Virus record (IMG/VR): IMGVR_UViG_3300045131_002106
Location: 1 to 31,862 of that record
Direction: 5' to 3' (one strand)
Length of the DNA stretch: 31,862 nt
Origin: a virus
Below are positions 1-31,862 of the stretch, piece after piece. How positions within the stretch are numbered: the first letter of the stretch is position 1; each line of letters begins with the position of its first letter. The notes beneath the pieces are model-generated. The model saw nothing but the letters and a program-made list of their open reading frames with translations, made no database searches and had not been told where the DNA came from. Both the position numbers and the translations under genes were made by a program.

Positions 1-85
1 GCCGCGACGAGGAAGAATTGTCCGGCGTTTGGCCCTTTCTTTGCTCTTGGATGATCTTTCTCGGAAAATTCTTCCTCGTCGCGGC
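1..85. repeat. 19-bp perfect inverted repeat at the window edge
   Basis: Bases 1-19 and 67-85 are exact reverse complements, separated by a 47-base spacer. The left arm starts at the first base of the window, so the repeat may extend further. It lies inside a coding frame, where the arms encode RDEEEF and QFFLVAA. It could be an invertible segment, a hairpin or a sequencing fold-back. Confidence 0.85.
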
Positions 86-152
86 AACAGACTTTGATGA
101 GCCGGAGTTGCTGGAGAGCCGAATCTTTTATTTTGATTTTGAATAGCTTCAT
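1..152 (-). CDS. Partial small head-region protein with HPR-GQF motif
   Basis: An ATG at 152 opens a frame that runs off the left edge, giving at least 50 residues. The start MKLFKIKIKD is a weak version of the MKLIRVKC start shared by its neighbours. A second resemblance, RLIKVCCRDEEEF, lies about 17 residues in. It is followed by DHPRAKKGPNAGQF, which resembles the HPR...GQF tails often found in phage head and Mu-F-type proteins (recalled family pattern). It is the last visible gene of the leftward head module. Function is unknown. The inverted repeat at 1-85 lies inside it, so the gene could be affected by inversion or by an assembly fold-back. Confidence 0.5.
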   Translation of the reverse strand, partial: MKLFKIKIKDSALQQLRLIKVCCRDEEEFSEKDHPRAKKGPNAGQFFLVA

Positions 153-167
153 AGTTTTGAGCTCAAA

Positions 168-486
168 TTAATCTTCAAATTCTACTTTTTTTATTTCTAC
201 TCGATTCTCTGGATAAACCTTAAAGAAGGCAGCGACTTTCTCTGCATCTTTTTTCGAAAAATGCAGCCCTGCCCACTTACTATGACTAACAAGATATTTC
301 CCTTCGGATAAATCGAGCATCTTTCCGTTAACATAAACCTCATAATCGAACATTCCAGGAACAGCCTTCTTCGAACATTCCAGGAACAGCCTTCTTCGAA
401 CATTGAACAGTCCCTATGGCCGATTGAGTATTTTTCCCGGTAAAAGTAAATCCGACATCGCATCTCTTCACTCTGATTAACTTCAT
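168..486 (-). pseudogene. MKLIRVK-family small gene split by a 25-bp duplication
   Basis: The frame opened by the ATG at 486 reads MKLIRVKRCD and continues to KAVPGMF, then shifts into EEGCSWNVRL and stops at 340. The second half (ATG at 353, stop at 168, 61 aa, starting MFDYEVYVNG) is in another frame. The junction is a tandem 25-bp duplication at 346-395. Removing one unit in silico joins ...KAVPGMF directly to DYEVYVNGKM and gives one open frame of 97 residues. The simplest reading is a recent or phase-variable inactivation. Alternatives are re-initiation at 353 or programmed slippage. Function is unknown. Confidence 0.75.
346..404. repeat. 25-bp tandem repeat, two full copies plus 9 bp
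   Basis: The unit at 346-370 is repeated exactly at 371-395, and its first 9 bases recur at 396-404. Because 25 is not a multiple of three, each added or lost unit changes the reading frame of the overlapping small gene. Confidence 0.92.
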
Positions 487-506
487 TTTAACCTTCCTTC
501 TTATAC

Positions 507-537
507 AACTTGTATTTAAGTCTTTCAAATCTGCGTT
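507..537. repeat. 31-bp repeat, copy A, in a degenerate coding remnant
   Basis: Bases 507-537 are identical to 2674-2704. On the minus strand both encode NADLKDLNTS just before a MKLIRVK-type gene. The surrounding 487-642 has no convincing start codon but is open in the frame leading into the gene at 486. It contains DSSEIERDSAEADINL, matched near copy B by DSAAIQRDYAEP. This looks like the remnant of a duplicated 3' gene end. The true Mu-F gene ends similarly (ERDTKDLN). Confidence 0.8.
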
Positions 538-642
538 TTTAGGCGGTAAATTCTGCGATTCCGTCAGAAGCCATAGATTAATATCAGCCTCTGCGGAATC
601 GCGCTCTATCTCGCTGGAATCAACGTTTTCGACTGTCTGTCT

Positions 643-894
643 TTAAATAGTTACTAAAACCCGTTCTGCCCTGAAGATTTCTTTTTTGGCATCTTCAATA
701 GCAATGTTTTTTGTTCTAAAGTCGACGCGATGAATCTTGTCTCCTTTTGCATTAGTAGCTTGATAATCCCATCTCTTCCATTTTGAATAAACGACTTCGA
801 TTTTCCAGTCGCCATAAGTTATTGTCTCGACGACTTTGTTTCGACCCCAACCGACTTTCATGTCGTCATTACATTTGACTTTGATTAACTTCAT
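643..894 (-). CDS. Small protein of the MKLIRVK family
   Basis: 83 residues starting MKLIKVKCNDD. The ATG at 894 follows AGAGG at about 7 bases. The remainder alternates charged and aromatic residues (GDWKIEVVYSKWKRWDY) and ends in an amphipathic helix-like segment, suggesting a compact alpha/beta fold. It lies in the leftward head operon between two other family members. No known domain was recognised. The shared start with otherwise unrelated bodies suggests a common tag or binding strand, which is inference. Confidence 0.75.
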   Translation of the reverse strand: MKLIKVKCNDDMKVGWGRNKVVETITYGDWKIEVVYSKWKRWDYQATNAKGDKIHRVDFRTKNIAIEDAKKEIFRAERVLVTI

Positions 895-942
895 TTGGTT
901 ACCTCTTTGGTTTATAGATCATATTTTTGATTTTGAATAACT

Positions 943-1209
943 TCACGATAACTCCCCGGTCAATATTTTGCGAGTGATTTCGTTTTTTGTGAAAGTCCAT
1001 TTATGCAGAGAGTAAACCTTATCAATGGTTAGTTTTTGAACTTCAGAATTATCCAGTCGCTCGTTATTTATGTTTTTTCTGATTATACCATAGTGCATCC
1101 GGTATAGTTGCATGAACATAATAAGCTCTTTCCGTTTCTCTTCCTGTTCGACGAATTTGCCGAAAGCTTCCCAGTTGTCGTCCTTGCATTTAACTCTGAT
1201 TAATTTCAT
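943..1209 (-). CDS. Small protein of the MKLIRVK family
   Basis: 88 residues starting MKLIRVKCKDD. The ATG at 1209 is preceded by AAAGGTGG and begins one base after the Mu-F-like gene ends, so the two are probably translationally coupled. The body is helical and basic (EEKRKELIMFMQLYRMHYG) and unlike the other family members beyond the start. No signal peptide or membrane segment was seen. Function is unknown; position implies expression with head genes. Confidence 0.75.
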   Translation of the reverse strand: MKLIRVKCKDDNWEAFGKFVEQEEKRKELIMFMQLYRMHYGIIRKNINNERLDNSEVQKLTIDKVYSLHKWTFTKNEITRKILTGELS

Positions 1210-1210
1210 C

Positions 1211-2359
1211 TTAACCCACCTTTCTTTTCATTTGATTTAAATCTTTAGTATCGCGTTCTAATTCCGGAATCACCGGATCGGCGAAACATCTACAGTTTAT
1301 CGCCATTCCTGGCGCCCCGTCTGGCGGCGGTTGCCTGAACGGTTTACCATTCGGAGCCAGCGGAGGATTCGCCATTCTATGGAAGAGATAAAATTTTCCT
1401 TGTCTGGACCAGTGATCTCCATGGGCGCGACTGTTCGGGTCAGCATTGGGATACAGCCCGCTCGGGTTCCCGGCCACCCGCCTGTCATTTGCATTATTCC
1501 ATTCATAACCAATTATCCCTATATTCTGCATCCGGAGATGACTGAATGTTGCAACCGCTTTCGATGTCTGGTCGCGAGCGATCAGTTTCGCCTTCAGCTT
1601 GGTTGTTCCCGTCAAATCTTGTATCGCTTGAATCAGCCCGCCTTCGAACTTCCGCTGTCCGGTCGCGTTCTGAATCGTCATCTGCTTAATATCCGAGAAG
1701 AACTTTTCCGGCAGAGATTTAATCAAATTCACATTCGCTTCGACCTGGGCTTCGTATGCTTTGGTCAAACCTTTCTCTGCCATGATGTTTAATATATTTA
1801 TTCCTGCCGCTTTTGCAAACTGCTTTCGGAATTTATCTTTAGCTTCTTTGAATGTCTTCTGCGCTTCCTGCTCTGCGATGTTTTGATAAGCATACAGCAG
1901 GTCTTGATATTTCCTCTGCAAGCGTTCGAGGCGTTCGTTGAACTGTTTCATTATCGGGTCGGATTCCGGAACCCGCTTGCCAATCTTGTCGGCATAATCT
2001 TCGACCGCAGTTTCGGGAATCAGCCATTCGCCTTCTGGGGTTTTAATCGCTTCGGGAATTAACCCTTTTCTGATGTCTTGCAACACCCGCGATTTAAGCG
2101 TTGAAATCAAGCGGGCGACTTCATAAGCGGTATAATACTTGAGAGCGTCCTTAACCGCAATCAGCTCCGGCAGTCCGGCAAATTCTTTCTGGGTCTGCAC
2201 TTGTTGGCGCTGACGTTCATTCATCTTCAGGACGAGCGGTTTGAGTTCCCGCTCATAGTCGGCATTCATTCGCTTCACCAACTCCATCAACTTGCGACGG
2301 AAAGAAGCGACATGGGAGTCGCTTAATATTATCGGGTTGAATTTGATTTGTGAAGCCAC
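1211..2359 (-). CDS. Mu gpF-like head protein with HTH_17-like segment
   Basis: 382 residues from a GTG at 2359, with GGAG about 10 bases upstream. The C-terminal third (about residues 255-370) has the Mu gpF/SPP1 gp7 minor head protein pattern: ARDQTSKA, GYEWNNANDRRV, an R-H-HW stretch, PPDGAPG and the closing CRC. Such proteins sit with the portal and assist head assembly or DNA ejection (family knowledge). Residues 74-126 are unusual: YTAYEVARLI, then RKGLIPEAIKTPEGEWLIPE and DYA, resembling the MerR/excisionase HTH_17 fold with its wing. A coiled-coil-like stretch spans about 130-185. The gene follows the portal with one small gene between. The Mu-F call is firm; the HTH call is inference from pattern. 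Confidence 0.85.
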   Translation of the reverse strand: MASQIKFNPIILSDSHVASFRRKLMELVKRMNADYERELKPLVLKMNERQRQQVQTQKEFAGLPELIAVKDALKYYTAYEVARLISTLKSRVLQDIRKGLIPEAIKTPEGEWLIPETAVEDYADKIGKRVPESDPIMKQFNERLERLQRKYQDLLYAYQNIAEQEAQKTFKEAKDKFRKQFAKAAGINILNIMAEKGLTKAYEAQVEANVNLIKSLPEKFFSDIKQMTIQNATGQRKFEGGLIQAIQDLTGTTKLKAKLIARDQTSKAVATFSHLRMQNIGIIGYEWNNANDRRVAGNPSGLYPNADPNSRAHGDHWSRQGKFYLFHRMANPPLAPNGKPFRQPPPDGAPGMAINCRCFADPVIPELERDTKDLNQMKRKVG

Positions 2360-2363
2360 GAAT

Positions 2364-2654
2364 TTATACTCCGTTTGAATAACGCCTGATTAATAGCTTG
2401 ATTTTATTGGATGTATAATCCACTCTGTTCTCGGTAACAATCGCGCTCGCAAGCGCCTCTCCGGCGGACGAATTAAGGAATTTGTTCACCTTGCTGTCGT
2501 CCCACTCGCCCTCTTTCTTAACGATGTCGAAGATTCTTTTAAAAGCACCTGCGGCGAGTTGCTCATCTTTCAATATGCTGTTCGCTTTGGCATAGAAGCC
2601 GGTGCCCTTCTGCATATCGATTCCGTCGCACTTTTTCACCCTGATAATCTTCAT
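2364..2654 (-). CDS. Small protein of the MKLIRVK family (KKCD variant)
   Basis: 96 residues starting MKIIRVKKCDG. The ATG at 2654 follows AAAAGGAGATGAAAG. It lies between the portal and Mu-F genes and stops 4 bases before the Mu-F GTG. The body looks largely helical (ANSILKDEQLAAGAFKRIFD and NSSAGEALASAIV). The DNA just upstream plus the first codons form a module also found before the genes at 486 and 1209. Function is unknown. Confidence 0.75.
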   Translation of the reverse strand: MKIIRVKKCDGIDMQKGTGFYAKANSILKDEQLAAGAFKRIFDIVKKEGEWDDSKVNKFLNSSAGEALASAIVTENRVDYTSNKIKLLIRRYSNGV

Positions 2655-2669
2655 CTTTCATCTCCTTTT

Positions 2670-2795
2670 CTATAACTTGTATTTAAGTCTTTCAAATCTG
2701 CGTTCTTGTCCGTCGAATTCGCGTCGAAACACGAAACGCGATACTATATGCGGGCTCTGCGTAATCGCGCTGTATTGCCGCGGAATCGCTTGTTT
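2670..2795 (-). other. In-frame open extension after the portal stop; coding remnant
   Basis: Downstream of the portal TAA (2796-2798) the same frame stays open for 41 codons to a TAG at 2670. The segment lacks a start codon. In another frame it encodes DSAAIQRDYAEP, similar to the remnant at 487-642, and it ends in the shared 31-bp repeat. Relic of a duplicated gene end is more likely than functional readthrough. Confidence 0.4.
2674..2704. repeat. 31-bp repeat, copy B
   Basis: Identical to 507-537. It lies just upstream of the MKIIRVKKCD gene, as copy A lies just upstream of the MKLIRVKRCD gene. The conserved DNA module therefore includes upstream sequence, ribosome binding site and first codons. 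Confidence 0.88.
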
Positions 2796-4238
2796 TTAAG
2801 CCTTCGCCTCGAACACTTCATCTCCTGTTTGGTTATATAGTTCATCCGCGATGTCGAGCGCCTCATTGAGCCCGACTTCGTTTTCTGCTTTCTCGGTCTC
2901 GAGACGCTGGACATCTTCTTTTGTAAAGTTCTTAAATGTCTTCCGCTCCAGTAATTCCAGTCGCGCAATCTTCTTGTCGATAAAACCAGCATCGCAAGCC
3001 CTGGCCAACATATCGATGAAGGCGCTGTCCTTCTCCTGCTTCTTACCGGGCGACTCGCGCTCAAGTTCGGGGAAGGTGATATTGAAGTCTGCTGGCATTA
3101 ATTCGTTGAAATAAGAGGGGATAATCCACTTCTTAAAGATGTCGATCAAATGCGGCTTAATTCGATTGTTCTGATACGCTTCTAACATATCGTAATAATT
3201 GCCCAAGTCACCCTCGCCGGTCGCCGTCAATCCCTTCGCTGATTCGCCAACCAGTTTCGTTACCGGGATTCCGGTCGCGGCAGAACAGATGATATAATAG
3301 CGTTCCAAAATCGGGTCGAGCCCGCTTAATGCGCCGAGTTCCAAATTGGATAATTCTTCGCTCGCGTCAATAATTGCCATATTGTTATTTGACATCTGAT
3401 AGTTCAGAATATTCATACGCTCCAGGAATGCAGAGCGTGACTCGGGGTCGGCGACAATATTGATTAAATCTTCGACCTTCATCACCGGGACGCTTGCCCG
3501 GAATAGAAGTGTCGCGATACTGTTATCTACCGTTCCGGCGTTCCTGATTGCGTCGTATGCAATGCCAAGCACCGAAGCGCCCCAATACATATTCCGCTGA
3601 CGTTCATACCACGGCATCCACTCGCCGCCGAATCTCTGTATCCTGCTTCTATGGACAACCGAGCCAGTGATGAAATTCGAATTGTCTTTTCCGCTCTGCA
3701 AGTTAATCATCCCGGCAGAACCAATCGTATATGTTTCGGGATATAAATAATTATCTTTGAGCGGGTTCATCAAATTGATTTCGGAAGCATAACATTGCCA
3801 GGCATCGAACATCTGAAGCGTCAACAATGTCTTGCCGGGGAGGAAATCAGGAATAGGGTTTCTCATTGCGCCCCAAGTGTCATCAGTCAATGCAGTAATC
3901 ACCGAGCCGCCGAATGTTCTTTCTGATTTAAGGCCGCGAAGCATCAACTCCTGGAGATTGAGAAATTCGGTGTATTTGTTCAGCTTCTCAATCTTCTCCG
4001 GTTCCCAGGACGGACATGATACTGTCCAGCCTTTCTTGAGCGCCTCTTCCGGAATCAAGTCAACGATTCTGCGCCCGAGCCAACTGCCGTATATCGCGGA
4101 GAGCTCTTGATATCCATAGAAGGAAGATGCAGTATGGAATGACTGTTGAAGTCTATCTGAACCATAATTCATGTTCGCGGTCAGATTGACGAGCGAGTCA
4201 GTTTCTTTTCTGATTAATTTTATTGATTTGTGGTTCAT
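2796..4238 (-). CDS. Phage portal protein (DUF1073 type)
   Basis: 480 residues from an ATG at 4238. The N-terminal third matches the DUF1073 portal pattern: YGSWLGRRIVDLIPEEALKKGW (shown in part; residues about 49-70), then FGGSVITAL, and centrally VHRSRIQRF, SVLGIAYDAIRN and SAATGIPVTKLVGESAKGL. The latter is the typical stem/wing region before TATGEGDLGNYYD. Portal subunits form the dodecameric ring at one capsid vertex through which DNA is packaged and ejected. Length is normal for the family. The gene is followed by Mu-F, the usual portal-minor head protein order. The ribosome binding site is weak (CGGAAA). Major capsid and terminase large subunit genes are not visible and probably lie outside the window. 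Confidence 0.9.
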   Translation of the reverse strand: MNHKSIKLIRKETDSLVNLTANMNYGSDRLQQSFHTASSFYGYQELSAIYGSWLGRRIVDLIPEEALKKGWTVSCPSWEPEKIEKLNKYTEFLNLQELMLRGLKSERTFGGSVITALTDDTWGAMRNPIPDFLPGKTLLTLQMFDAWQCYASEINLMNPLKDNYLYPETYTIGSAGMINLQSGKDNSNFITGSVVHRSRIQRFGGEWMPWYERQRNMYWGASVLGIAYDAIRNAGTVDNSIATLLFRASVPVMKVEDLINIVADPESRSAFLERMNILNYQMSNNNMAIIDASEELSNLELGALSGLDPILERYYIICSAATGIPVTKLVGESAKGLTATGEGDLGNYYDMLEAYQNNRIKPHLIDIFKKWIIPSYFNELMPADFNITFPELERESPGKKQEKDSAFIDMLARACDAGFIDKKIARLELLERKTFKNFTKEDVQRLETEKAENEVGLNEALDIADELYNQTGDEVFEAKA

Positions 4239-4249
4239 AGGGTTTCCGA

Positions 4250-4465
4250 TTATTTGCGTTTGATCGCCTTGTTATAATAAGCCACCGCTTCTCTTTGGTC
4301 GTCGGAACCGAACCATAAATCGTTCTTGTAGAAGACCAAGAAGCGGAATGTTCCATCTGGCTCAGGCACTTTGTCCAGGAACCAATTTCCTTGATTCTTC
4401 AATGTTACGGTGCCGTCTGTATCCATTGTATGAACATCGGCGCATTTGACTCGAATTAGTTTCAT
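4250..4465 (-). CDS. Small protein of the MKLIRVK family
   Basis: 71 residues starting MKLIRVKCADV. The ATG at 4465 follows AGAGGCCGAAAT. A longer upstream frame exists but has no better start. The body contains GNWFLDKV, FRFLVFYKNDLWF and a C-terminal helix (EAVAYYNKAIKRK). It lies immediately upstream of the portal gene, so late co-expression is likely. Function is unknown. Confidence 0.75.
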   Translation of the reverse strand: MKLIRVKCADVHTMDTDGTVTLKNQGNWFLDKVPEPDGTFRFLVFYKNDLWFGSDDQREAVAYYNKAIKRK

Positions 4466-4475
4466 ATTTCGGCCT

Positions 4476-4772
4476 CTATTTATTAAGGTTCTTAGAAATA
4501 TAATCGCCGACCGGTCCATACTTACCGGTTGCTGGTTTTGCCGGGAGTATATATTTGACGATTCCGGGCTCTTTATATCCGCCTCTTGCCTCAAATTTAT
4601 TATCTTTGGTTAAAATCCCTAAATCAAAAAGCCGCTTGCCAACCTCGTCACTGGCTTGATAGCGTTCTTTGTCATATAACCGAAGCCACTGTTTCGCCAA
4701 AGACATTGCACTTGCAATATCTTCTGCATCGCCGTCGCACTTCACCATCTTAACTGTTCTGAGAATTTTCAT
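4476..4772 (-). CDS. Small protein of the MKLIRVK family (variant start)
   Basis: 98 residues starting MKILRTVKMVKCDGD, an expanded version of the family start that keeps VKCD. It overlaps the upstream gene by 4 bases (ATGA). The body is helical (AEDIASAMSLAKQWLRLYD), followed by a glycine/proline-rich end (PATGKYGPVGDYI). Function is unknown. Confidence 0.7.
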   Translation of the reverse strand: MKILRTVKMVKCDGDAEDIASAMSLAKQWLRLYDKERYQASDEVGKRLFDLGILTKDNKFEARGGYKEPGIVKYILPAKPATGKYGPVGDYISKNLNK

Positions 4773-5008
4773 ATCCTCTCTCCTGCTTTTAATTTTTTAT
4801 AGATATCTATCCACTCGGATAATTTCAATTCGCCGACGCTGTAGACCGGAACCGAACTCGAATACCAGCCCGCCGCATCGCCGCCATAGAAGTAGTAATA
4901 GCCCCGGCCGTGCGTCAGCCGCTCTTTCGCACCGATACGCTTCAGCTCTGCGTTGACGGTGGCGACAGTCGCTTCTTCGTCGGTGCATTTGACTCGGATT
5001 AGTTTCAT
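4769..5008 (-). CDS. Small protein of the MKLIRVK family with GYYYFYGGDAAGW motif
   Basis: 79 residues starting MKLIRVKCTDE. The ATG at 5008 is preceded by AAGG at about 11 bases. The body has a helix (VNAELKRIG), the motif RGYYYFYGGDAAGWYSSSV and a C-terminal SEWIDIYKKLK helix. From memory, this GYYYF-GG-(T/S)SV pattern with a following L..W helix is common among small unnamed phage proteins. Here it is joined to the family start, which supports mix-and-match assembly of these genes. Function is unknown. Confidence 0.75.
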   Translation of the reverse strand: MKLIRVKCTDEEATVATVNAELKRIGAKERLTHGRGYYYFYGGDAAGWYSSSVPVYSVGELKLSEWIDIYKKLKAGERI

Positions 5009-5010
5009 AA

Positions 5011-5289
5011 TTAATTTGCCTTGATTTTTAGATAAGTCGAGAACGGATATTTTGATTTAAATTGTTCCAGCGTTTCGACATCGAGTTGATTGATTCTGAG
5101 AAACTTTCCTTTTCTCTTTTCGATTTCTTTCATCCCGGCAGATTTTGCATTCGACTCGCTGGATGCTTCGATCGCGAGTGTCTTTATTGTATAAAAGCCG
5201 GGGCCAACATTATCTACACCCTCTAATCTATACTCAACCCCATAAACCTTCGTCCCTGCGTCCTTACATTTAACCTTAATCAATTTCAT
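5011..5289 (-). CDS. Small protein of the MKLIRVK family
   Basis: 92 residues starting MKLIKVKCKDA. The ATG at 5289 comes 3 bases after the ferritin-like gene stops and follows CCGGAGTTGAAAG. The body has a predicted strand pair (VYGVEYRLEG, GFYTIKTLAIEA) and a basic middle. It is the family member nearest the promoter at 5764-5792. Function is unknown. Confidence 0.75.
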   Translation of the reverse strand: MKLIKVKCKDAGTKVYGVEYRLEGVDNVGPGFYTIKTLAIEASSESNAKSAGMKEIEKRKGKFLRINQLDVETLEQFKSKYPFSTYLKIKAN

Positions 5290-5292
5290 CTT

Positions 5293-5697
5293 TCAACTCC
5301 GGTTTATTTTGAGTGTTCTTTTCTGCGGAGCAGTATATTCGGCTTCTTTATTCTGCTCTTCGCTCTGCCCGGCTTCTTCTGCATTCTCATCTGTCGCAGT
5401 TGCCTTGAGTAGTTTCTCCGCTTCTTTGCGTCCCTGCTTGCAAGCGTCATCATCTGCGGGATCTAATAACTGCAAGACATGGCGGAACTCGCCGACATGG
5501 ACAAGTTCTTCCGTCGCTATCGCCCGCAGTATTTTCGCGGCTTCTTGATGCTGTGGCTCGCTGGCTTCGGCGAGTTGTATATAAAGATTCGCCGCATCCA
5601 TTTCGGCGCATATCATCTGCCGGATAGCCCGAACGAGTTCTTCTTTCGTCAGCTTCCGATCGACCCCGATTGCAGAGAAGGCATTTGAAAATTGCAT
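5293..5697 (-). CDS. Ferritin-like protein resembling encapsulin-associated ferritin
   Basis: 134 residues from the ATG at 5697, chosen over an upstream frame because AAGGA lies 10 bases before it. Residues 17-80 read KEELVRAIRQMICAEMDAAN, then LYIQLAEA, and ILRAIATEELVHVGEFRHVL. This has the ferritin-like iron ligand pattern (E32, E63/E64, H67, E70) and closely resembles the ferritin domain fused to encapsulin shells of Pyrococcus type (comparison from memory). The C-terminal tail is acidic and then basic. It is the first gene after the promoter at 5764-5792, so it heads the visible head operon. Possible roles are iron handling in the capsid or a purely structural four-helix part. No capsid gene is visible, so the link to a shell is inferred. 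Confidence 0.75.
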   Translation of the reverse strand: MQFSNAFSAIGVDRKLTKEELVRAIRQMICAEMDAANLYIQLAEASEPQHQEAAKILRAIATEELVHVGEFRHVLQLLDPADDDACKQGRKEAEKLLKATATDENAEEAGQSEEQNKEAEYTAPQKRTLKINRS

Positions 5698-5763
5698 GAT
5701 TCGAAATTCCTTTTGGTTGCAAAATATCAATAATTGAATTATCCTTGGGTGGATTTAATCATT

Positions 5764-5792
5764 AATATAACAGGAGGAGAAGCGGAATGCAA
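5764..5792 (-). promoter_or_regulatory. Promoter TTGCAT-N17-TATATT for the head operon
   Basis: Minus-strand -35 TTGCAT (5792-5787), a 17-base spacer and -10 TATATT (5769-5764). The ferritin-like start codon lies 67 bases downstream of the -10. It matches seven other promoters in the window. Confidence 0.75.
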
Positions 5793-5841
5793 ATCTTAAT
5801 TCGATTGAATTTTATAGAAAATGAAATGCGGGGTTCGCCAG

Positions 5842-6243
5842 TCACAACGAAATTATAATTCCTTTGCCGCGGAGATTCTCGATGCACTCGCGCAAATATT
5901 CGTCGTCGTGGAAGCTGTATATCATGCCGCCGTTCCGGGCATTGGAGTGGGTTCTTTTCACCAGCCAAGTATTGACGGAATCATCTATCCCGACATTCTT
6001 GCCGCGATAATTTAACCGATACCAGTTCTCTTCGATATTGATTCCCGGTTTTCTGACTTCCAGCTCTTCGATCACTAACAAGTGAAAAGCGATGAGTCTT
6101 TCGATCCGGGAGTTCAAAGCATATTGGACGGTGGAATGTTTCATTGCGAAGCCGTTGCCTCTTAATGCGCAAGATTCGCGGTGCTGTCCAATTAACTGGT
6201 TCCACGGCAGTTTCGGGATAAGTTTTTGGTGCCAGAGTCTCAT
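5842..6243 (-). CDS. Pyrimidine dimer DNA glycosylase family protein
   Basis: 133 residues. The start is the ATG at 6243, overlapping the upstream hydrolase stop in ATGA, because the protein then begins MRLWHQKLIP as family members do. The sequence LPWNQLIGQHRESCALRGNG followed by KHST and YALNS, then FHLLVIEELEVR, matches the TIGR02328/PF03013 (endonuclease V-like) family as recalled. T4 endonuclease V cuts DNA at UV-induced cyclobutane dimers. This subfamily is less well characterised, and the Thr2 nucleophile of T4 endonuclease V is replaced by Arg after Met. It is the last gene of the 8.06-5.84 kb operon. A repair role is likely, but activity is inference. Confidence 0.75.
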   Translation of the reverse strand: MRLWHQKLIPKLPWNQLIGQHRESCALRGNGFAMKHSTVQYALNSRIERLIAFHLLVIEELEVRKPGINIEENWYRLNYRGKNVGIDDSVNTWLVKRTHSNARNGGMIYSFHDDEYLRECIENLRGKGIIISL

Positions 6244-6680
6244 CTTATTTTTTTCTCCGCTATTTTGTAGAAAATGAAATGGGCAGTTTCGACGACCGGG
6301 ATCGCCCGCCACCATTTGTTGTCCCAGTTTTTGGGCTTCTGGATTGAGCGGTCATGGTAATATACGATTTCCGGGACCGCCTCGAACTTGCCGGAAGCAA
6401 GCCGGAGCGCCTCTTCTTTGGCGGGGTTGGATATAGCAGTATCCAGGAAGGTTTGCCAATTGCGATTCGAGGCGTCTCTGAGCGATGTGAATGCGCCGGG
6501 CTGTATTACTACATCGCTCATTGTTTTGAGCTTGCCTTGCGCGAATGCGGGGTGTTTAATGCGGTTCTTAATGACTGAGGCAACGAGGGTTCTTTCGACC
6601 TTGGTGCAGATCGGGGAGGCTTCTGCATAAATAACCCCGGCCACGATCGCCAGGGCTCCGAGCGATTCAAGACATCTCAT
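6240..6680 (-). CDS. SleB-type cell wall hydrolase, probable endolysin
   Basis: 146 residues. The N-terminus MRCLESLGALAIVAGVIYAE is a hydrophobic stretch leading into the SleB/Hydrolase_2 core: IYAEAS with the catalytic Glu at about 20, VERTLVASVIKNRIKHPAF, VVIQPGAFTSL and a late YYHD stretch. SleB enzymes cleave the glycan backbone of peptidoglycan. In a phage this is most simply the endolysin. The hydrophobic start could act as a signal-anchor, but the catalytic Glu lies at its end, so it may be only the first helix of the fold. The start overlaps the upstream stop (TAATG). No holin was recognised beside it. Confidence 0.8.
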   Translation of the reverse strand: MRCLESLGALAIVAGVIYAEASPICTKVERTLVASVIKNRIKHPAFAQGKLKTMSDVVIQPGAFTSLRDASNRNWQTFLDTAISNPAKEEALRLASGKFEAVPEIVYYHDRSIQKPKNWDNKWWRAIPVVETAHFIFYKIAEKKIR

Positions 6681-7117
6681 TATGCGGCTCCTTCTTTTCT
6701 TGCGGCGCGGTTCAGTTTCTTCAGCAGTTTACGCGAAATGGTGTCAAGCCGGATAATATTGCTCAACTGCTTGTCTATCTCTTCTTTCGATTCGACCAGC
6801 ATTGATATTCCGCAAAGAGCGAACACTTGCAAACAGACACCCAAAGTGGCCATTACCTGGCTATCGCCGAACGATTTAACAAAATCGCGACCGAGGCGGG
6901 ACAATCGAAGAGAAGAATCATTCGCCTCTTCTTCTTTATCGATATCAAAATCTTTAGAAGCGTTCTTCCACTGCTTCGCGAATTCGATGCATTCGCGAGC
7001 CATCACAAAAGTCTCCTCTGCGGCATATCGTTTTATCCTTGGCAAAAGATCTTCGGATATCAATATGCACTTGCGAACGAATCGGGCACGGTCGGCGATG
7101 TTCGATTTCTGTTTCAT
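6680..7117 (-). CDS. Uncharacterised helical protein in the lysis operon
   Basis: 145 residues. The ATG at 7117 is preceded by AAGGAGG and overlaps the upstream stop (ATGA). The protein is mostly helical and charged. One hydrophobic stretch, VMATLGVCLQVFALCGISML, lies at about residues 88-107 and could be a single membrane helix. The C-terminus is basic (RKLLKKLNRAARKEG). Next to the endolysin it might be a spanin- or holin-like partner, but neither family was recognised. Confidence 0.6.
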   Translation of the reverse strand: MKQKSNIADRARFVRKCILISEDLLPRIKRYAAEETFVMARECIEFAKQWKNASKDFDIDKEEEANDSSLRLSRLGRDFVKSFGDSQVMATLGVCLQVFALCGISMLVESKEEIDKQLSNIIRLDTISRKLLKKLNRAARKEGAA

Positions 7118-7326
7118 TTCATCCTCCTTAAAATTTCCCTTACAAAGGCATTGTTCTTCTCTTGCTGTGAATTGAGCTTCATCGACTCATCCTCAAATTC
7201 TTCCGGAGAAACCAATTCGTCAAGCAAAGCCTTGTCCCGCTGTTCCGTCCGATATTGCAGATTCAAAACTTCCACGGCATAAGATTGGATGAGATATTGA
7301 TTCGTCATCTTTTTGAGGTCGTCCAT
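7114..7326 (-). CDS. Small uncharacterised protein
   Basis: 70 residues starting MDDLKKMTNQ. The ATG at 7326 is preferred over an in-frame TTG six bases earlier because AGGAG lies 8 bases upstream of the ATG. The sequence is acidic in the middle and basic at the end (REILRRMK), probably helical. It is coupled by ATGA overlap to the next gene. Function is unknown. Confidence 0.65.
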   Translation of the reverse strand: MDDLKKMTNQYLIQSYAVEVLNLQYRTEQRDKALLDELVSPEEFEDESMKLNSQQEKNNAFVREILRRMK

Positions 7327-7343
7327 TTTCAAATCTCCTTTCG

Positions 7344-7739
7344 TTACTGGTTAATTGATACAGCCATGTCGAAATCCCACGGCTCGGCTTCGGTCGACTG
7401 CTCCATGCACTCGCAAGGGCGGCCGGTATCCTTGAAACTTGTTTTCCAGCAATTCTGACACTCGAACCGCTCCGGGATGTCGCAACCGAATTCGAACGTC
7501 GGCGGAATCACTGCCCAGTATTCCGGGTTCTTGCGGTCGGCCAATTGCTTAGAGAGTTCCATCTTGGCTTTAACTAATTCATCAAAGCGAATCGAATGAG
7601 CGGAAATCTCATCTTCTATTGCCCGGCGCAATTCCGGCTCGAGTTCGAAACGGTGGGCGCAATCCATTTTCATATCCCCGGCATCGCTGAGGTGTTTGCG
7701 AGTTGCTTCTAGCTTCGCGCATACTTGCTGATAATTCAT
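7344..7739 (-). CDS. Small protein with a C-terminal cysteine cluster
   Basis: 131 residues starting MNYQQVCAKL. The ATG at 7739 follows AGGAGAACCGAAA. The N-terminal 80 residues look like a helical hairpin. The C-terminal part carries C-x2-C and C-x-C (ECQNCWKTSF, RPCECMEQ), a likely metal-binding knuckle. Function is unknown. Confidence 0.65.
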   Translation of the reverse strand: MNYQQVCAKLEATRKHLSDAGDMKMDCAHRFELEPELRRAIEDEISAHSIRFDELVKAKMELSKQLADRKNPEYWAVIPPTFEFGCDIPERFECQNCWKTSFKDTGRPCECMEQSTEAEPWDFDMAVSINQ

Positions 7740-7758
7740 TTTCGGTTCTCCTGTTAAA

Positions 7759-8061
7759 TTATTCGGGTTTATAGACAACACAAAGAGCTCTTTCTTCTGG
7801 AGTATAACTTTCGCAACCGGTAATCAATCTCTTGTCGACAAACCATCTAACGAACTCTGGATTCAACTCATATTTGTGCCCGTCAATTTCACCAACAAAT
7901 TTTCCAATAAATTTTGATTTGCCACCCTCTTCAACAACAAGGCTTCCGTCGAATAACTCTGTCTGTATCCATCCGACAAGAGTATAAATTCTTTTCTTGA
8001 AATTTATCTTTGCTCCGACAAAATGCGGGAACTTCTTTTTCAGCTCTGATTGCATTGTCAT
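7759..8061 (-). CDS. Small uncharacterised protein, first of its operon
   Basis: 100 residues starting MTMQSELKKK. The ATG at 8061 follows AAAGGGATTGAAAG. The body alternates short strands (YTLVGWIQTEL, GSLVVEEGG), suggesting a small beta-rich fold. It lies directly downstream of the promoter at 8119-8146 and so heads the operon to 5.84 kb that includes the endolysin. Function is unknown. Confidence 0.65.
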   Translation of the reverse strand: MTMQSELKKKFPHFVGAKINFKKRIYTLVGWIQTELFDGSLVVEEGGKSKFIGKFVGEIDGHKYELNPEFVRWFVDKRLITGCESYTPEERALCVVYKPE

Positions 8062-8118
8062 CTTTCAATCCCTTTCTAACTATCGCCAGCCGCACCGTGC
8101 TCTGGCTTACAAAAACAT

Positions 8119-8146
8119 AATATAATATAGTTTTATGTTTTTGCAA
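8119..8146 (-). promoter_or_regulatory. Promoter TTGCAA-N16-TATATT
   Basis: Minus-strand -35 TTGCAA (8146-8141), a 16-base spacer and -10 TATATT (8124-8119) in an AT-rich tract. The rest of 8147-8350 holds no supported gene. It contains a strong but isolated GAGGAGGAAATG that opens only 7 codons, and a degenerate TTCAAAT T-loop-like sequence. Confidence 0.7.
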
Positions 8147-8350
8147 TCAATAAAAGCTAAAAAATCAAAAGAAAACTCATTTCCTCCTCAAAATAATCGC
8201 AAAATAGTTCTATTCGAGATTTGAACCGGGTCAAAGATCCGCCAGATTTAATGATGTTTTCCATGCTTTTAATTATAACGCGATTCCGCGGCGATAGCAA
8301 GCGATCAATGGCGGGGTAGGGTAAATGTATGGGCAAGAGCTTTGTCGCGC

Positions 8351-8710
8351 TTATACCGCGCTATCTTCGCAGAAATTATGGGGTATCCCAAAGATCATAA
8401 CCTGCAACCCGAGCTTCTTCGCAAGTGCAAGCTCTTGACAAGCCCCGTTCGAATTTTCCCAGCCGTCGAGAAGCAGAATGGCGTCTGCCATAATCGCGAT
8501 CGTTTCCAAGCAAGTGTCTAACAGAATCGAATATGGCACCGGGACATAATTCGCAGTCTTATCGCAGAACATTAACTGCGGCAGTTCTGCCGGGTTGATT
8601 GGATTATGCCCTTCTTCGCGAACCCGCTTGGCAGCTCTATGAAATTCCGGGAAGTTGAAATTATCCATTCCGCTCATCGGCCCTGAGATATAAATGTTCA
8701 TTCTGTTCAT
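8351..8710 (-). CDS. DUF4406 / nucleoside deoxyribosyltransferase-like protein
   Basis: 119 residues. The ATG at 8710 overlaps the terminase-like stop (ATGA). The sequence MNIYISGPMSGMDNFNFPEF with later DAILLLDGWENSNGACQELA matches the DUF4406 pattern, a Rossmann-like relative of nucleoside 2-deoxyribosyltransferases. The GPM-GM loop and the GW-SNGA-E segment correspond to the substrate-binding loop and catalytic Glu region of that superfamily (family knowledge). Phage copies are common and mostly untested. Given the base-exchange chemistry at 18-23 kb, a nucleotide-related role is possible but not shown. Confidence 0.8.
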   Translation of the reverse strand: MNRMNIYISGPMSGMDNFNFPEFHRAAKRVREEGHNPINPAELPQLMFCDKTANYVPVPYSILLDTCLETIAIMADAILLLDGWENSNGACQELALAKKLGLQVMIFGIPHNFCEDSAV

Positions 8711-9426
8711 CCTGTTATGGCTTGATTAATTGTTTTGATTCGCACCGGGATCGCTTTGTCGGCTTCATCGAATTGCGGGGCTCTGATAGAATTCATATGA
8801 ACATGAATCACCGGTGCTTGCAAAGGAGTCCCGCCGGGGCCTGACACCTCTTTCTGAATCGGGGCTTTAAATCCGAGTATGTCACAAATCGCAATTCCGA
8901 CCGCTTTCTGGTCGATCAGTTTGGTGACGACTTTTTTGTGTCCGGTTATCATTCCGTTCGCATCATACACTGGCAGGAACTCCACTTCTTTCGCCGCCGC
9001 CAAAAATCCATTCTTCTTCGCTGTATCGTAATCTTCGAAGTCGCCAAGATCCGGAGTGAACATCATTACCATTTTTTCGAGAATCGCTTCTTTGGTGATT
9101 ACATTCGTTTTGATATACTTCTTCGTCAAGTGTTCGAAGATGCAGTCCTCGAGATAGCGGACGACTGGTTCTACTGTCCGGAATATCTGACAACCCCGGA
9201 CTGCGGCGTTCCTCGCATCGATCCCGGCCAGCAGTGCCGCCTCAGTATTCGAATTAGTCTGGAACCAATATGGGATAAATATCTTCTCTCTATACGTCAG
9301 CGAGTCATAAACCTTCCGTATCGCCACCGGCATCTGCGGAATCGTCTTCGCCTCGAATCGCTTCAATTCCTTCTTCTCTTCTATCCGCATTGTATCCAAG
9401 TTAAATTTGAAATCTGAGCTATTCAT
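8707..9426 (-). CDS. Probable terminase small subunit
   Basis: 239 residues. The ATG at 9426 lies behind AGAAAAGAG. The segment RKVYDSLTYREKIFIPYWFQ then TNSNTEAALLAGIDARNAAVRG looks like the terminase small-subunit helix-turn-helix. It is followed by a helical linker and DLGDFEDYD, with a C-terminal part QKAVGIAICDILGFKAPIQK. Small subunits bind the packaging site and regulate the large subunit motor. The large subunit is not visible in the window, which weakens the assignment. Expressed from the promoter at 9487-9515. Confidence 0.6.
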   Translation of the reverse strand: MNSSDFKFNLDTMRIEEKKELKRFEAKTIPQMPVAIRKVYDSLTYREKIFIPYWFQTNSNTEAALLAGIDARNAAVRGCQIFRTVEPVVRYLEDCIFEHLTKKYIKTNVITKEAILEKMVMMFTPDLGDFEDYDTAKKNGFLAAAKEVEFLPVYDANGMITGHKKVVTKLIDQKAVGIAICDILGFKAPIQKEVSGPGGTPLQAPVIHVHMNSIRAPQFDEADKAIPVRIKTINQAITG

Positions 9427-9486
9427 CTCTTTTCTGACCTGTTTTTATTTACTTTAAATAAACTTAAATTTTGATTTTCTATTGTT

Positions 9487-9515
9487 AATATAGCGTTAAT
9501 TGGGGCGGAATGCAA
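9487..9515 (-). promoter_or_regulatory. Promoter TTGCAT-N17-TATATT for the terminase-like operon
   Basis: Minus-strand -35 TTGCAT (9515-9510), a 17-base spacer and -10 TATATT (9492-9487), ending 60 bases before the start at 9426. Same consensus as the other promoters. Confidence 0.75.
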
Positions 9516-9546
9516 ATAGAGCCTCTGCTTATCAGCGGTTCTATTC

Positions 9547-9675
9547 TTATCCGGATCTTTCCGTTCTTTTGTTAGAGTTATTCTTCGATTCTTTTAAATG
9601 TATTTCGGTTCTGTTTCTCCGTCTTATCTCTGATTTGTTCTGTCCTTTCGGTTTCGGCATTTGACTGTATTTCAT
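9547..9675 (-). CDS. Very small basic protein (42 aa)
   Basis: The ATG at 9675 overlaps the stop of the preceding small gene (ATGA) and the frame ends with TAA at 9547. The product starts MKYSQMPKPKGQNKSEIRRR and is strongly basic throughout, so nucleic acid binding is conceivable. Support is the coupling overlap only. Function is unknown. Confidence 0.45.
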   Translation of the reverse strand: MKYSQMPKPKGQNKSEIRRRNRTEIHLKESKNNSNKRTERSG

Positions 9676-9779
9676 CTTCGGTGGTGTGAAGTCAGGAGCG
9701 AATACTGGGCGGTATTTACTCGCTCTATCATTGCATCGAAGACCAAGGCTCCAGTTGTGAAGATTTGCGATATTTTCAT
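9672..9779 (-). CDS. Very small protein (35 aa)
   Basis: The ATG at 9779 is preceded by GAGAGGGAATTGAAT, a good ribosome binding site. The product starts MKISQIFTTGALVFDAMIER and ends in a basic HHRR. The frame stops at 9672 inside an ATGA overlap with the next small gene. Function is unknown. Confidence 0.5.
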   Translation of the reverse strand: MKISQIFTTGALVFDAMIERVNTAQYSLLTSHHRR

Positions 9780-9781
9780 AT

Positions 9782-9835
9782 TCAATTCCCTCTCAAATAA
9801 ATAAGACAGAGAATAATCATGCATATAACTAGCAT
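9782..9835 (-). CDS. Putative 17-residue membrane peptide
   Basis: The ATG at 9835 follows AAGAGGTGAAATATAA and encodes MLVICMIILCLIYLRGN, almost entirely hydrophobic with a basic end. It stops just before the start of the next small gene. Good ribosome binding and composition support it, but the length makes chance possible. It could be a miniature membrane protein or a translation-coupling leader. Confidence 0.4.
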   Translation of the reverse strand: MLVICMIILCLIYLRGN

Positions 9836-9842
9836 TTATATT

Positions 9843-9905
9843 TCACCTCTTCGTTCCGGTTCGAGTCTCAACAACTTGAAAATTCTTTAACTTTTTCAAT
9901 TTCAT
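9843..9905 (-). CDS. Putative 20-residue basic peptide
   Basis: The ATG at 9905 starts just after the stop of the gene at 9906, with AAAGGA about 10 bases upstream. It encodes MKLKKLKNFQVVETRTGTKR. Its last codons contain the ribosome binding site of the membrane peptide at 9835, fitting the gapless packing here. Length alone cannot exclude chance. Confidence 0.35.
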   Translation of the reverse strand: MKLKKLKNFQVVETRTGTKR

Positions 9906-10145
9906 TTATTGGCGTTCCTTTCGAATTTGATTTACTATATTCAAGAACCAGTTAATTGTCGCCGGAATCAGCGGTTTCGATTTCTGTCTGAACATAGACG
10001 CTCCCGGTCCGCAGAGAATCGATTTGCGGGCGTCTTGCGCTTTAATGAATACTCCGTGGCGCGATATCCAATGCGAGCAGTATTTTTCGGCTTCGAAGAA
10101 TTTGCAGTTTTCGCAATAGATTATTTCGTCGTGGTCTGTGGTCAT
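9906..10145 (-). CDS. Small cysteine-rich protein, probable metal-binding knuckle
   Basis: 79 residues starting MTTDHDEIIY. The upstream in-frame start would be TTG inside the previous gene, so the ATG at 10145, one base after that gene's stop, is preferred. The pattern CENCKFFEAEKYCSHW followed by a later C-G-F stretch (ILCGPGASMF) places four cysteines and a histidine as potential zinc ligands. Such knuckles are common in small phage proteins. Function is unknown. Confidence 0.6.
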   Translation of the reverse strand: MTTDHDEIIYCENCKFFEAEKYCSHWISRHGVFIKAQDARKSILCGPGASMFRQKSKPLIPATINWFLNIVNQIRKERQ

Positions 10146-10146
10146 T

Positions 10147-10365
10147 TTATGTTTCGTTTCTTCTGGCAATTTCGAGTTCGGCGTGTTCTTTTGTTTCGAA
10201 TACGTCTTTTTGATTTATCTTTATTGCTAGTCGCGGGAACTTATAATAGATTCCGCGAGCTTCGGTTATTTCGATGCCGCTTATTGTTCCAAAGAACCAA
10301 CAACTTTTTCCCGCTTTGAAGCGGATGAAATAAACTTCTTGTCCTGGGTCGAAGTTAGTGGTCAT
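10147..10365 (-). CDS. Small beta-rich protein
   Basis: 72 residues starting MTTNFDPGQEVYFIRFKAGK. The pattern GQEVYFIR, SCWFFGTISGIEI and PRLAIKI suggests a small SH3- or Tudor-like barrel (inference from strand pattern). It is coupled to the upstream gene by ATGA overlap. Function is unknown. Confidence 0.6.
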   Translation of the reverse strand: MTTNFDPGQEVYFIRFKAGKSCWFFGTISGIEITEARGIYYKFPRLAIKINQKDVFETKEHAELEIARRNET

Positions 10366-10487
10366 TTCGTTTTATCCTTTCTTTTAGCAATCTTCTTCAC
10401 TGCTTCTTCGATTGGGCACCTGGATAATTTATTCGCAATCATCAGAATTAACAGCGCGACAGTAACTCCTAAAATCAATTCTTCCAT
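10362..10487 (-). CDS. Small membrane protein (41 aa)
   Basis: The ATG at 10487 follows AAGAGGTGAAACA. The product starts MEELILGVTVALLILMIANK, one N-terminal membrane helix, followed by a strongly basic tail (KKIAKRKDKTK) expected to be cytoplasmic. It overlaps the upstream gene end by 13 bases and the downstream gene by ATGA. Holin-like or accessory roles are possible, but nothing proves either. Confidence 0.55.
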   Translation of the reverse strand: MEELILGVTVALLILMIANKLSRCPIEEAVKKIAKRKDKTK

Positions 10488-10738
10488 TGTTTCACCTCTT
10501 CGCTGATTCGGCGGGTTAAGAAGCATGGCGTCTGTTCACCGACCCATGCTCCGAGTATATTGTATTCGAAATATTCCTCTGCTTCGTCTTCTGTTTTGAT
10601 TCCGGATTTCATCAGCAGTTCGATGACTTTGTCCTTGTCATAGCATACAAGCAGGGGTCTGCCGAATGTTTCGATAGTGCCGATAATCGCTTCGTCGAAG
10701 CCGTCCATTGTTAAGAGCTTGTCTTCTTGTTCTGGCAT
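10475..10738 (-). CDS. Small acidic protein of unknown function
   Basis: 87 residues starting MPEQEDKLLT with an ATG at 10738. The body has GTIETFGRPLLVCYDKDKVI and an acidic helix (KTEDEAEEYFEYNI), then GAWVGEQTPCF. The fold looks alpha/beta. It sits in the chain of small leftward genes. No family was recognised. Confidence 0.6.
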   Translation of the reverse strand: MPEQEDKLLTMDGFDEAIIGTIETFGRPLLVCYDKDKVIELLMKSGIKTEDEAEEYFEYNILGAWVGEQTPCFLTRRISEEVKQWKN

Positions 10739-10742
10739 TGGT

Positions 10743-11246
10743 TCACCCTTTCGTTTCGTTAATGACTGCCATCATCTCTTCGTCCGACTTAATTAGTTGG
10801 TGGAGTTTATGAGAAACCGAATTGATTTGAAACGATATTTTTATCGCTTTCACCAGATCCGCTTCTTCCATCAATTTATCCATCGTCGACAACATTATTT
10901 TCAAGAAGCATTCCGCGGCATGGAGTTTCAACTCCGCAAGATTCACGCTGGTGTTCTGCCACGCAAGACAGTAGAATTCGTTGATCGACTTGCATGAGGG
11001 CGGGCGAACTATTGCGACCGGTGAATCGGCACCTTGCGCCATTTCCGGCGAAAGAAGCTGTTTGCCGCGAGTAGAACCAAAAGTGACTTTATCGGTGAGA
11101 ATGTAATACTCCAGATTCCGGTCAAGCGGCTCCGGGGCGTGAACGGAATATTCTTTGAACTCTTCATCAGTCAATTTCCGGGGTTCGATGTCGAACTCTT
11201 GCGTTATGATTCTGGCGTCCGGGGTTATTGCGACCTGATACAACAT
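10743..11246 (-). CDS. Uncharacterised protein (167 aa)
   Basis: The ATG at 11246 is preceded by CGGAGGAAATT. The N-terminus is strand-rich (MLYQVAITPDARIITQEFDI) and acidic to about residue 50. The C-terminal half is helical (LKLHAAECFLKIMLSTMDKL). No motif identified a function. A long AT-rich palindrome (11264-11296) lies directly upstream of the ribosome binding site and may control this gene. Confidence 0.6.
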   Translation of the reverse strand: MLYQVAITPDARIITQEFDIEPRKLTDEEFKEYSVHAPEPLDRNLEYYILTDKVTFGSTRGKQLLSPEMAQGADSPVAIVRPPSCKSINEFYCLAWQNTSVNLAELKLHAAECFLKIMLSTMDKLMEEADLVKAIKISFQINSVSHKLHQLIKSDEEMMAVINETKG

Positions 11247-11263
11247 AATTTCCTCCGAGTGCG

Positions 11264-11296
11264 AATTATTAGATATACAAAGTATATCAAATAATT
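11264..11296. promoter_or_regulatory. 33-bp AT-rich palindrome, possible operator
   Basis: Core GATATAC-AAA-GTATATC (11272-11288), flanked by further pairing AATTATT/AATAATT, with one A/A mismatch. The arms are 15 bases of 14+1 quality around a 3-base centre. It lies between the small gene ending at 11307 and the ribosome binding site of the gene at 11246. Dyad symmetry suggests a dimeric repressor site. There is no U-tract, so it is not a typical terminator. Confidence 0.6.
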
Positions 11297-11306
11297 GACG
11301 ATATTT

Positions 11307-11420
11307 TTATTTCGACCGCAACGAGCGAATCTCGCCACGGCTCTGATAACTGCTCTTTTCTATCGCCGCGATCGAAGCGGTGATGAGAACGAAAACAACG
11401 AATGCGATAACATACTTCAT
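11307..11420 (-). CDS. Small membrane or exported protein (37 aa)
   Basis: The ATG at 11420 follows AAGGAAAATCGATT and the frame ends with TAA at 11307. The product begins MKYVIAFVVFVLITASIAA, a single hydrophobic segment with a basic start that resembles a signal peptide or membrane anchor. A basic, polar tail follows (SRGEIRSLRSK). No lipobox cysteine is present. It would be the first gene of the small-gene chain. Confidence 0.55.
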   Translation of the reverse strand: MKYVIAFVVFVLITASIAAIEKSSYQSRGEIRSLRSK

Positions 11421-11522
11421 AATCGATTTTCCTTATTATTTAAAATTTGCGTTCTTTCGCGGTGCTGTCGCGTCTTAACACCGAACCCTATACTAACTCC
11501 GCATTCCGCTTTATTTTGCGAC

Positions 11523-11543
11523 AGCGCCCGGAATGCGGGCGCT
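11523..11543. terminator. GC-rich hairpin after the DUF932 gene
   Basis: AGCGCCCG and CGGGCGCT form an 8-bp perfect stem around a 5-base loop, just downstream of the leftward DUF932 gene end (11555). No T-tract follows on either strand, so intrinsic termination is uncertain. The hairpin lies in a 134-base gap (11421-11554) with no supported gene. Confidence 0.45.
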
Positions 11544-11554
11544 TCTTGACGGGT

Positions 11555-12490
11555 CTATGCGACTAACGACATCGCGGTTTTAAATAACTGCTTATTATTC
11601 TCGAACCCCTTGCCAAACAGAATATTCATTCCGTGGTCGGCGGTCGGGGCCGGGAGGACGTGCTCATTCGCTTCGCTCACCGCTTGGAAAAAGCCGTATG
11701 CAGTGTTCTTGATGCCGAGTTGCTGATGACCTTTCGCTCCGCCGAATACCAAGTGTTTGACGATTTCGTTGTTTTTCAGCGCAATGGTCTGTCCGCGACC
11801 GGCTTCTTTGGGAACTGGCATAATCGTATCGACGAGGCGTTCTAACTGCTTATCGGTCAAAGTGGTGTCGAGCAGTTTTTTGAAGGCGAGGTGCTGTTCT
11901 TCGAACGACTTTTCGCTTTCGCGGAATAGCGACTGGATGTAATCCATCTTATCATAAATCGTCGAAGTATGCCGAACTTTCACTTTATTGCTTCCGGAGA
12001 GGCTGGCCTGGAGCGTATTGTTACAGACAACCCGGATCGCAGTCGGCTGAACGATGTTGGCGATATTGCCGTTGTGACACCAGTTGAACAGCAAATACTC
12101 TTTGAAAGTGTCGCCGGGAAGGAAATCGAATTCGTTCTGTTTCAGGAGCAACCAGCAGACTTCTCCTTGGCGGAGTGAACCTGCCGCATCGATCTTCCAA
12201 TGCCCAGATTCAACCAGCGGAGCCGCCCACTTAAAAGCATCTTCGTTCTGATAAGCTTCGTATTGCGATCCAGTGTATCCGAGGATCCTGCTGTCCAAGT
12301 CGCGGGTGATTGCGAACTTATCAACCAACATTTTCTGGCTCGGGAGAAACAACTGTTCTTTCTGAACTTTCCAATCCAGTCCAGAACATTTGAACGCTTC
12401 TTCCGGGGTTGGAGCTGTTTCCAGCAATACACCCAATTTGTGCCAGGCAGGGGTTTCTACGAATAAGCCGCTTTCGAACATTGCACTCAT
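11555..12490 (-). CDS. DUF932 / phage-plasmid-like protein (TIGR03299-like)
   Basis: 311 residues. The ATG at 12490 follows GGAGG at 6 bases. The start FVETPAWHKLGVLLETAPTP and the later CWLLLKQ, LFNWCHNGN and RVVCNNTLQASL match the DUF932 family widespread in phages and plasmids (recalled pattern). The RVVC-NTL segment is the most conserved part of that family. The biochemical role is not established; many members sit near replication or anti-restriction genes. It is transcribed from the promoter at 12541-12568, beside the initiator gene. Confidence 0.85.
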   Translation of the reverse strand: MSAMFESGLFVETPAWHKLGVLLETAPTPEEAFKCSGLDWKVQKEQLFLPSQKMLVDKFAITRDLDSRILGYTGSQYEAYQNEDAFKWAAPLVESGHWKIDAAGSLRQGEVCWLLLKQNEFDFLPGDTFKEYLLFNWCHNGNIANIVQPTAIRVVCNNTLQASLSGSNKVKVRHTSTIYDKMDYIQSLFRESEKSFEEQHLAFKKLLDTTLTDKQLERLVDTIMPVPKEAGRGQTIALKNNEIVKHLVFGGAKGHQQLGIKNTAYGFFQAVSEANEHVLPAPTADHGMNILFGKGFENNKQLFKTAMSLVA

Positions 12491-12540
12491 TTTAGGCCTC
12501 CATTGTTATTTCGGAACTTTTTGTTCCGGTTAATGACAAT

Positions 12541-12568
12541 ACTATAATATAATACTTTGAAAATGCAA
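12541..12568 (-). promoter_or_regulatory. Promoter TTGCAT-N16-TATAGT for DUF932
   Basis: Minus-strand -35 TTGCAT (12568-12563), a 16-base spacer and -10 TATAGT (12546-12541). Upstream of the -35 is AAGATTTTATTTGATT, which is also found upstream of the promoter at 14109 and may be an UP-like element. Confidence 0.75.
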
Positions 12569-12616
12569 ATTAAAAATCAAATAAAATCTTAATTATTTTT
12601 ATTTTCGCTTCAAAAT

Positions 12617-13885
12617 TTAATAGATTTTGTTGTCAAAACGGTATTGCGCATCTTTCAATTCGTCATTGAATTGGATAAAAGTGAACCGTTCGACGACGTG
12701 TCTTTCAAATGCTTGCCAGCATTCGGAGCCAATCTTAATCATCGACACCACTAGCGGCATTCCGGGGTGAGTCTCGAGATAGCGGGCGATATAGAACTGA
12801 TACGCTTTATGCCAAGGGCGACTGAATGTATCGTGATAATTGATGTAACCTCTCCGGGACTTACCGTCAAGAAAATGATTATCGGCTCGACCTAATTTGT
12901 GAACAAATTCGATCACCTCAACAAGGTCATACATCTTATCTTCGGTTATGTTATCTTTCACCATCTCTTTCAATTCGAGGTAAGCCTGATTCCCTTCCGC
13001 TTCATCGAAGGGCAATTCGTCAGTGACATCGCTTTCGGTCACTCTCTCATCGCGAAGAAAATCATAATGCCCGGATAGAACCTTTTCGCGACTGTTCCCG
13101 CCTTTCTTCGTCTCGGCACGGAACAGGAAGTGAAAGTCAAACCAGTTCTCTTTGGAGTAGATGTCACTGTCATCCTCGATACGGTCGAACAGTTCTTTCC
13201 AATAGAGCAGGGATGGCTCATCTTTGATACGGTCTTTTATCAGAGCAGAACGAACGCCAGTGAGTTTTCGAATAGCGGGGATCACACCCTTCTCAGATAG
13301 GGTTTCTATTCTTTCGACGATATAGTCATATATCTTTTGAAACTTCCTTTCGGTTCCCGAAAGTGGTTTTGGATCGGAAGTATTGTCGTCGGAACACGAA
13401 GTTTCCGACAATATATTTATTTTATTATTATTGCTTATATTATTATAGTAAGTAGATCCACTTGCACCTGTAAGGCGATCTGCTTGCACCCCTGTAAGGC
13501 GATCTGCTTGCACCCCTGTAAGGCGATCTGCTTGCACCCCCTTCAATGGGTAAATATGCCTTTCTATTATCTCGTTATTTTTTGAATCTTTGATAAATTC
13601 AACGCGAATTACACCTGCAGCCTGGAGGTTTTTTATTCGTTTAGTGACAGTCGTTTGGTGTATTTTAAAGAAATCTTCGAACCACTTATTTCCAGCGAAA
13701 CAATATCCAGATAAATGAGCCAAAGATAATATTTGCATATACAATATTTTCTCATCACCAGTCAATGTTTTATGGTGGATTATTTCTCCTGGCATATATG
13801 CTCCAAAAACCTCTTTTGGAATCTTGTTGCTTCTTAACGACGGGTCTCTGCTTGGTTGGGATGAGGGGCAATTCGGTAAATCCAT
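12617..13885 (-). CDS. Winged-helix replication initiator-like protein
   Basis: 422 residues. The ATG at 13885 follows ATAGGAGTCGAAA. Residues about 40-113 have the HTH_36-type winged helix of phage and plasmid replication initiators: TGDEKILYMQILSLAHLSGY, then KIHQTTVTKRIKNLQAAGVI with a basic wing ending at HIYPL. Residues 116-139 are three exact GVQADRLT repeats, encoded by iteron-like DNA. A long charged helical C-terminal part probably recruits helicase or primase. The arrangement, with origin repeats inside the initiator gene, parallels lambda O (established knowledge). It faces away from the replication genes and shares a divergent promoter region with them. Transcriptional regulator is the alternative. 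Confidence 0.7.
   Translation of the reverse strand: MDLPNCPSSQPSRDPSLRSNKIPKEVFGAYMPGEIIHHKTLTGDEKILYMQILSLAHLSGYCFAGNKWFEDFFKIHQTTVTKRIKNLQAAGVIRVEFIKDSKNNEIIERHIYPLKGVQADRLTGVQADRLTGVQADRLTGASGSTYYNNISNNNKINILSETSCSDDNTSDPKPLSGTERKFQKIYDYIVERIETLSEKGVIPAIRKLTGVRSALIKDRIKDEPSLLYWKELFDRIEDDSDIYSKENWFDFHFLFRAETKKGGNSREKVLSGHYDFLRDERVTESDVTDELPFDEAEGNQAYLELKEMVKDNITEDKMYDLVEVIEFVHKLGRADNHFLDGKSRRGYINYHDTFSRPWHKAYQFYIARYLETHPGMPLVVSMIKIGSECWQAFERHVVERFTFIQFNDELKDAQYRFDNKIY
13411..13541. other. Putative replication origin: iterons plus AT-rich tract
   Basis: A 24-bp unit starting GATCTGCTTGCACCCC occurs exactly at 13477-13500 and 13501-13524. A partial copy lies at 13525-13541 and a diverged 22-bp copy at 13455-13476. 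The adjacent 13411-13450 is almost pure A/T (encoding TYYNNISNNN), a likely unwinding element. The 22-bp copy is out of the repeat reading frame, so similarity persists at DNA level where protein similarity does not, which suggests DNA function. Confidence 0.65.
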
Positions 13886-13890
13886 TTTCG

Positions 13891-13980
13891 ACTCCTATGT
13901 TTATCCTTTGTTTTCAACAACTAATCTTTCACTCCTATTGTATTATTAAAGTTCACGGGCAGGAGAGGTAATAGGAGTGA
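13891..13980 (-). promoter_or_regulatory. Leader with anti-Shine-Dalgarno and decoy site
   Basis: In transcript order, TCACTCCTATT (13980-13970) is followed by its exact 11-base complement AATAGGAGTGA (13939-13929), then by the true initiator ribosome binding site ATAGGAGT (13898-13891). The first element can pair with either of the others, so alternative folding could hide or free the site. This is inferred from complementarity only. Confidence 0.5.
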
Positions 13981-14015
13981 CCTTCTCTTTTCGGCTTGCA
14001 ATTCCTAGCCCATGC

Positions 14016-14035
14016 GGCAACCCATGAGAGTTGCC
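14016..14035. promoter_or_regulatory. Small hairpin near the initiator transcript start
   Basis: GGCAAC (14016-14021) pairs with GTTGCC (14030-14035) around an 8-base loop, just downstream of the leftward promoter. It may stabilise the transcript 5' end. No function can be assigned. Confidence 0.35.
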
Positions 14036-14047
14036 TAACTGGTCTAT

Positions 14048-14076
14048 ACTATATAATATAAAGCGCGAAAATGCAA
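14048..14076 (-). promoter_or_regulatory. Leftward promoter of the initiator gene
   Basis: Minus-strand -35 TTGCAT (14076-14071), a 17-base spacer and -10 TATAGT (14053-14048), within ATATTATATAGTATAG. It is back to back with the rightward promoter at 14109; the two -35 boxes are 32 bases apart across an A/T-rich spacer. Confidence 0.75.
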
Positions 14077-14108
14077 ATATTTTTTAAAAGATTTTATTTG
14101 ATTAAGAT

Positions 14109-14136
14109 TTGCATTTTATGAAATGTATATTATAGT
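14109..14136 (+). promoter_or_regulatory. Rightward promoter of the early/replication genes
   Basis: -35 TTGCAT (14109-14114), a 16-base spacer and -10 TATAGT (14131-14136), followed by ATATTATAAC. The upstream AAGATTTTATTTGATTAAG resembles the sequence upstream of the DUF932 promoter. It drives the gene at 14187 and probably the operon through 18209. Confidence 0.75.
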
Positions 14137-14186
14137 ATATTATAACGCGGCAAAAAGTCGCAAAATTATAAGCCTGGGAGGGCCAA

Positions 14187-14603
14187 ATGAATGTTACTCA
14201 AAAAGAAATGCAGTTGTGGCTGAAAGAAAAACTCGCCACAAAAGACTCGTGGGCGAAGCGAGCATTGCTTCGCATTTATGAGAAGCAGACCGAACTTGAG
14301 AAGAAAACATTAACGACAATTGACGGGAACGATGTTGGTTTTAATTCGGTCGACGCTCCGACTCTGTCTAAAATCCATCGCAAAATGACGGAGGGAAGAG
14401 AACTGAACGAAGTCGACCTTTGCGTTCTGAAGACAAAGATTTGCCGGTATGCAAAGCAGATCTTAGCAAACAGCGACAAGGGCGAAATACTTGAGATGAT
14501 GATTTGCGATGAAGCCGACCGGATTCGTTCTGAAAAATCGAAAACAGAAAAAGCCGCTTTGGTTCAACCGGATTTATTCCAAGGAGAGAATTATCATGCC
14601 TAA
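14187..14603 (+). CDS. Conserved-looking early phage protein, unknown function
   Basis: 138 residues. The ATG at 14187 follows GGGAGGGCCAA. The pattern W-KRALLRIYEKQTELEKKTLT followed by GNDVGFNSVDAPTLS and ICRYAKQILAN resembles a small phage protein family I recall without a named function (QT..E...T...GF...D). The C-terminal VQPDLFQG looks like a PIP/clamp-binding-type end (QxxLF), suggesting contact with the phage beta clamp, which is inference. First gene of the rightward operon. Confidence 0.65.
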   Translation: MNVTQKEMQLWLKEKLATKDSWAKRALLRIYEKQTELEKKTLTTIDGNDVGFNSVDAPTLSKIHRKMTEGRELNEVDLCVLKTKICRYAKQILANSDKGEILEMMICDEADRIRSEKSKTEKAALVQPDLFQGENYHA

Positions 14604-15036
14604 AACAAATATCAAGGTTAAGTTGGTCGGCGAAGACGGAAATGCTTTCGCAATTATGGCGCGAGTTAAGATTGCACTAGAGCGGGGCGGGCGGGGTGAT
14701 TTGGTCAAAGATTATTTAAAAGATTCGACGAGTGGAGATTACGACCATTTGTTGCAAGTTGCGATGGAATACTGCGAATGCGATACTGATGAACCCGACG
14801 ACGGTTCCGATAACCTCGCATCTGCCTTTGGGTGCCGCTGTGAAAGCAACGAAGAAGAACTTGACGAAGAAGAGTGCCGCGATTGCGGAAAGGAATTATG
14901 CCACTGTATTTGTGATTACGAAGAATCGCACGGCAGTGATGACGATTATGGCGTCTGCGAAGATGTTGGTTCCGAATACTGCGAAACTTGCGATGAGCGC
15001 AATAACTGTCAAACCTTGAAGGACAGCGGCGCATGA
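14596..15036 (+). CDS. Small early protein with cysteine-rich acidic extension
   Basis: 146 residues starting MPKTNIKVKL. The ATG at 14596 is chosen because AAGGAGAG lies 9 bases upstream. Residues 1-56 (KLVGEDGNAFAIMARVKIAL and TSGDYDHLLQVAMEY) match a small phage family I recall, usually about 60-70 residues. Beyond it this copy adds about 85 residues with around 16 cysteines in pairs (CEC, CRC, CGKELCHCIC, CETC) set among Asp/Glu. The extension suggests metal binding, such as zinc or Fe-S. Function is unknown. Confidence 0.65.
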   Translation: MPKTNIKVKLVGEDGNAFAIMARVKIALERGGRGDLVKDYLKDSTSGDYDHLLQVAMEYCECDTDEPDDGSDNLASAFGCRCESNEEELDEEECRDCGKELCHCICDYEESHGSDDDYGVCEDVGSEYCETCDERNNCQTLKDSGA

Positions 15037-15290
15037 AAATAATTCAAACCAAACATATCGAGACAGACGAGTTCGTTACCTTCGAACTGGATGGAATGCG
15101 GTTCGCGCAATTAAAGAACGGCGACATCCATCATTTCGAATCCGGGTCGCCCTGGAACGGCAATGGCGAGATCGAACTGCCGCTCCGGGCGATGCGGGTG
15201 TTCCAGAAAAAATACGAATCGCTGACCCCGGAAAAGAAACAAGAACTCAAGAATAAATTATCTTTAGCAAAGAAAATCAATGAACTCTGA
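15033..15290 (+). CDS. Small uncharacterised protein
   Basis: 85 residues starting MKIIQTKHIE. It overlaps the upstream stop (ATGA) and the SNF2 gene start by 11 bases, so the three genes are probably translated together. A strand-rich N-terminal half (FVTFELDGMRFAQLKNG) and a helical lysine-rich end (KKQELKNKLSLAKK). No domain was recognised. Confidence 0.65.
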   Translation: MKIIQTKHIETDEFVTFELDGMRFAQLKNGDIHHFESGSPWNGNGEIELPLRAMRVFQKKYESLTPEKKQELKNKLSLAKKINEL

Positions 15291-16650
15291 ATTACAATTA
15301 AAAGCAGAACTCAGAACTTATCAGCGCAAAGGCGTCAACATTATGTTGAAGCGATTTGGCGGGCGGGCGCTCTGCGCTGACGATATGGGCCTCGGGAAGA
15401 CACTTCAGTCAATTACCATGATTCACCGGTTACAGGAGAAGACGCTTATTGTCTGTCCTTCGTCGTTAAAGTATAACTGGAGTGACGAGTTCAAGAAGTT
15501 CCTTCCGGGGCAGAAATTCTTTATTTGTTCGGGCAGAACCCCGCCGACATCGCGTCAACTGGCAGGGGTCGGGATCTTTATATGCAATTATGAAATATTG
15601 CAATTCTGGCGCGATACTTTTATTGAGTTGAAAGTGAATTTTCTTATCTTGGATGAAAGCCATGCAGTTAAAGCCAAGACATCGCTTCGCTTTAAAGCCG
15701 CCTATGCAATATCGAAAACTTGCCAATATAGAATCTGCTTGACAGGAACCCCGATTGAGAATCAGCCCGCCGAATTATGGGCGCAGATGCAAATCGTTGA
15801 CCGGAACCTGTTCCCGTCGTGGCTCTTGTTTATTAAGCGATACAACGGCGCGAAACGCAATAGGTGGGGCTGGGAATTAAAGCAGGCGACTAACACTATG
15901 GAGCTGAATGAAATCTTGCTTGCCAAGTGCATGGTTCGCAGGAAGAAGACAGAGGTTTTGAAAGAGCTCCCCGAGAAGTCAAGACAAGTTATCCCGGTTG
16001 AGATAGAGAACCGAAAAGAATACCAAAGTGCCGAAGACGATATATTGGCTTGGCTCCGGAAGAATACTGATTTGAATCTTGAAAGAACCAAAAAGGCGCT
16101 GGCGCTTGCAAAGATGGAAAAGTTAAAGTTAATTTCAGGACTGGGAAAAGTCGACGAGGTTGCAAGCTGGGTCAACGAAGAATCCCAGAATCGAAAGCTG
16201 GTCGTCTTTTGTCATCATCGAGAGGTGTTGACTGCATTAAGAGCAAAGATTAAAAACTGTATTGTGATGGACTCGCATAACAAAGGCGAAGAGCGTCAAA
16301 AGATTGCAAATATATTCCAAGCAGACGAGAAGGTGCGGGTCTTTTTGACAACGATACGAGTTGGCGGAACAGGGTTAAATTTATTCGCGGCATCAGCCAC
16401 AGTGTTCGTTCAACTTGATTGGAACCCGGCGAAACACGAGCAAGGAGAAGATAGAATTTTGCGTATCGGTCAAACCGCTAAAGAAGTCAATGCACTGTAT
16501 TTTATCGCAAGAGGAACTATCGAAGAAAAGATAATTAAATTACTTGACTTGAAGCGAGCGAATTCGAAATCGATTATTGATGGAGAAGAGACGCAGAATT
16601 CGGAATTATTAACAGAATTACTCAAAGAAATGTTGGAGGGAGAAAGATGA
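15280..16650 (+). CDS. SNF2-family DNA helicase/translocase
   Basis: 456 residues. Q-motif-like RTYQRKGVN and Walker A DDMGLGKTLQ (about 34-43) are followed by motif II LILDESH (about 121-127) and motif III LTGTPIEN. The C-terminal helicase lobe has a VVFCHHREVL stretch, TTIRVGGTGLN and the motif VI region GEDRILRIGQT. This is the compact SMARCAL1-like SNF2 form common in phages, with no accessory domains. SNF2 proteins move on double-stranded DNA using ATP and remodel or anneal replication intermediates. They are not classical unwinding helicases. It sits between early genes and the primase, consistent with a replication or recombination role. Confidence 0.92.
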   Translation: MNSELQLKAELRTYQRKGVNIMLKRFGGRALCADDMGLGKTLQSITMIHRLQEKTLIVCPSSLKYNWSDEFKKFLPGQKFFICSGRTPPTSRQLAGVGIFICNYEILQFWRDTFIELKVNFLILDESHAVKAKTSLRFKAAYAISKTCQYRICLTGTPIENQPAELWAQMQIVDRNLFPSWLLFIKRYNGAKRNRWGWELKQATNTMELNEILLAKCMVRRKKTEVLKELPEKSRQVIPVEIENRKEYQSAEDDILAWLRKNTDLNLERTKKALALAKMEKLKLISGLGKVDEVASWVNEESQNRKLVVFCHHREVLTALRAKIKNCIVMDSHNKGEERQKIANIFQADEKVRVFLTTIRVGGTGLNLFAASATVFVQLDWNPAKHEQGEDRILRIGQTAKEVNALYFIARGTIEEKIIKLLDLKRANSKSIIDGEETQNSELLTELLKEMLEGER

Positions 16651-17030
16651 CAAATACAGATTATATTCGCGCTTCAATCTATGCGAAATGCGGGCTCGAC
16701 AAGAACGGTGATACTTTCAAAAGAAGCTATCTGCCCAGTCTCGAATCGTTGCAACAGAGCGAATGGTCTCACGAATTCGAAATGCATTGCCGGTCGAGAT
16801 TAATTATGGGCGCATTTCGTTATGGTTTATTAAACAAGCCCGGAAAGAAGAAGTTCGATAGAATTCCAGACATGATAAAAAGACTGCAAGATTACCAAGT
16901 GACTGGGAACGATGAGATACTGGTCGATGTGGCGAACTTGGCAATGATGGTATTCGAAGAAGGCGCTCACGAAAACAAGCACTTTAAATCTGTTGATGAC
17001 GGAATTCATTCGCAGGAAATAAAACAATAA
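16647..17030 (+). CDS. Small phage protein with GNDEILVDVANLAM motif
   Basis: 127 residues, coupled to the SNF2 gene by ATGA overlap. The motif MGAFRYGLLN, then MIKRLQDYQVTGNDEILVDV and ANLAMM, recalls a widespread small phage protein pattern (Y...GN.E.LVD.AN.A) whose function I do not know. The central Asp/Glu placement is reminiscent of all-alpha nucleotide pyrophosphohydrolases, but this is only a resemblance. Confidence 0.65.
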   Translation: MTNTDYIRASIYAKCGLDKNGDTFKRSYLPSLESLQQSEWSHEFEMHCRSRLIMGAFRYGLLNKPGKKKFDRIPDMIKRLQDYQVTGNDEILVDVANLAMMVFEEGAHENKHFKSVDDGIHSQEIKQ

Positions 17031-17098
17031 AGAGAAAGGAAGTCAAACATGAGACAATATTGCATCCATTAACTCAAACCAAAAACAAGGAACAAAAG

Positions 17099-17305
17099 AT
17101 GAAAGAAACAATTAAAAAAGAAGTCAAAAAAGAAAATCGGAACGTCAGTTTTCAAGTAAATTATTTCGACAGCGACAAAAGAGCAGAGTTGAAGAATTGG
17201 GCGGCGAAAAACAAAATTTCAATCAAACTGCTGATCTATTCCTTGCTCGGGAAAAAAGACCAGATCCAGAAATTAATCAAAGAGGACTTGGCCAGTGGCA
17301 ATTGA
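17099..17305 (+). CDS. Small basic protein, possible ribbon-helix-helix
   Basis: 68 residues starting MKETIKKEVK. The ATG at 17099 follows AAGGA at 7 bases and is preferred over a TTG at 17060. After a lysine-rich start comes VSFQVNYFDSDKRAELKNWA then ISIKLLIYSLLG, compatible with a strand-helix-helix DNA-binding fold. It overlaps the primase start. At 17049 a 7-codon frame (MRQYCIH) with its own good ribosome binding site precedes it and may be a leader peptide. Confidence 0.55.
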   Translation: MKETIKKEVKKENRNVSFQVNYFDSDKRAELKNWAAKNKISIKLLIYSLLGKKDQIQKLIKEDLASGN

Positions 17306-18209
17306 TATCATAAAGCTGTTCGAGAAGTATAAGATAGATTACAAGACGTCGGGCGCAGAAACAACGAAAGGGTGGGTCAATATTGCTTGCCCATTTTGCG
17401 GTGACGATAAGCGACATTTAGGTTACAGCGAGCGGCTCGATATCTGGTCTTGTTGGCGCTGTGGCATTAAATCGAAAGAACGAGTGATGAAAGCATTGCT
17501 CGGCACTTCGCAAGAAAAGACGGCCGCAATACTGGACGAGTATTATGTCGCCGGGAAACACGACGAAGAACGCAGAATTCAAGCGGCAGAATTAAAGTTG
17601 CCTGAGAACGAAAGGACATTGCTTCCCGCTCATCGCGATTACTTAATCGGGAGAGGATTCGATCCCGATGAATTAGTTCGCGACCACAAAATAGTATCGA
17701 CCGGGAATTATGGCGATTATAAGAATCGAATTCTTATTCCTATATATTACAAAGGGCGGCTGGTGAGTTTCCATTCTCGAGATGTTTCGGGCAAGTCGCA
17801 GAAGCCGAAGAAGGCTTGCGAGCAAGAGAAAGAAGTTATCCGCCATAAAGAGTTGCTGTATAACTTCGATCGGGTCAAGGGCAATACTGTTATCGTATCA
17901 GAAGGGCCGTTCGACGCTTGGCGGTGGCGGGATCTGGGAGTGGCGACGTTTGGCATCAAGTTCACTGAACCTCAGATCGATTTGTTATCTTGCTTTAAAA
18001 ACATTTTCGTGGTATTCGACTCAAAGATGGAAGACGGAGAGGAAAAAGAAGTTATTGCGCAGAAGCAAGCGGAGGAGTTGGCAGAGCGTTTGGCAATCTG
18101 GAATAATGTTTATTTAATTTCGGAGATTGGATGCGATCCGGCCGACCTTTCTCAACGCCGCGCCGATAGGATAGCAAGTGGATTTTTAGAAAAAATCAAG
18201 AAATTTTGA
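17295..18209 (+). CDS. DnaG-like primase (zinc-binding plus Toprim)
   Basis: 304 residues from a GTG at 17295, with GAGG 9 bases upstream. Zinc module: CPFCGDD (C32, C35) and WSCWRCG (C53, C56). The middle contains HRDYLIGRGFDPDELV and RILIPIYYKGRLVSFHSRDV, the core of DnaG-type primases. Toprim: VIVSEGPFDAWRW with the catalytic Glu, then VVFDSKMEDGEE. The second metal-binding motif is odd: a Lys occupies the position of the second Asp of DxD, though EDG follows. Primases make RNA primers for the lagging strand. The protein is short and lacks a fused helicase, so it must work with a separate helicase not seen here. Confidence 0.88.
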   Translation: MAIDIIKLFEKYKIDYKTSGAETTKGWVNIACPFCGDDKRHLGYSERLDIWSCWRCGIKSKERVMKALLGTSQEKTAAILDEYYVAGKHDEERRIQAAELKLPENERTLLPAHRDYLIGRGFDPDELVRDHKIVSTGNYGDYKNRILIPIYYKGRLVSFHSRDVSGKSQKPKKACEQEKEVIRHKELLYNFDRVKGNTVIVSEGPFDAWRWRDLGVATFGIKFTEPQIDLLSCFKNIFVVFDSKMEDGEEKEVIAQKQAEELAERLAIWNNVYLISEIGCDPADLSQRRADRIASGFLEKIKKF

Positions 18210-18250
18210 GGAGGAAAATAAAATAATTGATAAATTCTTTGATATTTGGT

Positions 18251-18278
18251 TTGCAAAAAAACAGTATTATATTATATT
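18251..18278 (+). promoter_or_regulatory. Promoter TTGCAA-N16-TATATT of the modification operon
   Basis: -35 TTGCAA (18251-18256), a 16-base spacer and -10 TATATT (18273-18278), inside an ACAGTATTATATTAT stretch nearly identical to the promoter at 27193-27220, including GGTAACA downstream. It drives 18333 to about 27192. Confidence 0.78.
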
Positions 18279-18332
18279 ATAGGTAACAAGAGAAACCAAA
18301 AAGGTTTCGAAAACAAAGCCAAGGAGGCTAAA

Positions 18333-19079
18333 ATGAGTGAAGTTACATTGTCCAAAATGATCGAAGCCGCAATCGACATCAACGAACTGTTGGCTTTCGA
18401 CGCCCCAATCAAAGTTGAAGGAAAAGATGTTGTCCAGATCACGGCGCAGATTGAAAAGAAGCAGAAAGGCGATGACGCTTTCCTCGCAACCGATTTTGTT
18501 CCCGGCGCCAAAAACTCCCTGAAGATTGCAACCGTGGCCGCATTAAAGGCAATGAAAGTCACAATGCCGAAAATCTGGGCGGACCGCTTGGCCGATGCTA
18601 TTGAAGACGGTGTCGTTGATTACGAAGCTCCTGCGAAAGACAAGTCCAGCGAAGTGCAGGCCAAGGGCAAGGCAAAAGTAGACGAAGCCAAGGCGAAATC
18701 CAAGCCGGCGGCCCCGAAAACAGAAGTGAAGGGCAAAAAAGTCGACAAGAAGACAGATGCGGAAGTCGAAGCAGAAGTAATGAAAGAAGTCGAAGGCGAC
18801 AACGACAGCGAAATCGAAGCTGAAGTCGTCAAAGAGGTCAAAAAAGCCGCGAAAGATGCGAAGCTCAGCAACAAGAGCATCTTCGGTCATAACCGCTCCG
18901 CAATTTCCGGCAAGATTGACGAAGAGTTGATTGCAAACGGCGGGACGCTTGAGACGATTGCGGCCGCGGCTGGATGTGATACTGCTCGCGCCAAAGCCCA
19001 TATCAATCACCTTGTCGCGAATAAAGGCGCAGAAATCACCTTGGACGAAGAGGGCAATTATGCTATCGTCCTCGCCTAA
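18333..19079 (+). CDS. Protein with Lys/Ala/Glu linker and C-terminal HTH-like end
   Basis: 248 residues starting MSEVTLSKMI. The ATG at 18333 follows AAGGAGGCTAAA. Residues 1-90 are an unrecognised alpha/beta domain. Residues about 95-180 are a low-complexity, highly charged linker (AKAKVDEAKAKSKPAAPK) with an internal repeat (VEAEVMKEV and IEAEVVKEV). The end has a helix-turn-helix-like pattern (GGTLETIAAAAGCDTARAKA then HINHLVANKG and a wing-like EITLDEEGNY). This suggests a DNA-associated protein, perhaps binding phage DNA during replication or modification. First gene of the operon, followed with 20-bp overlap by the radical SAM gene. Confidence 0.6.
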   Translation: MSEVTLSKMIEAAIDINELLAFDAPIKVEGKDVVQITAQIEKKQKGDDAFLATDFVPGAKNSLKIATVAALKAMKVTMPKIWADRLADAIEDGVVDYEAPAKDKSSEVQAKGKAKVDEAKAKSKPAAPKTEVKGKKVDKKTDAEVEAEVMKEVEGDNDSEIEAEVVKEVKKAAKDAKLSNKSIFGHNRSAISGKIDEELIANGGTLETIAAAAGCDTARAKAHINHLVANKGAEITLDEEGNYAIVLA

Positions 19080-20073
19080 TATCGTCAAGGCAGAGATGCT
19101 GTGGACGCGAAAGTGTCCACTTCATTGCGACTACTGCTCGATGGCAACAGGTCAACCCAATACTCGCGATTTAGAGTATTGGGTTGAGACTGCAAGACAG
19201 CTGAAAAAGTTGAATTGCAGTTTCGCCGCATTCTATGGCGCAGAGCCCCTTTTCGACGACATTGACAAGCTATCCAGAACGATCCAATACTTCGAGAGTA
19301 TTGGAATTGCGACCACGGTTATCACTAGCGGCTTCGTATCGAGCCTGACATCGAAACTCGATGTTCTTTGGTCGCGCAATTTGCGGAGCTTGAGTATGAG
19401 TTACGATATTTTGCCGCTCTGTGACAGTTCTAAAATCAAGACATCGAAGGCGCTGGAGACATTGCAGTATTTTCAATCACTTGGAAAATACCGGGATGTC
19501 GCGGCCATTGCAACATTGACCCGCAAGAATTTTCGCGCTCTTCCGGAAAGTATAAAAACTTTGTCGAAGATGAATATTTGGACTTTTTTCGATATGATAC
19601 ATTCGAACAGGAATCAACCGGGCTCAAAAGTTAAAGACAGCGAGATAACTCGCGAACTGCTTTTTGCCCCGGAAGATTTTAATGACTTGGCAGAAGTATT
19701 ACGCGAGGTGCTTGCACTCAAGCGCGAAGGAATGCTTTGTCATGTTTCGGAATTGTTTATCGATAAAGTTATGGCAAACGATTTCGAAGTTCTGCGGAAA
19801 TATAATTGGCATTGTTGCGATCATCTCAGTTTCCCGGCATGGGTTTCGATAGACTGCGACGGAACGGTGTCTTGTTGCGACGACTACAAGAGCGATAAAA
19901 TTAAGATCTATTCAAACAGAATAGCCGAAGATTTTCAACTGTTTTCCAAACTGTATCGGGAATCTGCGCGAGCGGAGTGCTCCGGATGTCTTTGGAACAC
20001 TCATTATGATGCCCATATGATTAAGGAAGGCCGATACGGAATCGGCAATTATATTCACGGAGAAAGAGAATGA
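19060..20073 (+). CDS. Radical SAM protein with SPASM-like C-terminus
   Basis: 337 residues. The ATG at 19060, inside the previous gene end, follows GAGGG. The radical SAM signature C-x3-C-x2-C is RKCPLHCDYC (C19, C23, C26), binding a [4Fe-4S] cluster. GAEPL replaces the usual GGEP. The C-terminal part has HCCDHL, the SPASM-like SIDCDGTVSCCDDY and ECSGCLW, probably ligating an auxiliary cluster. QueE, the radical SAM step of 7-deazaguanine synthesis, is normally shorter and lacks these extra cysteines, so this is either a divergent replacement or an enzyme modifying a later intermediate. It lies in one operon with methyltransferase, QueC, FolE and DpdA genes, implying action on the modified base. 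Confidence 0.85.
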   Translation: MLSSSPNIVKAEMLWTRKCPLHCDYCSMATGQPNTRDLEYWVETARQLKKLNCSFAAFYGAEPLFDDIDKLSRTIQYFESIGIATTVITSGFVSSLTSKLDVLWSRNLRSLSMSYDILPLCDSSKIKTSKALETLQYFQSLGKYRDVAAIATLTRKNFRALPESIKTLSKMNIWTFFDMIHSNRNQPGSKVKDSEITRELLFAPEDFNDLAEVLREVLALKREGMLCHVSELFIDKVMANDFEVLRKYNWHCCDHLSFPAWVSIDCDGTVSCCDDYKSDKIKIYSNRIAEDFQLFSKLYRESARAECSGCLWNTHYDAHMIKEGRYGIGNYIHGERE

Positions 20074-20621
20074 AAAAATTGAACCTCGGATGTGGCGACG
20101 ATATCTTGATTGGATACGACAACTGTGACATCTTTCCTTGTCAGCCGTCTGTTATCCAAGCAGACATCTTGAATTTAAGAGGAATCCCGTCGGACAATTA
20201 TGCGGAGATTAAATGTTGCATGGTTTTGGAACACGTCCATATCGACTTGGTGCCAACAGCACTGTATCAGATATCGAGAGTTCTTGCTCCAGGCGGGTTT
20301 GTGGACATTACTGTTCCAGACTTCGATTATTTCGTGCAGAAGTATTTGAACAATAAAGGCAAGTTAACGAAGACGATGAACTTCCATAACTTCTACAATA
20401 TTACCTACAATCTTCTCGCACCAGAAATCGATCCGAAAATAAGAACTCATCAAGCGTTATTCACCGAAGAGTTCCTGACGATTTTGCTGGTTGACGATGG
20501 ATTTGTTAATGTCGAAACAGTCAGGAAAGCTGGCGGGATTTTGACTGTCTGGGCATTTAAGCATGACGGGAGTTCAAGCACTTTAAAATATGATACTTCT
20601 ACGGAGAGAGAAAATGAATGA
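20070..20621 (+). CDS. Class I SAM-dependent methyltransferase
   Basis: 183 residues. The ATG overlaps the radical SAM stop (ATGA). Motif I is KLNLGCGDD, an acidic residue after GYDNCD ends strand 2, ADILNLRGIP gives the motif II region, and MVLEHVHIDLVPTALYQISR followed by VLAPGGFVDITVPD matches the COG4627-like methyltransferase pattern. Such enzymes transfer methyl groups from SAM. The substrate is unknown. Position suggests the 7-deazaguanine base or a precursor. A 7-deazaguanine methyltransferase (DpdM) has been described in phages, but I understand it has a different fold, so this would be a separate solution. Confidence 0.82.
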   Translation: MKKLNLGCGDDILIGYDNCDIFPCQPSVIQADILNLRGIPSDNYAEIKCCMVLEHVHIDLVPTALYQISRVLAPGGFVDITVPDFDYFVQKYLNNKGKLTKTMNFHNFYNITYNLLAPEIDPKIRTHQALFTEEFLTILLVDDGFVNVETVRKAGGILTVWAFKHDGSSSTLKYDTSTERENE

Positions 20622-21579
20622 AGTTCTTTTATTTTCGGGCGGCATAGATTCTTATGTTGCCTGGCATTACTTGAAGAAACCCAAGACTGTTTATTTCGAT
20701 CTGGGAACACCTTATTCCTCACGCGAGGCTCAAGCTGTATTGCAACTCGTCCCAAACACTGTGATCGACAGGAGCCTTGTTCTCGGCGATAGACAGGCGG
20801 GAATTAATGCCTACATCCCTTATCGAAACCTTTTCTTGGCAATGTTGGCATCTAAATACGGAGACAAGATTTGGATTGCTGGATTAAAAGACGACATGGT
20901 TTCAGACAAAACTCCTGCCGCTTTTTTCGCGATGGAGTCTTGTTTAAACTTTATCGACAAGAAGAAAGTCGTAATAGACAGTCCGTTCTGGAATACAACG
21001 AAATCGCAAGTTGTTGAGTGGTATATTAATCAGGCTCTCGACAAGAACGAGTTGCTGAAAACAATCTCCTGCTATAATGACAAGGAGCAGACAAATTACT
21101 GCGGCACTTGTCCAAGCTGTTTTAGAAAATGGAACGCCTTGCGCGAAAATGGAATTGACATAGAATTCTATAATCCGAAGTTAATGCAGGAATATATCCA
21201 AAGCGCCGAGAACCTTAAATACGACCCGGAGAGGAATTTGTCGATTGTTAAGTGTTGCTCAAATTATACTTGCAAGCGGATTTTTCACTTCGACATCGAT
21301 GGGGTTATTACCAACGAAACGGAAGGATGGGATTATGCGGCCCGGACACCGAATACAGAAGTAATCGACAAAATTAAGGAATTGGCAAAGGGTGGAAATC
21401 GAATAGTGTTCTACACTGCTCGTTTCTCCTGCGACCGCGAAGTGACAGAGCAATGGTTGGCGAAACACGAGATTCAATATTCGAATATCATTTTTGATAA
21501 ACCCGGATATGATTATTTCGTGGACGACAAGGCATACAATTCAATTCACGAACTTTTCAAAAACAAAGGAGCTGTATGA
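20614..21579 (+). CDS. queC: QueC-HAD fusion, 7-cyano-7-deazaguanine synthase-like
   Basis: 321 residues starting MNEVLLFSGG. The ATG at 20614 follows GGAGAGAGAAA. Residues 1-185: PP-loop SGGIDS (8-13) and a zinc site from C153 plus CGTCPSC (163-169), as in QueC, which converts 7-carboxy-7-deazaguanine to preQ0 using ATP and ammonia. Residues 222-315: HAD phosphohydrolase, with FHFDIDGVI (nucleophile D227, D229), YTAR (268-270) and a YFVDDKA motif IV. Family QueC is about 220-230 residues, so the HAD domain is an addition. The HAD half might remove phosphate from a deazaguanine nucleotide (inference). The gene overlaps its neighbours by 4-8 bases, supporting one pathway. Confidence 0.88.
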   Translation: MNEVLLFSGGIDSYVAWHYLKKPKTVYFDLGTPYSSREAQAVLQLVPNTVIDRSLVLGDRQAGINAYIPYRNLFLAMLASKYGDKIWIAGLKDDMVSDKTPAAFFAMESCLNFIDKKKVVIDSPFWNTTKSQVVEWYINQALDKNELLKTISCYNDKEQTNYCGTCPSCFRKWNALRENGIDIEFYNPKLMQEYIQSAENLKYDPERNLSIVKCCSNYTCKRIFHFDIDGVITNETEGWDYAARTPNTEVIDKIKELAKGGNRIVFYTARFSCDREVTEQWLAKHEIQYSNIIFDKPGYDYFVDDKAYNSIHELFKNKGAV

Positions 21580-22511
21580 AAACAAGATACTCAGCCGCGC
21601 AATTTTATGAAGACGTCGCTGTCGTTGCCAAATCAATCCACGCCAAAGGCAGACAGTATTCGCATATCTATCCGATTCCACAAGGTGGAATTCCTTTTGG
21701 AATGGCATTGGCAAGAGAGCTGAAGGCAATGTTTGGCAAAGCAGTTCATATTCTCGACGAAGATGAATACGAAAGCTTAAGAACCCAAAACCAAGAAATT
21801 TTAGTTGTCGACGACATTGCTGATAGCGGCAGAACACTCATGCCCTATAAAGACAGATGCGACACCGCAGTCCTGCACCTGAGGGCGTCCTGCAATTTTA
21901 TCCCAACTTATCATGCGAATTTCGTGCGAGATACTGCTTGGATTGAGTATTGGTGGGAAAATAAAAAGAGCGACATCGAAAGTCACATTGTTCGCCAAAT
22001 CGAATACATTGGAGAAGACCCAAATCGAGAAGGATTGCGCGAAACTCCTGCCCGGGTTGTGAAATCATGGAGCAAGCTGTTTGGCGGATATAAAGCATCT
22101 CTTGAAGATGTTTTCAAGACGTTCGAAGAAGGAGCTTGCGATGAGCTCGTTATCCTCAAGGACATCGAATTCTACAGTCAGTGCGAACATCACTTATTGC
22201 CGTTTTATGGTAAAGCCCATATTGGATACATCCCCGATGGCAAAGTGATTGGCGTCAGCAAGCTGGCAAGACTGCTCGAAGTATTCTCTCGCAGAATGCA
22301 AATTCAAGAAAGGATTGGAGAGCAGGTTACGACCGCGCTGATGGAGCACTTGCACCCGAAAGGCGCAATTTGTGTTCTTGAGGCTCAGCATCACTGCATG
22401 ACGTCTAGAGGGGTCGAAAAACAAGACTCGGTCATGGTGACGAGCTCAATCAAAGGCGCCTTTAAACAAATCGAAACAAGAGCGGAATTCCTCTCTTTGA
22501 TAAAGGCATAA
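21576..22511 (+). CDS. folE: Phosphoribosyltransferase-GTP cyclohydrolase I fusion
   Basis: 311 residues. Residues 1-128: type I phosphoribosyltransferase, with PQGGIP and the PRPP loop ILVVDDIADSGRTL (75-88). The late DTAWIEYWW resembles the base-binding DTWIEQPW end of guanine-xanthine Gpt enzymes (recalled). Residues 136-310: GTP cyclohydrolase I, with IGEDPNREGLRETPARV, CEHHLLPF (zinc ligands C203, H206), GVSKLARL and QHHCMTSRG (C274). FolE makes dihydroneopterin triphosphate, the first step toward preQ0. The stand-alone family length is about 190-220, so the first domain is extra. It might recycle guanine freed by base exchange into GMP, or make a deazaguanine nucleotide; both are inference. 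Confidence 0.9.
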   Translation: MKTRYSAAQFYEDVAVVAKSIHAKGRQYSHIYPIPQGGIPFGMALARELKAMFGKAVHILDEDEYESLRTQNQEILVVDDIADSGRTLMPYKDRCDTAVLHLRASCNFIPTYHANFVRDTAWIEYWWENKKSDIESHIVRQIEYIGEDPNREGLRETPARVVKSWSKLFGGYKASLEDVFKTFEEGACDELVILKDIEFYSQCEHHLLPFYGKAHIGYIPDGKVIGVSKLARLLEVFSRRMQIQERIGEQVTTALMEHLHPKGAICVLEAQHHCMTSRGVEKQDSVMVTSSIKGAFKQIETRAEFLSLIKA

Positions 22512-22515
22512 GATT

Positions 22516-23310
22516 ATGAATATTTTCATGGACAGCGGAGCGTTCTCTGCGCTTAATAAAAAGCAGAAAATCAACTTGACGGAATATATGGATTTCCTGA
22601 AAAGGAATATGAAGTATTTTTCCGCTTATGTTGTTCTCGATGTTATCGGCGATGCCGTTGCAACTTGGAAGAACCAGGAAATAATGGAGAAGGAAGGGCT
22701 TTCCCCGCTCCCTGTTTATCACTTTCGGGATAACCCAAAATATTTAGACAGGTGTTTGGAATACGATTACTTCTGTCTTGGAGGTATTGCAGGAACACCG
22801 ACGAACAATGTTCGAATTCCTTTCTTCAACGACTGCTTCGACAAGATTTGTAATGAGGAAGGGATACCGCAAAATAAAGTTCACGGATTGGGAATGACGT
22901 CTTTTTCATTAATCCGGAGATATCCGTTCTACAGCGTTGACTCTACAAGCTGGTTGATGAATGGGGCAATGGGCGGGATAATTGTTCCAATAAGAAGAAG
23001 AGGAGTTTTCGTATATGACGAAGATCCGTTCAAGATCGCCGTATCTGGAACAAGCCCGCAGACTGGAAGAGATTTGCATTACGACTCGCTCAATATGGAT
23101 GCCAAGAAAAATGTCGACGATTATTTAAAGTTCAAAGGCTATTTCCTTGGACGGAAAGACGTCGACAATAAACACGAAGAAGCAGGGCTTTACTCCAGTC
23201 ACTACGAGCGGATGAAATTGAATATGGAGTTCTTTATTGATTTCCGCAATTCATTGCCGAAATGGCCTTGGCCCATTAAATTTCACAAACAGAAAAGGAG
23301 GTTGTGGTGA
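22516..23310 (+). CDS. dpdA: DpdA-like DNA 7-deazaguanine transglycosylase
   Basis: 264 residues. A TGT-like TIM barrel: MNIFMDSGAF (D6 matches the conserved DSGGF Asp), YVVLDVIGD, PLPVYHF, CLGGIAG (matching GG-A-G), HGLGMTS and YSVDSTSW (D142 as candidate nucleophile). It is shorter than tRNA TGT (about 370) and lacks the TGT zinc site, as DpdA proteins do. DpdA exchanges guanine in DNA for a 7-deazaguanine, protecting phage DNA from restriction (established for the family). FolE and QueC genes immediately upstream, in one overlapping operon, support this over a tRNA enzyme. The subfamily and the exact base cannot be told from sequence alone. Confidence 0.85.
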   Translation: MNIFMDSGAFSALNKKQKINLTEYMDFLKRNMKYFSAYVVLDVIGDAVATWKNQEIMEKEGLSPLPVYHFRDNPKYLDRCLEYDYFCLGGIAGTPTNNVRIPFFNDCFDKICNEEGIPQNKVHGLGMTSFSLIRRYPFYSVDSTSWLMNGAMGGIIVPIRRRGVFVYDEDPFKIAVSGTSPQTGRDLHYDSLNMDAKKNVDDYLKFKGYFLGRKDVDNKHEEAGLYSSHYERMKLNMEFFIDFRNSLPKWPWPIKFHKQKRRLW

Positions 23311-23492
23311 TATTTTATTTTGCAGGTTCAGTCGAGGCAGAGACGTTAATGCCGAAGATTAAAGAGGACCCGGAAGCCGGGGTGTTATTTACATTCTTCG
23401 ACGTTCCGGATAAACGGTTTGCGCAATTAAAAAAAGAAATAAGAGACAAAAAACAAAACAAGGAGACGAAAGATGGAACTGATAGCAAGTGA
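23307..23492 (+). CDS. Small protein after DpdA, possible barrel fragment
   Basis: 61 residues. Start GTG at 23307, 5 bases after AGGAGG (a GTG one codon earlier is too close). It overlaps the dpdA stop and the clamp gene start. The N-terminus VIFYFAGSVEAETLMPKIKE resembles the first strand of some phage TGT/DpdA-type proteins as I recall, so it could be a barrel remnant or a small partner of DpdA. The end is lysine-rich. Unconfirmed. Confidence 0.55.
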   Translation: MIFYFAGSVEAETLMPKIKEDPEAGVLFTFFDVPDKRFAQLKKEIRDKKQNKETKDGTDSK

Positions 23493-24474
23493 TTTGAAAC
23501 TGCAACTGGACAAGCTGAATGCCTTGCTCTCTGCGAAGGGACTTGTTGAAAACGCCAATAAATTTGCTTTCGATCAAGAAGGGATTTATGCCTTCAACGG
23601 AGAGGTATTTATTGCCACAATTTTCCCGACAGATTTGTATGGGGCGGTTGAGGGTGATATTTTCAACAAGTTAATCAACAAGCTCGGCGCCAACAAAATC
23701 GAAATTGTTCTCGATAAAGAAGAACTCGTTATCAGAAAAGGTCGGTCGGAATCAAGAATGGCATTTGATACTGAAATTAAATGCCCTATTGATTTGTCGG
23801 TAAACAAGTGGAAAAATCTTCCCGAAGATTTCGTTGAGGCAATTAACGTCTGTTCATATACAACCGGGTCCGATTATACTGACATGAGAACGGTCTGCAT
23901 ACATTTGAAAGGAGATGTCTGCGAAGCAAGTGATGTCTTCCGCATTACTATTTTCAAAATGAAGTCTGCAATCAAAGACGAGCTTTTTATTCCGAATGAC
24001 ATCCTGCCGTTCTTCAACAAGTCGAAACCGATTAGATATTGCGTGGTCGATAACTGGACATATTTCGAAGACTTGGACGGGACAATAATTGCCCACCGCC
24101 AGCCGACGTTTGAGGGAAAATATCCAAACTTGCAAGAGAAAATATCTTCGCTCAAGGATTTTCATTTGGTGGAGCTTCCTGAGAAGTTATACGAGTCGCT
24201 GGATAAAGCGTCGATATTCTTGGATGGCAAATTTGAAGGCGATAAGTTCGTTTCGGTTACTTGCAACGATGGAACGCTGACGCTTGACAGCAAAGCGACG
24301 GGGCGCTGTTATAAAGACCAGATGAGAATCAATTTTAAGGATCATATCAAGTTCGATGTGAACCCGACCCACCTTATGCAGATAATGGAGAAGGCGAGCA
24401 TTGTTCACGTCAATTCGTCAATCATTAAAATCGACAACCCGAATTGCACTTATGTCGCGGCATTAATTGAATAA
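23473..24474 (+). CDS. dnaN: DNA polymerase sliding clamp (beta-clamp-like)
   Basis: 333 residues. The ATG at 23473 follows AAGGAGACGAAAG. Weak but consistent with DnaN: three domains of helix-strand pattern, KFAFDQEGIYAFNGEVFIAT in domain 1, AFDTEIKCPIDLSV in the linker, and a C-terminal NPTHLMQIMEKA with DNPNCTYVAALIE resembling the final strand of beta clamps. The usual length is about 365, so it is slightly short and very diverged. The clamp encircles DNA and tethers the polymerase. Position directly before the Pol III alpha gene and near a clamp loader supports it. Confidence 0.75.
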   Translation: MELIASDLKLQLDKLNALLSAKGLVENANKFAFDQEGIYAFNGEVFIATIFPTDLYGAVEGDIFNKLINKLGANKIEIVLDKEELVIRKGRSESRMAFDTEIKCPIDLSVNKWKNLPEDFVEAINVCSYTTGSDYTDMRTVCIHLKGDVCEASDVFRITIFKMKSAIKDELFIPNDILPFFNKSKPIRYCVVDNWTYFEDLDGTIIAHRQPTFEGKYPNLQEKISSLKDFHLVELPEKLYESLDKASIFLDGKFEGDKFVSVTCNDGTLTLDSKATGRCYKDQMRINFKDHIKFDVNPTHLMQIMEKASIVHVNSSIIKIDNPNCTYVAALIE

Positions 24475-24483
24475 GAGGGAATT

Positions 24484-27192
24484 ATGAATACGGAACCAAA
24501 ATTTTGCCATCTTCACGTCCATGACGAGTTCTCGGCTCTCGACGGTTTCGGCTCACCGGTTACTTATGCCAAGCGGGCAAAAGAGCTCGGATTCAAGTAT
24601 CTTGGAATCACTAATCACGCGAATGTTGACAGTGCGATAAAATTCCAGAACGCTTGCAAAGAGCAAGGCATAAAACCAGTGATCGGGTGCGAGCTGTATA
24701 TCGATGAGGACAGAAGAGCCAAGGATGGAGAAGCGGGCAGGAAGCATATTAACGTCTTCGTCAAGAACGAGGCGGGTTGGAAGAACTTGCTGACAATGTT
24801 GACAATCGCGAACCTGGAAGGGTTTCACAAGCGGCCGAGAATCGACCCGGCAACTCTGCTCAAGCATTGCGAAGGGCTTATCGTTGCAACGGCCTGCACT
24901 GCCGGGATAATGAAGAGCGACTGGGGCATGAAGTTATTCAAGCGTCTCGCCGAAGTTATGCCCGACGATTTGTATTTGGAAATCCAGCCGCATGAGATGC
25001 CGGAGCAAATCGAATGGAATACAAGGTGTTTGTCGCTGTCGAATAACTTTGATATCAAGTTAATTGCGACAAACGACTGTCACTATCCCGATGCTGACGA
25101 TAGCATATTGCAAGAGATCCTTCTTGCAGTAAGCACCGGAACAGATTGGGATAATCCGAAGCGGTGGAAGTTCGATGTCGATACGCTGTATCTTTGTTCG
25201 CGCAGAAAGATGCTGTCGCTGTTTGAGAAGAACCACCCATACATAGGCAAGCAGATACTAGAGACCGCGCTCAGCAACACTGAAGAACTAGCAGAAAGGT
25301 GTTGTTCGTTTCGTATCGAGAAGCAGAAAGTTCACTTGCCACTTATTCCCGAGGTTTGCGAAGGACAAGAGGTCGATTTTTTCAAACGCTTAATCCGCAA
25401 AGGTTTCAAGCAAAAAATCGTCGGGAAGTTCGCTGAGCAAGAAGAACAAGTTTATCAGGAGCGAGTTGACGAGGAAATAGAGTTGCTAGTTAGCAAAGGT
25501 TTCGAGCGTTATTTCCTAATTGTCTGGGAGTTAGTTAATTGGTGCAGGAAGAACAATATTATGACAGGCCCGGGGCGCGGTTCGGTTGGCGGGTGCCTTG
25601 TTGCATACTTAATCGACATCACGCTGGTTGACCCGATTAAATATGGGCTTCTGTTCTCGAGGTTTATCTCTCCTGACCGGAACGATCTCCCAGATATCGA
25701 CATGGACTTCGAACGCGACAGACGCGACGAAGTTATCCAGCATATCAAGCACCTGTATGGTGACGACAATGTAATTCAGATTTCTACTTATTTGACCATG
25801 AAAGGGAAAATGGCATTGCAAGACTTGGGCAGGACGTTCGGCATAAGCAGAACAGAGGTATCGGCAATCACTAAAATAATGGACGACGAAGACGACATCT
25901 CTGCGGAAAGTTTCACTGAAGCAAAGAGCGGAGAGCTCCGTGACTTTTATACTGCTCATCCAGACGTCGTTGAATACGCTGTTAGGATGCAGAATACAGT
26001 TCGCGGTTATGGAAAGCACGCCGCTGGCGTCTGTATATCGGACAGAAGTTTGACTACTGGCGACAAGTGTAATCTCTGCAACCGGAACGGTTCTATTGTT
26101 TCGAACTGGGATAAAGACGACTCCGAATATATGGGGTTAATGAAGCTCGATATATTAGGTTTGTCCGCACTGTCGAGAATTCACGAATGCCTAGACTTAA
26201 TTGAAGAAAATCACGGAAAGCGAATAGATTTGAATTCACTGTCTATGGAAGACGAAGCAGTGCTCGCTGATTTATCGGCGGGAAGAACAATGGGAGTGTT
26301 TCAGCTTGGAACGCCCGGAATCACGCGGTTTTGCCAAGACTTGGGTATAGAGACGTTCAAAGATGTTTATAACGCGACGGCGCTGTTCCGCCCCGGAACA
26401 CTGGGAAGCGGAATGGCAAAGGAGTTTATAGAGCGGAAACATGGCAAACGGTGGAAAGCAATTCACGAGAATGTTAAGGCGCTGACTGCGGATACTTATG
26501 GTATTATTGTATATCAAGAACAGGTTATGATAATGGCCAGAGAGCTCGCTGGATTCTCGTGGGGCGAATGCGATAAGTTAAGAAAGGTTATTGCTAAATC
26601 GAAAGGAGCAGAAGAGTTCAATAAATTCAGAGACAGTTTTATTTCTGGGTGTATTGAATTGAAAACCTTAGATAAAAGCTCTGCGACGAAGCTGTTCGAC
26701 GACATTGTTTCGTTTTCGAAATACGCTTTTAATCTTTCGCATTCGGTGGAGTATTCGGTTCTGTCGATATTCGACGCTTGGTTAAAGCACTATTATCCCG
26801 CTGAGTTTTTCGCATCGAATTTGTCTTATGCAAGTAACGACAAGAAAATCGAGTTCTTAGATTATTTGGTAGAGAACGGATTCAAAATCGTTCTGCCTAA
26901 AACAAGCAAGAGTGATGCGGTAAAGTGGAAATGCCGCGACCGCGAGCTGTTGATGCCGTTCACTGAGATTAACGGTGTCGGCGAGTCGCAAGCAAAGGCA
27001 ATCGCGCAAGAATCAAAGAAGAAGCGAACAGGGTTTTTCGCATCATCTTCGAGCCAGAACTTGCCGGCAAAAGTGAAGCAAATTTTATCTGATATTCGTG
27101 CCAATGATTTGGATTACGAATTCACTTATAATGAGCTGAAAAAACTAAAAGATTATTTTCAGTATAATCTCCCGAAAATTTTGGATCTCTAG
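24484..27192 (+). CDS. dnaE: DNA polymerase III alpha subunit (DnaE type)
   Basis: 902 residues. PHP domain: FCHLHVHDEFSALDGFGSP with the HxH metal motif, then GITNHA and ATNDCHYPD. Polymerase core: GPGRGSVGG (about 360), DLPDIDMDF (about 402-410, with two catalytic Asp) and the third Asp in MKLDILGL (about 556). YGKHAAG, ALFRPG and FSKYAFNLSHSVEYS are further C-family signatures, and NGVGESQAKAI is a HhH motif near the end. Bacterial DnaE is about 1160 residues; this copy lacks the C-terminal OB and tau-binding regions. No separate proofreading exonuclease was seen. The PHP metal residues visible could provide it. Replicates the phage genome with the neighbouring clamp and loader. Confidence 0.95.
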   Translation: MNTEPKFCHLHVHDEFSALDGFGSPVTYAKRAKELGFKYLGITNHANVDSAIKFQNACKEQGIKPVIGCELYIDEDRRAKDGEAGRKHINVFVKNEAGWKNLLTMLTIANLEGFHKRPRIDPATLLKHCEGLIVATACTAGIMKSDWGMKLFKRLAEVMPDDLYLEIQPHEMPEQIEWNTRCLSLSNNFDIKLIATNDCHYPDADDSILQEILLAVSTGTDWDNPKRWKFDVDTLYLCSRRKMLSLFEKNHPYIGKQILETALSNTEELAERCCSFRIEKQKVHLPLIPEVCEGQEVDFFKRLIRKGFKQKIVGKFAEQEEQVYQERVDEEIELLVSKGFERYFLIVWELVNWCRKNNIMTGPGRGSVGGCLVAYLIDITLVDPIKYGLLFSRFISPDRNDLPDIDMDFERDRRDEVIQHIKHLYGDDNVIQISTYLTMKGKMALQDLGRTFGISRTEVSAITKIMDDEDDISAESFTEAKSGELRDFYTAHPDVVEYAVRMQNTVRGYGKHAAGVCISDRSLTTGDKCNLCNRNGSIVSNWDKDDSEYMGLMKLDILGLSALSRIHECLDLIEENHGKRIDLNSLSMEDEAVLADLSAGRTMGVFQLGTPGITRFCQDLGIETFKDVYNATALFRPGTLGSGMAKEFIERKHGKRWKAIHENVKALTADTYGIIVYQEQVMIMARELAGFSWGECDKLRKVIAKSKGAEEFNKFRDSFISGCIELKTLDKSSATKLFDDIVSFSKYAFNLSHSVEYSVLSIFDAWLKHYYPAEFFASNLSYASNDKKIEFLDYLVENGFKIVLPKTSKSDAVKWKCRDRELLMPFTEINGVGESQAKAIAQESKKKRTGFFASSSSQNLPAKVKQILSDIRANDLDYEFTYNELKKLKDYFQYNLPKILDL

Positions 27193-27220
27193 TTGCATTT
27201 TGGCCTAACAGTATTATATT
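27193..27220 (+). promoter_or_regulatory. Promoter TTGCAT-N16-TATATT for the clamp-loader operon
   Basis: -35 TTGCAT (27193-27198), a 16-base spacer and -10 TATATT (27215-27220). The -35 directly follows the polymerase stop codon. It shares AACAGTATTATATTATA and the following GGTAACA with the promoter at 18251. Confidence 0.78.
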
Positions 27221-27250
27221 ATAACGGTAACAGGAAAAGGATAAGCAGAC

Positions 27251-28168
27251 ATGGAACTCTACAAAGCGTATCGCCCTCGCAAGTTCGAGGAAATTGTTGG
27301 CAACGAATCAACTATTAAGTCGATTCGGCAGAAGGTCGAAAAAGGAACACTCCCTCACTTTATTCTATTGACGGGGCCGAGCGGATGCGGCAAGACAACG
27401 ATTGCTCGCATATTGCAGAAGGCGCTGAAATGCAGTTCGGACGACTTTTTGGAATTTAACTGCGCCAACCGAAACGGGGTTGAGCTTGCTCGTGAGATTG
27501 AAAAGGATTATCGCAAGAAGCCGATTGGTGGTGGGATTCGAATATATTACCTCGATGAAGCTCATTCACTCACAGCGGCTTGCGAAAGCAGTTTATTGAA
27601 ACCGCTCGAAGATACCCCGGAACATTGTTATTTCATCTTCGCGACAACCGACCCGCAAAAGATATTGAACACTATTAAGACGAGGGCAACTGAATACAAG
27701 TTGTCTGCACTGACTTCAAAGCAGATTAACGAATTGCTGACCGAAGTATGCAATACAGAGGGGCGCAAGGTGTCTGAGGAGATTAAGCAAGATATATTTG
27801 ATTGCTGTGGCGGGAGCGCCCGGCTTGCTTTGGTTTTGCTCGACAAAATAATCGACCTCGATGAAGCGGAACAAAAAGACACGCTGGAAGAGGCGAAGCG
27901 TTCCGAAGCCGGAGCGTTCCAATTATTGCAAGCGTTAATGGGTTGGGGCTCTTCGGGCTGGAGTGCGGTTGCGAAAGCACTTGCAAATAACACCGAAGAT
28001 CCTGAAGGAATTCGCCGCTATTTGCGAGCCTGCGCCATGAATCAATTATTAGACCCGGCCAAAGCGAAGAACCATAAAGTGTCATTCGCGATACTGCAAT
28101 GCACCGATGTCTTGTTTTATGACAAGCCCGCATTGGTTCAGGCTTGCTATGATATAGTCAACGGCTAA
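27251..28168 (+). CDS. dnaX: Clamp loader AAA+ ATPase (DnaX/RFC-like)
   Basis: 305 residues starting MELYKAYRPRKFEEIVGNES, the characteristic DnaX/RFC start. Walker A GPSGCGKT (42-49), Walker B IYYLDEAH, sensor 1 FATTDP, and NTIKTRATEY where DnaX usually has the SRC arginine-finger motif (Thr-Arg-Ala here). Sensor 2 is GGSARLAL. The length is near RFC small subunits and shorter than gamma, with no tau extension, matching the missing tau-binding end of the polymerase. It probably opens and loads the clamp at 23473. No delta or delta-prime subunit was seen, so it may form a homopolymer with host help. Confidence 0.92.
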   Translation: MELYKAYRPRKFEEIVGNESTIKSIRQKVEKGTLPHFILLTGPSGCGKTTIARILQKALKCSSDDFLEFNCANRNGVELAREIEKDYRKKPIGGGIRIYYLDEAHSLTAACESSLLKPLEDTPEHCYFIFATTDPQKILNTIKTRATEYKLSALTSKQINELLTEVCNTEGRKVSEEIKQDIFDCCGGSARLALVLLDKIIDLDEAEQKDTLEEAKRSEAGAFQLLQALMGWGSSGWSAVAKALANNTEDPEGIRRYLRACAMNQLLDPAKAKNHKVSFAILQCTDVLFYDKPALVQACYDIVNG

Positions 28169-28183
28169 AAGAAAGAAGGGATT

Positions 28184-28687
28184 ATGAGCGTTAAAGACGA
28201 CATTCGACTGAATCCGAACGAGCTGGACAAGCAGTGGGCAGACCTGGCAGACCAGTTCCATAACTATTCGGAAGAAGGCGATTTAATCGAAAGCGAAATC
28301 AAGTTCAAAAAATTGGAGCTTGAATTGCTCGAAGCAGATTTGGATTTGAAGATCCGCAATAAGCCGGCGGACTTCAATATCGATAAATTAACAGAGTCGG
28401 GAGTTAAATCATCGATTCGAATGAATCAAATCTGGAGGGATTTGAATTATGAAATTTTAGAACTTGAAAAACAGCGTAAACTGATGGCATCGGCTTGCCG
28501 GGCTCTAGAGATGAAGAAAGAGGCACTGAAAAGCATTCAGGCACTTTATTTATCGGAGTTCTACATAGCACCGTCAGCGCCGGAAGAAGAAAAGAAGTTT
28601 AAAAATCATCAAGAAGAACTGGTGGCGAGAAACATCAGACTCGAGATGAAAAAACACGCCAAAAGAAAAGGAAAGAGCAGTGAATAA
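28184..28687 (+). CDS. Helical coiled-coil protein upstream of SSB/RecA
   Basis: 167 residues. The ATG at 28184 follows AAGAAGGGATT. Highly charged and helical: SEIKFKKLELELLEADLDLK and YEILELEKQRKLMASACRAL look like coiled-coil arms. The end is lysine-rich. Similar helical proteins often precede recombination genes in phages, but I cannot name it. It overlaps the next gene by 8 bases. Confidence 0.65.
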   Translation: MSVKDDIRLNPNELDKQWADLADQFHNYSEEGDLIESEIKFKKLELELLEADLDLKIRNKPADFNIDKLTESGVKSSIRMNQIWRDLNYEILELEKQRKLMASACRALEMKKEALKSIQALYLSEFYIAPSAPEEEKKFKNHQEELVARNIRLEMKKHAKRKGKSSE

Positions 28688-28910
28688 AAAGACCAGAAAA
28701 CGAATTGCCGAAATCCGTGAAGGGCTCGAGAAAACTAAAATCGAGGTCGACGGATTGCGGGGCGAAGAATGGGAAAAGTTCAACAGCGTTCCTGATACAT
28801 TGAAGTCATCGGTTGTCGGTGATGCAATATTGCAGGCGGCGGAATGGCTGGATGACGCAGTGAGTGCAATTAAAGAAGCAATCGACAACCTGCGGGAAGT
28901 CGAAGGATAA
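28680..28910 (+). CDS. Small helical protein, paralogue 1 of a tandem pair
   Basis: 76 residues from a GTG at 28680, preceded by AAAGGAAAGAGCA. It aligns with the next gene along its length: NKKTRKRIAEIREGLEK versus NQKTRERIWAIRDELET, EEWEKFNSVPDTLKSS versus DEQEKFDNMSEGLQQS, and AAEWLDDAVSAIKEA versus AAEYCEEAVSGLDDV. Probably a helical hairpin. Function is unknown. A tandem duplication that also copied the leader (28912-28944). Confidence 0.7.
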   Translation: MNKKTRKRIAEIREGLEKTKIEVDGLRGEEWEKFNSVPDTLKSSVVGDAILQAAEWLDDAVSAIKEAIDNLREVEG

Positions 28911-28911
28911 G

Positions 28912-29203
28912 AAACCAAAAAGCCATAGGAGGCAAAAAGATGAACCAAAAGACAAGAGAAAGAATTTGGGCGATTCGCGATGAGCTCGAAACCCTCAAAA
29001 CAGAAATCGAAACCATCGGAAACGACGAACAAGAAAAGTTCGACAACATGAGCGAAGGATTACAGCAATCCGAAAAATCTCAAGCAATGCAGTCGGCCGC
29101 AGAATATTGCGAGGAAGCAGTTAGCGGTCTGGATGACGTTGTTTCAGTATTGCATAATATCGAATAACAAAAACCAAAAAGCCATAGGAGGCAAAAAGAT
29201 GAA
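28912..29203. repeat. 33-bp direct repeat around paralogue 2
   Basis: Bases 28912-28944 and 29171-29203 are identical and include the ribosome binding site TAGGAGG, spacer and first codon of the genes at 28940 and 29199. A looser version of AAACCAAAAAG with AAGGAGG lies upstream of 18333. The repeat pair could delete the gene at 28940 by recombination. Confidence 0.85.
28940..29167 (+). CDS. Small helical protein, paralogue 2 of a tandem pair
   Basis: 75 residues. The ATG at 28940 follows TAGGAGGCAAAAAG. Paralogue of the preceding gene (alignment given there), with a more acidic composition and the EKFDNMSEGLQQSEKSQAMQ segment that is the family core. It sits between two copies of a 33-bp repeat. 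Probably an early regulator or structural helix-hairpin. No biochemical role known to me. Confidence 0.7.
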   Translation: MNQKTRERIWAIRDELETLKTEIETIGNDEQEKFDNMSEGLQQSEKSQAMQSAAEYCEEAVSGLDDVVSVLHNIE

Positions 29204-30602
29204 AGAATCGAAGAAAGCAGGAAGAAGGACGCTGAATGCGAATGCAGTGCGAAAGACTGCGGGCGAAAGAAGCGAAAGAGGCGGAGTTAGTTATTTGAAA
29301 CTCCCAGAGGGAGTCAAAATGTTTAAAGCGGAAAAAGCAGGTTTGCGCCGCTTGGACATTATGGCTTATGAAGTCCCGAAATCATCACTGCAAGATCCGA
29401 AGATTGCAGTGCCGGGCGACTTGTGGTATGAACTGACTTATTATGTTCATTCCGGTCTGGGCGCAGATGGCGACGATACTATTGTATGTCCGAAAAAGAT
29501 GCTGGGTGAACGGTGCCCGCTCTGCGAAACTGCGGCCAAGAAAAAAGCCCGTGGAGACGACTGGAACGACTTCAAAGAGTTTACTCCGAAGCGCCGTCAA
29601 ATGTTCGTTGTCATCGATCGCAAGAGTCCGGATTTATTCCAGGTAATGGATGCTCCTTATCCGATGTCTGGCGTCTACAAATCACTCGGAAATTTGCTTG
29701 ACTTCAAACTCAAGAATATGGAAGACAACGACCCGCGAGCAATGTTCTCTCACCCCTGCGAAGGCATGACTGTTGAAGTTGGTTTTGAAGAAGACTCATT
29801 CAATGGGCATAAGTTCTACAAGCCGATTTCAGTGGACTTGGTTCCCCGAAAAGAGCAGTATGAAGAATCAATTATCGACGAGCTCCCTGCTCTGGACGAT
29901 ATGCTCATCATCGAAGATTATGCCGCTATCGAGAAACTGATGTATGCCGAAACCGACTTGGATAGCAACGATGACGACGAGCCTGCTCCACGTCGCGCCC
30001 AGAAGGTCGAAGAGAAAGAAGAAGTTCCAGTTCGCAGTCGCAGAGCCCCGGCCGAAGAGAAAGAAGAAGAGACACCTGCACCCCGCCGCAGTCGTCAGGT
30101 TGAAGCAGATCGGGAAGAAGAGCCCGCCGCCGAACCAGCGCCAAGACGCCGCAGTGCTGTTCCTCCAATTTCTGAAGACGATGATGCCGGGGATGAGCCG
30201 GCTCCAAGACGTGGACGGGCAGTTGAGCCGGATGCAGACGAAGAAGCACCTGCGCCAACACTGAGACGAAGAAGCAGAGTAGAAGCCGAATCAACAGACG
30301 AAGAACCAGTTGCTCCTGCTCGTGGACGCCGCAGTGCTCAGCCCGAAGACGAAGAAGCACCTGCTCCAGCACCTCGTGGTCGCGGTCGTGCTCCAGTTGA
30401 GCCCGAAGACGAAGAAGCACCTGCTCCGAGACGCAAGGTCGAAGAAGCTCCAAAGAAAGCCGCACCGAAAGCAAGCGGAGAAGAATGCCCGTTCGGACAC
30501 CAGTTCGGTGAAGCTGACGAACATAAAGACTGCGACAAGTGCGATAAATGGGAAGAATGCGACAAGCGTTATGAAGAGCTGAAGAAAGCGAAGAAGAAAT
30601 AA
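29199..30602 (+). CDS. gp32-like single-stranded DNA-binding protein with long tail
   Basis: 467 residues starting MKESKKAGRR; the ATG at 29199 follows TAGGAGG. Residues about 30-260 resemble T4 gp32-type SSBs: a YEL-YYVH stretch then CPKKMLGERCPLC, giving H84, C97, C106 and C109 like the His-Cys3 zinc site of gp32. DPRAMFSHPCEGMTVEV continues the OB fold. Residues about 270-420 are a low-complexity tail of repeated acidic and PAPRR blocks. The extreme end has CPFGHQFG and CDKCDKWEEC, a second zinc-binding cluster. SSBs coat single strands and recruit partners through acidic tails, so the unusually long repeat tail may be a partner hub. Confidence 0.85.
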   Translation: MKESKKAGRRTLNANAVRKTAGERSERGGVSYLKLPEGVKMFKAEKAGLRRLDIMAYEVPKSSLQDPKIAVPGDLWYELTYYVHSGLGADGDDTIVCPKKMLGERCPLCETAAKKKARGDDWNDFKEFTPKRRQMFVVIDRKSPDLFQVMDAPYPMSGVYKSLGNLLDFKLKNMEDNDPRAMFSHPCEGMTVEVGFEEDSFNGHKFYKPISVDLVPRKEQYEESIIDELPALDDMLIIEDYAAIEKLMYAETDLDSNDDDEPAPRRAQKVEEKEEVPVRSRRAPAEEKEEETPAPRRSRQVEADREEEPAAEPAPRRRSAVPPISEDDDAGDEPAPRRGRAVEPDADEEAPAPTLRRRSRVEAESTDEEPVAPARGRRSAQPEDEEAPAPAPRGRGRAPVEPEDEEAPAPRRKVEEAPKKAAPKASGEECPFGHQFGEADEHKDCDKCDKWEECDKRYEELKKAKKK

Positions 30603-30613
30603 CCAATAACCAG

Positions 30614-30644
30614 TTTTGGCGGAAGACTTCAAATTTCGCCAAAA
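30614..30644 (+). terminator. Stem-loop after the SSB gene
   Basis: TTTTGGCG (30614-30621) and CGCCAAAA (30637-30644) form an 8-bp stem around a 15-base loop 11 bases after the SSB stop, followed by TTATTTCT. It could attenuate transcription before the RecA-like gene. The loop is long and the T-tract imperfect, so partial termination is likely at best. Confidence 0.6.
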
Positions 30645-30662
30645 TTATTTCTAGAGGGAATT

Positions 30663-31826
30663 ATGGCAAGGCGCAAAATAATAGAAGAAGTTGACGAAGC
30701 TATTGCAAGCGGGGCAGAAGGTGAAGATAAAGAAACCGTTTCCCGGAACAGGACGCTGATGAAAAAACAGCATTTACTCTCTTCGGGCTCCACTATTGTC
30801 AATCTTGCTTGCACCGATACCCCGAGCGGATATTTGCTCAAAGGCAAGATGTATCACTTTATTGGCGAAAGCGAATCCGGCAAGACTTGGTTAATTATGT
30901 CGACACTTGCAGAAAGCTGTTCACACTCCAGATTTAAGAATTACCGAATTTATCTCGATAATCCCGAACGGGGAACAAATATGGATTTGAGCTTTTATTT
31001 CGGTAAGAATGTCGAAAAAAGAATCGAATCTCCGGAGCCCGACAGGAAAGACGAGAACGGGCTTTCAATGCCTTGTTCCGAAACAGTAGAACAGATGTAT
31101 GATTCCTTGACAGCAAGGCTGGACGATGCAGAGAAAGGCAACTATGGTATAATTTATGTCGTCGATTCAATGGATAGTTTGACGACAGAAGCAGAGTTGA
31201 AGAAAGCCGACACCAACGCCAAACTCAGGGATAAGAACAAAGATACTGAAGGAAGCTATGGCGACGGCAAAGCGAAAATCAATTCTGCGAATTTGCGCCG
31301 TATTTGTTCCCGGCTCGAAAAGAGCGGTTCGATACTTATTATTGTTTCGCAGGAGCGCGATGATATCGGGGCAATGCACGGCGGAAAGACATACTCCGGC
31401 GGTCACGCCCTGAAGTTCTATGCGACTTTACAACTATGGCTTCGCATTAAGGAAAATATCACTTTCACTATCAAAGGCAAACCACGTCCGTTTGGCACTC
31501 GCTCAGAGCTGAGTATAACAAAGAATCGCTTGACCGGGAATAAAGAGCGCAAGGTTCAGCTCCCGATTTACAAGAATTTTGGTATCGATGAAATCGGCAG
31601 TATGATAGATTGGCTTATTGAAGAGAATTACTGGGAAGGCGGGAAGAAAGAGCTTGCCAAAATAAATGCGACCGAATTCGGCGTCGAGCTGGCGAAAGAG
31701 CAGTTGGTCAAGCATATTGAAGACAACGAGTTAGAAGGCCAATTGCGGGAAATCGTATGTAATTTATGGCAAGAAATAAATCAACTAATTTGCGCCAGAG
31801 TGCAAAGACGGAGGCGGTATGAGTGA
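30663..31826 (+). CDS. RecA-like recombinase/ATPase
   Basis: 387 residues. The ATG at 30663 follows AGAGGGAATT. Walker A is GESESGKT (68-75), where RecA has GPESSGKT. Walker B is GIIYVVDSMDSL, followed by a helical insert. Then comes NSANLRRICSRLEKSGSILI, IVSQERDDIGAMHGGKTYSG and GGHALKFYATLQLWLRI, typical of phage RecA/UvsX-type proteins. The last 20 residues are basic and run over the start of the next gene. RecA-like proteins form filaments on single-stranded DNA and drive strand exchange. Gene order SSB then RecA fits phage recombination-dependent replication. A DnaB-like or RadA ATPase is less likely. Confidence 0.88.
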   Translation: MARRKIIEEVDEAIASGAEGEDKETVSRNRTLMKKQHLLSSGSTIVNLACTDTPSGYLLKGKMYHFIGESESGKTWLIMSTLAESCSHSRFKNYRIYLDNPERGTNMDLSFYFGKNVEKRIESPEPDRKDENGLSMPCSETVEQMYDSLTARLDDAEKGNYGIIYVVDSMDSLTTEAELKKADTNAKLRDKNKDTEGSYGDGKAKINSANLRRICSRLEKSGSILIIVSQERDDIGAMHGGKTYSGGHALKFYATLQLWLRIKENITFTIKGKPRPFGTRSELSITKNRLTGNKERKVQLPIYKNFGIDEIGSMIDWLIEENYWEGGKKELAKINATEFGVELAKEQLVKHIEDNELEGQLREIVCNLWQEINQLICARVQRRRRYE

Positions 31827-31862
31827 GAAAATGCGGTTCGGGTTAAATTACGATTCGCCAAT
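31819..31862 (+). CDS. Partial gene at the right edge
   Basis: The ATG at 31819 follows ACGGAGGCGGT and overlaps the RecA-like stop by 8 bases. Only MSEKMRFGLNYDSP is visible. In this context a recombination or replication gene is likely, but no family can be assigned from 14 residues. Confidence 0.5.
   Translation, partial: MSEKMRFGLNYDSP

Follow-up and report, generated by a model that had tools for sequence, protein, structure and literature searches.

Phages inject proteins as well as DNA, and the signals that load such proteins are known in few systems (T4, P1 and giant phages), a clear shared consensus being rare. In T4, about ten N-terminal residues target the divergent, mostly basic bodies of the internal proteins IPI, IPII and IPIII to the head, and the set of internal/CTS proteins differs between related T4-like phages (PMC9026906). 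In P1, an N-terminal packaging signal directs DarB to the head, and no consensus is reported for the N-termini of the Dar proteins (PMC9024508). Encapsulins load unrelated cargos through short targeting peptides, which are C-terminal on ferritin-like cargo and N-terminal on a secondary ferredoxin cargo (PMC8346489). Here we describe two related uncultivated phages in which the same ten-residue front end, with the consensus M-K-(L/I)-(I/L)-(R/K)-V-K-x-x-D, stands on about twenty otherwise unrelated small proteins. One is represented by the window, i.e., the whole 31,862-nt stretch analyzed (IMGVR_UViG_3300045131_002106, positions 1–31,862), and the other by its relative G001 (IMGVR_UViG_3300031521_000069, 59.8 kb).

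As with the T4 CTS, about ten N-terminal residues recur on small and mostly basic proteins whose bodies diverge, and the set differs between the related phages; the hallmark of the T4 type, a short N-terminal segment common to otherwise unrelated proteins of one phage, is present. Unlike the T4 system, the one described here is putative in its packaging role, has more bodies per genome (8–11) and uses another tag sequence, in which no likeness to the published CTS description and no recognizable prohead-protease cleavage site were found. T4-like head or core genes are likewise absent, the head genes being of the phrog_146, 324, 530 and 264 types, with a DUF1073-like portal, a Mu-F protein and a phrog_530 protease. 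The P1 DarB signal is also N-terminal, whereas here the consensus is strong and the role putative. The locus is like encapsulin cargo loading in that a short peptide stands on unrelated proteins and a putative encapsulin-type ferritin is encoded beside the portal; it is unlike encapsulins in that the shell here would be a phage head with portal and protease, with cargo binding putative, and a TVGSL-type encapsulin motif is absent by inspection from all 20 tags and both ferritin tails. Judged by its sequence features, the tag resembles a capsid-targeting tag in anatomy and evolution, and it is not assigned to the T4 or encapsulin systems because no sequence relationship to either was found.

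Tagged genes in the window

The original prediction held that at least eight genes share the start MKLI(R/K)VKC-D, that they are interleaved with portal, Mu-F and ferritin genes, and that their bodies diverge completely. When the 31.9-kb record was scanned for the motif in six frames, exactly eight tagged starts and no more were recovered, all of them minus-strand ATG codons within a tightly packed series of late genes (486, 894, 1209, 2654, 4465, 4772, 5008 and 5289); each lies precisely where it had been placed and bears the tag or a close variant. The products are those of gene 5289 (5011–5289, 92 aa, MKLIKVKCKD), gene 5008 (4769–5008, 79 aa, MKLIRVKCTD), gene 4772 (4476–4772, 98 aa), gene 4465 (4250–4465, 71 aa, MKLIRVKCAD), gene 2654 (2364–2654, 96 aa, MKIIRVKKCD), gene 1209 (943–1209, 88 aa, MKLIRVKCKD), gene 894 (643–894, 83 aa, MKLIKVKCND) and gene 486 (340–486, 48 aa as read, MKLIRVKRCD). 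Gene 4772 carries a variant tag, MKILRTVKMVKCD, of the same form as MKILRTLKMKKAD in the relative. Interleaved with them on the same strand, as foreseen, are the genes for the portal protein (2796–4238; phrog_146, E 1.3e-89, and alignment with the relative), an untagged Mu-F type head morphogenesis protein (1211–2359; phrog_324, E 2.4e-43) and a ferritin-like protein (5293–5697). The portal N-terminus, KSIKLIRKETDS, bears a weak likeness to the tag. The divergence of the bodies was borne out as well, the best all-against-all BLASTP match over 190 pairs having an E of 0.011.

Two genes near the contig end are irregular. For the weak ninth member proposed at 152, the tag-like start stands (MKLFKIKIKD, with LRLIKVCCRDE further on as another stretch like the tag; translation MKLFKIKIKDSALQQLRLIKVCCRDEEEF); the gene itself (1–152, minus strand) is incomplete and runs off the contig. 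A 24-nt inverted repeat (1–24/62–85) lies inside this gene at the extreme record end, within positions 1–85, and may mark an assembly break. Gene 486 stops after 48 residues because a perfect 25-nt tandem duplication at 346–395 shifts the frame, another frame being open afterwards (353–168); the duplication is either a genuine mutation or an assembly error close to the contig end. In another part of the window (18931–23310), genes resembling by eye a radical SAM enzyme, QueC, FolE and a DpdA-like protein possibly form a 7-deazaguanine DNA modification pathway.

Conservation of the tag at the protein level

The number of tagged genes is far beyond chance. With residues 2–11 compared by BLOSUM62, 15 pairs of N-termini reached the threshold on crude gene calls for the window that missed a few tagged genes; when residues were shuffled inside each N-terminus, the average was 0.19 pairs and none of 300 trials gave more than 2. 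Seven genes make up these pairs, all but one of them tagged. Pairwise comparison of seven window tags gave 0.98 synonymous differences per site (saturated) and 0.06 nonsynonymous ones, in genes picked by protein similarity, which favors a low nonsynonymous-to-synonymous ratio. Differences fall at codon position 1 in 16% of comparisons, at position 2 in 7% and at position 3 in 51%, and identity is 78% over the tag codons, 43% over the 24 nt upstream and 32% over codons 11–20. That the similarity might be no more than a ribosome-binding constraint on the DNA, which the original prediction had named as its refutation, does not hold against these synonymous and nonsynonymous values. Since so many tagged genes far exceed chance, these values are most simply read as constraint on the peptide. 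There is thus good support for a tag shared at the protein level; it recurs in the second phage on other bodies, and one of the bodies exists elsewhere untagged.

Traces of duplication are also visible in the DNA. About 150 nt of related non-coding sequence lie upstream of genes 486 and 2654 (487–642 and 2655–2795), which suggests that the upstream region was duplicated together with the tag; a promoter scan of this duplicated region gave no site passing. A short frame at 899–946, just upstream of gene 894, opens with the tag-like start (V)KLFKIKN, of which 20/21 nt are identical to the start of gene 152, and is a possible scar of a lost tagged gene.

The second phage and the exchangeable bodies

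Between the window and G001, identity is 62% for the portal, 53% for Mu-F and 45% for the ferritin. The late module of G001 carries the tag, there of the form MKIIKVK-xD, on eleven small genes, with the starts MKIIKVWVGD, MKIIKVKCSD, MKIIKIRKTD, MRILKVKIGD, MKIIKVKCKD, MKIIKVKIGD, MRTLKVKKTD, MKLIKVKIGD, MKILRTLKMKKAD, MKVIKVKVSD and MKIIRVAKKGD. Within each phage the tags look closer to one another than to those of the other phage, L3 and C8 being typical of the window, and I3 and often I8-G9 of G001. No body is common to both phages, either tagged or untagged. In both, all tagged genes lie in the late virion module, and the early and replication modules have none. They sit at junctions of the portal–Mu-F–protease–capsid–tail module, and in G001 at several virion-gene junctions from portal to tail tube, some of them among the neck, sheath and tube genes. 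They are mostly below the core genes in G+C. In the distant relatives Alcaligenes phage CASP1 and Vibrio phage 1.054.O, no small genes lie between portal, Mu-F and protease. These syntenic junctions free of small genes, together with the differing bodies, identify the tagged genes as accessory insertions.

The original prediction had proposed looking for the start motif across phages. In IMG/VR, the codon pattern MK(hydrophobic)I(K/R)VKxxD is limited to 32 stretches and forms clusters only in the one relative; a first pattern without isoleucine at residue 3 had zero matches there, and wider ones picked up the relative and, apart from it, nothing but scattered single matches. A scan of the genome collection gave 110 single matches and no clusters. 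Searches with the portal, Mu-F, major head protein and ferritin returned no further close relative beyond G001, in IMG/VR searches that may omit near relatives, so that one independent relative is available (n = 1); G002, a 12.9-kb fragment with the same genes as G001, is not a second one. The tagged proteins gave no match or weak ones to named phages in tblastn, and the tag strings were not found in the literature.

Two bodies belong to known families. Almost the whole of phrog_9154 is matched by residues 13–73 of gene 5008 (E 6.9e-15), and the match of a G001 gene, 36803, to phrog_1375 begins at its residue 15 (E 1.9e-6). Fold comparison of 5008 gave a weak match (E 0.24) to a 69-residue protein of Serratia phage 2050H1, whose gene (MLTIKAVNRAIAQAG...) is untagged and aligns from residue 14 of 5008; this homologue begins at the equivalent of residue 9–10 of the body alignment, about where the 5008 tag ends. 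A PDB match of 5008 to RecA fusions was set aside, as no stretch of it is significant by itself. Modelled from single sequences at modest confidence (mean pLDDT 69), 5008 has an alpha-beta body, its tag forming a strand. The body of 34439 is all-helical in its model, and the tag there is unstructured. The bodies are small and mostly basic (pI above 8 in 15/20). Because the bodies of the second phage are all different and that of 5008 is known untagged, the tag is best described as a portable N-terminal peptide on exchangeable accessory genes.

An alternative is that all tagged proteins are one family diverged past recognition, which has kept only the first beta strand of a common fold. The strand formed by the tag in the 5008 model fits this reading, as does the fact that all the proteins are small and neighbors. 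However, no body similarity is detectable, the bodies match different families, the 5008 body exists untagged and the 34439 model, itself of modest confidence, does not place the tag in a strand. A single diverged family is unlikely given the differing families and models, and we regard it as very improbable. Still less probable, in our judgement, is that the tag serves mainly as a recombination handle, repeated gene starts permitting swapping while the peptide does little. The upstream sequence shared by genes 486 and 2654 along with their tags would fit, as would the scar-like fragment at 899–946, the tandem tags in gene 152 and a 14-nt repeat that ends the G001 portal gene; yet a DNA handle should keep its DNA, and here the synonymous sites have reached saturation and the upstream regions mostly bear no relation to one another.

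Ferritins, C-terminal likenesses and candidate roles

Ferritins are encoded beside the portal in both phages (window 5293–5697; G001 38701–39054), and they appear EncB/EncFtn-like, of the encapsulin cargo type, by matches below curated cut-offs. The window ferritin matches NF058679 with an E of 7e-19 (67.9 bits, below the curated cut-off of 90) and TIGR04535 with an E of 2e-12 (cut-off 125); its counterpart in the other phage matches NF058679 with an E of 5e-19, also below the curated cut-off. Against the PDB, the window ferritin matches 5n5e (E 1.5e-13), with further matches to 2e0z and EncC 7s8t. The two ferritins have similar C-terminal tails preceded by different linkers. When 137 genes were ranked for tag-like C-terminal hexamers, the top eight included the G001 portal (KKIIKVKNENN), ferritin (KRILKLSK) and head protease (RLLKLNGGK) as well as the window ferritin (KRTLKINRS), the non-portal likenesses being individually weak and all sought after the fact; a stricter profile scan of C-termini singled out only the G001 portal. 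The end of that gene holds an exact tag copy, KKIIKVK (G001 37089–37102; L041:17089–17102), and is possibly a recombination scar, because this DNA and the start of the next tagged gene together make up a 14-nt tandem repeat. Tags at N-termini combined with a ferritin tail at the C-terminus have a precedent, because encapsulin peptides sit at either terminus (PMC8346489). The apparent encapsulin type of the ferritin and the tag-like C-termini are weak hints of cargo loading.

We propose, at about an even chance, that the ten-residue tag is a portable docking peptide through which its carriers enter the virion. The phage would put the tag on any small accessory protein that it acquires; a conserved late protein, presumably the prohead shell, the scaffold/protease or the portal, would bind it; by virtue of this binding the tagged proteins would be built into the virion, and delivery along with the DNA would probably follow. 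What the bodies would then do is a guess, host take-over or counter-defense, modelled on the T4 internal proteins. Capsid targeting, which the original prediction had raised beside targeting to a common partner, is what we infer from the location of the genes, the small basic bodies, the accessory turnover, the putative encapsulin-type ferritin and the tag-like C-termini. Against loading into heads stands the position of some tagged genes of G001 among the neck, sheath and tube genes. A more specific version, which we advance only tentatively and think rather unlikely, is a head-loading code, in which one basic-hydrophobic peptide, N-terminal on the changing small proteins and C-terminal on the encapsulin-type ferritin, head protease and portal, would sort all of them into the prohead.

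A docking peptide might instead have its partner outside the virion, namely a complex of host or phage origin in the infected cell (RNA polymerase, replisome, membrane or assembly chaperone) that recruits late accessory effectors. All direct evidence for a protein-level tag fits such a partner just as well, and tags are found among head and tail genes alike; confinement of the tagged genes to the late virion module of both phages, with none in the early or replication modules, and the occurrence of the tag-like C-termini on virion proteins speak against it, and we consider it rather unlikely. The tag might also be an expression or stability element, either a favorable translation start, as K- and I-rich starts can be, or an N-terminal signal for a host protease or unfoldase such as ClpX. 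The ClpX N-terminal degradation signal of the lambda O type reads polar-hydrophobic-hydrophobic-basic-hydrophobic, and by inspection most tags fit this pattern. However, the residues stay fixed although their codons are free to vary, the conserved V6, K7 and D10 exceed so loose a motif, two MKILRT variants break it, and other late genes of the same operon do without the tag, which leaves such an element with a small probability.

A docking peptide for virion proteins would have consequences beyond these two phages. The head-loading code, if true, would mean that an ordinary tailed phage has an encapsulin-like cargo system with no relation to the T4 one. With a compact tag on some twenty bodies in two phages, sequence alone would suffice to recognize virion or injected proteins, and the tag would be an easy means of getting proteins into phage particles. 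It would also permit testing whether encapsulin cargo loading and phage head loading share a logic.

Follow-up and report, generated by a model that had tools for sequence, protein, structure and literature searches.

Encapsulins are regarded as phage capsids that cells have domesticated and that short peptides load with cargo, and the same type of cargo in phage head operons, combined with peptide tags resembling those of the phage's own head system, would show this cargo logic in viruses. Here we asked what an encapsulin-type ferritin-like gene does amid the head genes of a phage, and whether its product might travel in the phage's own head. The gene lies in a viral stretch of 31,862 nucleotides (IMG/VR record IMGVR_UViG_3300045131_002106), which we call the window. 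Such a locus would allow one to test for iron-handling enzymes in virions, a question linked to the 'Ferrojan horse' hypothesis on phage iron.

The window gene encodes an EncFtn-type ferritin

Three peptide stretches (EELVRAIR, AEMDAANLY and EELVHVGEF), all present in the minus-strand open reading frame at 5293-5697, underlay a preliminary description of the product as an encapsulin-type ferritin-like protein. The ATG start of this frame agrees with the start of its orthologue, MAKFADSFSG, and a plus-strand reading of the same interval was rejected, the frame being interrupted by stops. In phmmer searches of PDB sequences, the protein matched P. furiosus EncFtn best (5n5e, E=1.7e-13), followed by 2e0z, in which a ferritin is fused to encapsulin (E=2.9e-13), and 7s8t, the EncC of M. 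xanthus (E=6.7e-10); judged from sequence, its likeness to encapsulin ferritins is far above chance. The Pfam Rubrerythrin model matched above its cut-off (29.9 versus 22.8 bits), and the models of named subfamilies scored below theirs: NCBIfam EncB_fam (NF058679; E=8.8e-19, 67.6 bits, curated cut-off 90) and NCBIfam 'encapsulin-associated ferritin-like' (ferrit_encaps; E=2.4e-12, 46.8 bits, curated cut-off 125). No match to Pfam EncFtn-like PF22277 was listed for the window ferritin, and a T4-like relative (L046) passes the cut-off of that model. Because these subfamily cut-offs were not reached, we filed the protein as EncFtn-type, outside EncB_fam, ferrit_encaps and PF22277. A search of PHROGs gave no convincing family for it.

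An alignment-based AlphaFold2 model (pLDDT 87.5), compared with known structures by Foldseek, predicts a short helical hairpin as opposed to a full four-helix single chain. Foldseek ranked 5n5e first in the PDB (E=8.8e-5, TM 0.83 by target length, 1.8 A, 44% identity), with R. rubrum EncFtn also among the matches at a lower rank. The best match by both sequence and fold is thus an encapsulated ferritin, not an unrelated four-helix protein, and the preliminary label holds: the window gene encodes a real EncFtn-type protein of the ferritin superfamily.

The ferroxidase centre of EncFtn is built from Glu32, Glu62, His65 and Tyr39 of two chains, and the iron store is the encapsulin shell, not EncFtn itself (eLife 18972). 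All four ligands are kept in the window ferritin as E32, Y39, E64 and H67, the last two numbered +2 because of a two-residue insert. None of the four varies across 38 aligned viral and cellular sequences, so the loss of iron ligands in relatives, against which the preliminary description had cautioned, is not what the alignment holds.

The ferritin lies in a phage head operon

The proposed placement in a phage head operon was confirmed, since the genes for the terminase small subunit, the portal and a MuF-like protein all lie on the strand of the ferritin gene (Table 1). In the direction of the ferritin, the terminase small subunit comes first, followed by a number of small genes and a cell-wall hydrolase and then by the ferritin itself; four small ORFs separate the ferritin from the portal and one separates the portal from the MuF-like gene, after which more small ORFs lead to the window edge. 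The record stops short of the protease and capsid genes, and the neighbouring capsid gene to which the preliminary description had pointed is therefore beyond the window; in a relative, a protease and a major capsid protein (MCP) are found in the same operon. A search for an encapsulin shell gene (PF04454) gave no match in 26 viral records, among them that of the window; these records are perhaps fragmentary.

Table 1 Coordinates of the ferritin gene, its parts and the surrounding head-region genes in the window
Feature	Position	Strand	Basis or remark
Small ORF, start MKLIRVKR	340..486	-	ORF translation
Small ORF, start MKLIKVKC	643..894	-	ORF translation
Small ORF, start MKLIRVKC	943..1209	-	ORF translation
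MuF-like head morphogenesis protein	1211..2359	-	PHROG E=2.4e-43
Small ORF, start MKIIRVKK	2364..2654	-	ORF translation
Portal protein (Phage_portal_3)	2796..4238	-	E=7.6e-68
Small ORF, start MKLIRVKC	4250..4465	-	ORF translation
Small ORF, variant start MKILRTVKMVKC	4476..4772	-	ORF translation
Small ORF, start MKLIRVKC	4769..5008	-	PHROG 9154 body from residue 13
Small ORF, start MKLIKVKC	5011..5289	-	ORF translation
EncFtn-type ferritin-like gene, 134 aa	5293..5697	-	ATG at 5697, stop at 5293
C-terminal tail, residues 100-134	5296..5400	-	Not in most cellular relatives
RTLKI motif, residues 127-131	5305..5319	-	Candidate targeting peptide
Stretch with ferroxidase ligands	5497..5604	-	Invariant in 38-sequence alignment; ligands per eLife 18972
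H67	5497-5499	-	Ferroxidase ligand
E64	5506-5508	-	Ferroxidase ligand
Y39	5581-5583	-	Ferroxidase ligand
E32	5602-5604	-	Ferroxidase ligand
Terminase small subunit (Terminase_2)	8707..9426	-	Domain match

A single-sequence scan of viral contigs with the window ferritin confirmed nothing, and viral relatives were recovered by a portal query followed by a profile search. Two near-identical IMG/VR contigs (L003 and L004/L005) carry a portal 63% identical to that of the window. In L004/L005 the ferritin is immediately upstream of the portal, and the L004 operon runs in one direction as terL, ferritin, portal, MuF, protease and MCP, the head maturation protease and major head protein being downstream of portal and MuF. 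MuF and portal scans for further relatives of the window phage returned only the same two contigs and one distant portal. Other ferritin genes lie within portal/MuF/protease/MCP modules (L006, L010 and L021) or, in T4-like contigs, near head-closure, sheath-stabiliser and sheath genes; at least one structural gene was recognised, by comparison with a small reference set, in the available DNA of 20 of the 38 viral loci listed. Two loci (L007 and L009) were given no weight because no structural gene was found in them and they may be host DNA. Among isolated phages, an EncFtn-type domain was found only in Eggerthella phage LE2-3, inside a 948-aa protein encoded between portal and capsid genes. 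Matches to coliphage ribonucleotide reductase were rejected as chance-level and belonging to a different di-iron family.

Such placement invites a structural reading, in which the protein belongs to the structure or assembly of the head or neck, its EncFtn ring acting as connector or chaperone close to the portal, and iron binding is secondary. The ferritin directly before the portal in L004 or beside portal and MuF in L006 and L021, and the T4-like copies beside neck genes (Hc2, sheath stabiliser), fit this reading, which we nevertheless judge improbable: a purely structural role needs no such constancy as that of the ferroxidase ligands, the place of the ferritin within the module varies, and most related phages may not need it.

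Several further observations concern the neighbourhoods and the rest of the window. In six contigs of large phages (L012, L023, L025, L026, L039 and L041), which carry T4-like-group ferritins or are L012, the ferritin adjoins a DUF5661 protein, which in many cases begins with a targeting-type peptide, and at L046:584-1087 an N-terminal segment similar to DUF5661 is fused to the ferritin; the DUF5661 protein is a possible functional partner of the ferritin. In L019 and L021, the proteins just upstream of the ferritin both start YDPILCMNVPD. The plus strand of the window encodes, clustered at 18931-23310, a radical SAM protein, QueC and GTP cyclohydrolase I, suggesting 7-deazaguanine modification of the phage DNA; within this interval, the product of 22516-23310 (plus strand), without a Pfam match, may resemble a DpdA-type transglycosylase. 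The phage's own sliding clamp and DNA polymerase III alpha subunit are encoded at 23473-28168 (plus strand), together with what we judged by eye to be a clamp-loader-like ATPase.

The C-terminal tail ends in a motif that recurs among head-region proteins

Past residue 99, the window ferritin carries a 35-residue extension. Its end agrees with that of the orthologue (QKRTLKINRS in the window, TKRILKLSK in the relative) and the linker before it has diverged; with these two orthologues as its only carriers, the C-terminal motif is conserved across no more than two sequences. Two known kinds of loading peptide are absent from the window ferritin, namely the TVGSL-type cargo-loading peptide, the tail ending instead in KRTLKINRS, and the T4-type N-terminal MKxFxxFIxE-like peptide.

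Seven small ORFs of the window (340-5289, minus strand) have a common start, MK[LI]I[RK]VK, followed by unrelated bodies. Five small head-region ORFs and one tail-gene ORF (20895) of L004 start alike, one of them as MRILKV; the same contig encodes a protease with KTLKI at its start and ARLLKLNGGK at its end, and a portal whose last residues are KKIIKVKNENN. A pattern of the form [KR]-phi-phi-[KR]-phi is found at the termini of eight window proteins versus two interior sites, and in L004 at ten terminal sites (nine proteins) versus one interior site. This pattern was chosen post hoc, after inspection of the data, and a second test was therefore run from which the small ORFs were left out, which partly controls for the choice. 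With the pattern derived from the small ORFs, 3 of the 13 remaining L004 proteins (ferritin, portal and protease) match at the C-terminus, with P=1.9e-6 under a composition null. The window ferritin has Thr where this pattern has Ile, Leu or Val and matches only when Thr is allowed, and the C-termini of the window portal and MuF-like protein do not match it. The position of the motif also differs, being C-terminal in the ferritin and N-terminal in the small ORFs. In phages with a tail-less ferritin, the motif is not at the termini of the head-module proteins.

Chance as the origin of the terminal motif is disfavoured by the terminal versus interior counts, by the composition null and by the tail-less phages. 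We likewise disfavour a nucleotide-level signal behind the repeated starts, given that the sequence upstream of them varies and that different ORFs spell the tag with different synonymous codons, a sign that selection acts on the peptide. The start tag seems to be a module, as PHROG domains follow it from residue 13 in one small ORF and from residue 15 in another, and it is possibly a head- or virion-targeting tag, apparently undescribed, that may direct proteins into the heads of a phage group unlike T4. That a tag common to capsid-region proteins also ends the ferritin suggests that the virus may load the ferritin into its own head. A different start, MxxKIAxELLKLAKxL, is found in neighbouring small ORFs at L044:8941-11634 and near the N-terminus of the ferritin itself, and is perhaps a third tag type.

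T4-like ferritins carry a targeting-type start

The internal proteins of T4 are diverse except for a conserved capsid-targeting sequence that takes them to the scaffold core (PMC3012670). Eight T4-like ferritins have a T4-style start by pattern (for example MSKFKDYITES, MGKFKDYLTEA and MNKFKDYMTEN), and these starts align without gaps with MKTYQEFIAEA, the start of T4 IPII/IPIII. The same kind of start is frequent in the ORFs neighbouring the ferritin in T4-like contigs, and one of these contigs (L031) has genes for a capsid protein of the gp23 type and for an S77 prohead protease of the T4 type. The T4-like ferritins with a putative targeting N-terminus are, as far as their sequences tell, an independent parallel to the window tag.

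Phages probably acquired the ferritin from cells more than once

A genome scan returned at least 562 cellular relatives of the window ferritin, of which the best 80 were kept; most of these 80 are stand-alone proteins of about 100 aa, usually without a tail. A TVGSL-type cargo peptide is present in 6 of the best 80 of at least 562, with an encapsulin neighbour in 5 of those 6. Among the matches listed, the core of the window ferritin is 45-52% identical to this very large cellular stand-alone family. The cellular sequences (L053-L132) form a widespread bacterial and archaeal EncFtn-like family, mostly without an encapsulin neighbour.

A tree of 85 rows and 101 columns, in which few deep forks are resolved, joins the window ferritin to that of L005 (support 98) and then to that of L006 (85), next to a cellular clade made up mainly of stand-alone proteins. 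This clade also contains some of the other phage copies, and the T4-like copies group with P. furiosus EncFtn. The label 'virus' needs nine changes on this tree, and well-supported branches require no fewer than four of these. It thus looks as if phages repeatedly captured cellular ferritin, in several separate acquisitions.

The preliminary description had suggested that the locus may be a related or ancestral arrangement. Its 'related' part stands as a functional analogy, namely a ferroxidase with a terminal tag beside a capsid module; its 'ancestral' part finds no support. An ancestral arrangement would mean that encapsulin shell and ferritin both descend from a phage head operon in which a ferritin was already present, and it would accord with the phage-capsid origin of encapsulins put forward in the literature (PMC8346489) and with the presence of the same protein type beside an HK97-lineage capsid module. 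We nevertheless regard it as very improbable: the phage copies are spread over several distinct branches, many of which lie within or next to the cellular stand-alone family, an encapsulin-family shell was not found in the records of these phages, and the AU test marginally rejects (p=0.048) a topology that unites the window clade and the encapsulin-cargo sequences.

A possible cargo of the phage head

We propose, with confidence and doubt evenly balanced, that the gene encodes an EncFtn-type di-iron ferroxidase that is carried as prohead cargo via its C-terminal peptide and protects DNA. The ferritin would be synthesised together with the head proteins, and pairs of helical hairpins would place a metal site between two subunits before assembling into a metal-bridged ring. 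The C-terminal KRTLKINRS, as a linear motif common to portal, protease and small head-region proteins, would then give access to the prohead. In the particle, or after delivery with the DNA, the enzyme would oxidise Fe(II) at the expense of O2 or peroxide, and would thereby keep Fenton chemistry from the DNA. Since the iron of EncFtn is stored by an encapsulin shell and none is found here, the phage's own capsid would be the only shell of this lineage on hand.

The main rival is a host-derived cytoplasmic ferroxidase or peroxide detoxifier that is expressed late by way of the head operon and guards the cell from outside the virion, its tail being neutral. Many cellular relatives have no adjacent shell gene, so a shell neighbour is not obligatory and a cytoplasmic role is possible; the closeness of the core to the stand-alone family, and the tail-less ferritins of L006, L010 and L021 within head modules, favour it too. 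Against it, the motif of the tail is matched at termini of portal and protease in the relative and at those of the small ORFs, more than one kind of phage has its ferritin in a head or neck module, and T4-like ferritins have a targeting-type start, and on this evidence we consider it rather unlikely.

Returning to the head-cargo reading, our inference is that ferroxidases of the encapsulin type are packaged by phages into their heads. More tentatively, several phage lineages may load EncFtn via terminal tags, in which case the virion would be a transient iron nanocompartment convergent with encapsulins and the group of the window phage would use a new tag system (MKLIRVKC.D starts, KR-phi-LK-phi ends).

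Comparison with known systems

The closest structural counterpart is P. furiosus EncFtn (PFC_05175; 5n5e, 2e0z), which like the window ferritin has the hairpin fold and the same ligands, at about 44% identity. It goes with an encapsulin shell, to which it is fused in 2e0z, whereas the phage ferritin is separate and has another C-terminal tail. M. xanthus EncB/EncC (EncB_fam) are similar over most of the length, including the EncC start NPF..RK.T, but the window ferritin falls short of that family's cut-off and is without the TVGSL-type peptide. The nearest cellular relatives among the matches listed are the stand-alone MPEFGNPFSG ferritins of bacteria and archaea, in most of the best 80 of which no encapsulin or phage head context was seen. 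With T4 IPII and IPIII, the likeness is a short terminal peptide common to otherwise different proteins of one phage; the motif of the window phage differs (MKLIRVKC.D starts, KRTLKI at the C-terminus) and is a candidate targeting peptide.

Phage-encoded members of the ferritin superfamily also include the DPS and Mn-catalase of Gratiaviridae (PMC8008677) and gp217, a predicted ferritin of a Vi01-like phage (PMC10892097); in the passages that describe them, neither the EncFtn type nor a head operon nor a shared tag appears. The open-access papers searched yielded no description of EncFtn in phage head operons. What is new here is that the phage copy of a common stand-alone cellular ferritin core carries an added C-terminal tail.

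What the first reader, a model, noticed from the sequence alone, without database searches (positions are those of the whole stretch)
19060..23310. Variant 7-deazaguanine DNA modification operon
Five genes with 4-8 base overlaps or 4-base gaps encode a radical SAM/SPASM enzyme, methyltransferase, QueC-HAD, phosphoribosyltransferase-FolE and a DpdA-like transglycosylase. FolE, QueC and DpdA are established parts of phage guanine replacement. The extra radical SAM, methyltransferase, HAD and phosphoribosyltransferase parts do not match a pathway set I know, and QueD and canonical QueE are absent. The final base may be a new, possibly methylated, 7-deazaguanine.
Basis: partly seen in the sequence, partly recalled or inferred. 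Interest (0 to 1): 0.92.

Follow-up and report, generated by a model that had tools for sequence, protein, structure and literature searches.

The report
Phage pathway for unusual DNA guanine
This phage carries a gene cassette that most likely replaces some guanines in its DNA with a 7-deazaguanine, using an extra radical-chemistry enzyme and an altered QueC enzyme found together in dozens of uncultivated phages but in no cultured phage searched, so the finished DNA base may be one nobody has measured yet.

Summary
Five tightly packed genes (19060-23310) encode a twitch/SPASM-like radical SAM enzyme, a class I methyltransferase, a QueC-HAD fusion, a phosphoribosyltransferase-FolE fusion and a DpdA, followed by the clamp and polymerase genes, as in known dG+/dPreQ0 phages. 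This is a 7-deazaguanine DNA-modification cassette. The missing QueD/QueE is probably not meaningful: the window is a 31.9 kb fragment, and in five of six related records without an adjacent QueD it lies elsewhere on the record. The PRT-FolE fusion already exists in cultured phages. The real novelty is a conserved module, radical SAM + divergent QueC ('QueC2') + small HAD phosphatase + DpdA. Of 39 loci with full flanks, found by their radical SAM or QueC2 genes, 37 have FolE, 34 DpdA, 33 QueD and 31 QueE. So the radical SAM is an additional step, not a QueE substitute. QueC2 keeps the ATP, zinc and guanine-edge residues but loses the essential Tyr35 and Tyr131 of canonical QueC. No radical SAM relative was found in 50,697 phage or 72,556 plasmid records. 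Its predicted structure is closest to BlsE; the HAD domain's to a phage sugar-bisphosphate phosphatase. Most likely it makes a hypermodified, so far unmeasured 7-deazaguanine; the chemistry is inferred. The methyltransferase is optional.

The parts
19060..20073 (+). Radical SAM enzyme, 337 aa, CxxxCxxC (C19, C23, C26) plus four conserved auxiliary-cluster cysteines (C252, C273, C307, C310)
   Evidence: PF04055 1.6e-9; 47-member family alignment and column counts; AlphaFold2 pLDDT 94.9; best structural match BlsE 7vob, Z 25.2 over 302 residues
20070..20621 (+). Class I SAM methyltransferase (LNLGCG motif), 183 aa; optional component
   Evidence: PF13489 2e-5; relatives in only 8 of 61 loci by HMM, four more loci with a second MT family
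20614..21579 (+). QueC2-HAD fusion, 321 aa: divergent QueC ligase (about residues 1-219) and small HAD phosphatase (about 220-312)
   Evidence: PF06508 4.9e-17; motif table; model pLDDT 89.6; QueC domain matches QatC, Cap9, QueC (Z 18.0 to 16.9) and HAD domain matches 1xpj (Z 12.9) and AfhF 9iqw (Z 12.8)
21576..22511 (+). Phosphoribosyltransferase-FolE (GTP cyclohydrolase I) fusion, 311 aa
   Evidence: PF00156 9.5e-8 and PF01227 7.7e-68; the same fusion aligns over 92-95% with known phage proteins
22516..23310 (+). DpdA-type DNA guanine transglycosylase, 264 aa (DSGAFSA motif, conserved D6, D42, D142)
   Evidence: PHROG 887 1.2e-46; 40% identity over 164 residues to phage 9g DpdA; alignment A6
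23473..24474 (+). DNA polymerase sliding clamp; not part of the pathway but fixes the synteny DpdA-clamp-polymerase
   Evidence: PHROG 947 1.5e-20; same order in NP1, MMDA13, Bhz54, 9g
18333..19079 (+). Conserved ORF of unknown function just upstream of the cassette (overlaps the radical SAM start by 20 bases)
   Evidence: family found in 28 of 49 loci, median 1.4 kb upstream of the radical SAM gene; no Pfam or PHROG match

Best explanation
It is a phage cassette that makes a 7-deazaguanine base and puts it into the phage's own DNA. FolE starts from GTP. QueD and QueE (elsewhere in the phage genome or from the host) give 7-carboxy-7-deazaguanine (CDG). QueC2, a divergent QueC, activates the CDG carboxylate with ATP and joins it to ammonia or another amine. 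The radical SAM enzyme then does an extra hydrogen-abstraction step on that side chain, with the HAD phosphatase removing a phosphate from a partner or intermediate. The methyltransferase may cap the product. DpdA swaps the base for guanine in DNA, and the PRT domain may recycle guanine that DpdA releases. Shown here: gene content, synteny, conserved module, residue changes, folds. Inferred: the order of steps, the substrates and the final structure.
For: DpdA: PHROG 887 and 40% identity to the 9g DpdA tested in E. coli (PMC6884629). Same gene order as 9g and NP1 up to clamp and polymerase. In 39 radical SAM loci with at least 6 kb on both sides: FolE 37, DpdA 34, QueD 33, QueC2 33, QueE 31, HAD 26; the searches used only radical SAM and QueC2, so FolE, DpdA, QueD and QueE are independent evidence. 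QueE and this radical SAM occur side by side, so it is an extra step. QueC2 in about 80 sequences always keeps R99, N100 and D133 but nearly always replaces Y35 and Y131, and almost always has K/R for C134; Y35A and Y131A abolish E. coli QueC (PMC13329287). Some loci carry both Gat-QueC and QueC2 (L055, L058, L066), although Gat-QueC plus DpdA alone gives dG+ in a queC-deletion strain (PMC6884629), so QueC2 probably does something else. Structural neighbours: BlsE and AfhF.
Against: No biochemistry. The radical SAM is missing from some otherwise similar loci (L091, L096, L105), so it is not essential to the QueC2-HAD-DpdA core. QueC2-like proteins also replace canonical QueC in phage operons without radical SAM or HAD, so QueC2 might still make plain preQ0 or 7-amido-7-deazaguanine. 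A shared fold with BlsE or AfhF does not show the same reaction. QueD/QueE were not seen for this particular phage.
Confidence: 0.6

Rival explanations
1. The cassette makes an already known 7-deazaguanine (dADG, dPreQ0 or dG+) by a different set of enzymes: QueC2 is simply the phage's QueC, and the radical SAM gives an amidine or amide by a RaSEA-like cleavage.
For: QueC2 is the only QueC in the window-like loci and the only one in many other phage QueD-QueE-QueC2-FolE operons. Archaea make archaeosine with ArcS plus a radical SAM enzyme (RaSEA; PMC11298593, abstract).
Against: Tyr35 and Tyr131, needed for preQ0 formation, are lost. The window protein has no RaSEA model among its NCBIfam hits to E 0.01. 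Loci with Gat-QueC already have a dG+ route yet keep QueC2 and the radical SAM.
Confidence: 0.22
2. The radical SAM replaces QueE, so the phage makes CDG by an alternative route.
For: QueE is absent from the 31.9 kb record and the radical SAM sits upstream of QueC, where NP1 and 9g have QueE.
Against: Relatives about 50% identical carry both QueE and this radical SAM; no meaningful similarity to 9g QueE (BLAST E 0.17); it is longer, with four extra conserved cysteines.
Confidence: 0.05
3. The module conjugates 7-deazaguanine to a protein (as Cap9 and QatC do) or modifies tRNA, rather than DNA.
For: The QueC domain model matches QatC and Cap9 as well as QueC (Z 18.0, 17.4, 17.1; tied).
Against: It is linked to DpdA in 34 of 39 loci, with DpdA 40% identical to the DNA-acting 9g enzyme; among ten window proteins scanned with PADLOC no CD-NTase or QatA/B/D protein was found.
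Confidence: 0.06
4. HAD and radical SAM are passengers: useful phage genes that happen to sit in the operon, with no role in base synthesis.
For: Phage operons pick up unrelated genes, and the methyltransferase type varies between loci.
Against: HAD is fused to QueC2 in the window and in several other loci, and to PRT-FolE in L091. The radical SAM is close to a QueC-family gene in most of 49 non-redundant loci across wide divergence (17-50% identity). A 571-aa viral protein named 7-cyano-7-deazaguanine synthase matches the radical SAM model over most of its length, which suggests a radical SAM-QueC fusion.
Confidence: 0.07

Closest known systems
Enterobacteria phage 9g / Pseudomonas phage NP1 dG+ pathway (QueE, Gat-QueC, QueD, FolE, DpdA)
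   Same: FolE, a QueC-family enzyme, DpdA, then clamp and polymerase in the same order; DpdA 40% identical to 9g; PRT-FolE fusion as in NP1
   Different: No Gat domain, QueC2 instead of QueC with only 22% identity to 9g Gat-QueC, plus radical SAM, HAD and methyltransferase; QueD/QueE not on this fragment
Sphingomonas phage MMDA13 7-deazaguanine operon
   Same: QueC, PRT-FolE, DpdA, clamp order
   Different: Canonical-type QueC motifs at the substrate side, QueF-like gene, no radical SAM beyond QueE, no HAD
Newer phage 7-deazaguanine tailoring enzymes DpdL, DpdM, DpdN (Cui et al. 2023, recalled; paper not held)
   Same: Extra enzymes that alter the 7-substituent of a DNA deazaguanine
   Different: This radical SAM has no relative among 50,697 phage records; as recalled, DpdM has a unique fold, whereas the window MT has class I methyltransferase motifs
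QatC / Cap9 deazaguanylation enzymes
   Same: QueC fold; CDG-type chemistry with altered or reduced QueC motifs (PMC13329287, PMC13279940)
   Different: Linked to DpdA and base-synthesis genes; keeps RN and D133 but has xxDK in place of YPDC; no CBASS or Qat partner proteins found
BlsE, cytosylglucuronate decarboxylase
   Same: Best structural match of the radical SAM: Z 25.2 over 302 residues against 21.7 for the next entry, SuiB
   Different: 14% identity; by sequence profile BlsE (2e-7) is no closer than other radical SAM families
AfhF, phage HY126 D-arabinose 1,5-diphosphate phosphatase (9iqw)
   Same: HAD domain 32% identical, Z 12.8 over 93 residues; DxD and DDKA motifs shared
   Different: Separate pathway as far as known; substrate of the window HAD untested

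Membership tests
Phage DpdA-type 7-deazaguanine DNA modification | DpdA transglycosylase with its conserved core | tested here: met
   PHROG 887 1.2e-46; 40% identity to 9g DpdA over 164 residues; D6, S7, G8, A9, D42, D142 invariant in 21 sequences
Phage DpdA-type 7-deazaguanine DNA modification | FolE for the first step | tested here: met
   PF01227 7.7e-68, 3.9e-70 in the record
Phage DpdA-type 7-deazaguanine DNA modification | QueD and QueE in the genome or host | tested here: inconclusive
   None in the 31.9 kb record, which may be a fragment; QueD elsewhere on the record in five of six relatives without an adjacent copy
Phage DpdA-type 7-deazaguanine DNA modification | Modified guanine present in phage DNA | not testable with these tools
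   Needs nucleoside mass spectrometry
Canonical QueC (PF06508 cluster 1 of PMC13329287) | SGGxDS, RN and zinc cysteines | tested here: met
   S8 G9 G10 D12 S13, R71 N72, C153 C163 C166 C169 invariant
Canonical QueC (PF06508 cluster 1 of PMC13329287) | YxQxHxxE and YPDC substrate motifs with essential Tyr35 and Tyr131 | tested here: not met
   Window has LGTPYSSRE and VSDK; the same trend in about 80 QueC2 sequences
QueE | QueE sequence family | tested here: not met
   No TIGR03365 match in the record; E 0.17 against 9g QueE; co-occurs with QueE in 31 of 39 loci
RaSEA (archaeosine radical SAM) | RaSEA sequence family | tested here: inconclusive
   No RaSEA model among the NCBIfam hits of the window protein to E 0.01; for the 47-member family only the first 25 of 64 models were shown
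BlsE-like radical SAM decarboxylase | Same substrate and reaction | not testable with these tools
   Only fold similarity, Z 25.2
Cap9/QatC protein deazaguanylation | Partner CD-NTase or QatA/B/D genes alongside | tested here: not met
   PADLOC scan of ten window proteins in and around the cassette gave only weak pVip, QueC and QatC hits on the radical SAM and QueC proteins, and weak hits on the clamp loader
DpdL, DpdM, DpdN | Sequence family membership | tested here: inconclusive
   Their sequences were not identified here; the radical SAM has no relative in the phage collection

The most novel reading that the evidence does not exclude
These phages carry a new hypermodified 7-deazaguanine made by radical chemistry: QueC2 couples CDG to an amine or sugar-derived amine prepared with the HAD phosphatase, the radical SAM enzyme remodels the added side chain, and DpdA installs the product in DNA. 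This would be a branch of guanine hypermodification not seen in any cultured phage.
Probability: 0.38. Interest if true: 0.85.

Novelty: new variant of a known kind. Interest (0 to 1): 0.66.

Why it matters
Guanine replacement by 7-deazaguanines protects phage DNA from many restriction enzymes, and the known derivatives come from cultured phages. This cassette is spread across dozens of uncultivated phages yet absent from 50,697 phage records searched, so it points to DNA chemistry missing from the present catalogue and gives a defined gene set to express. It also adds a large divergent branch to the QueC family, whose recent survey (PMC13329287) mentions no radical SAM, HAD or DpdA neighbour. 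It may explain some viral radical SAM genes annotated as heme enzyme AhbD, whose role a Baltic Sea virus study calls speculative (PMC9301287).

Tried and rejected
Radical SAM as QueE substitute: rejected, because it co-occurs with QueE. PRT-FolE fusion as a new feature: rejected, present in known phages. Absence of QueD/QueE as meaningful: rejected as a likely fragment effect. Close cultured relatives: none for the radical SAM by tblastn, none for the whole operon by blastn, none in plasmids; no phage protein covers 80% of QueC-HAD. A first scan for radical SAM relatives with the single sequence failed; an alignment found 55 loci. A bacterial home: the one genome hit (Sulfuricurvum MAG) lies on a phage-like contig. 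DpdA against PDB sequences gave nothing, so no solved relative was used for it. Reading the Cui 2023 and MMBR 2024 papers: not held.
Full report
What is there. The five genes at 19060-23310 are real, on one strand and almost seamless. They encode a radical SAM protein with four further conserved cysteines, a class I methyltransferase, a QueC-HAD fusion, a phosphoribosyltransferase-FolE fusion and a DpdA. The flanks are ordinary tailed-phage genes: portal, head and small terminase genes to the left on the minus strand; helicase, primase, clamp, DNA polymerase III alpha, clamp loader and a UvsX-like recombinase on the plus strand. The window is an entire 31,862-base virus record and may be a fragment.

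Why it is a DNA-modification cassette. The DpdA is 40% identical over 164 residues to the enzyme of phage 9g, which inserts preQ0 and G+ into DNA when expressed in E. coli (PMC6884629). Phages NP1, MMDA13, Bhz54 and 9g have the same order: QueC or Gat-QueC, then FolE (with QueD between), DpdA, clamp, polymerase. The PRT-FolE fusion is shared with NP1, MMDA13 and Bhz54. One attractive reason for that fusion, an inference only, is that the PRT domain salvages guanine released by DpdA.

What is different. Relatives of the radical SAM were absent from 50,697 phage records and 72,556 plasmids, but an alignment found 55 virus contigs and one MAG contig, itself phage-like. Among 61 loci analysed, 39 have at least 6 kb on both sides; of these FolE is in 37, DpdA in 34, QueD in 33, QueC2 in 33, QueE in 31 and HAD in 26. 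Since the loci were found with radical SAM or QueC2 only, the other genes are independent evidence of a pathway. QueE and the radical SAM are separate genes in the same cassettes, so the radical SAM is an additional step. Window-like cassettes run QueD-QueE-FolE-radical SAM-QueC2-HAD-DpdA; a more distant group adds an SDR and Gat-QueC, and another group adds proteins with a PIG-L-like HADDE motif.

QueD and QueE. Neither is in the window. In six related records without QueD beside the cassette (L031, L051, L069, L074, L078, L103), five carry QueD elsewhere on the same record. The absence here is therefore uninformative.

QueC2. Compared with E. coli QueC, about 80 QueC2 sequences keep the ATP loop, R99, N100, D133, K165 and the zinc cysteines. 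They almost always replace Tyr35 and Tyr131, and usually have K or R for C134. In E. coli QueC, Y35A, R99A, Y131A and Y189A are inactive (PMC13329287). In Cap9 the equivalent Tyr stacks on the base and the Asp reads its Watson-Crick edge (PMC13279940). QueC2 thus still looks like a 7-deazaguanine enzyme but with a rebuilt pocket. The predicted structure matches QatC, Cap9 and QueC about equally (Z 18.0 to 16.9). QueC2-like proteins also occur in phage QueD-QueE-QueC2-FolE operons without radical SAM or HAD, so making an ordinary derivative is not excluded.

Radical SAM and HAD. The radical SAM model (pLDDT 94.9) is closest to BlsE (Z 25.2 over 302 residues; next entry 21.7), a radical SAM decarboxylase of a nucleoside-like sugar acid (PMC3715490). 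By sequence profile BlsE is not closer than several peptide-modifying families, so this is a hint, not an assignment. C19, C23, C26, C273, C310, W250 and W312 are invariant in 47 members, and C252, C307, H181 and K127 nearly so. A viral 571-aa protein named 7-cyano-7-deazaguanine synthase matches the radical SAM model, which suggests a fusion; its sequence was not examined. The HAD domain matches AfhF, described in its PDB entry as a phage D-arabinose 1,5-diphosphate phosphatase. HAD is fused to QueC2 in the window and to PRT-FolE in L091. Together these point, weakly, to a side chain derived from a sugar phosphate.

Most likely mechanism. Shown: the gene set, its conservation, the folds and the residue changes. 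Inferred: GTP to CDG by FolE, QueD and QueE; ATP-dependent coupling by QueC2; radical tailoring; dephosphorylation; optional methylation; exchange into DNA by DpdA. I put about 0.9 on DNA 7-deazaguanine modification, 0.7 on the radical SAM being a tailoring step, and 0.4 on a base not yet described.

Limits. No experiment, no complete genome of this phage, and the main papers on recent phage derivatives (Cui 2023; MMBR 2024) could not be read here, so statements about DpdL, DpdM and DpdN are from memory.

Noticed in passing
L050:9332-13815, and the like in L053, L056, L057, L063, L071: A further cassette type in which SDR (absent in L057), radical SAM, a short QueC-like protein, a protein with a PIG-L-like HADDE motif and a ~310-aa LIxVPQYP protein occur together with DpdA; three L050 accessory proteins from this set had no Pfam match.
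   Followed up: partly
window 18333-19079: A ~190-270 aa ORF of unknown function lies just before FolE or the radical SAM in 28 of 49 loci, including the window, with no Pfam or PHROG match for the members scanned.
   Followed up: no
window 19060-20073: 11 of 47 members of this radical SAM family match the heme enzyme model AhbD (TIGR04545), best E 4.4e-12. Unexplained viral 'ahbD' auxiliary genes reported alongside queC and queD (PMC9301287) could be this DNA-modification enzyme.
   Followed up: partly
L150, L155-L157 (JAQTTG010000010.1): A contig binned with a Sulfuricurvum MAG is a phage-like contig with the same cassette and replication genes plus what look like sugar-nucleotide genes by eye; a weak hint to hosts of this phage group.
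   Followed up: partly
L091:10005-11504: Single ORF joining HAD, phosphoribosyltransferase and FolE domains, in a locus where no radical SAM relative was detected.
   Followed up: no
L119, L122-L126, L130-L149: Many virus contigs have QueD-QueE-QueC2-FolE operons with the same altered QueC motifs and usually no DpdA detected nearby; their product is unknown.
   Followed up: no

Follow-up and report, generated by a model that had tools for sequence, protein, structure and literature searches.

Phage synthesis of preQ0 and its insertion into DNA by DpdA are established (PMC6884629). The group of phages to which CP220 belongs is reported to replace dG. Modification of the 9g/Queuovirinae type involves DpdA, FolE, QueD, QueE and QueC. 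A figure legend on Far-T4 phages names 'PRT' beside GTP cyclohydrolase and proposes no function for it there (PMC4360716), and the literature searched, largely titles and abstracts with few subscription papers, contains no description of a fusion between a phosphoribosyltransferase (PRT) and FolE or of guanine recycling with DpdA.

Here we describe such a fusion gene in the IMG/VR virus record IMGVR_UViG_3300045131_002106, positions 1 to 31,862 (the window; 44.7% GC). With a probability of roughly 0.6, the N-terminal domain of its product is an active, minimal 6-oxopurine PRT of the Gpt kind, which would return the guanine freed by DpdA to GMP and so pull the base exchange forward.

The PRT-FolE fusion gene and its neighborhood

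The genes and motifs considered are listed in Table 1. The start of the fusion gene overlaps the stop of the queC-HAD gene as ATGA, with AGGAG upstream at 21567-21571, and the gene ends 4 nt short of the dpdA start; a replicase gene, recognized by eye, is also among the neighbors. FolE, QueC and DpdA are all present in the 31.9-kb window fragment, in which neither QueD nor QueE was found.

Table 1. Features of the window, with coordinates, strand and basis of assignment
Feature	Coordinates	Strand	Basis
PRT-FolE fusion gene, 311 aa, single open frame	21576..22511	+	ORF and domain matches
Gpt-like PRT domain, residues 1-133	21576..21974	+	PF00156, phrog_8995, AF2 model
PPi loop PQGG, residues 35-38	21678..21689	+	conservation of G37, G38
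PRPP loop VVDDIADSGRT, residues 77-87, catalytic Asp D83	21804..21836	+	conservation of D79, D80, D83
Base-binding end WIEYWWE, residues 122-128	21939..21959	+	W122; aligns with WIEQPWD of E. coli Gpt
GTP cyclohydrolase I (FolE) domain, complete, residues 134-309	21975..22502	+	PF01227, TIGR00063, Cys/His residues
QueC with C-terminal HAD-type domain	20614..21579	+	PF06508 4.9e-17, phrog_1550, phrog_1238
DpdA, putative DNA guanine transglycosylase, DpdA1 type	22516..23310	+	phrog_887 1.2e-46
Radical SAM protein, not QueE	19060..20073	+	same neighborhood in relatives
Methyltransferase-like protein, role unassigned	20070..20621	+	PF13489 2e-5, just under curated cut-off
DNA polymerase sliding clamp, downstream replication block	23473..24474	+	phrog_947

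The HAD-type domain fused to the window QueC is small, and separate HAD homologs adjoin QueC in relatives (loci L107, L153 and L159). The radical SAM protein, which is distinct from QueE, is likewise kept near QueC in relatives of the window at 31-51% identity (for example, L107, L130, L171, L153 and L025), and L025 encodes its own QueE besides. In another locus (L001 4449-6017), the QueE match comes in two parts (residues 1-39 and 328-522), which would fit an insertion of about 290 residues.

The original prediction placed a PRPP loop and a Gpt-like base-binding end at the N-terminus of the protein and GTP cyclohydrolase I at its C-terminus, and this architecture is borne out by Pfam, NCBIfam, AlphaFold2 and the motifs. 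Both Pfam matches of the 311-aa protein, Pribosyltran PF00156 (E 9.5e-8, residues 9-88) and GTP_cyclohydroI PF01227 (E 7.7e-68, residues 134-309), are above the gathering score. The NCBIfam folE model TIGR00063 is passed at the equivalog level (222.6 bits against a cut-off of 181.6), whereas the XPRT model NF006613 indicates relatedness below that level (25.2 bits against 138).

AlphaFold2 models the whole fusion with a pLDDT of 93.1 and the PRT domain alone with a pLDDT of 94.3. In structure comparison, the fusion model matches FolE structures, and the PRT model, a type I PRT fold with a Gpt-like hood, matches Sulfolobus HGXPRT 5bqp (Z 18.1, rmsd 1.9 over 124), a Pyrococcus purine PRT (Z 16.8) and E. 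coli XGPRT 4jls (Z 16.4, rmsd 2.4 over 121), followed by PyrR and HGPRTs; a ppGpp-bound Neisseria PRT is also among the matches. A profile of 16 members of the PRT family retrieves the same purine PRTs by sequence (E 4e-24 to 4e-20). The profile alignment shows counterparts for three Gpt residues, namely the catalytic Asp, the Lys that contacts O6 and the Trp that stacks on the base, and the flexible loop of Gpt, about 16-20 residues, is missing or shortened there.

The window PRT contains both the PRPP loop DDxxDxGxT with the catalytic Asp and the base-stacking Trp followed by I/V (W122 I123). The counterparts of R37 in the PPi loop of Gpt and of its O6-contacting K115 are Q36 and R103 in the window; among the 43 fused copies, 38 have R or K and 4 have Q at position 36, and 37 have K at position 103. 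From the enzymology of Gpt and HGPRT, we take the catalytic Asp to contact purine N7, the Lys to contact O6 and the Trp to stack on the base. Pocket residues of this kind would favor guanine, a purine that has N7, over preQ0.

Conservation was assessed across 136 distinct PRT sequences (43 fused and 93 separate) from the fetched loci. D79, W122 and G37 are present in all 136, D83 in 135, D80 in 134 and G38 in 131. In the 33 aligned fusions, FolE residues C203, H205, H206, H272 and C274 are invariant, and the mean pairwise identity is 0.32 for the PRT compared with 0.55 for FolE. The 11 PRT positions that are invariant in these fusions are confined to the two loops (PPi and PRPP) and the base-binding end, and nine of them belong to a Gpt-derived active-site set of 22 positions (hypergeometric p about 1e-6, ignoring relatedness). 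Retention of the active site in a domain that diverges faster than FolE is what would be expected of a domain that is still an enzyme.

The phylogenetic tree of the PRT has a supported group of 40 rows (97/83) that comprises 39 of the 43 fused PRTs and one separate copy, L109; the four other fused copies, which are GC-rich, adjoin this group. The sister of the window sequence is L141 (98/90), and a second large group (98/91) unites most of the separate PRTs that accompany DpdA3-like genes. The deeper branching order rests on few alignment columns.

Distribution of fused and separate PRT genes

Among 50,697 phage records, 392 match the PRT-FolE protein, 33 of them over at least 80% of its length, which was taken to denote the fusion. 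DpdA was seen in 31 of these 33 records, including those of three Vibrio breoganii phages and MMDA13, and the other two are the RefSeq copies of MMDA13 and VpKK5. The gene order queE-queC-queD-[PRT-folE]-dpdA-clamp-polymerase is found repeatedly, in some phages with additional genes. Given that tblastn with the window PRT domain alone retrieved only 5 phage records and missed the other fusions, the fusion was checked by alignment and with HMMs; these were home-built, each starting from a small seed of 4-21 sequences, and were refined by iteration over the loci fetched. DpdA1 is encoded in the locus in 48 of the 52 fused loci, a count that, as in all three locus samples, does not represent independent events, because the samples share some contigs and include near-copies. 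Two more fused loci, on one contig, have DpdA elsewhere in the record, and the remaining two, L041 and L044, run into the contig end within the cluster. Thus, the same fusion, which the original prediction proposed to seek in other DpdA phages, is indeed found there, and the PRT goes with DpdA.

The PRT was overlooked in part through misannotation. In phage PaMx25 (L016 7862-8792), folE was annotated from too late a start, which leaves the PRT, upstream and in frame, unannotated; an overlapping hypothetical ORF sits in another frame than the PRT. In the portions of the MMDA13 paper available (PMC7472734), FolE only is named.

Separate PRT genes are found in phages of Flavobacterium, Brevundimonas, Cellulophaga, Campylobacter and Synechococcus, as well as in most of the IMG/VR loci that the PRT alignment retrieved; in the IMG/VR loci, the PRT is either fused to FolE or encoded by a separate gene in the same cluster. 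When 80 loci were chosen by the PRT alone, 62 encoded a DpdA-type protein within the locus (18 DpdA1, 33 DpdA3-like and 11 of a third TGT family), and 4 more (L056, L036, L061 and L090) had one elsewhere in the record, the match in L036 being weaker (E 1.7e-7). No DpdA-type gene was found for the other 14 (L026, L031, L033, L034, L037, L038, L039, L041, L044, L060, L066, L087, L097 and L098), in all of which the PRT lies within 7 kb of a contig end and for which the record-wide search was uneven across models (for L060, it was run without A3 or phrog_20335).

The DpdA3-like family is annotated as DpdA in Flavobacterium phage immuto, and the DSG and DS motifs are invariant in the DpdA1 alignment (A4). 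Against the solved DpdA structure 7ui4, the profiles match weakly (E 0.035 for the DpdA3-like family and E 0.3 for DpdA1, A4); DpdA3-like and DpdA1 proteins are considered putative transglycosylases, an assignment based on their motifs, the annotation of records and the labels in PHROGs. A 2023 NAR paper reportedly defines DpdA3, after which the DpdA3-like family is named here, and DpdA4; complete replacement is attributed to DpdA3. The third family has TGT motifs, and its profile matches archaeosine TGT at E 1.6e-7. Its members directly follow or overlap the PRT in L050 (3145-4389) and L079 (10366-11574), and the member in L106 (13254-14501) belongs to phrog_10773, which, like phrog_19058 and phrog_20335 among the transglycosylase families next to the PRT, is unlabelled in PHROGs. 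Tandem pairs of DpdA1-type genes occur in L025 (14313-16252) and L042 (642-2416).

Stand-alone PRTs thus accompany the DpdA3-like and third TGT families; both CP220 and phiST encode a PRT and a DpdA3-like gene. In CP220 (L102 13001-15043), a radical SAM gene is located two genes downstream of the PRT, and the PRT is about 109 kb from the DpdA3-like gene in record coordinates.

A nucleotide route without a transglycosylase was considered on the basis of 50 records, mostly with stand-alone PRTs, in only one of which phrog_887 and phrog_7068 detected DpdA. It was rejected: the apparent lack of DpdA was a sensitivity artifact, as the DpdA3-like and third TGT-like families were later found beside the PRTs. 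Phage BUCT-ZZ01 was likewise discarded as a DpdA-less exception when a third TGT-like gene was found in it.

Conversely, loci chosen by DpdA1 contain the PRT in 35 of 80 cases (32 fused and 3 separate), and those chosen by the DpdA3-like family in 37 of 80, all separate. When 48 records with DpdA or FolE were searched whole, there were 4 strong PRT matches (3 of them already in the locus) and 2 weak ones, and 42 records gave no match. Phages JenP1, ART, RHEph04 and R7M encode DpdA and FolE, with no PRT in the locus. Because many DpdA phages lack it, the PRT, common as it is, is not required, and the recycling loop is accessory. Nor is the fusion essential to the recycling idea, as stand-alone copies are the commoner among distinct sequences (93 versus 43).

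Proposed guanine recycling and alternative roles

From the predicted fold, the retained active site, the operon and the repeated association with three putative transglycosylase families, all apparent in the sequence, we infer PRT catalysis, a preference for guanine and coupling to DpdA. In the proposed cycle, DpdA would put preQ0 or one of its derivatives into phage DNA in place of guanine, freeing one guanine per exchange; the PRT domain would convert this guanine and PRPP to GMP and PPi; host kinases would rebuild GTP from GMP; and FolE, in the same polypeptide, would spend one GTP on the next preQ0 or deazaguanine. Guanine can re-enter a TGT-type exchange. Because it can thus compete with preQ0 in a reversible reaction, removal of guanine would both save GTP and drive replacement towards completion. 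The points against this cycle are the DpdA phages that lack the PRT, the missing Gpt flexible loop and the window residues Q36 and R103; moreover, hosts usually own a guanine PRT.

Alternatively, the PRT might make the nucleotide of preQ0 or of another 7-deazaguanine, as in toyocamycin-type synthesis, leading to a modified dGTP for the DNA polymerase. The discussion of PMC6884629 mentions such a route for Campylobacter phages as a proposal, and CP220 carries the PRT; in Brevundimonas phage MaInes, genes for a ribonucleotide reductase and a dNMP kinase adjoin the PRT and FolE. Yet DpdA-type transglycosylases, which use free bases, are encoded beside nearly all PRT copies, CP220 and phiST included, and the Asp that contacts N7 is nearly always kept, even though 7-deazaguanines have no N7. 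Because of this company of free-base transglycosylases and the retention of that Asp, we regard the nucleotide route as unlikely. CP220, a Campylobacter phage that encodes both the PRT and a DpdA3-like protein, is a good test case.

Slightly less likely again is general purine salvage, in which the PRT would act on host-derived guanine, xanthine or hypoxanthine with no link to DpdA. Its nearest relatives are broad XPRT/HGXPRT enzymes, as this explanation would have it, but the PRT associates with the cluster of queC/D/E, folE and dpdA, and FolE is its fusion partner in the loci examined. Cellular relatives of the PRT number at least 63 in genome_contigs; among the matches listed, none of the 63 is fused to FolE and none shares its locus with a gene for DpdA1 or for a DpdA3-like protein. 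A Helicobacteraceae MAG (L302 9896-11869) encodes an XPRT-like protein and FolE about 0.9 kb apart.

The original prediction would have been refuted had the fusion proved common in genomes without DpdA; a single such case was encountered, on one of 244 FolE-matching plasmid records. This plasmid, pSchITTGS70c of Sinorhizobium chiapasense (L344 7911-8804), has the gene order queD-[PRT-folE]-queE-queC, and its PRPP loop, DDVVNSG, has Asn in place of the catalytic Asp. DpdA was not detected in the plasmid sequence, which was searched with A4, A8 and phrog_887. Such an Asn, though a single case, would be expected if selection on the PRT were relaxed where DpdA is lacking, and the loss of the catalytic Asp in the one fusion found without DpdA also speaks against general salvage.

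The least probable of the three alternatives is a regulatory domain, a dead or slow PRT fold that would sense PRPP, GMP or (p)ppGpp and tune FolE, as might be suggested by the PyrR and ppGpp-bound Neisseria PRT matches, the short flexible loop and the Q36 of the window, but the full catalytic motif is kept and 93 of the 136 distinct PRTs are separate genes, so that the PRT is not merely an appendage of FolE.

If return of guanine to GMP is indeed the role of the PRT, this would reveal how phages meet the cost of large-scale base replacement and drive it. At one GTP spent and one guanine freed per exchange, simple arithmetic gives about 27,000 guanines for an assumed 60-kb genome at 44.7% GC and about 50,000 for CP220. 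The direction and cost of the DpdA exchange would thereby become testable, and the PRT could serve as an inexpensive marker of DNA transglycosylase systems in genomes. More tentatively, and with somewhat less than even confidence, we suggest that phage 7-deazaguanine DNA modification has, beside base synthesis and insertion, a third module that has been overlooked: a PRT dedicated to guanine recycling, which is linked with three divergent transglycosylase families and, through the removal of guanine, makes a reversible exchange nearly one-way, maybe enabling the replacement of most or all guanine in some phages.

Comparison with known systems

The window PRT resembles E. coli Gpt (XGPRT) and archaeal HGXPRT in its fold (Z 15-18), PPi loop, PRPP loop, catalytic Asp and stacking Trp. 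It differs from these enzymes in having a flexible loop shorter by about 16-20 residues, in being 18-24% identical to them and in its fusion to FolE, and from Gpt also in scoring under the NCBIfam XPRT cut-off and in having R and Q in place of K115 and R37. The C-terminal part passes the equivalog cut-off for GTP cyclohydrolase I FolE (TIGR00063) and keeps the conserved Cys and His residues; unlike an ordinary FolE, the window protein carries the N-terminal PRT domain. Compared with modification of the 9g/Queuovirinae type, the window shares QueC, FolE and DpdA beside clamp and polymerase genes, lacks detected QueD and QueE in the fragment, and adds the PRT, an extra radical SAM protein and a HAD domain. 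The same PRT family is represented by phrog_8995, labelled 'phosphoribosyl transferase', of Campylobacter phage CP220 and Cellulophaga phage phiST, in which it is a stand-alone protein and not fused.
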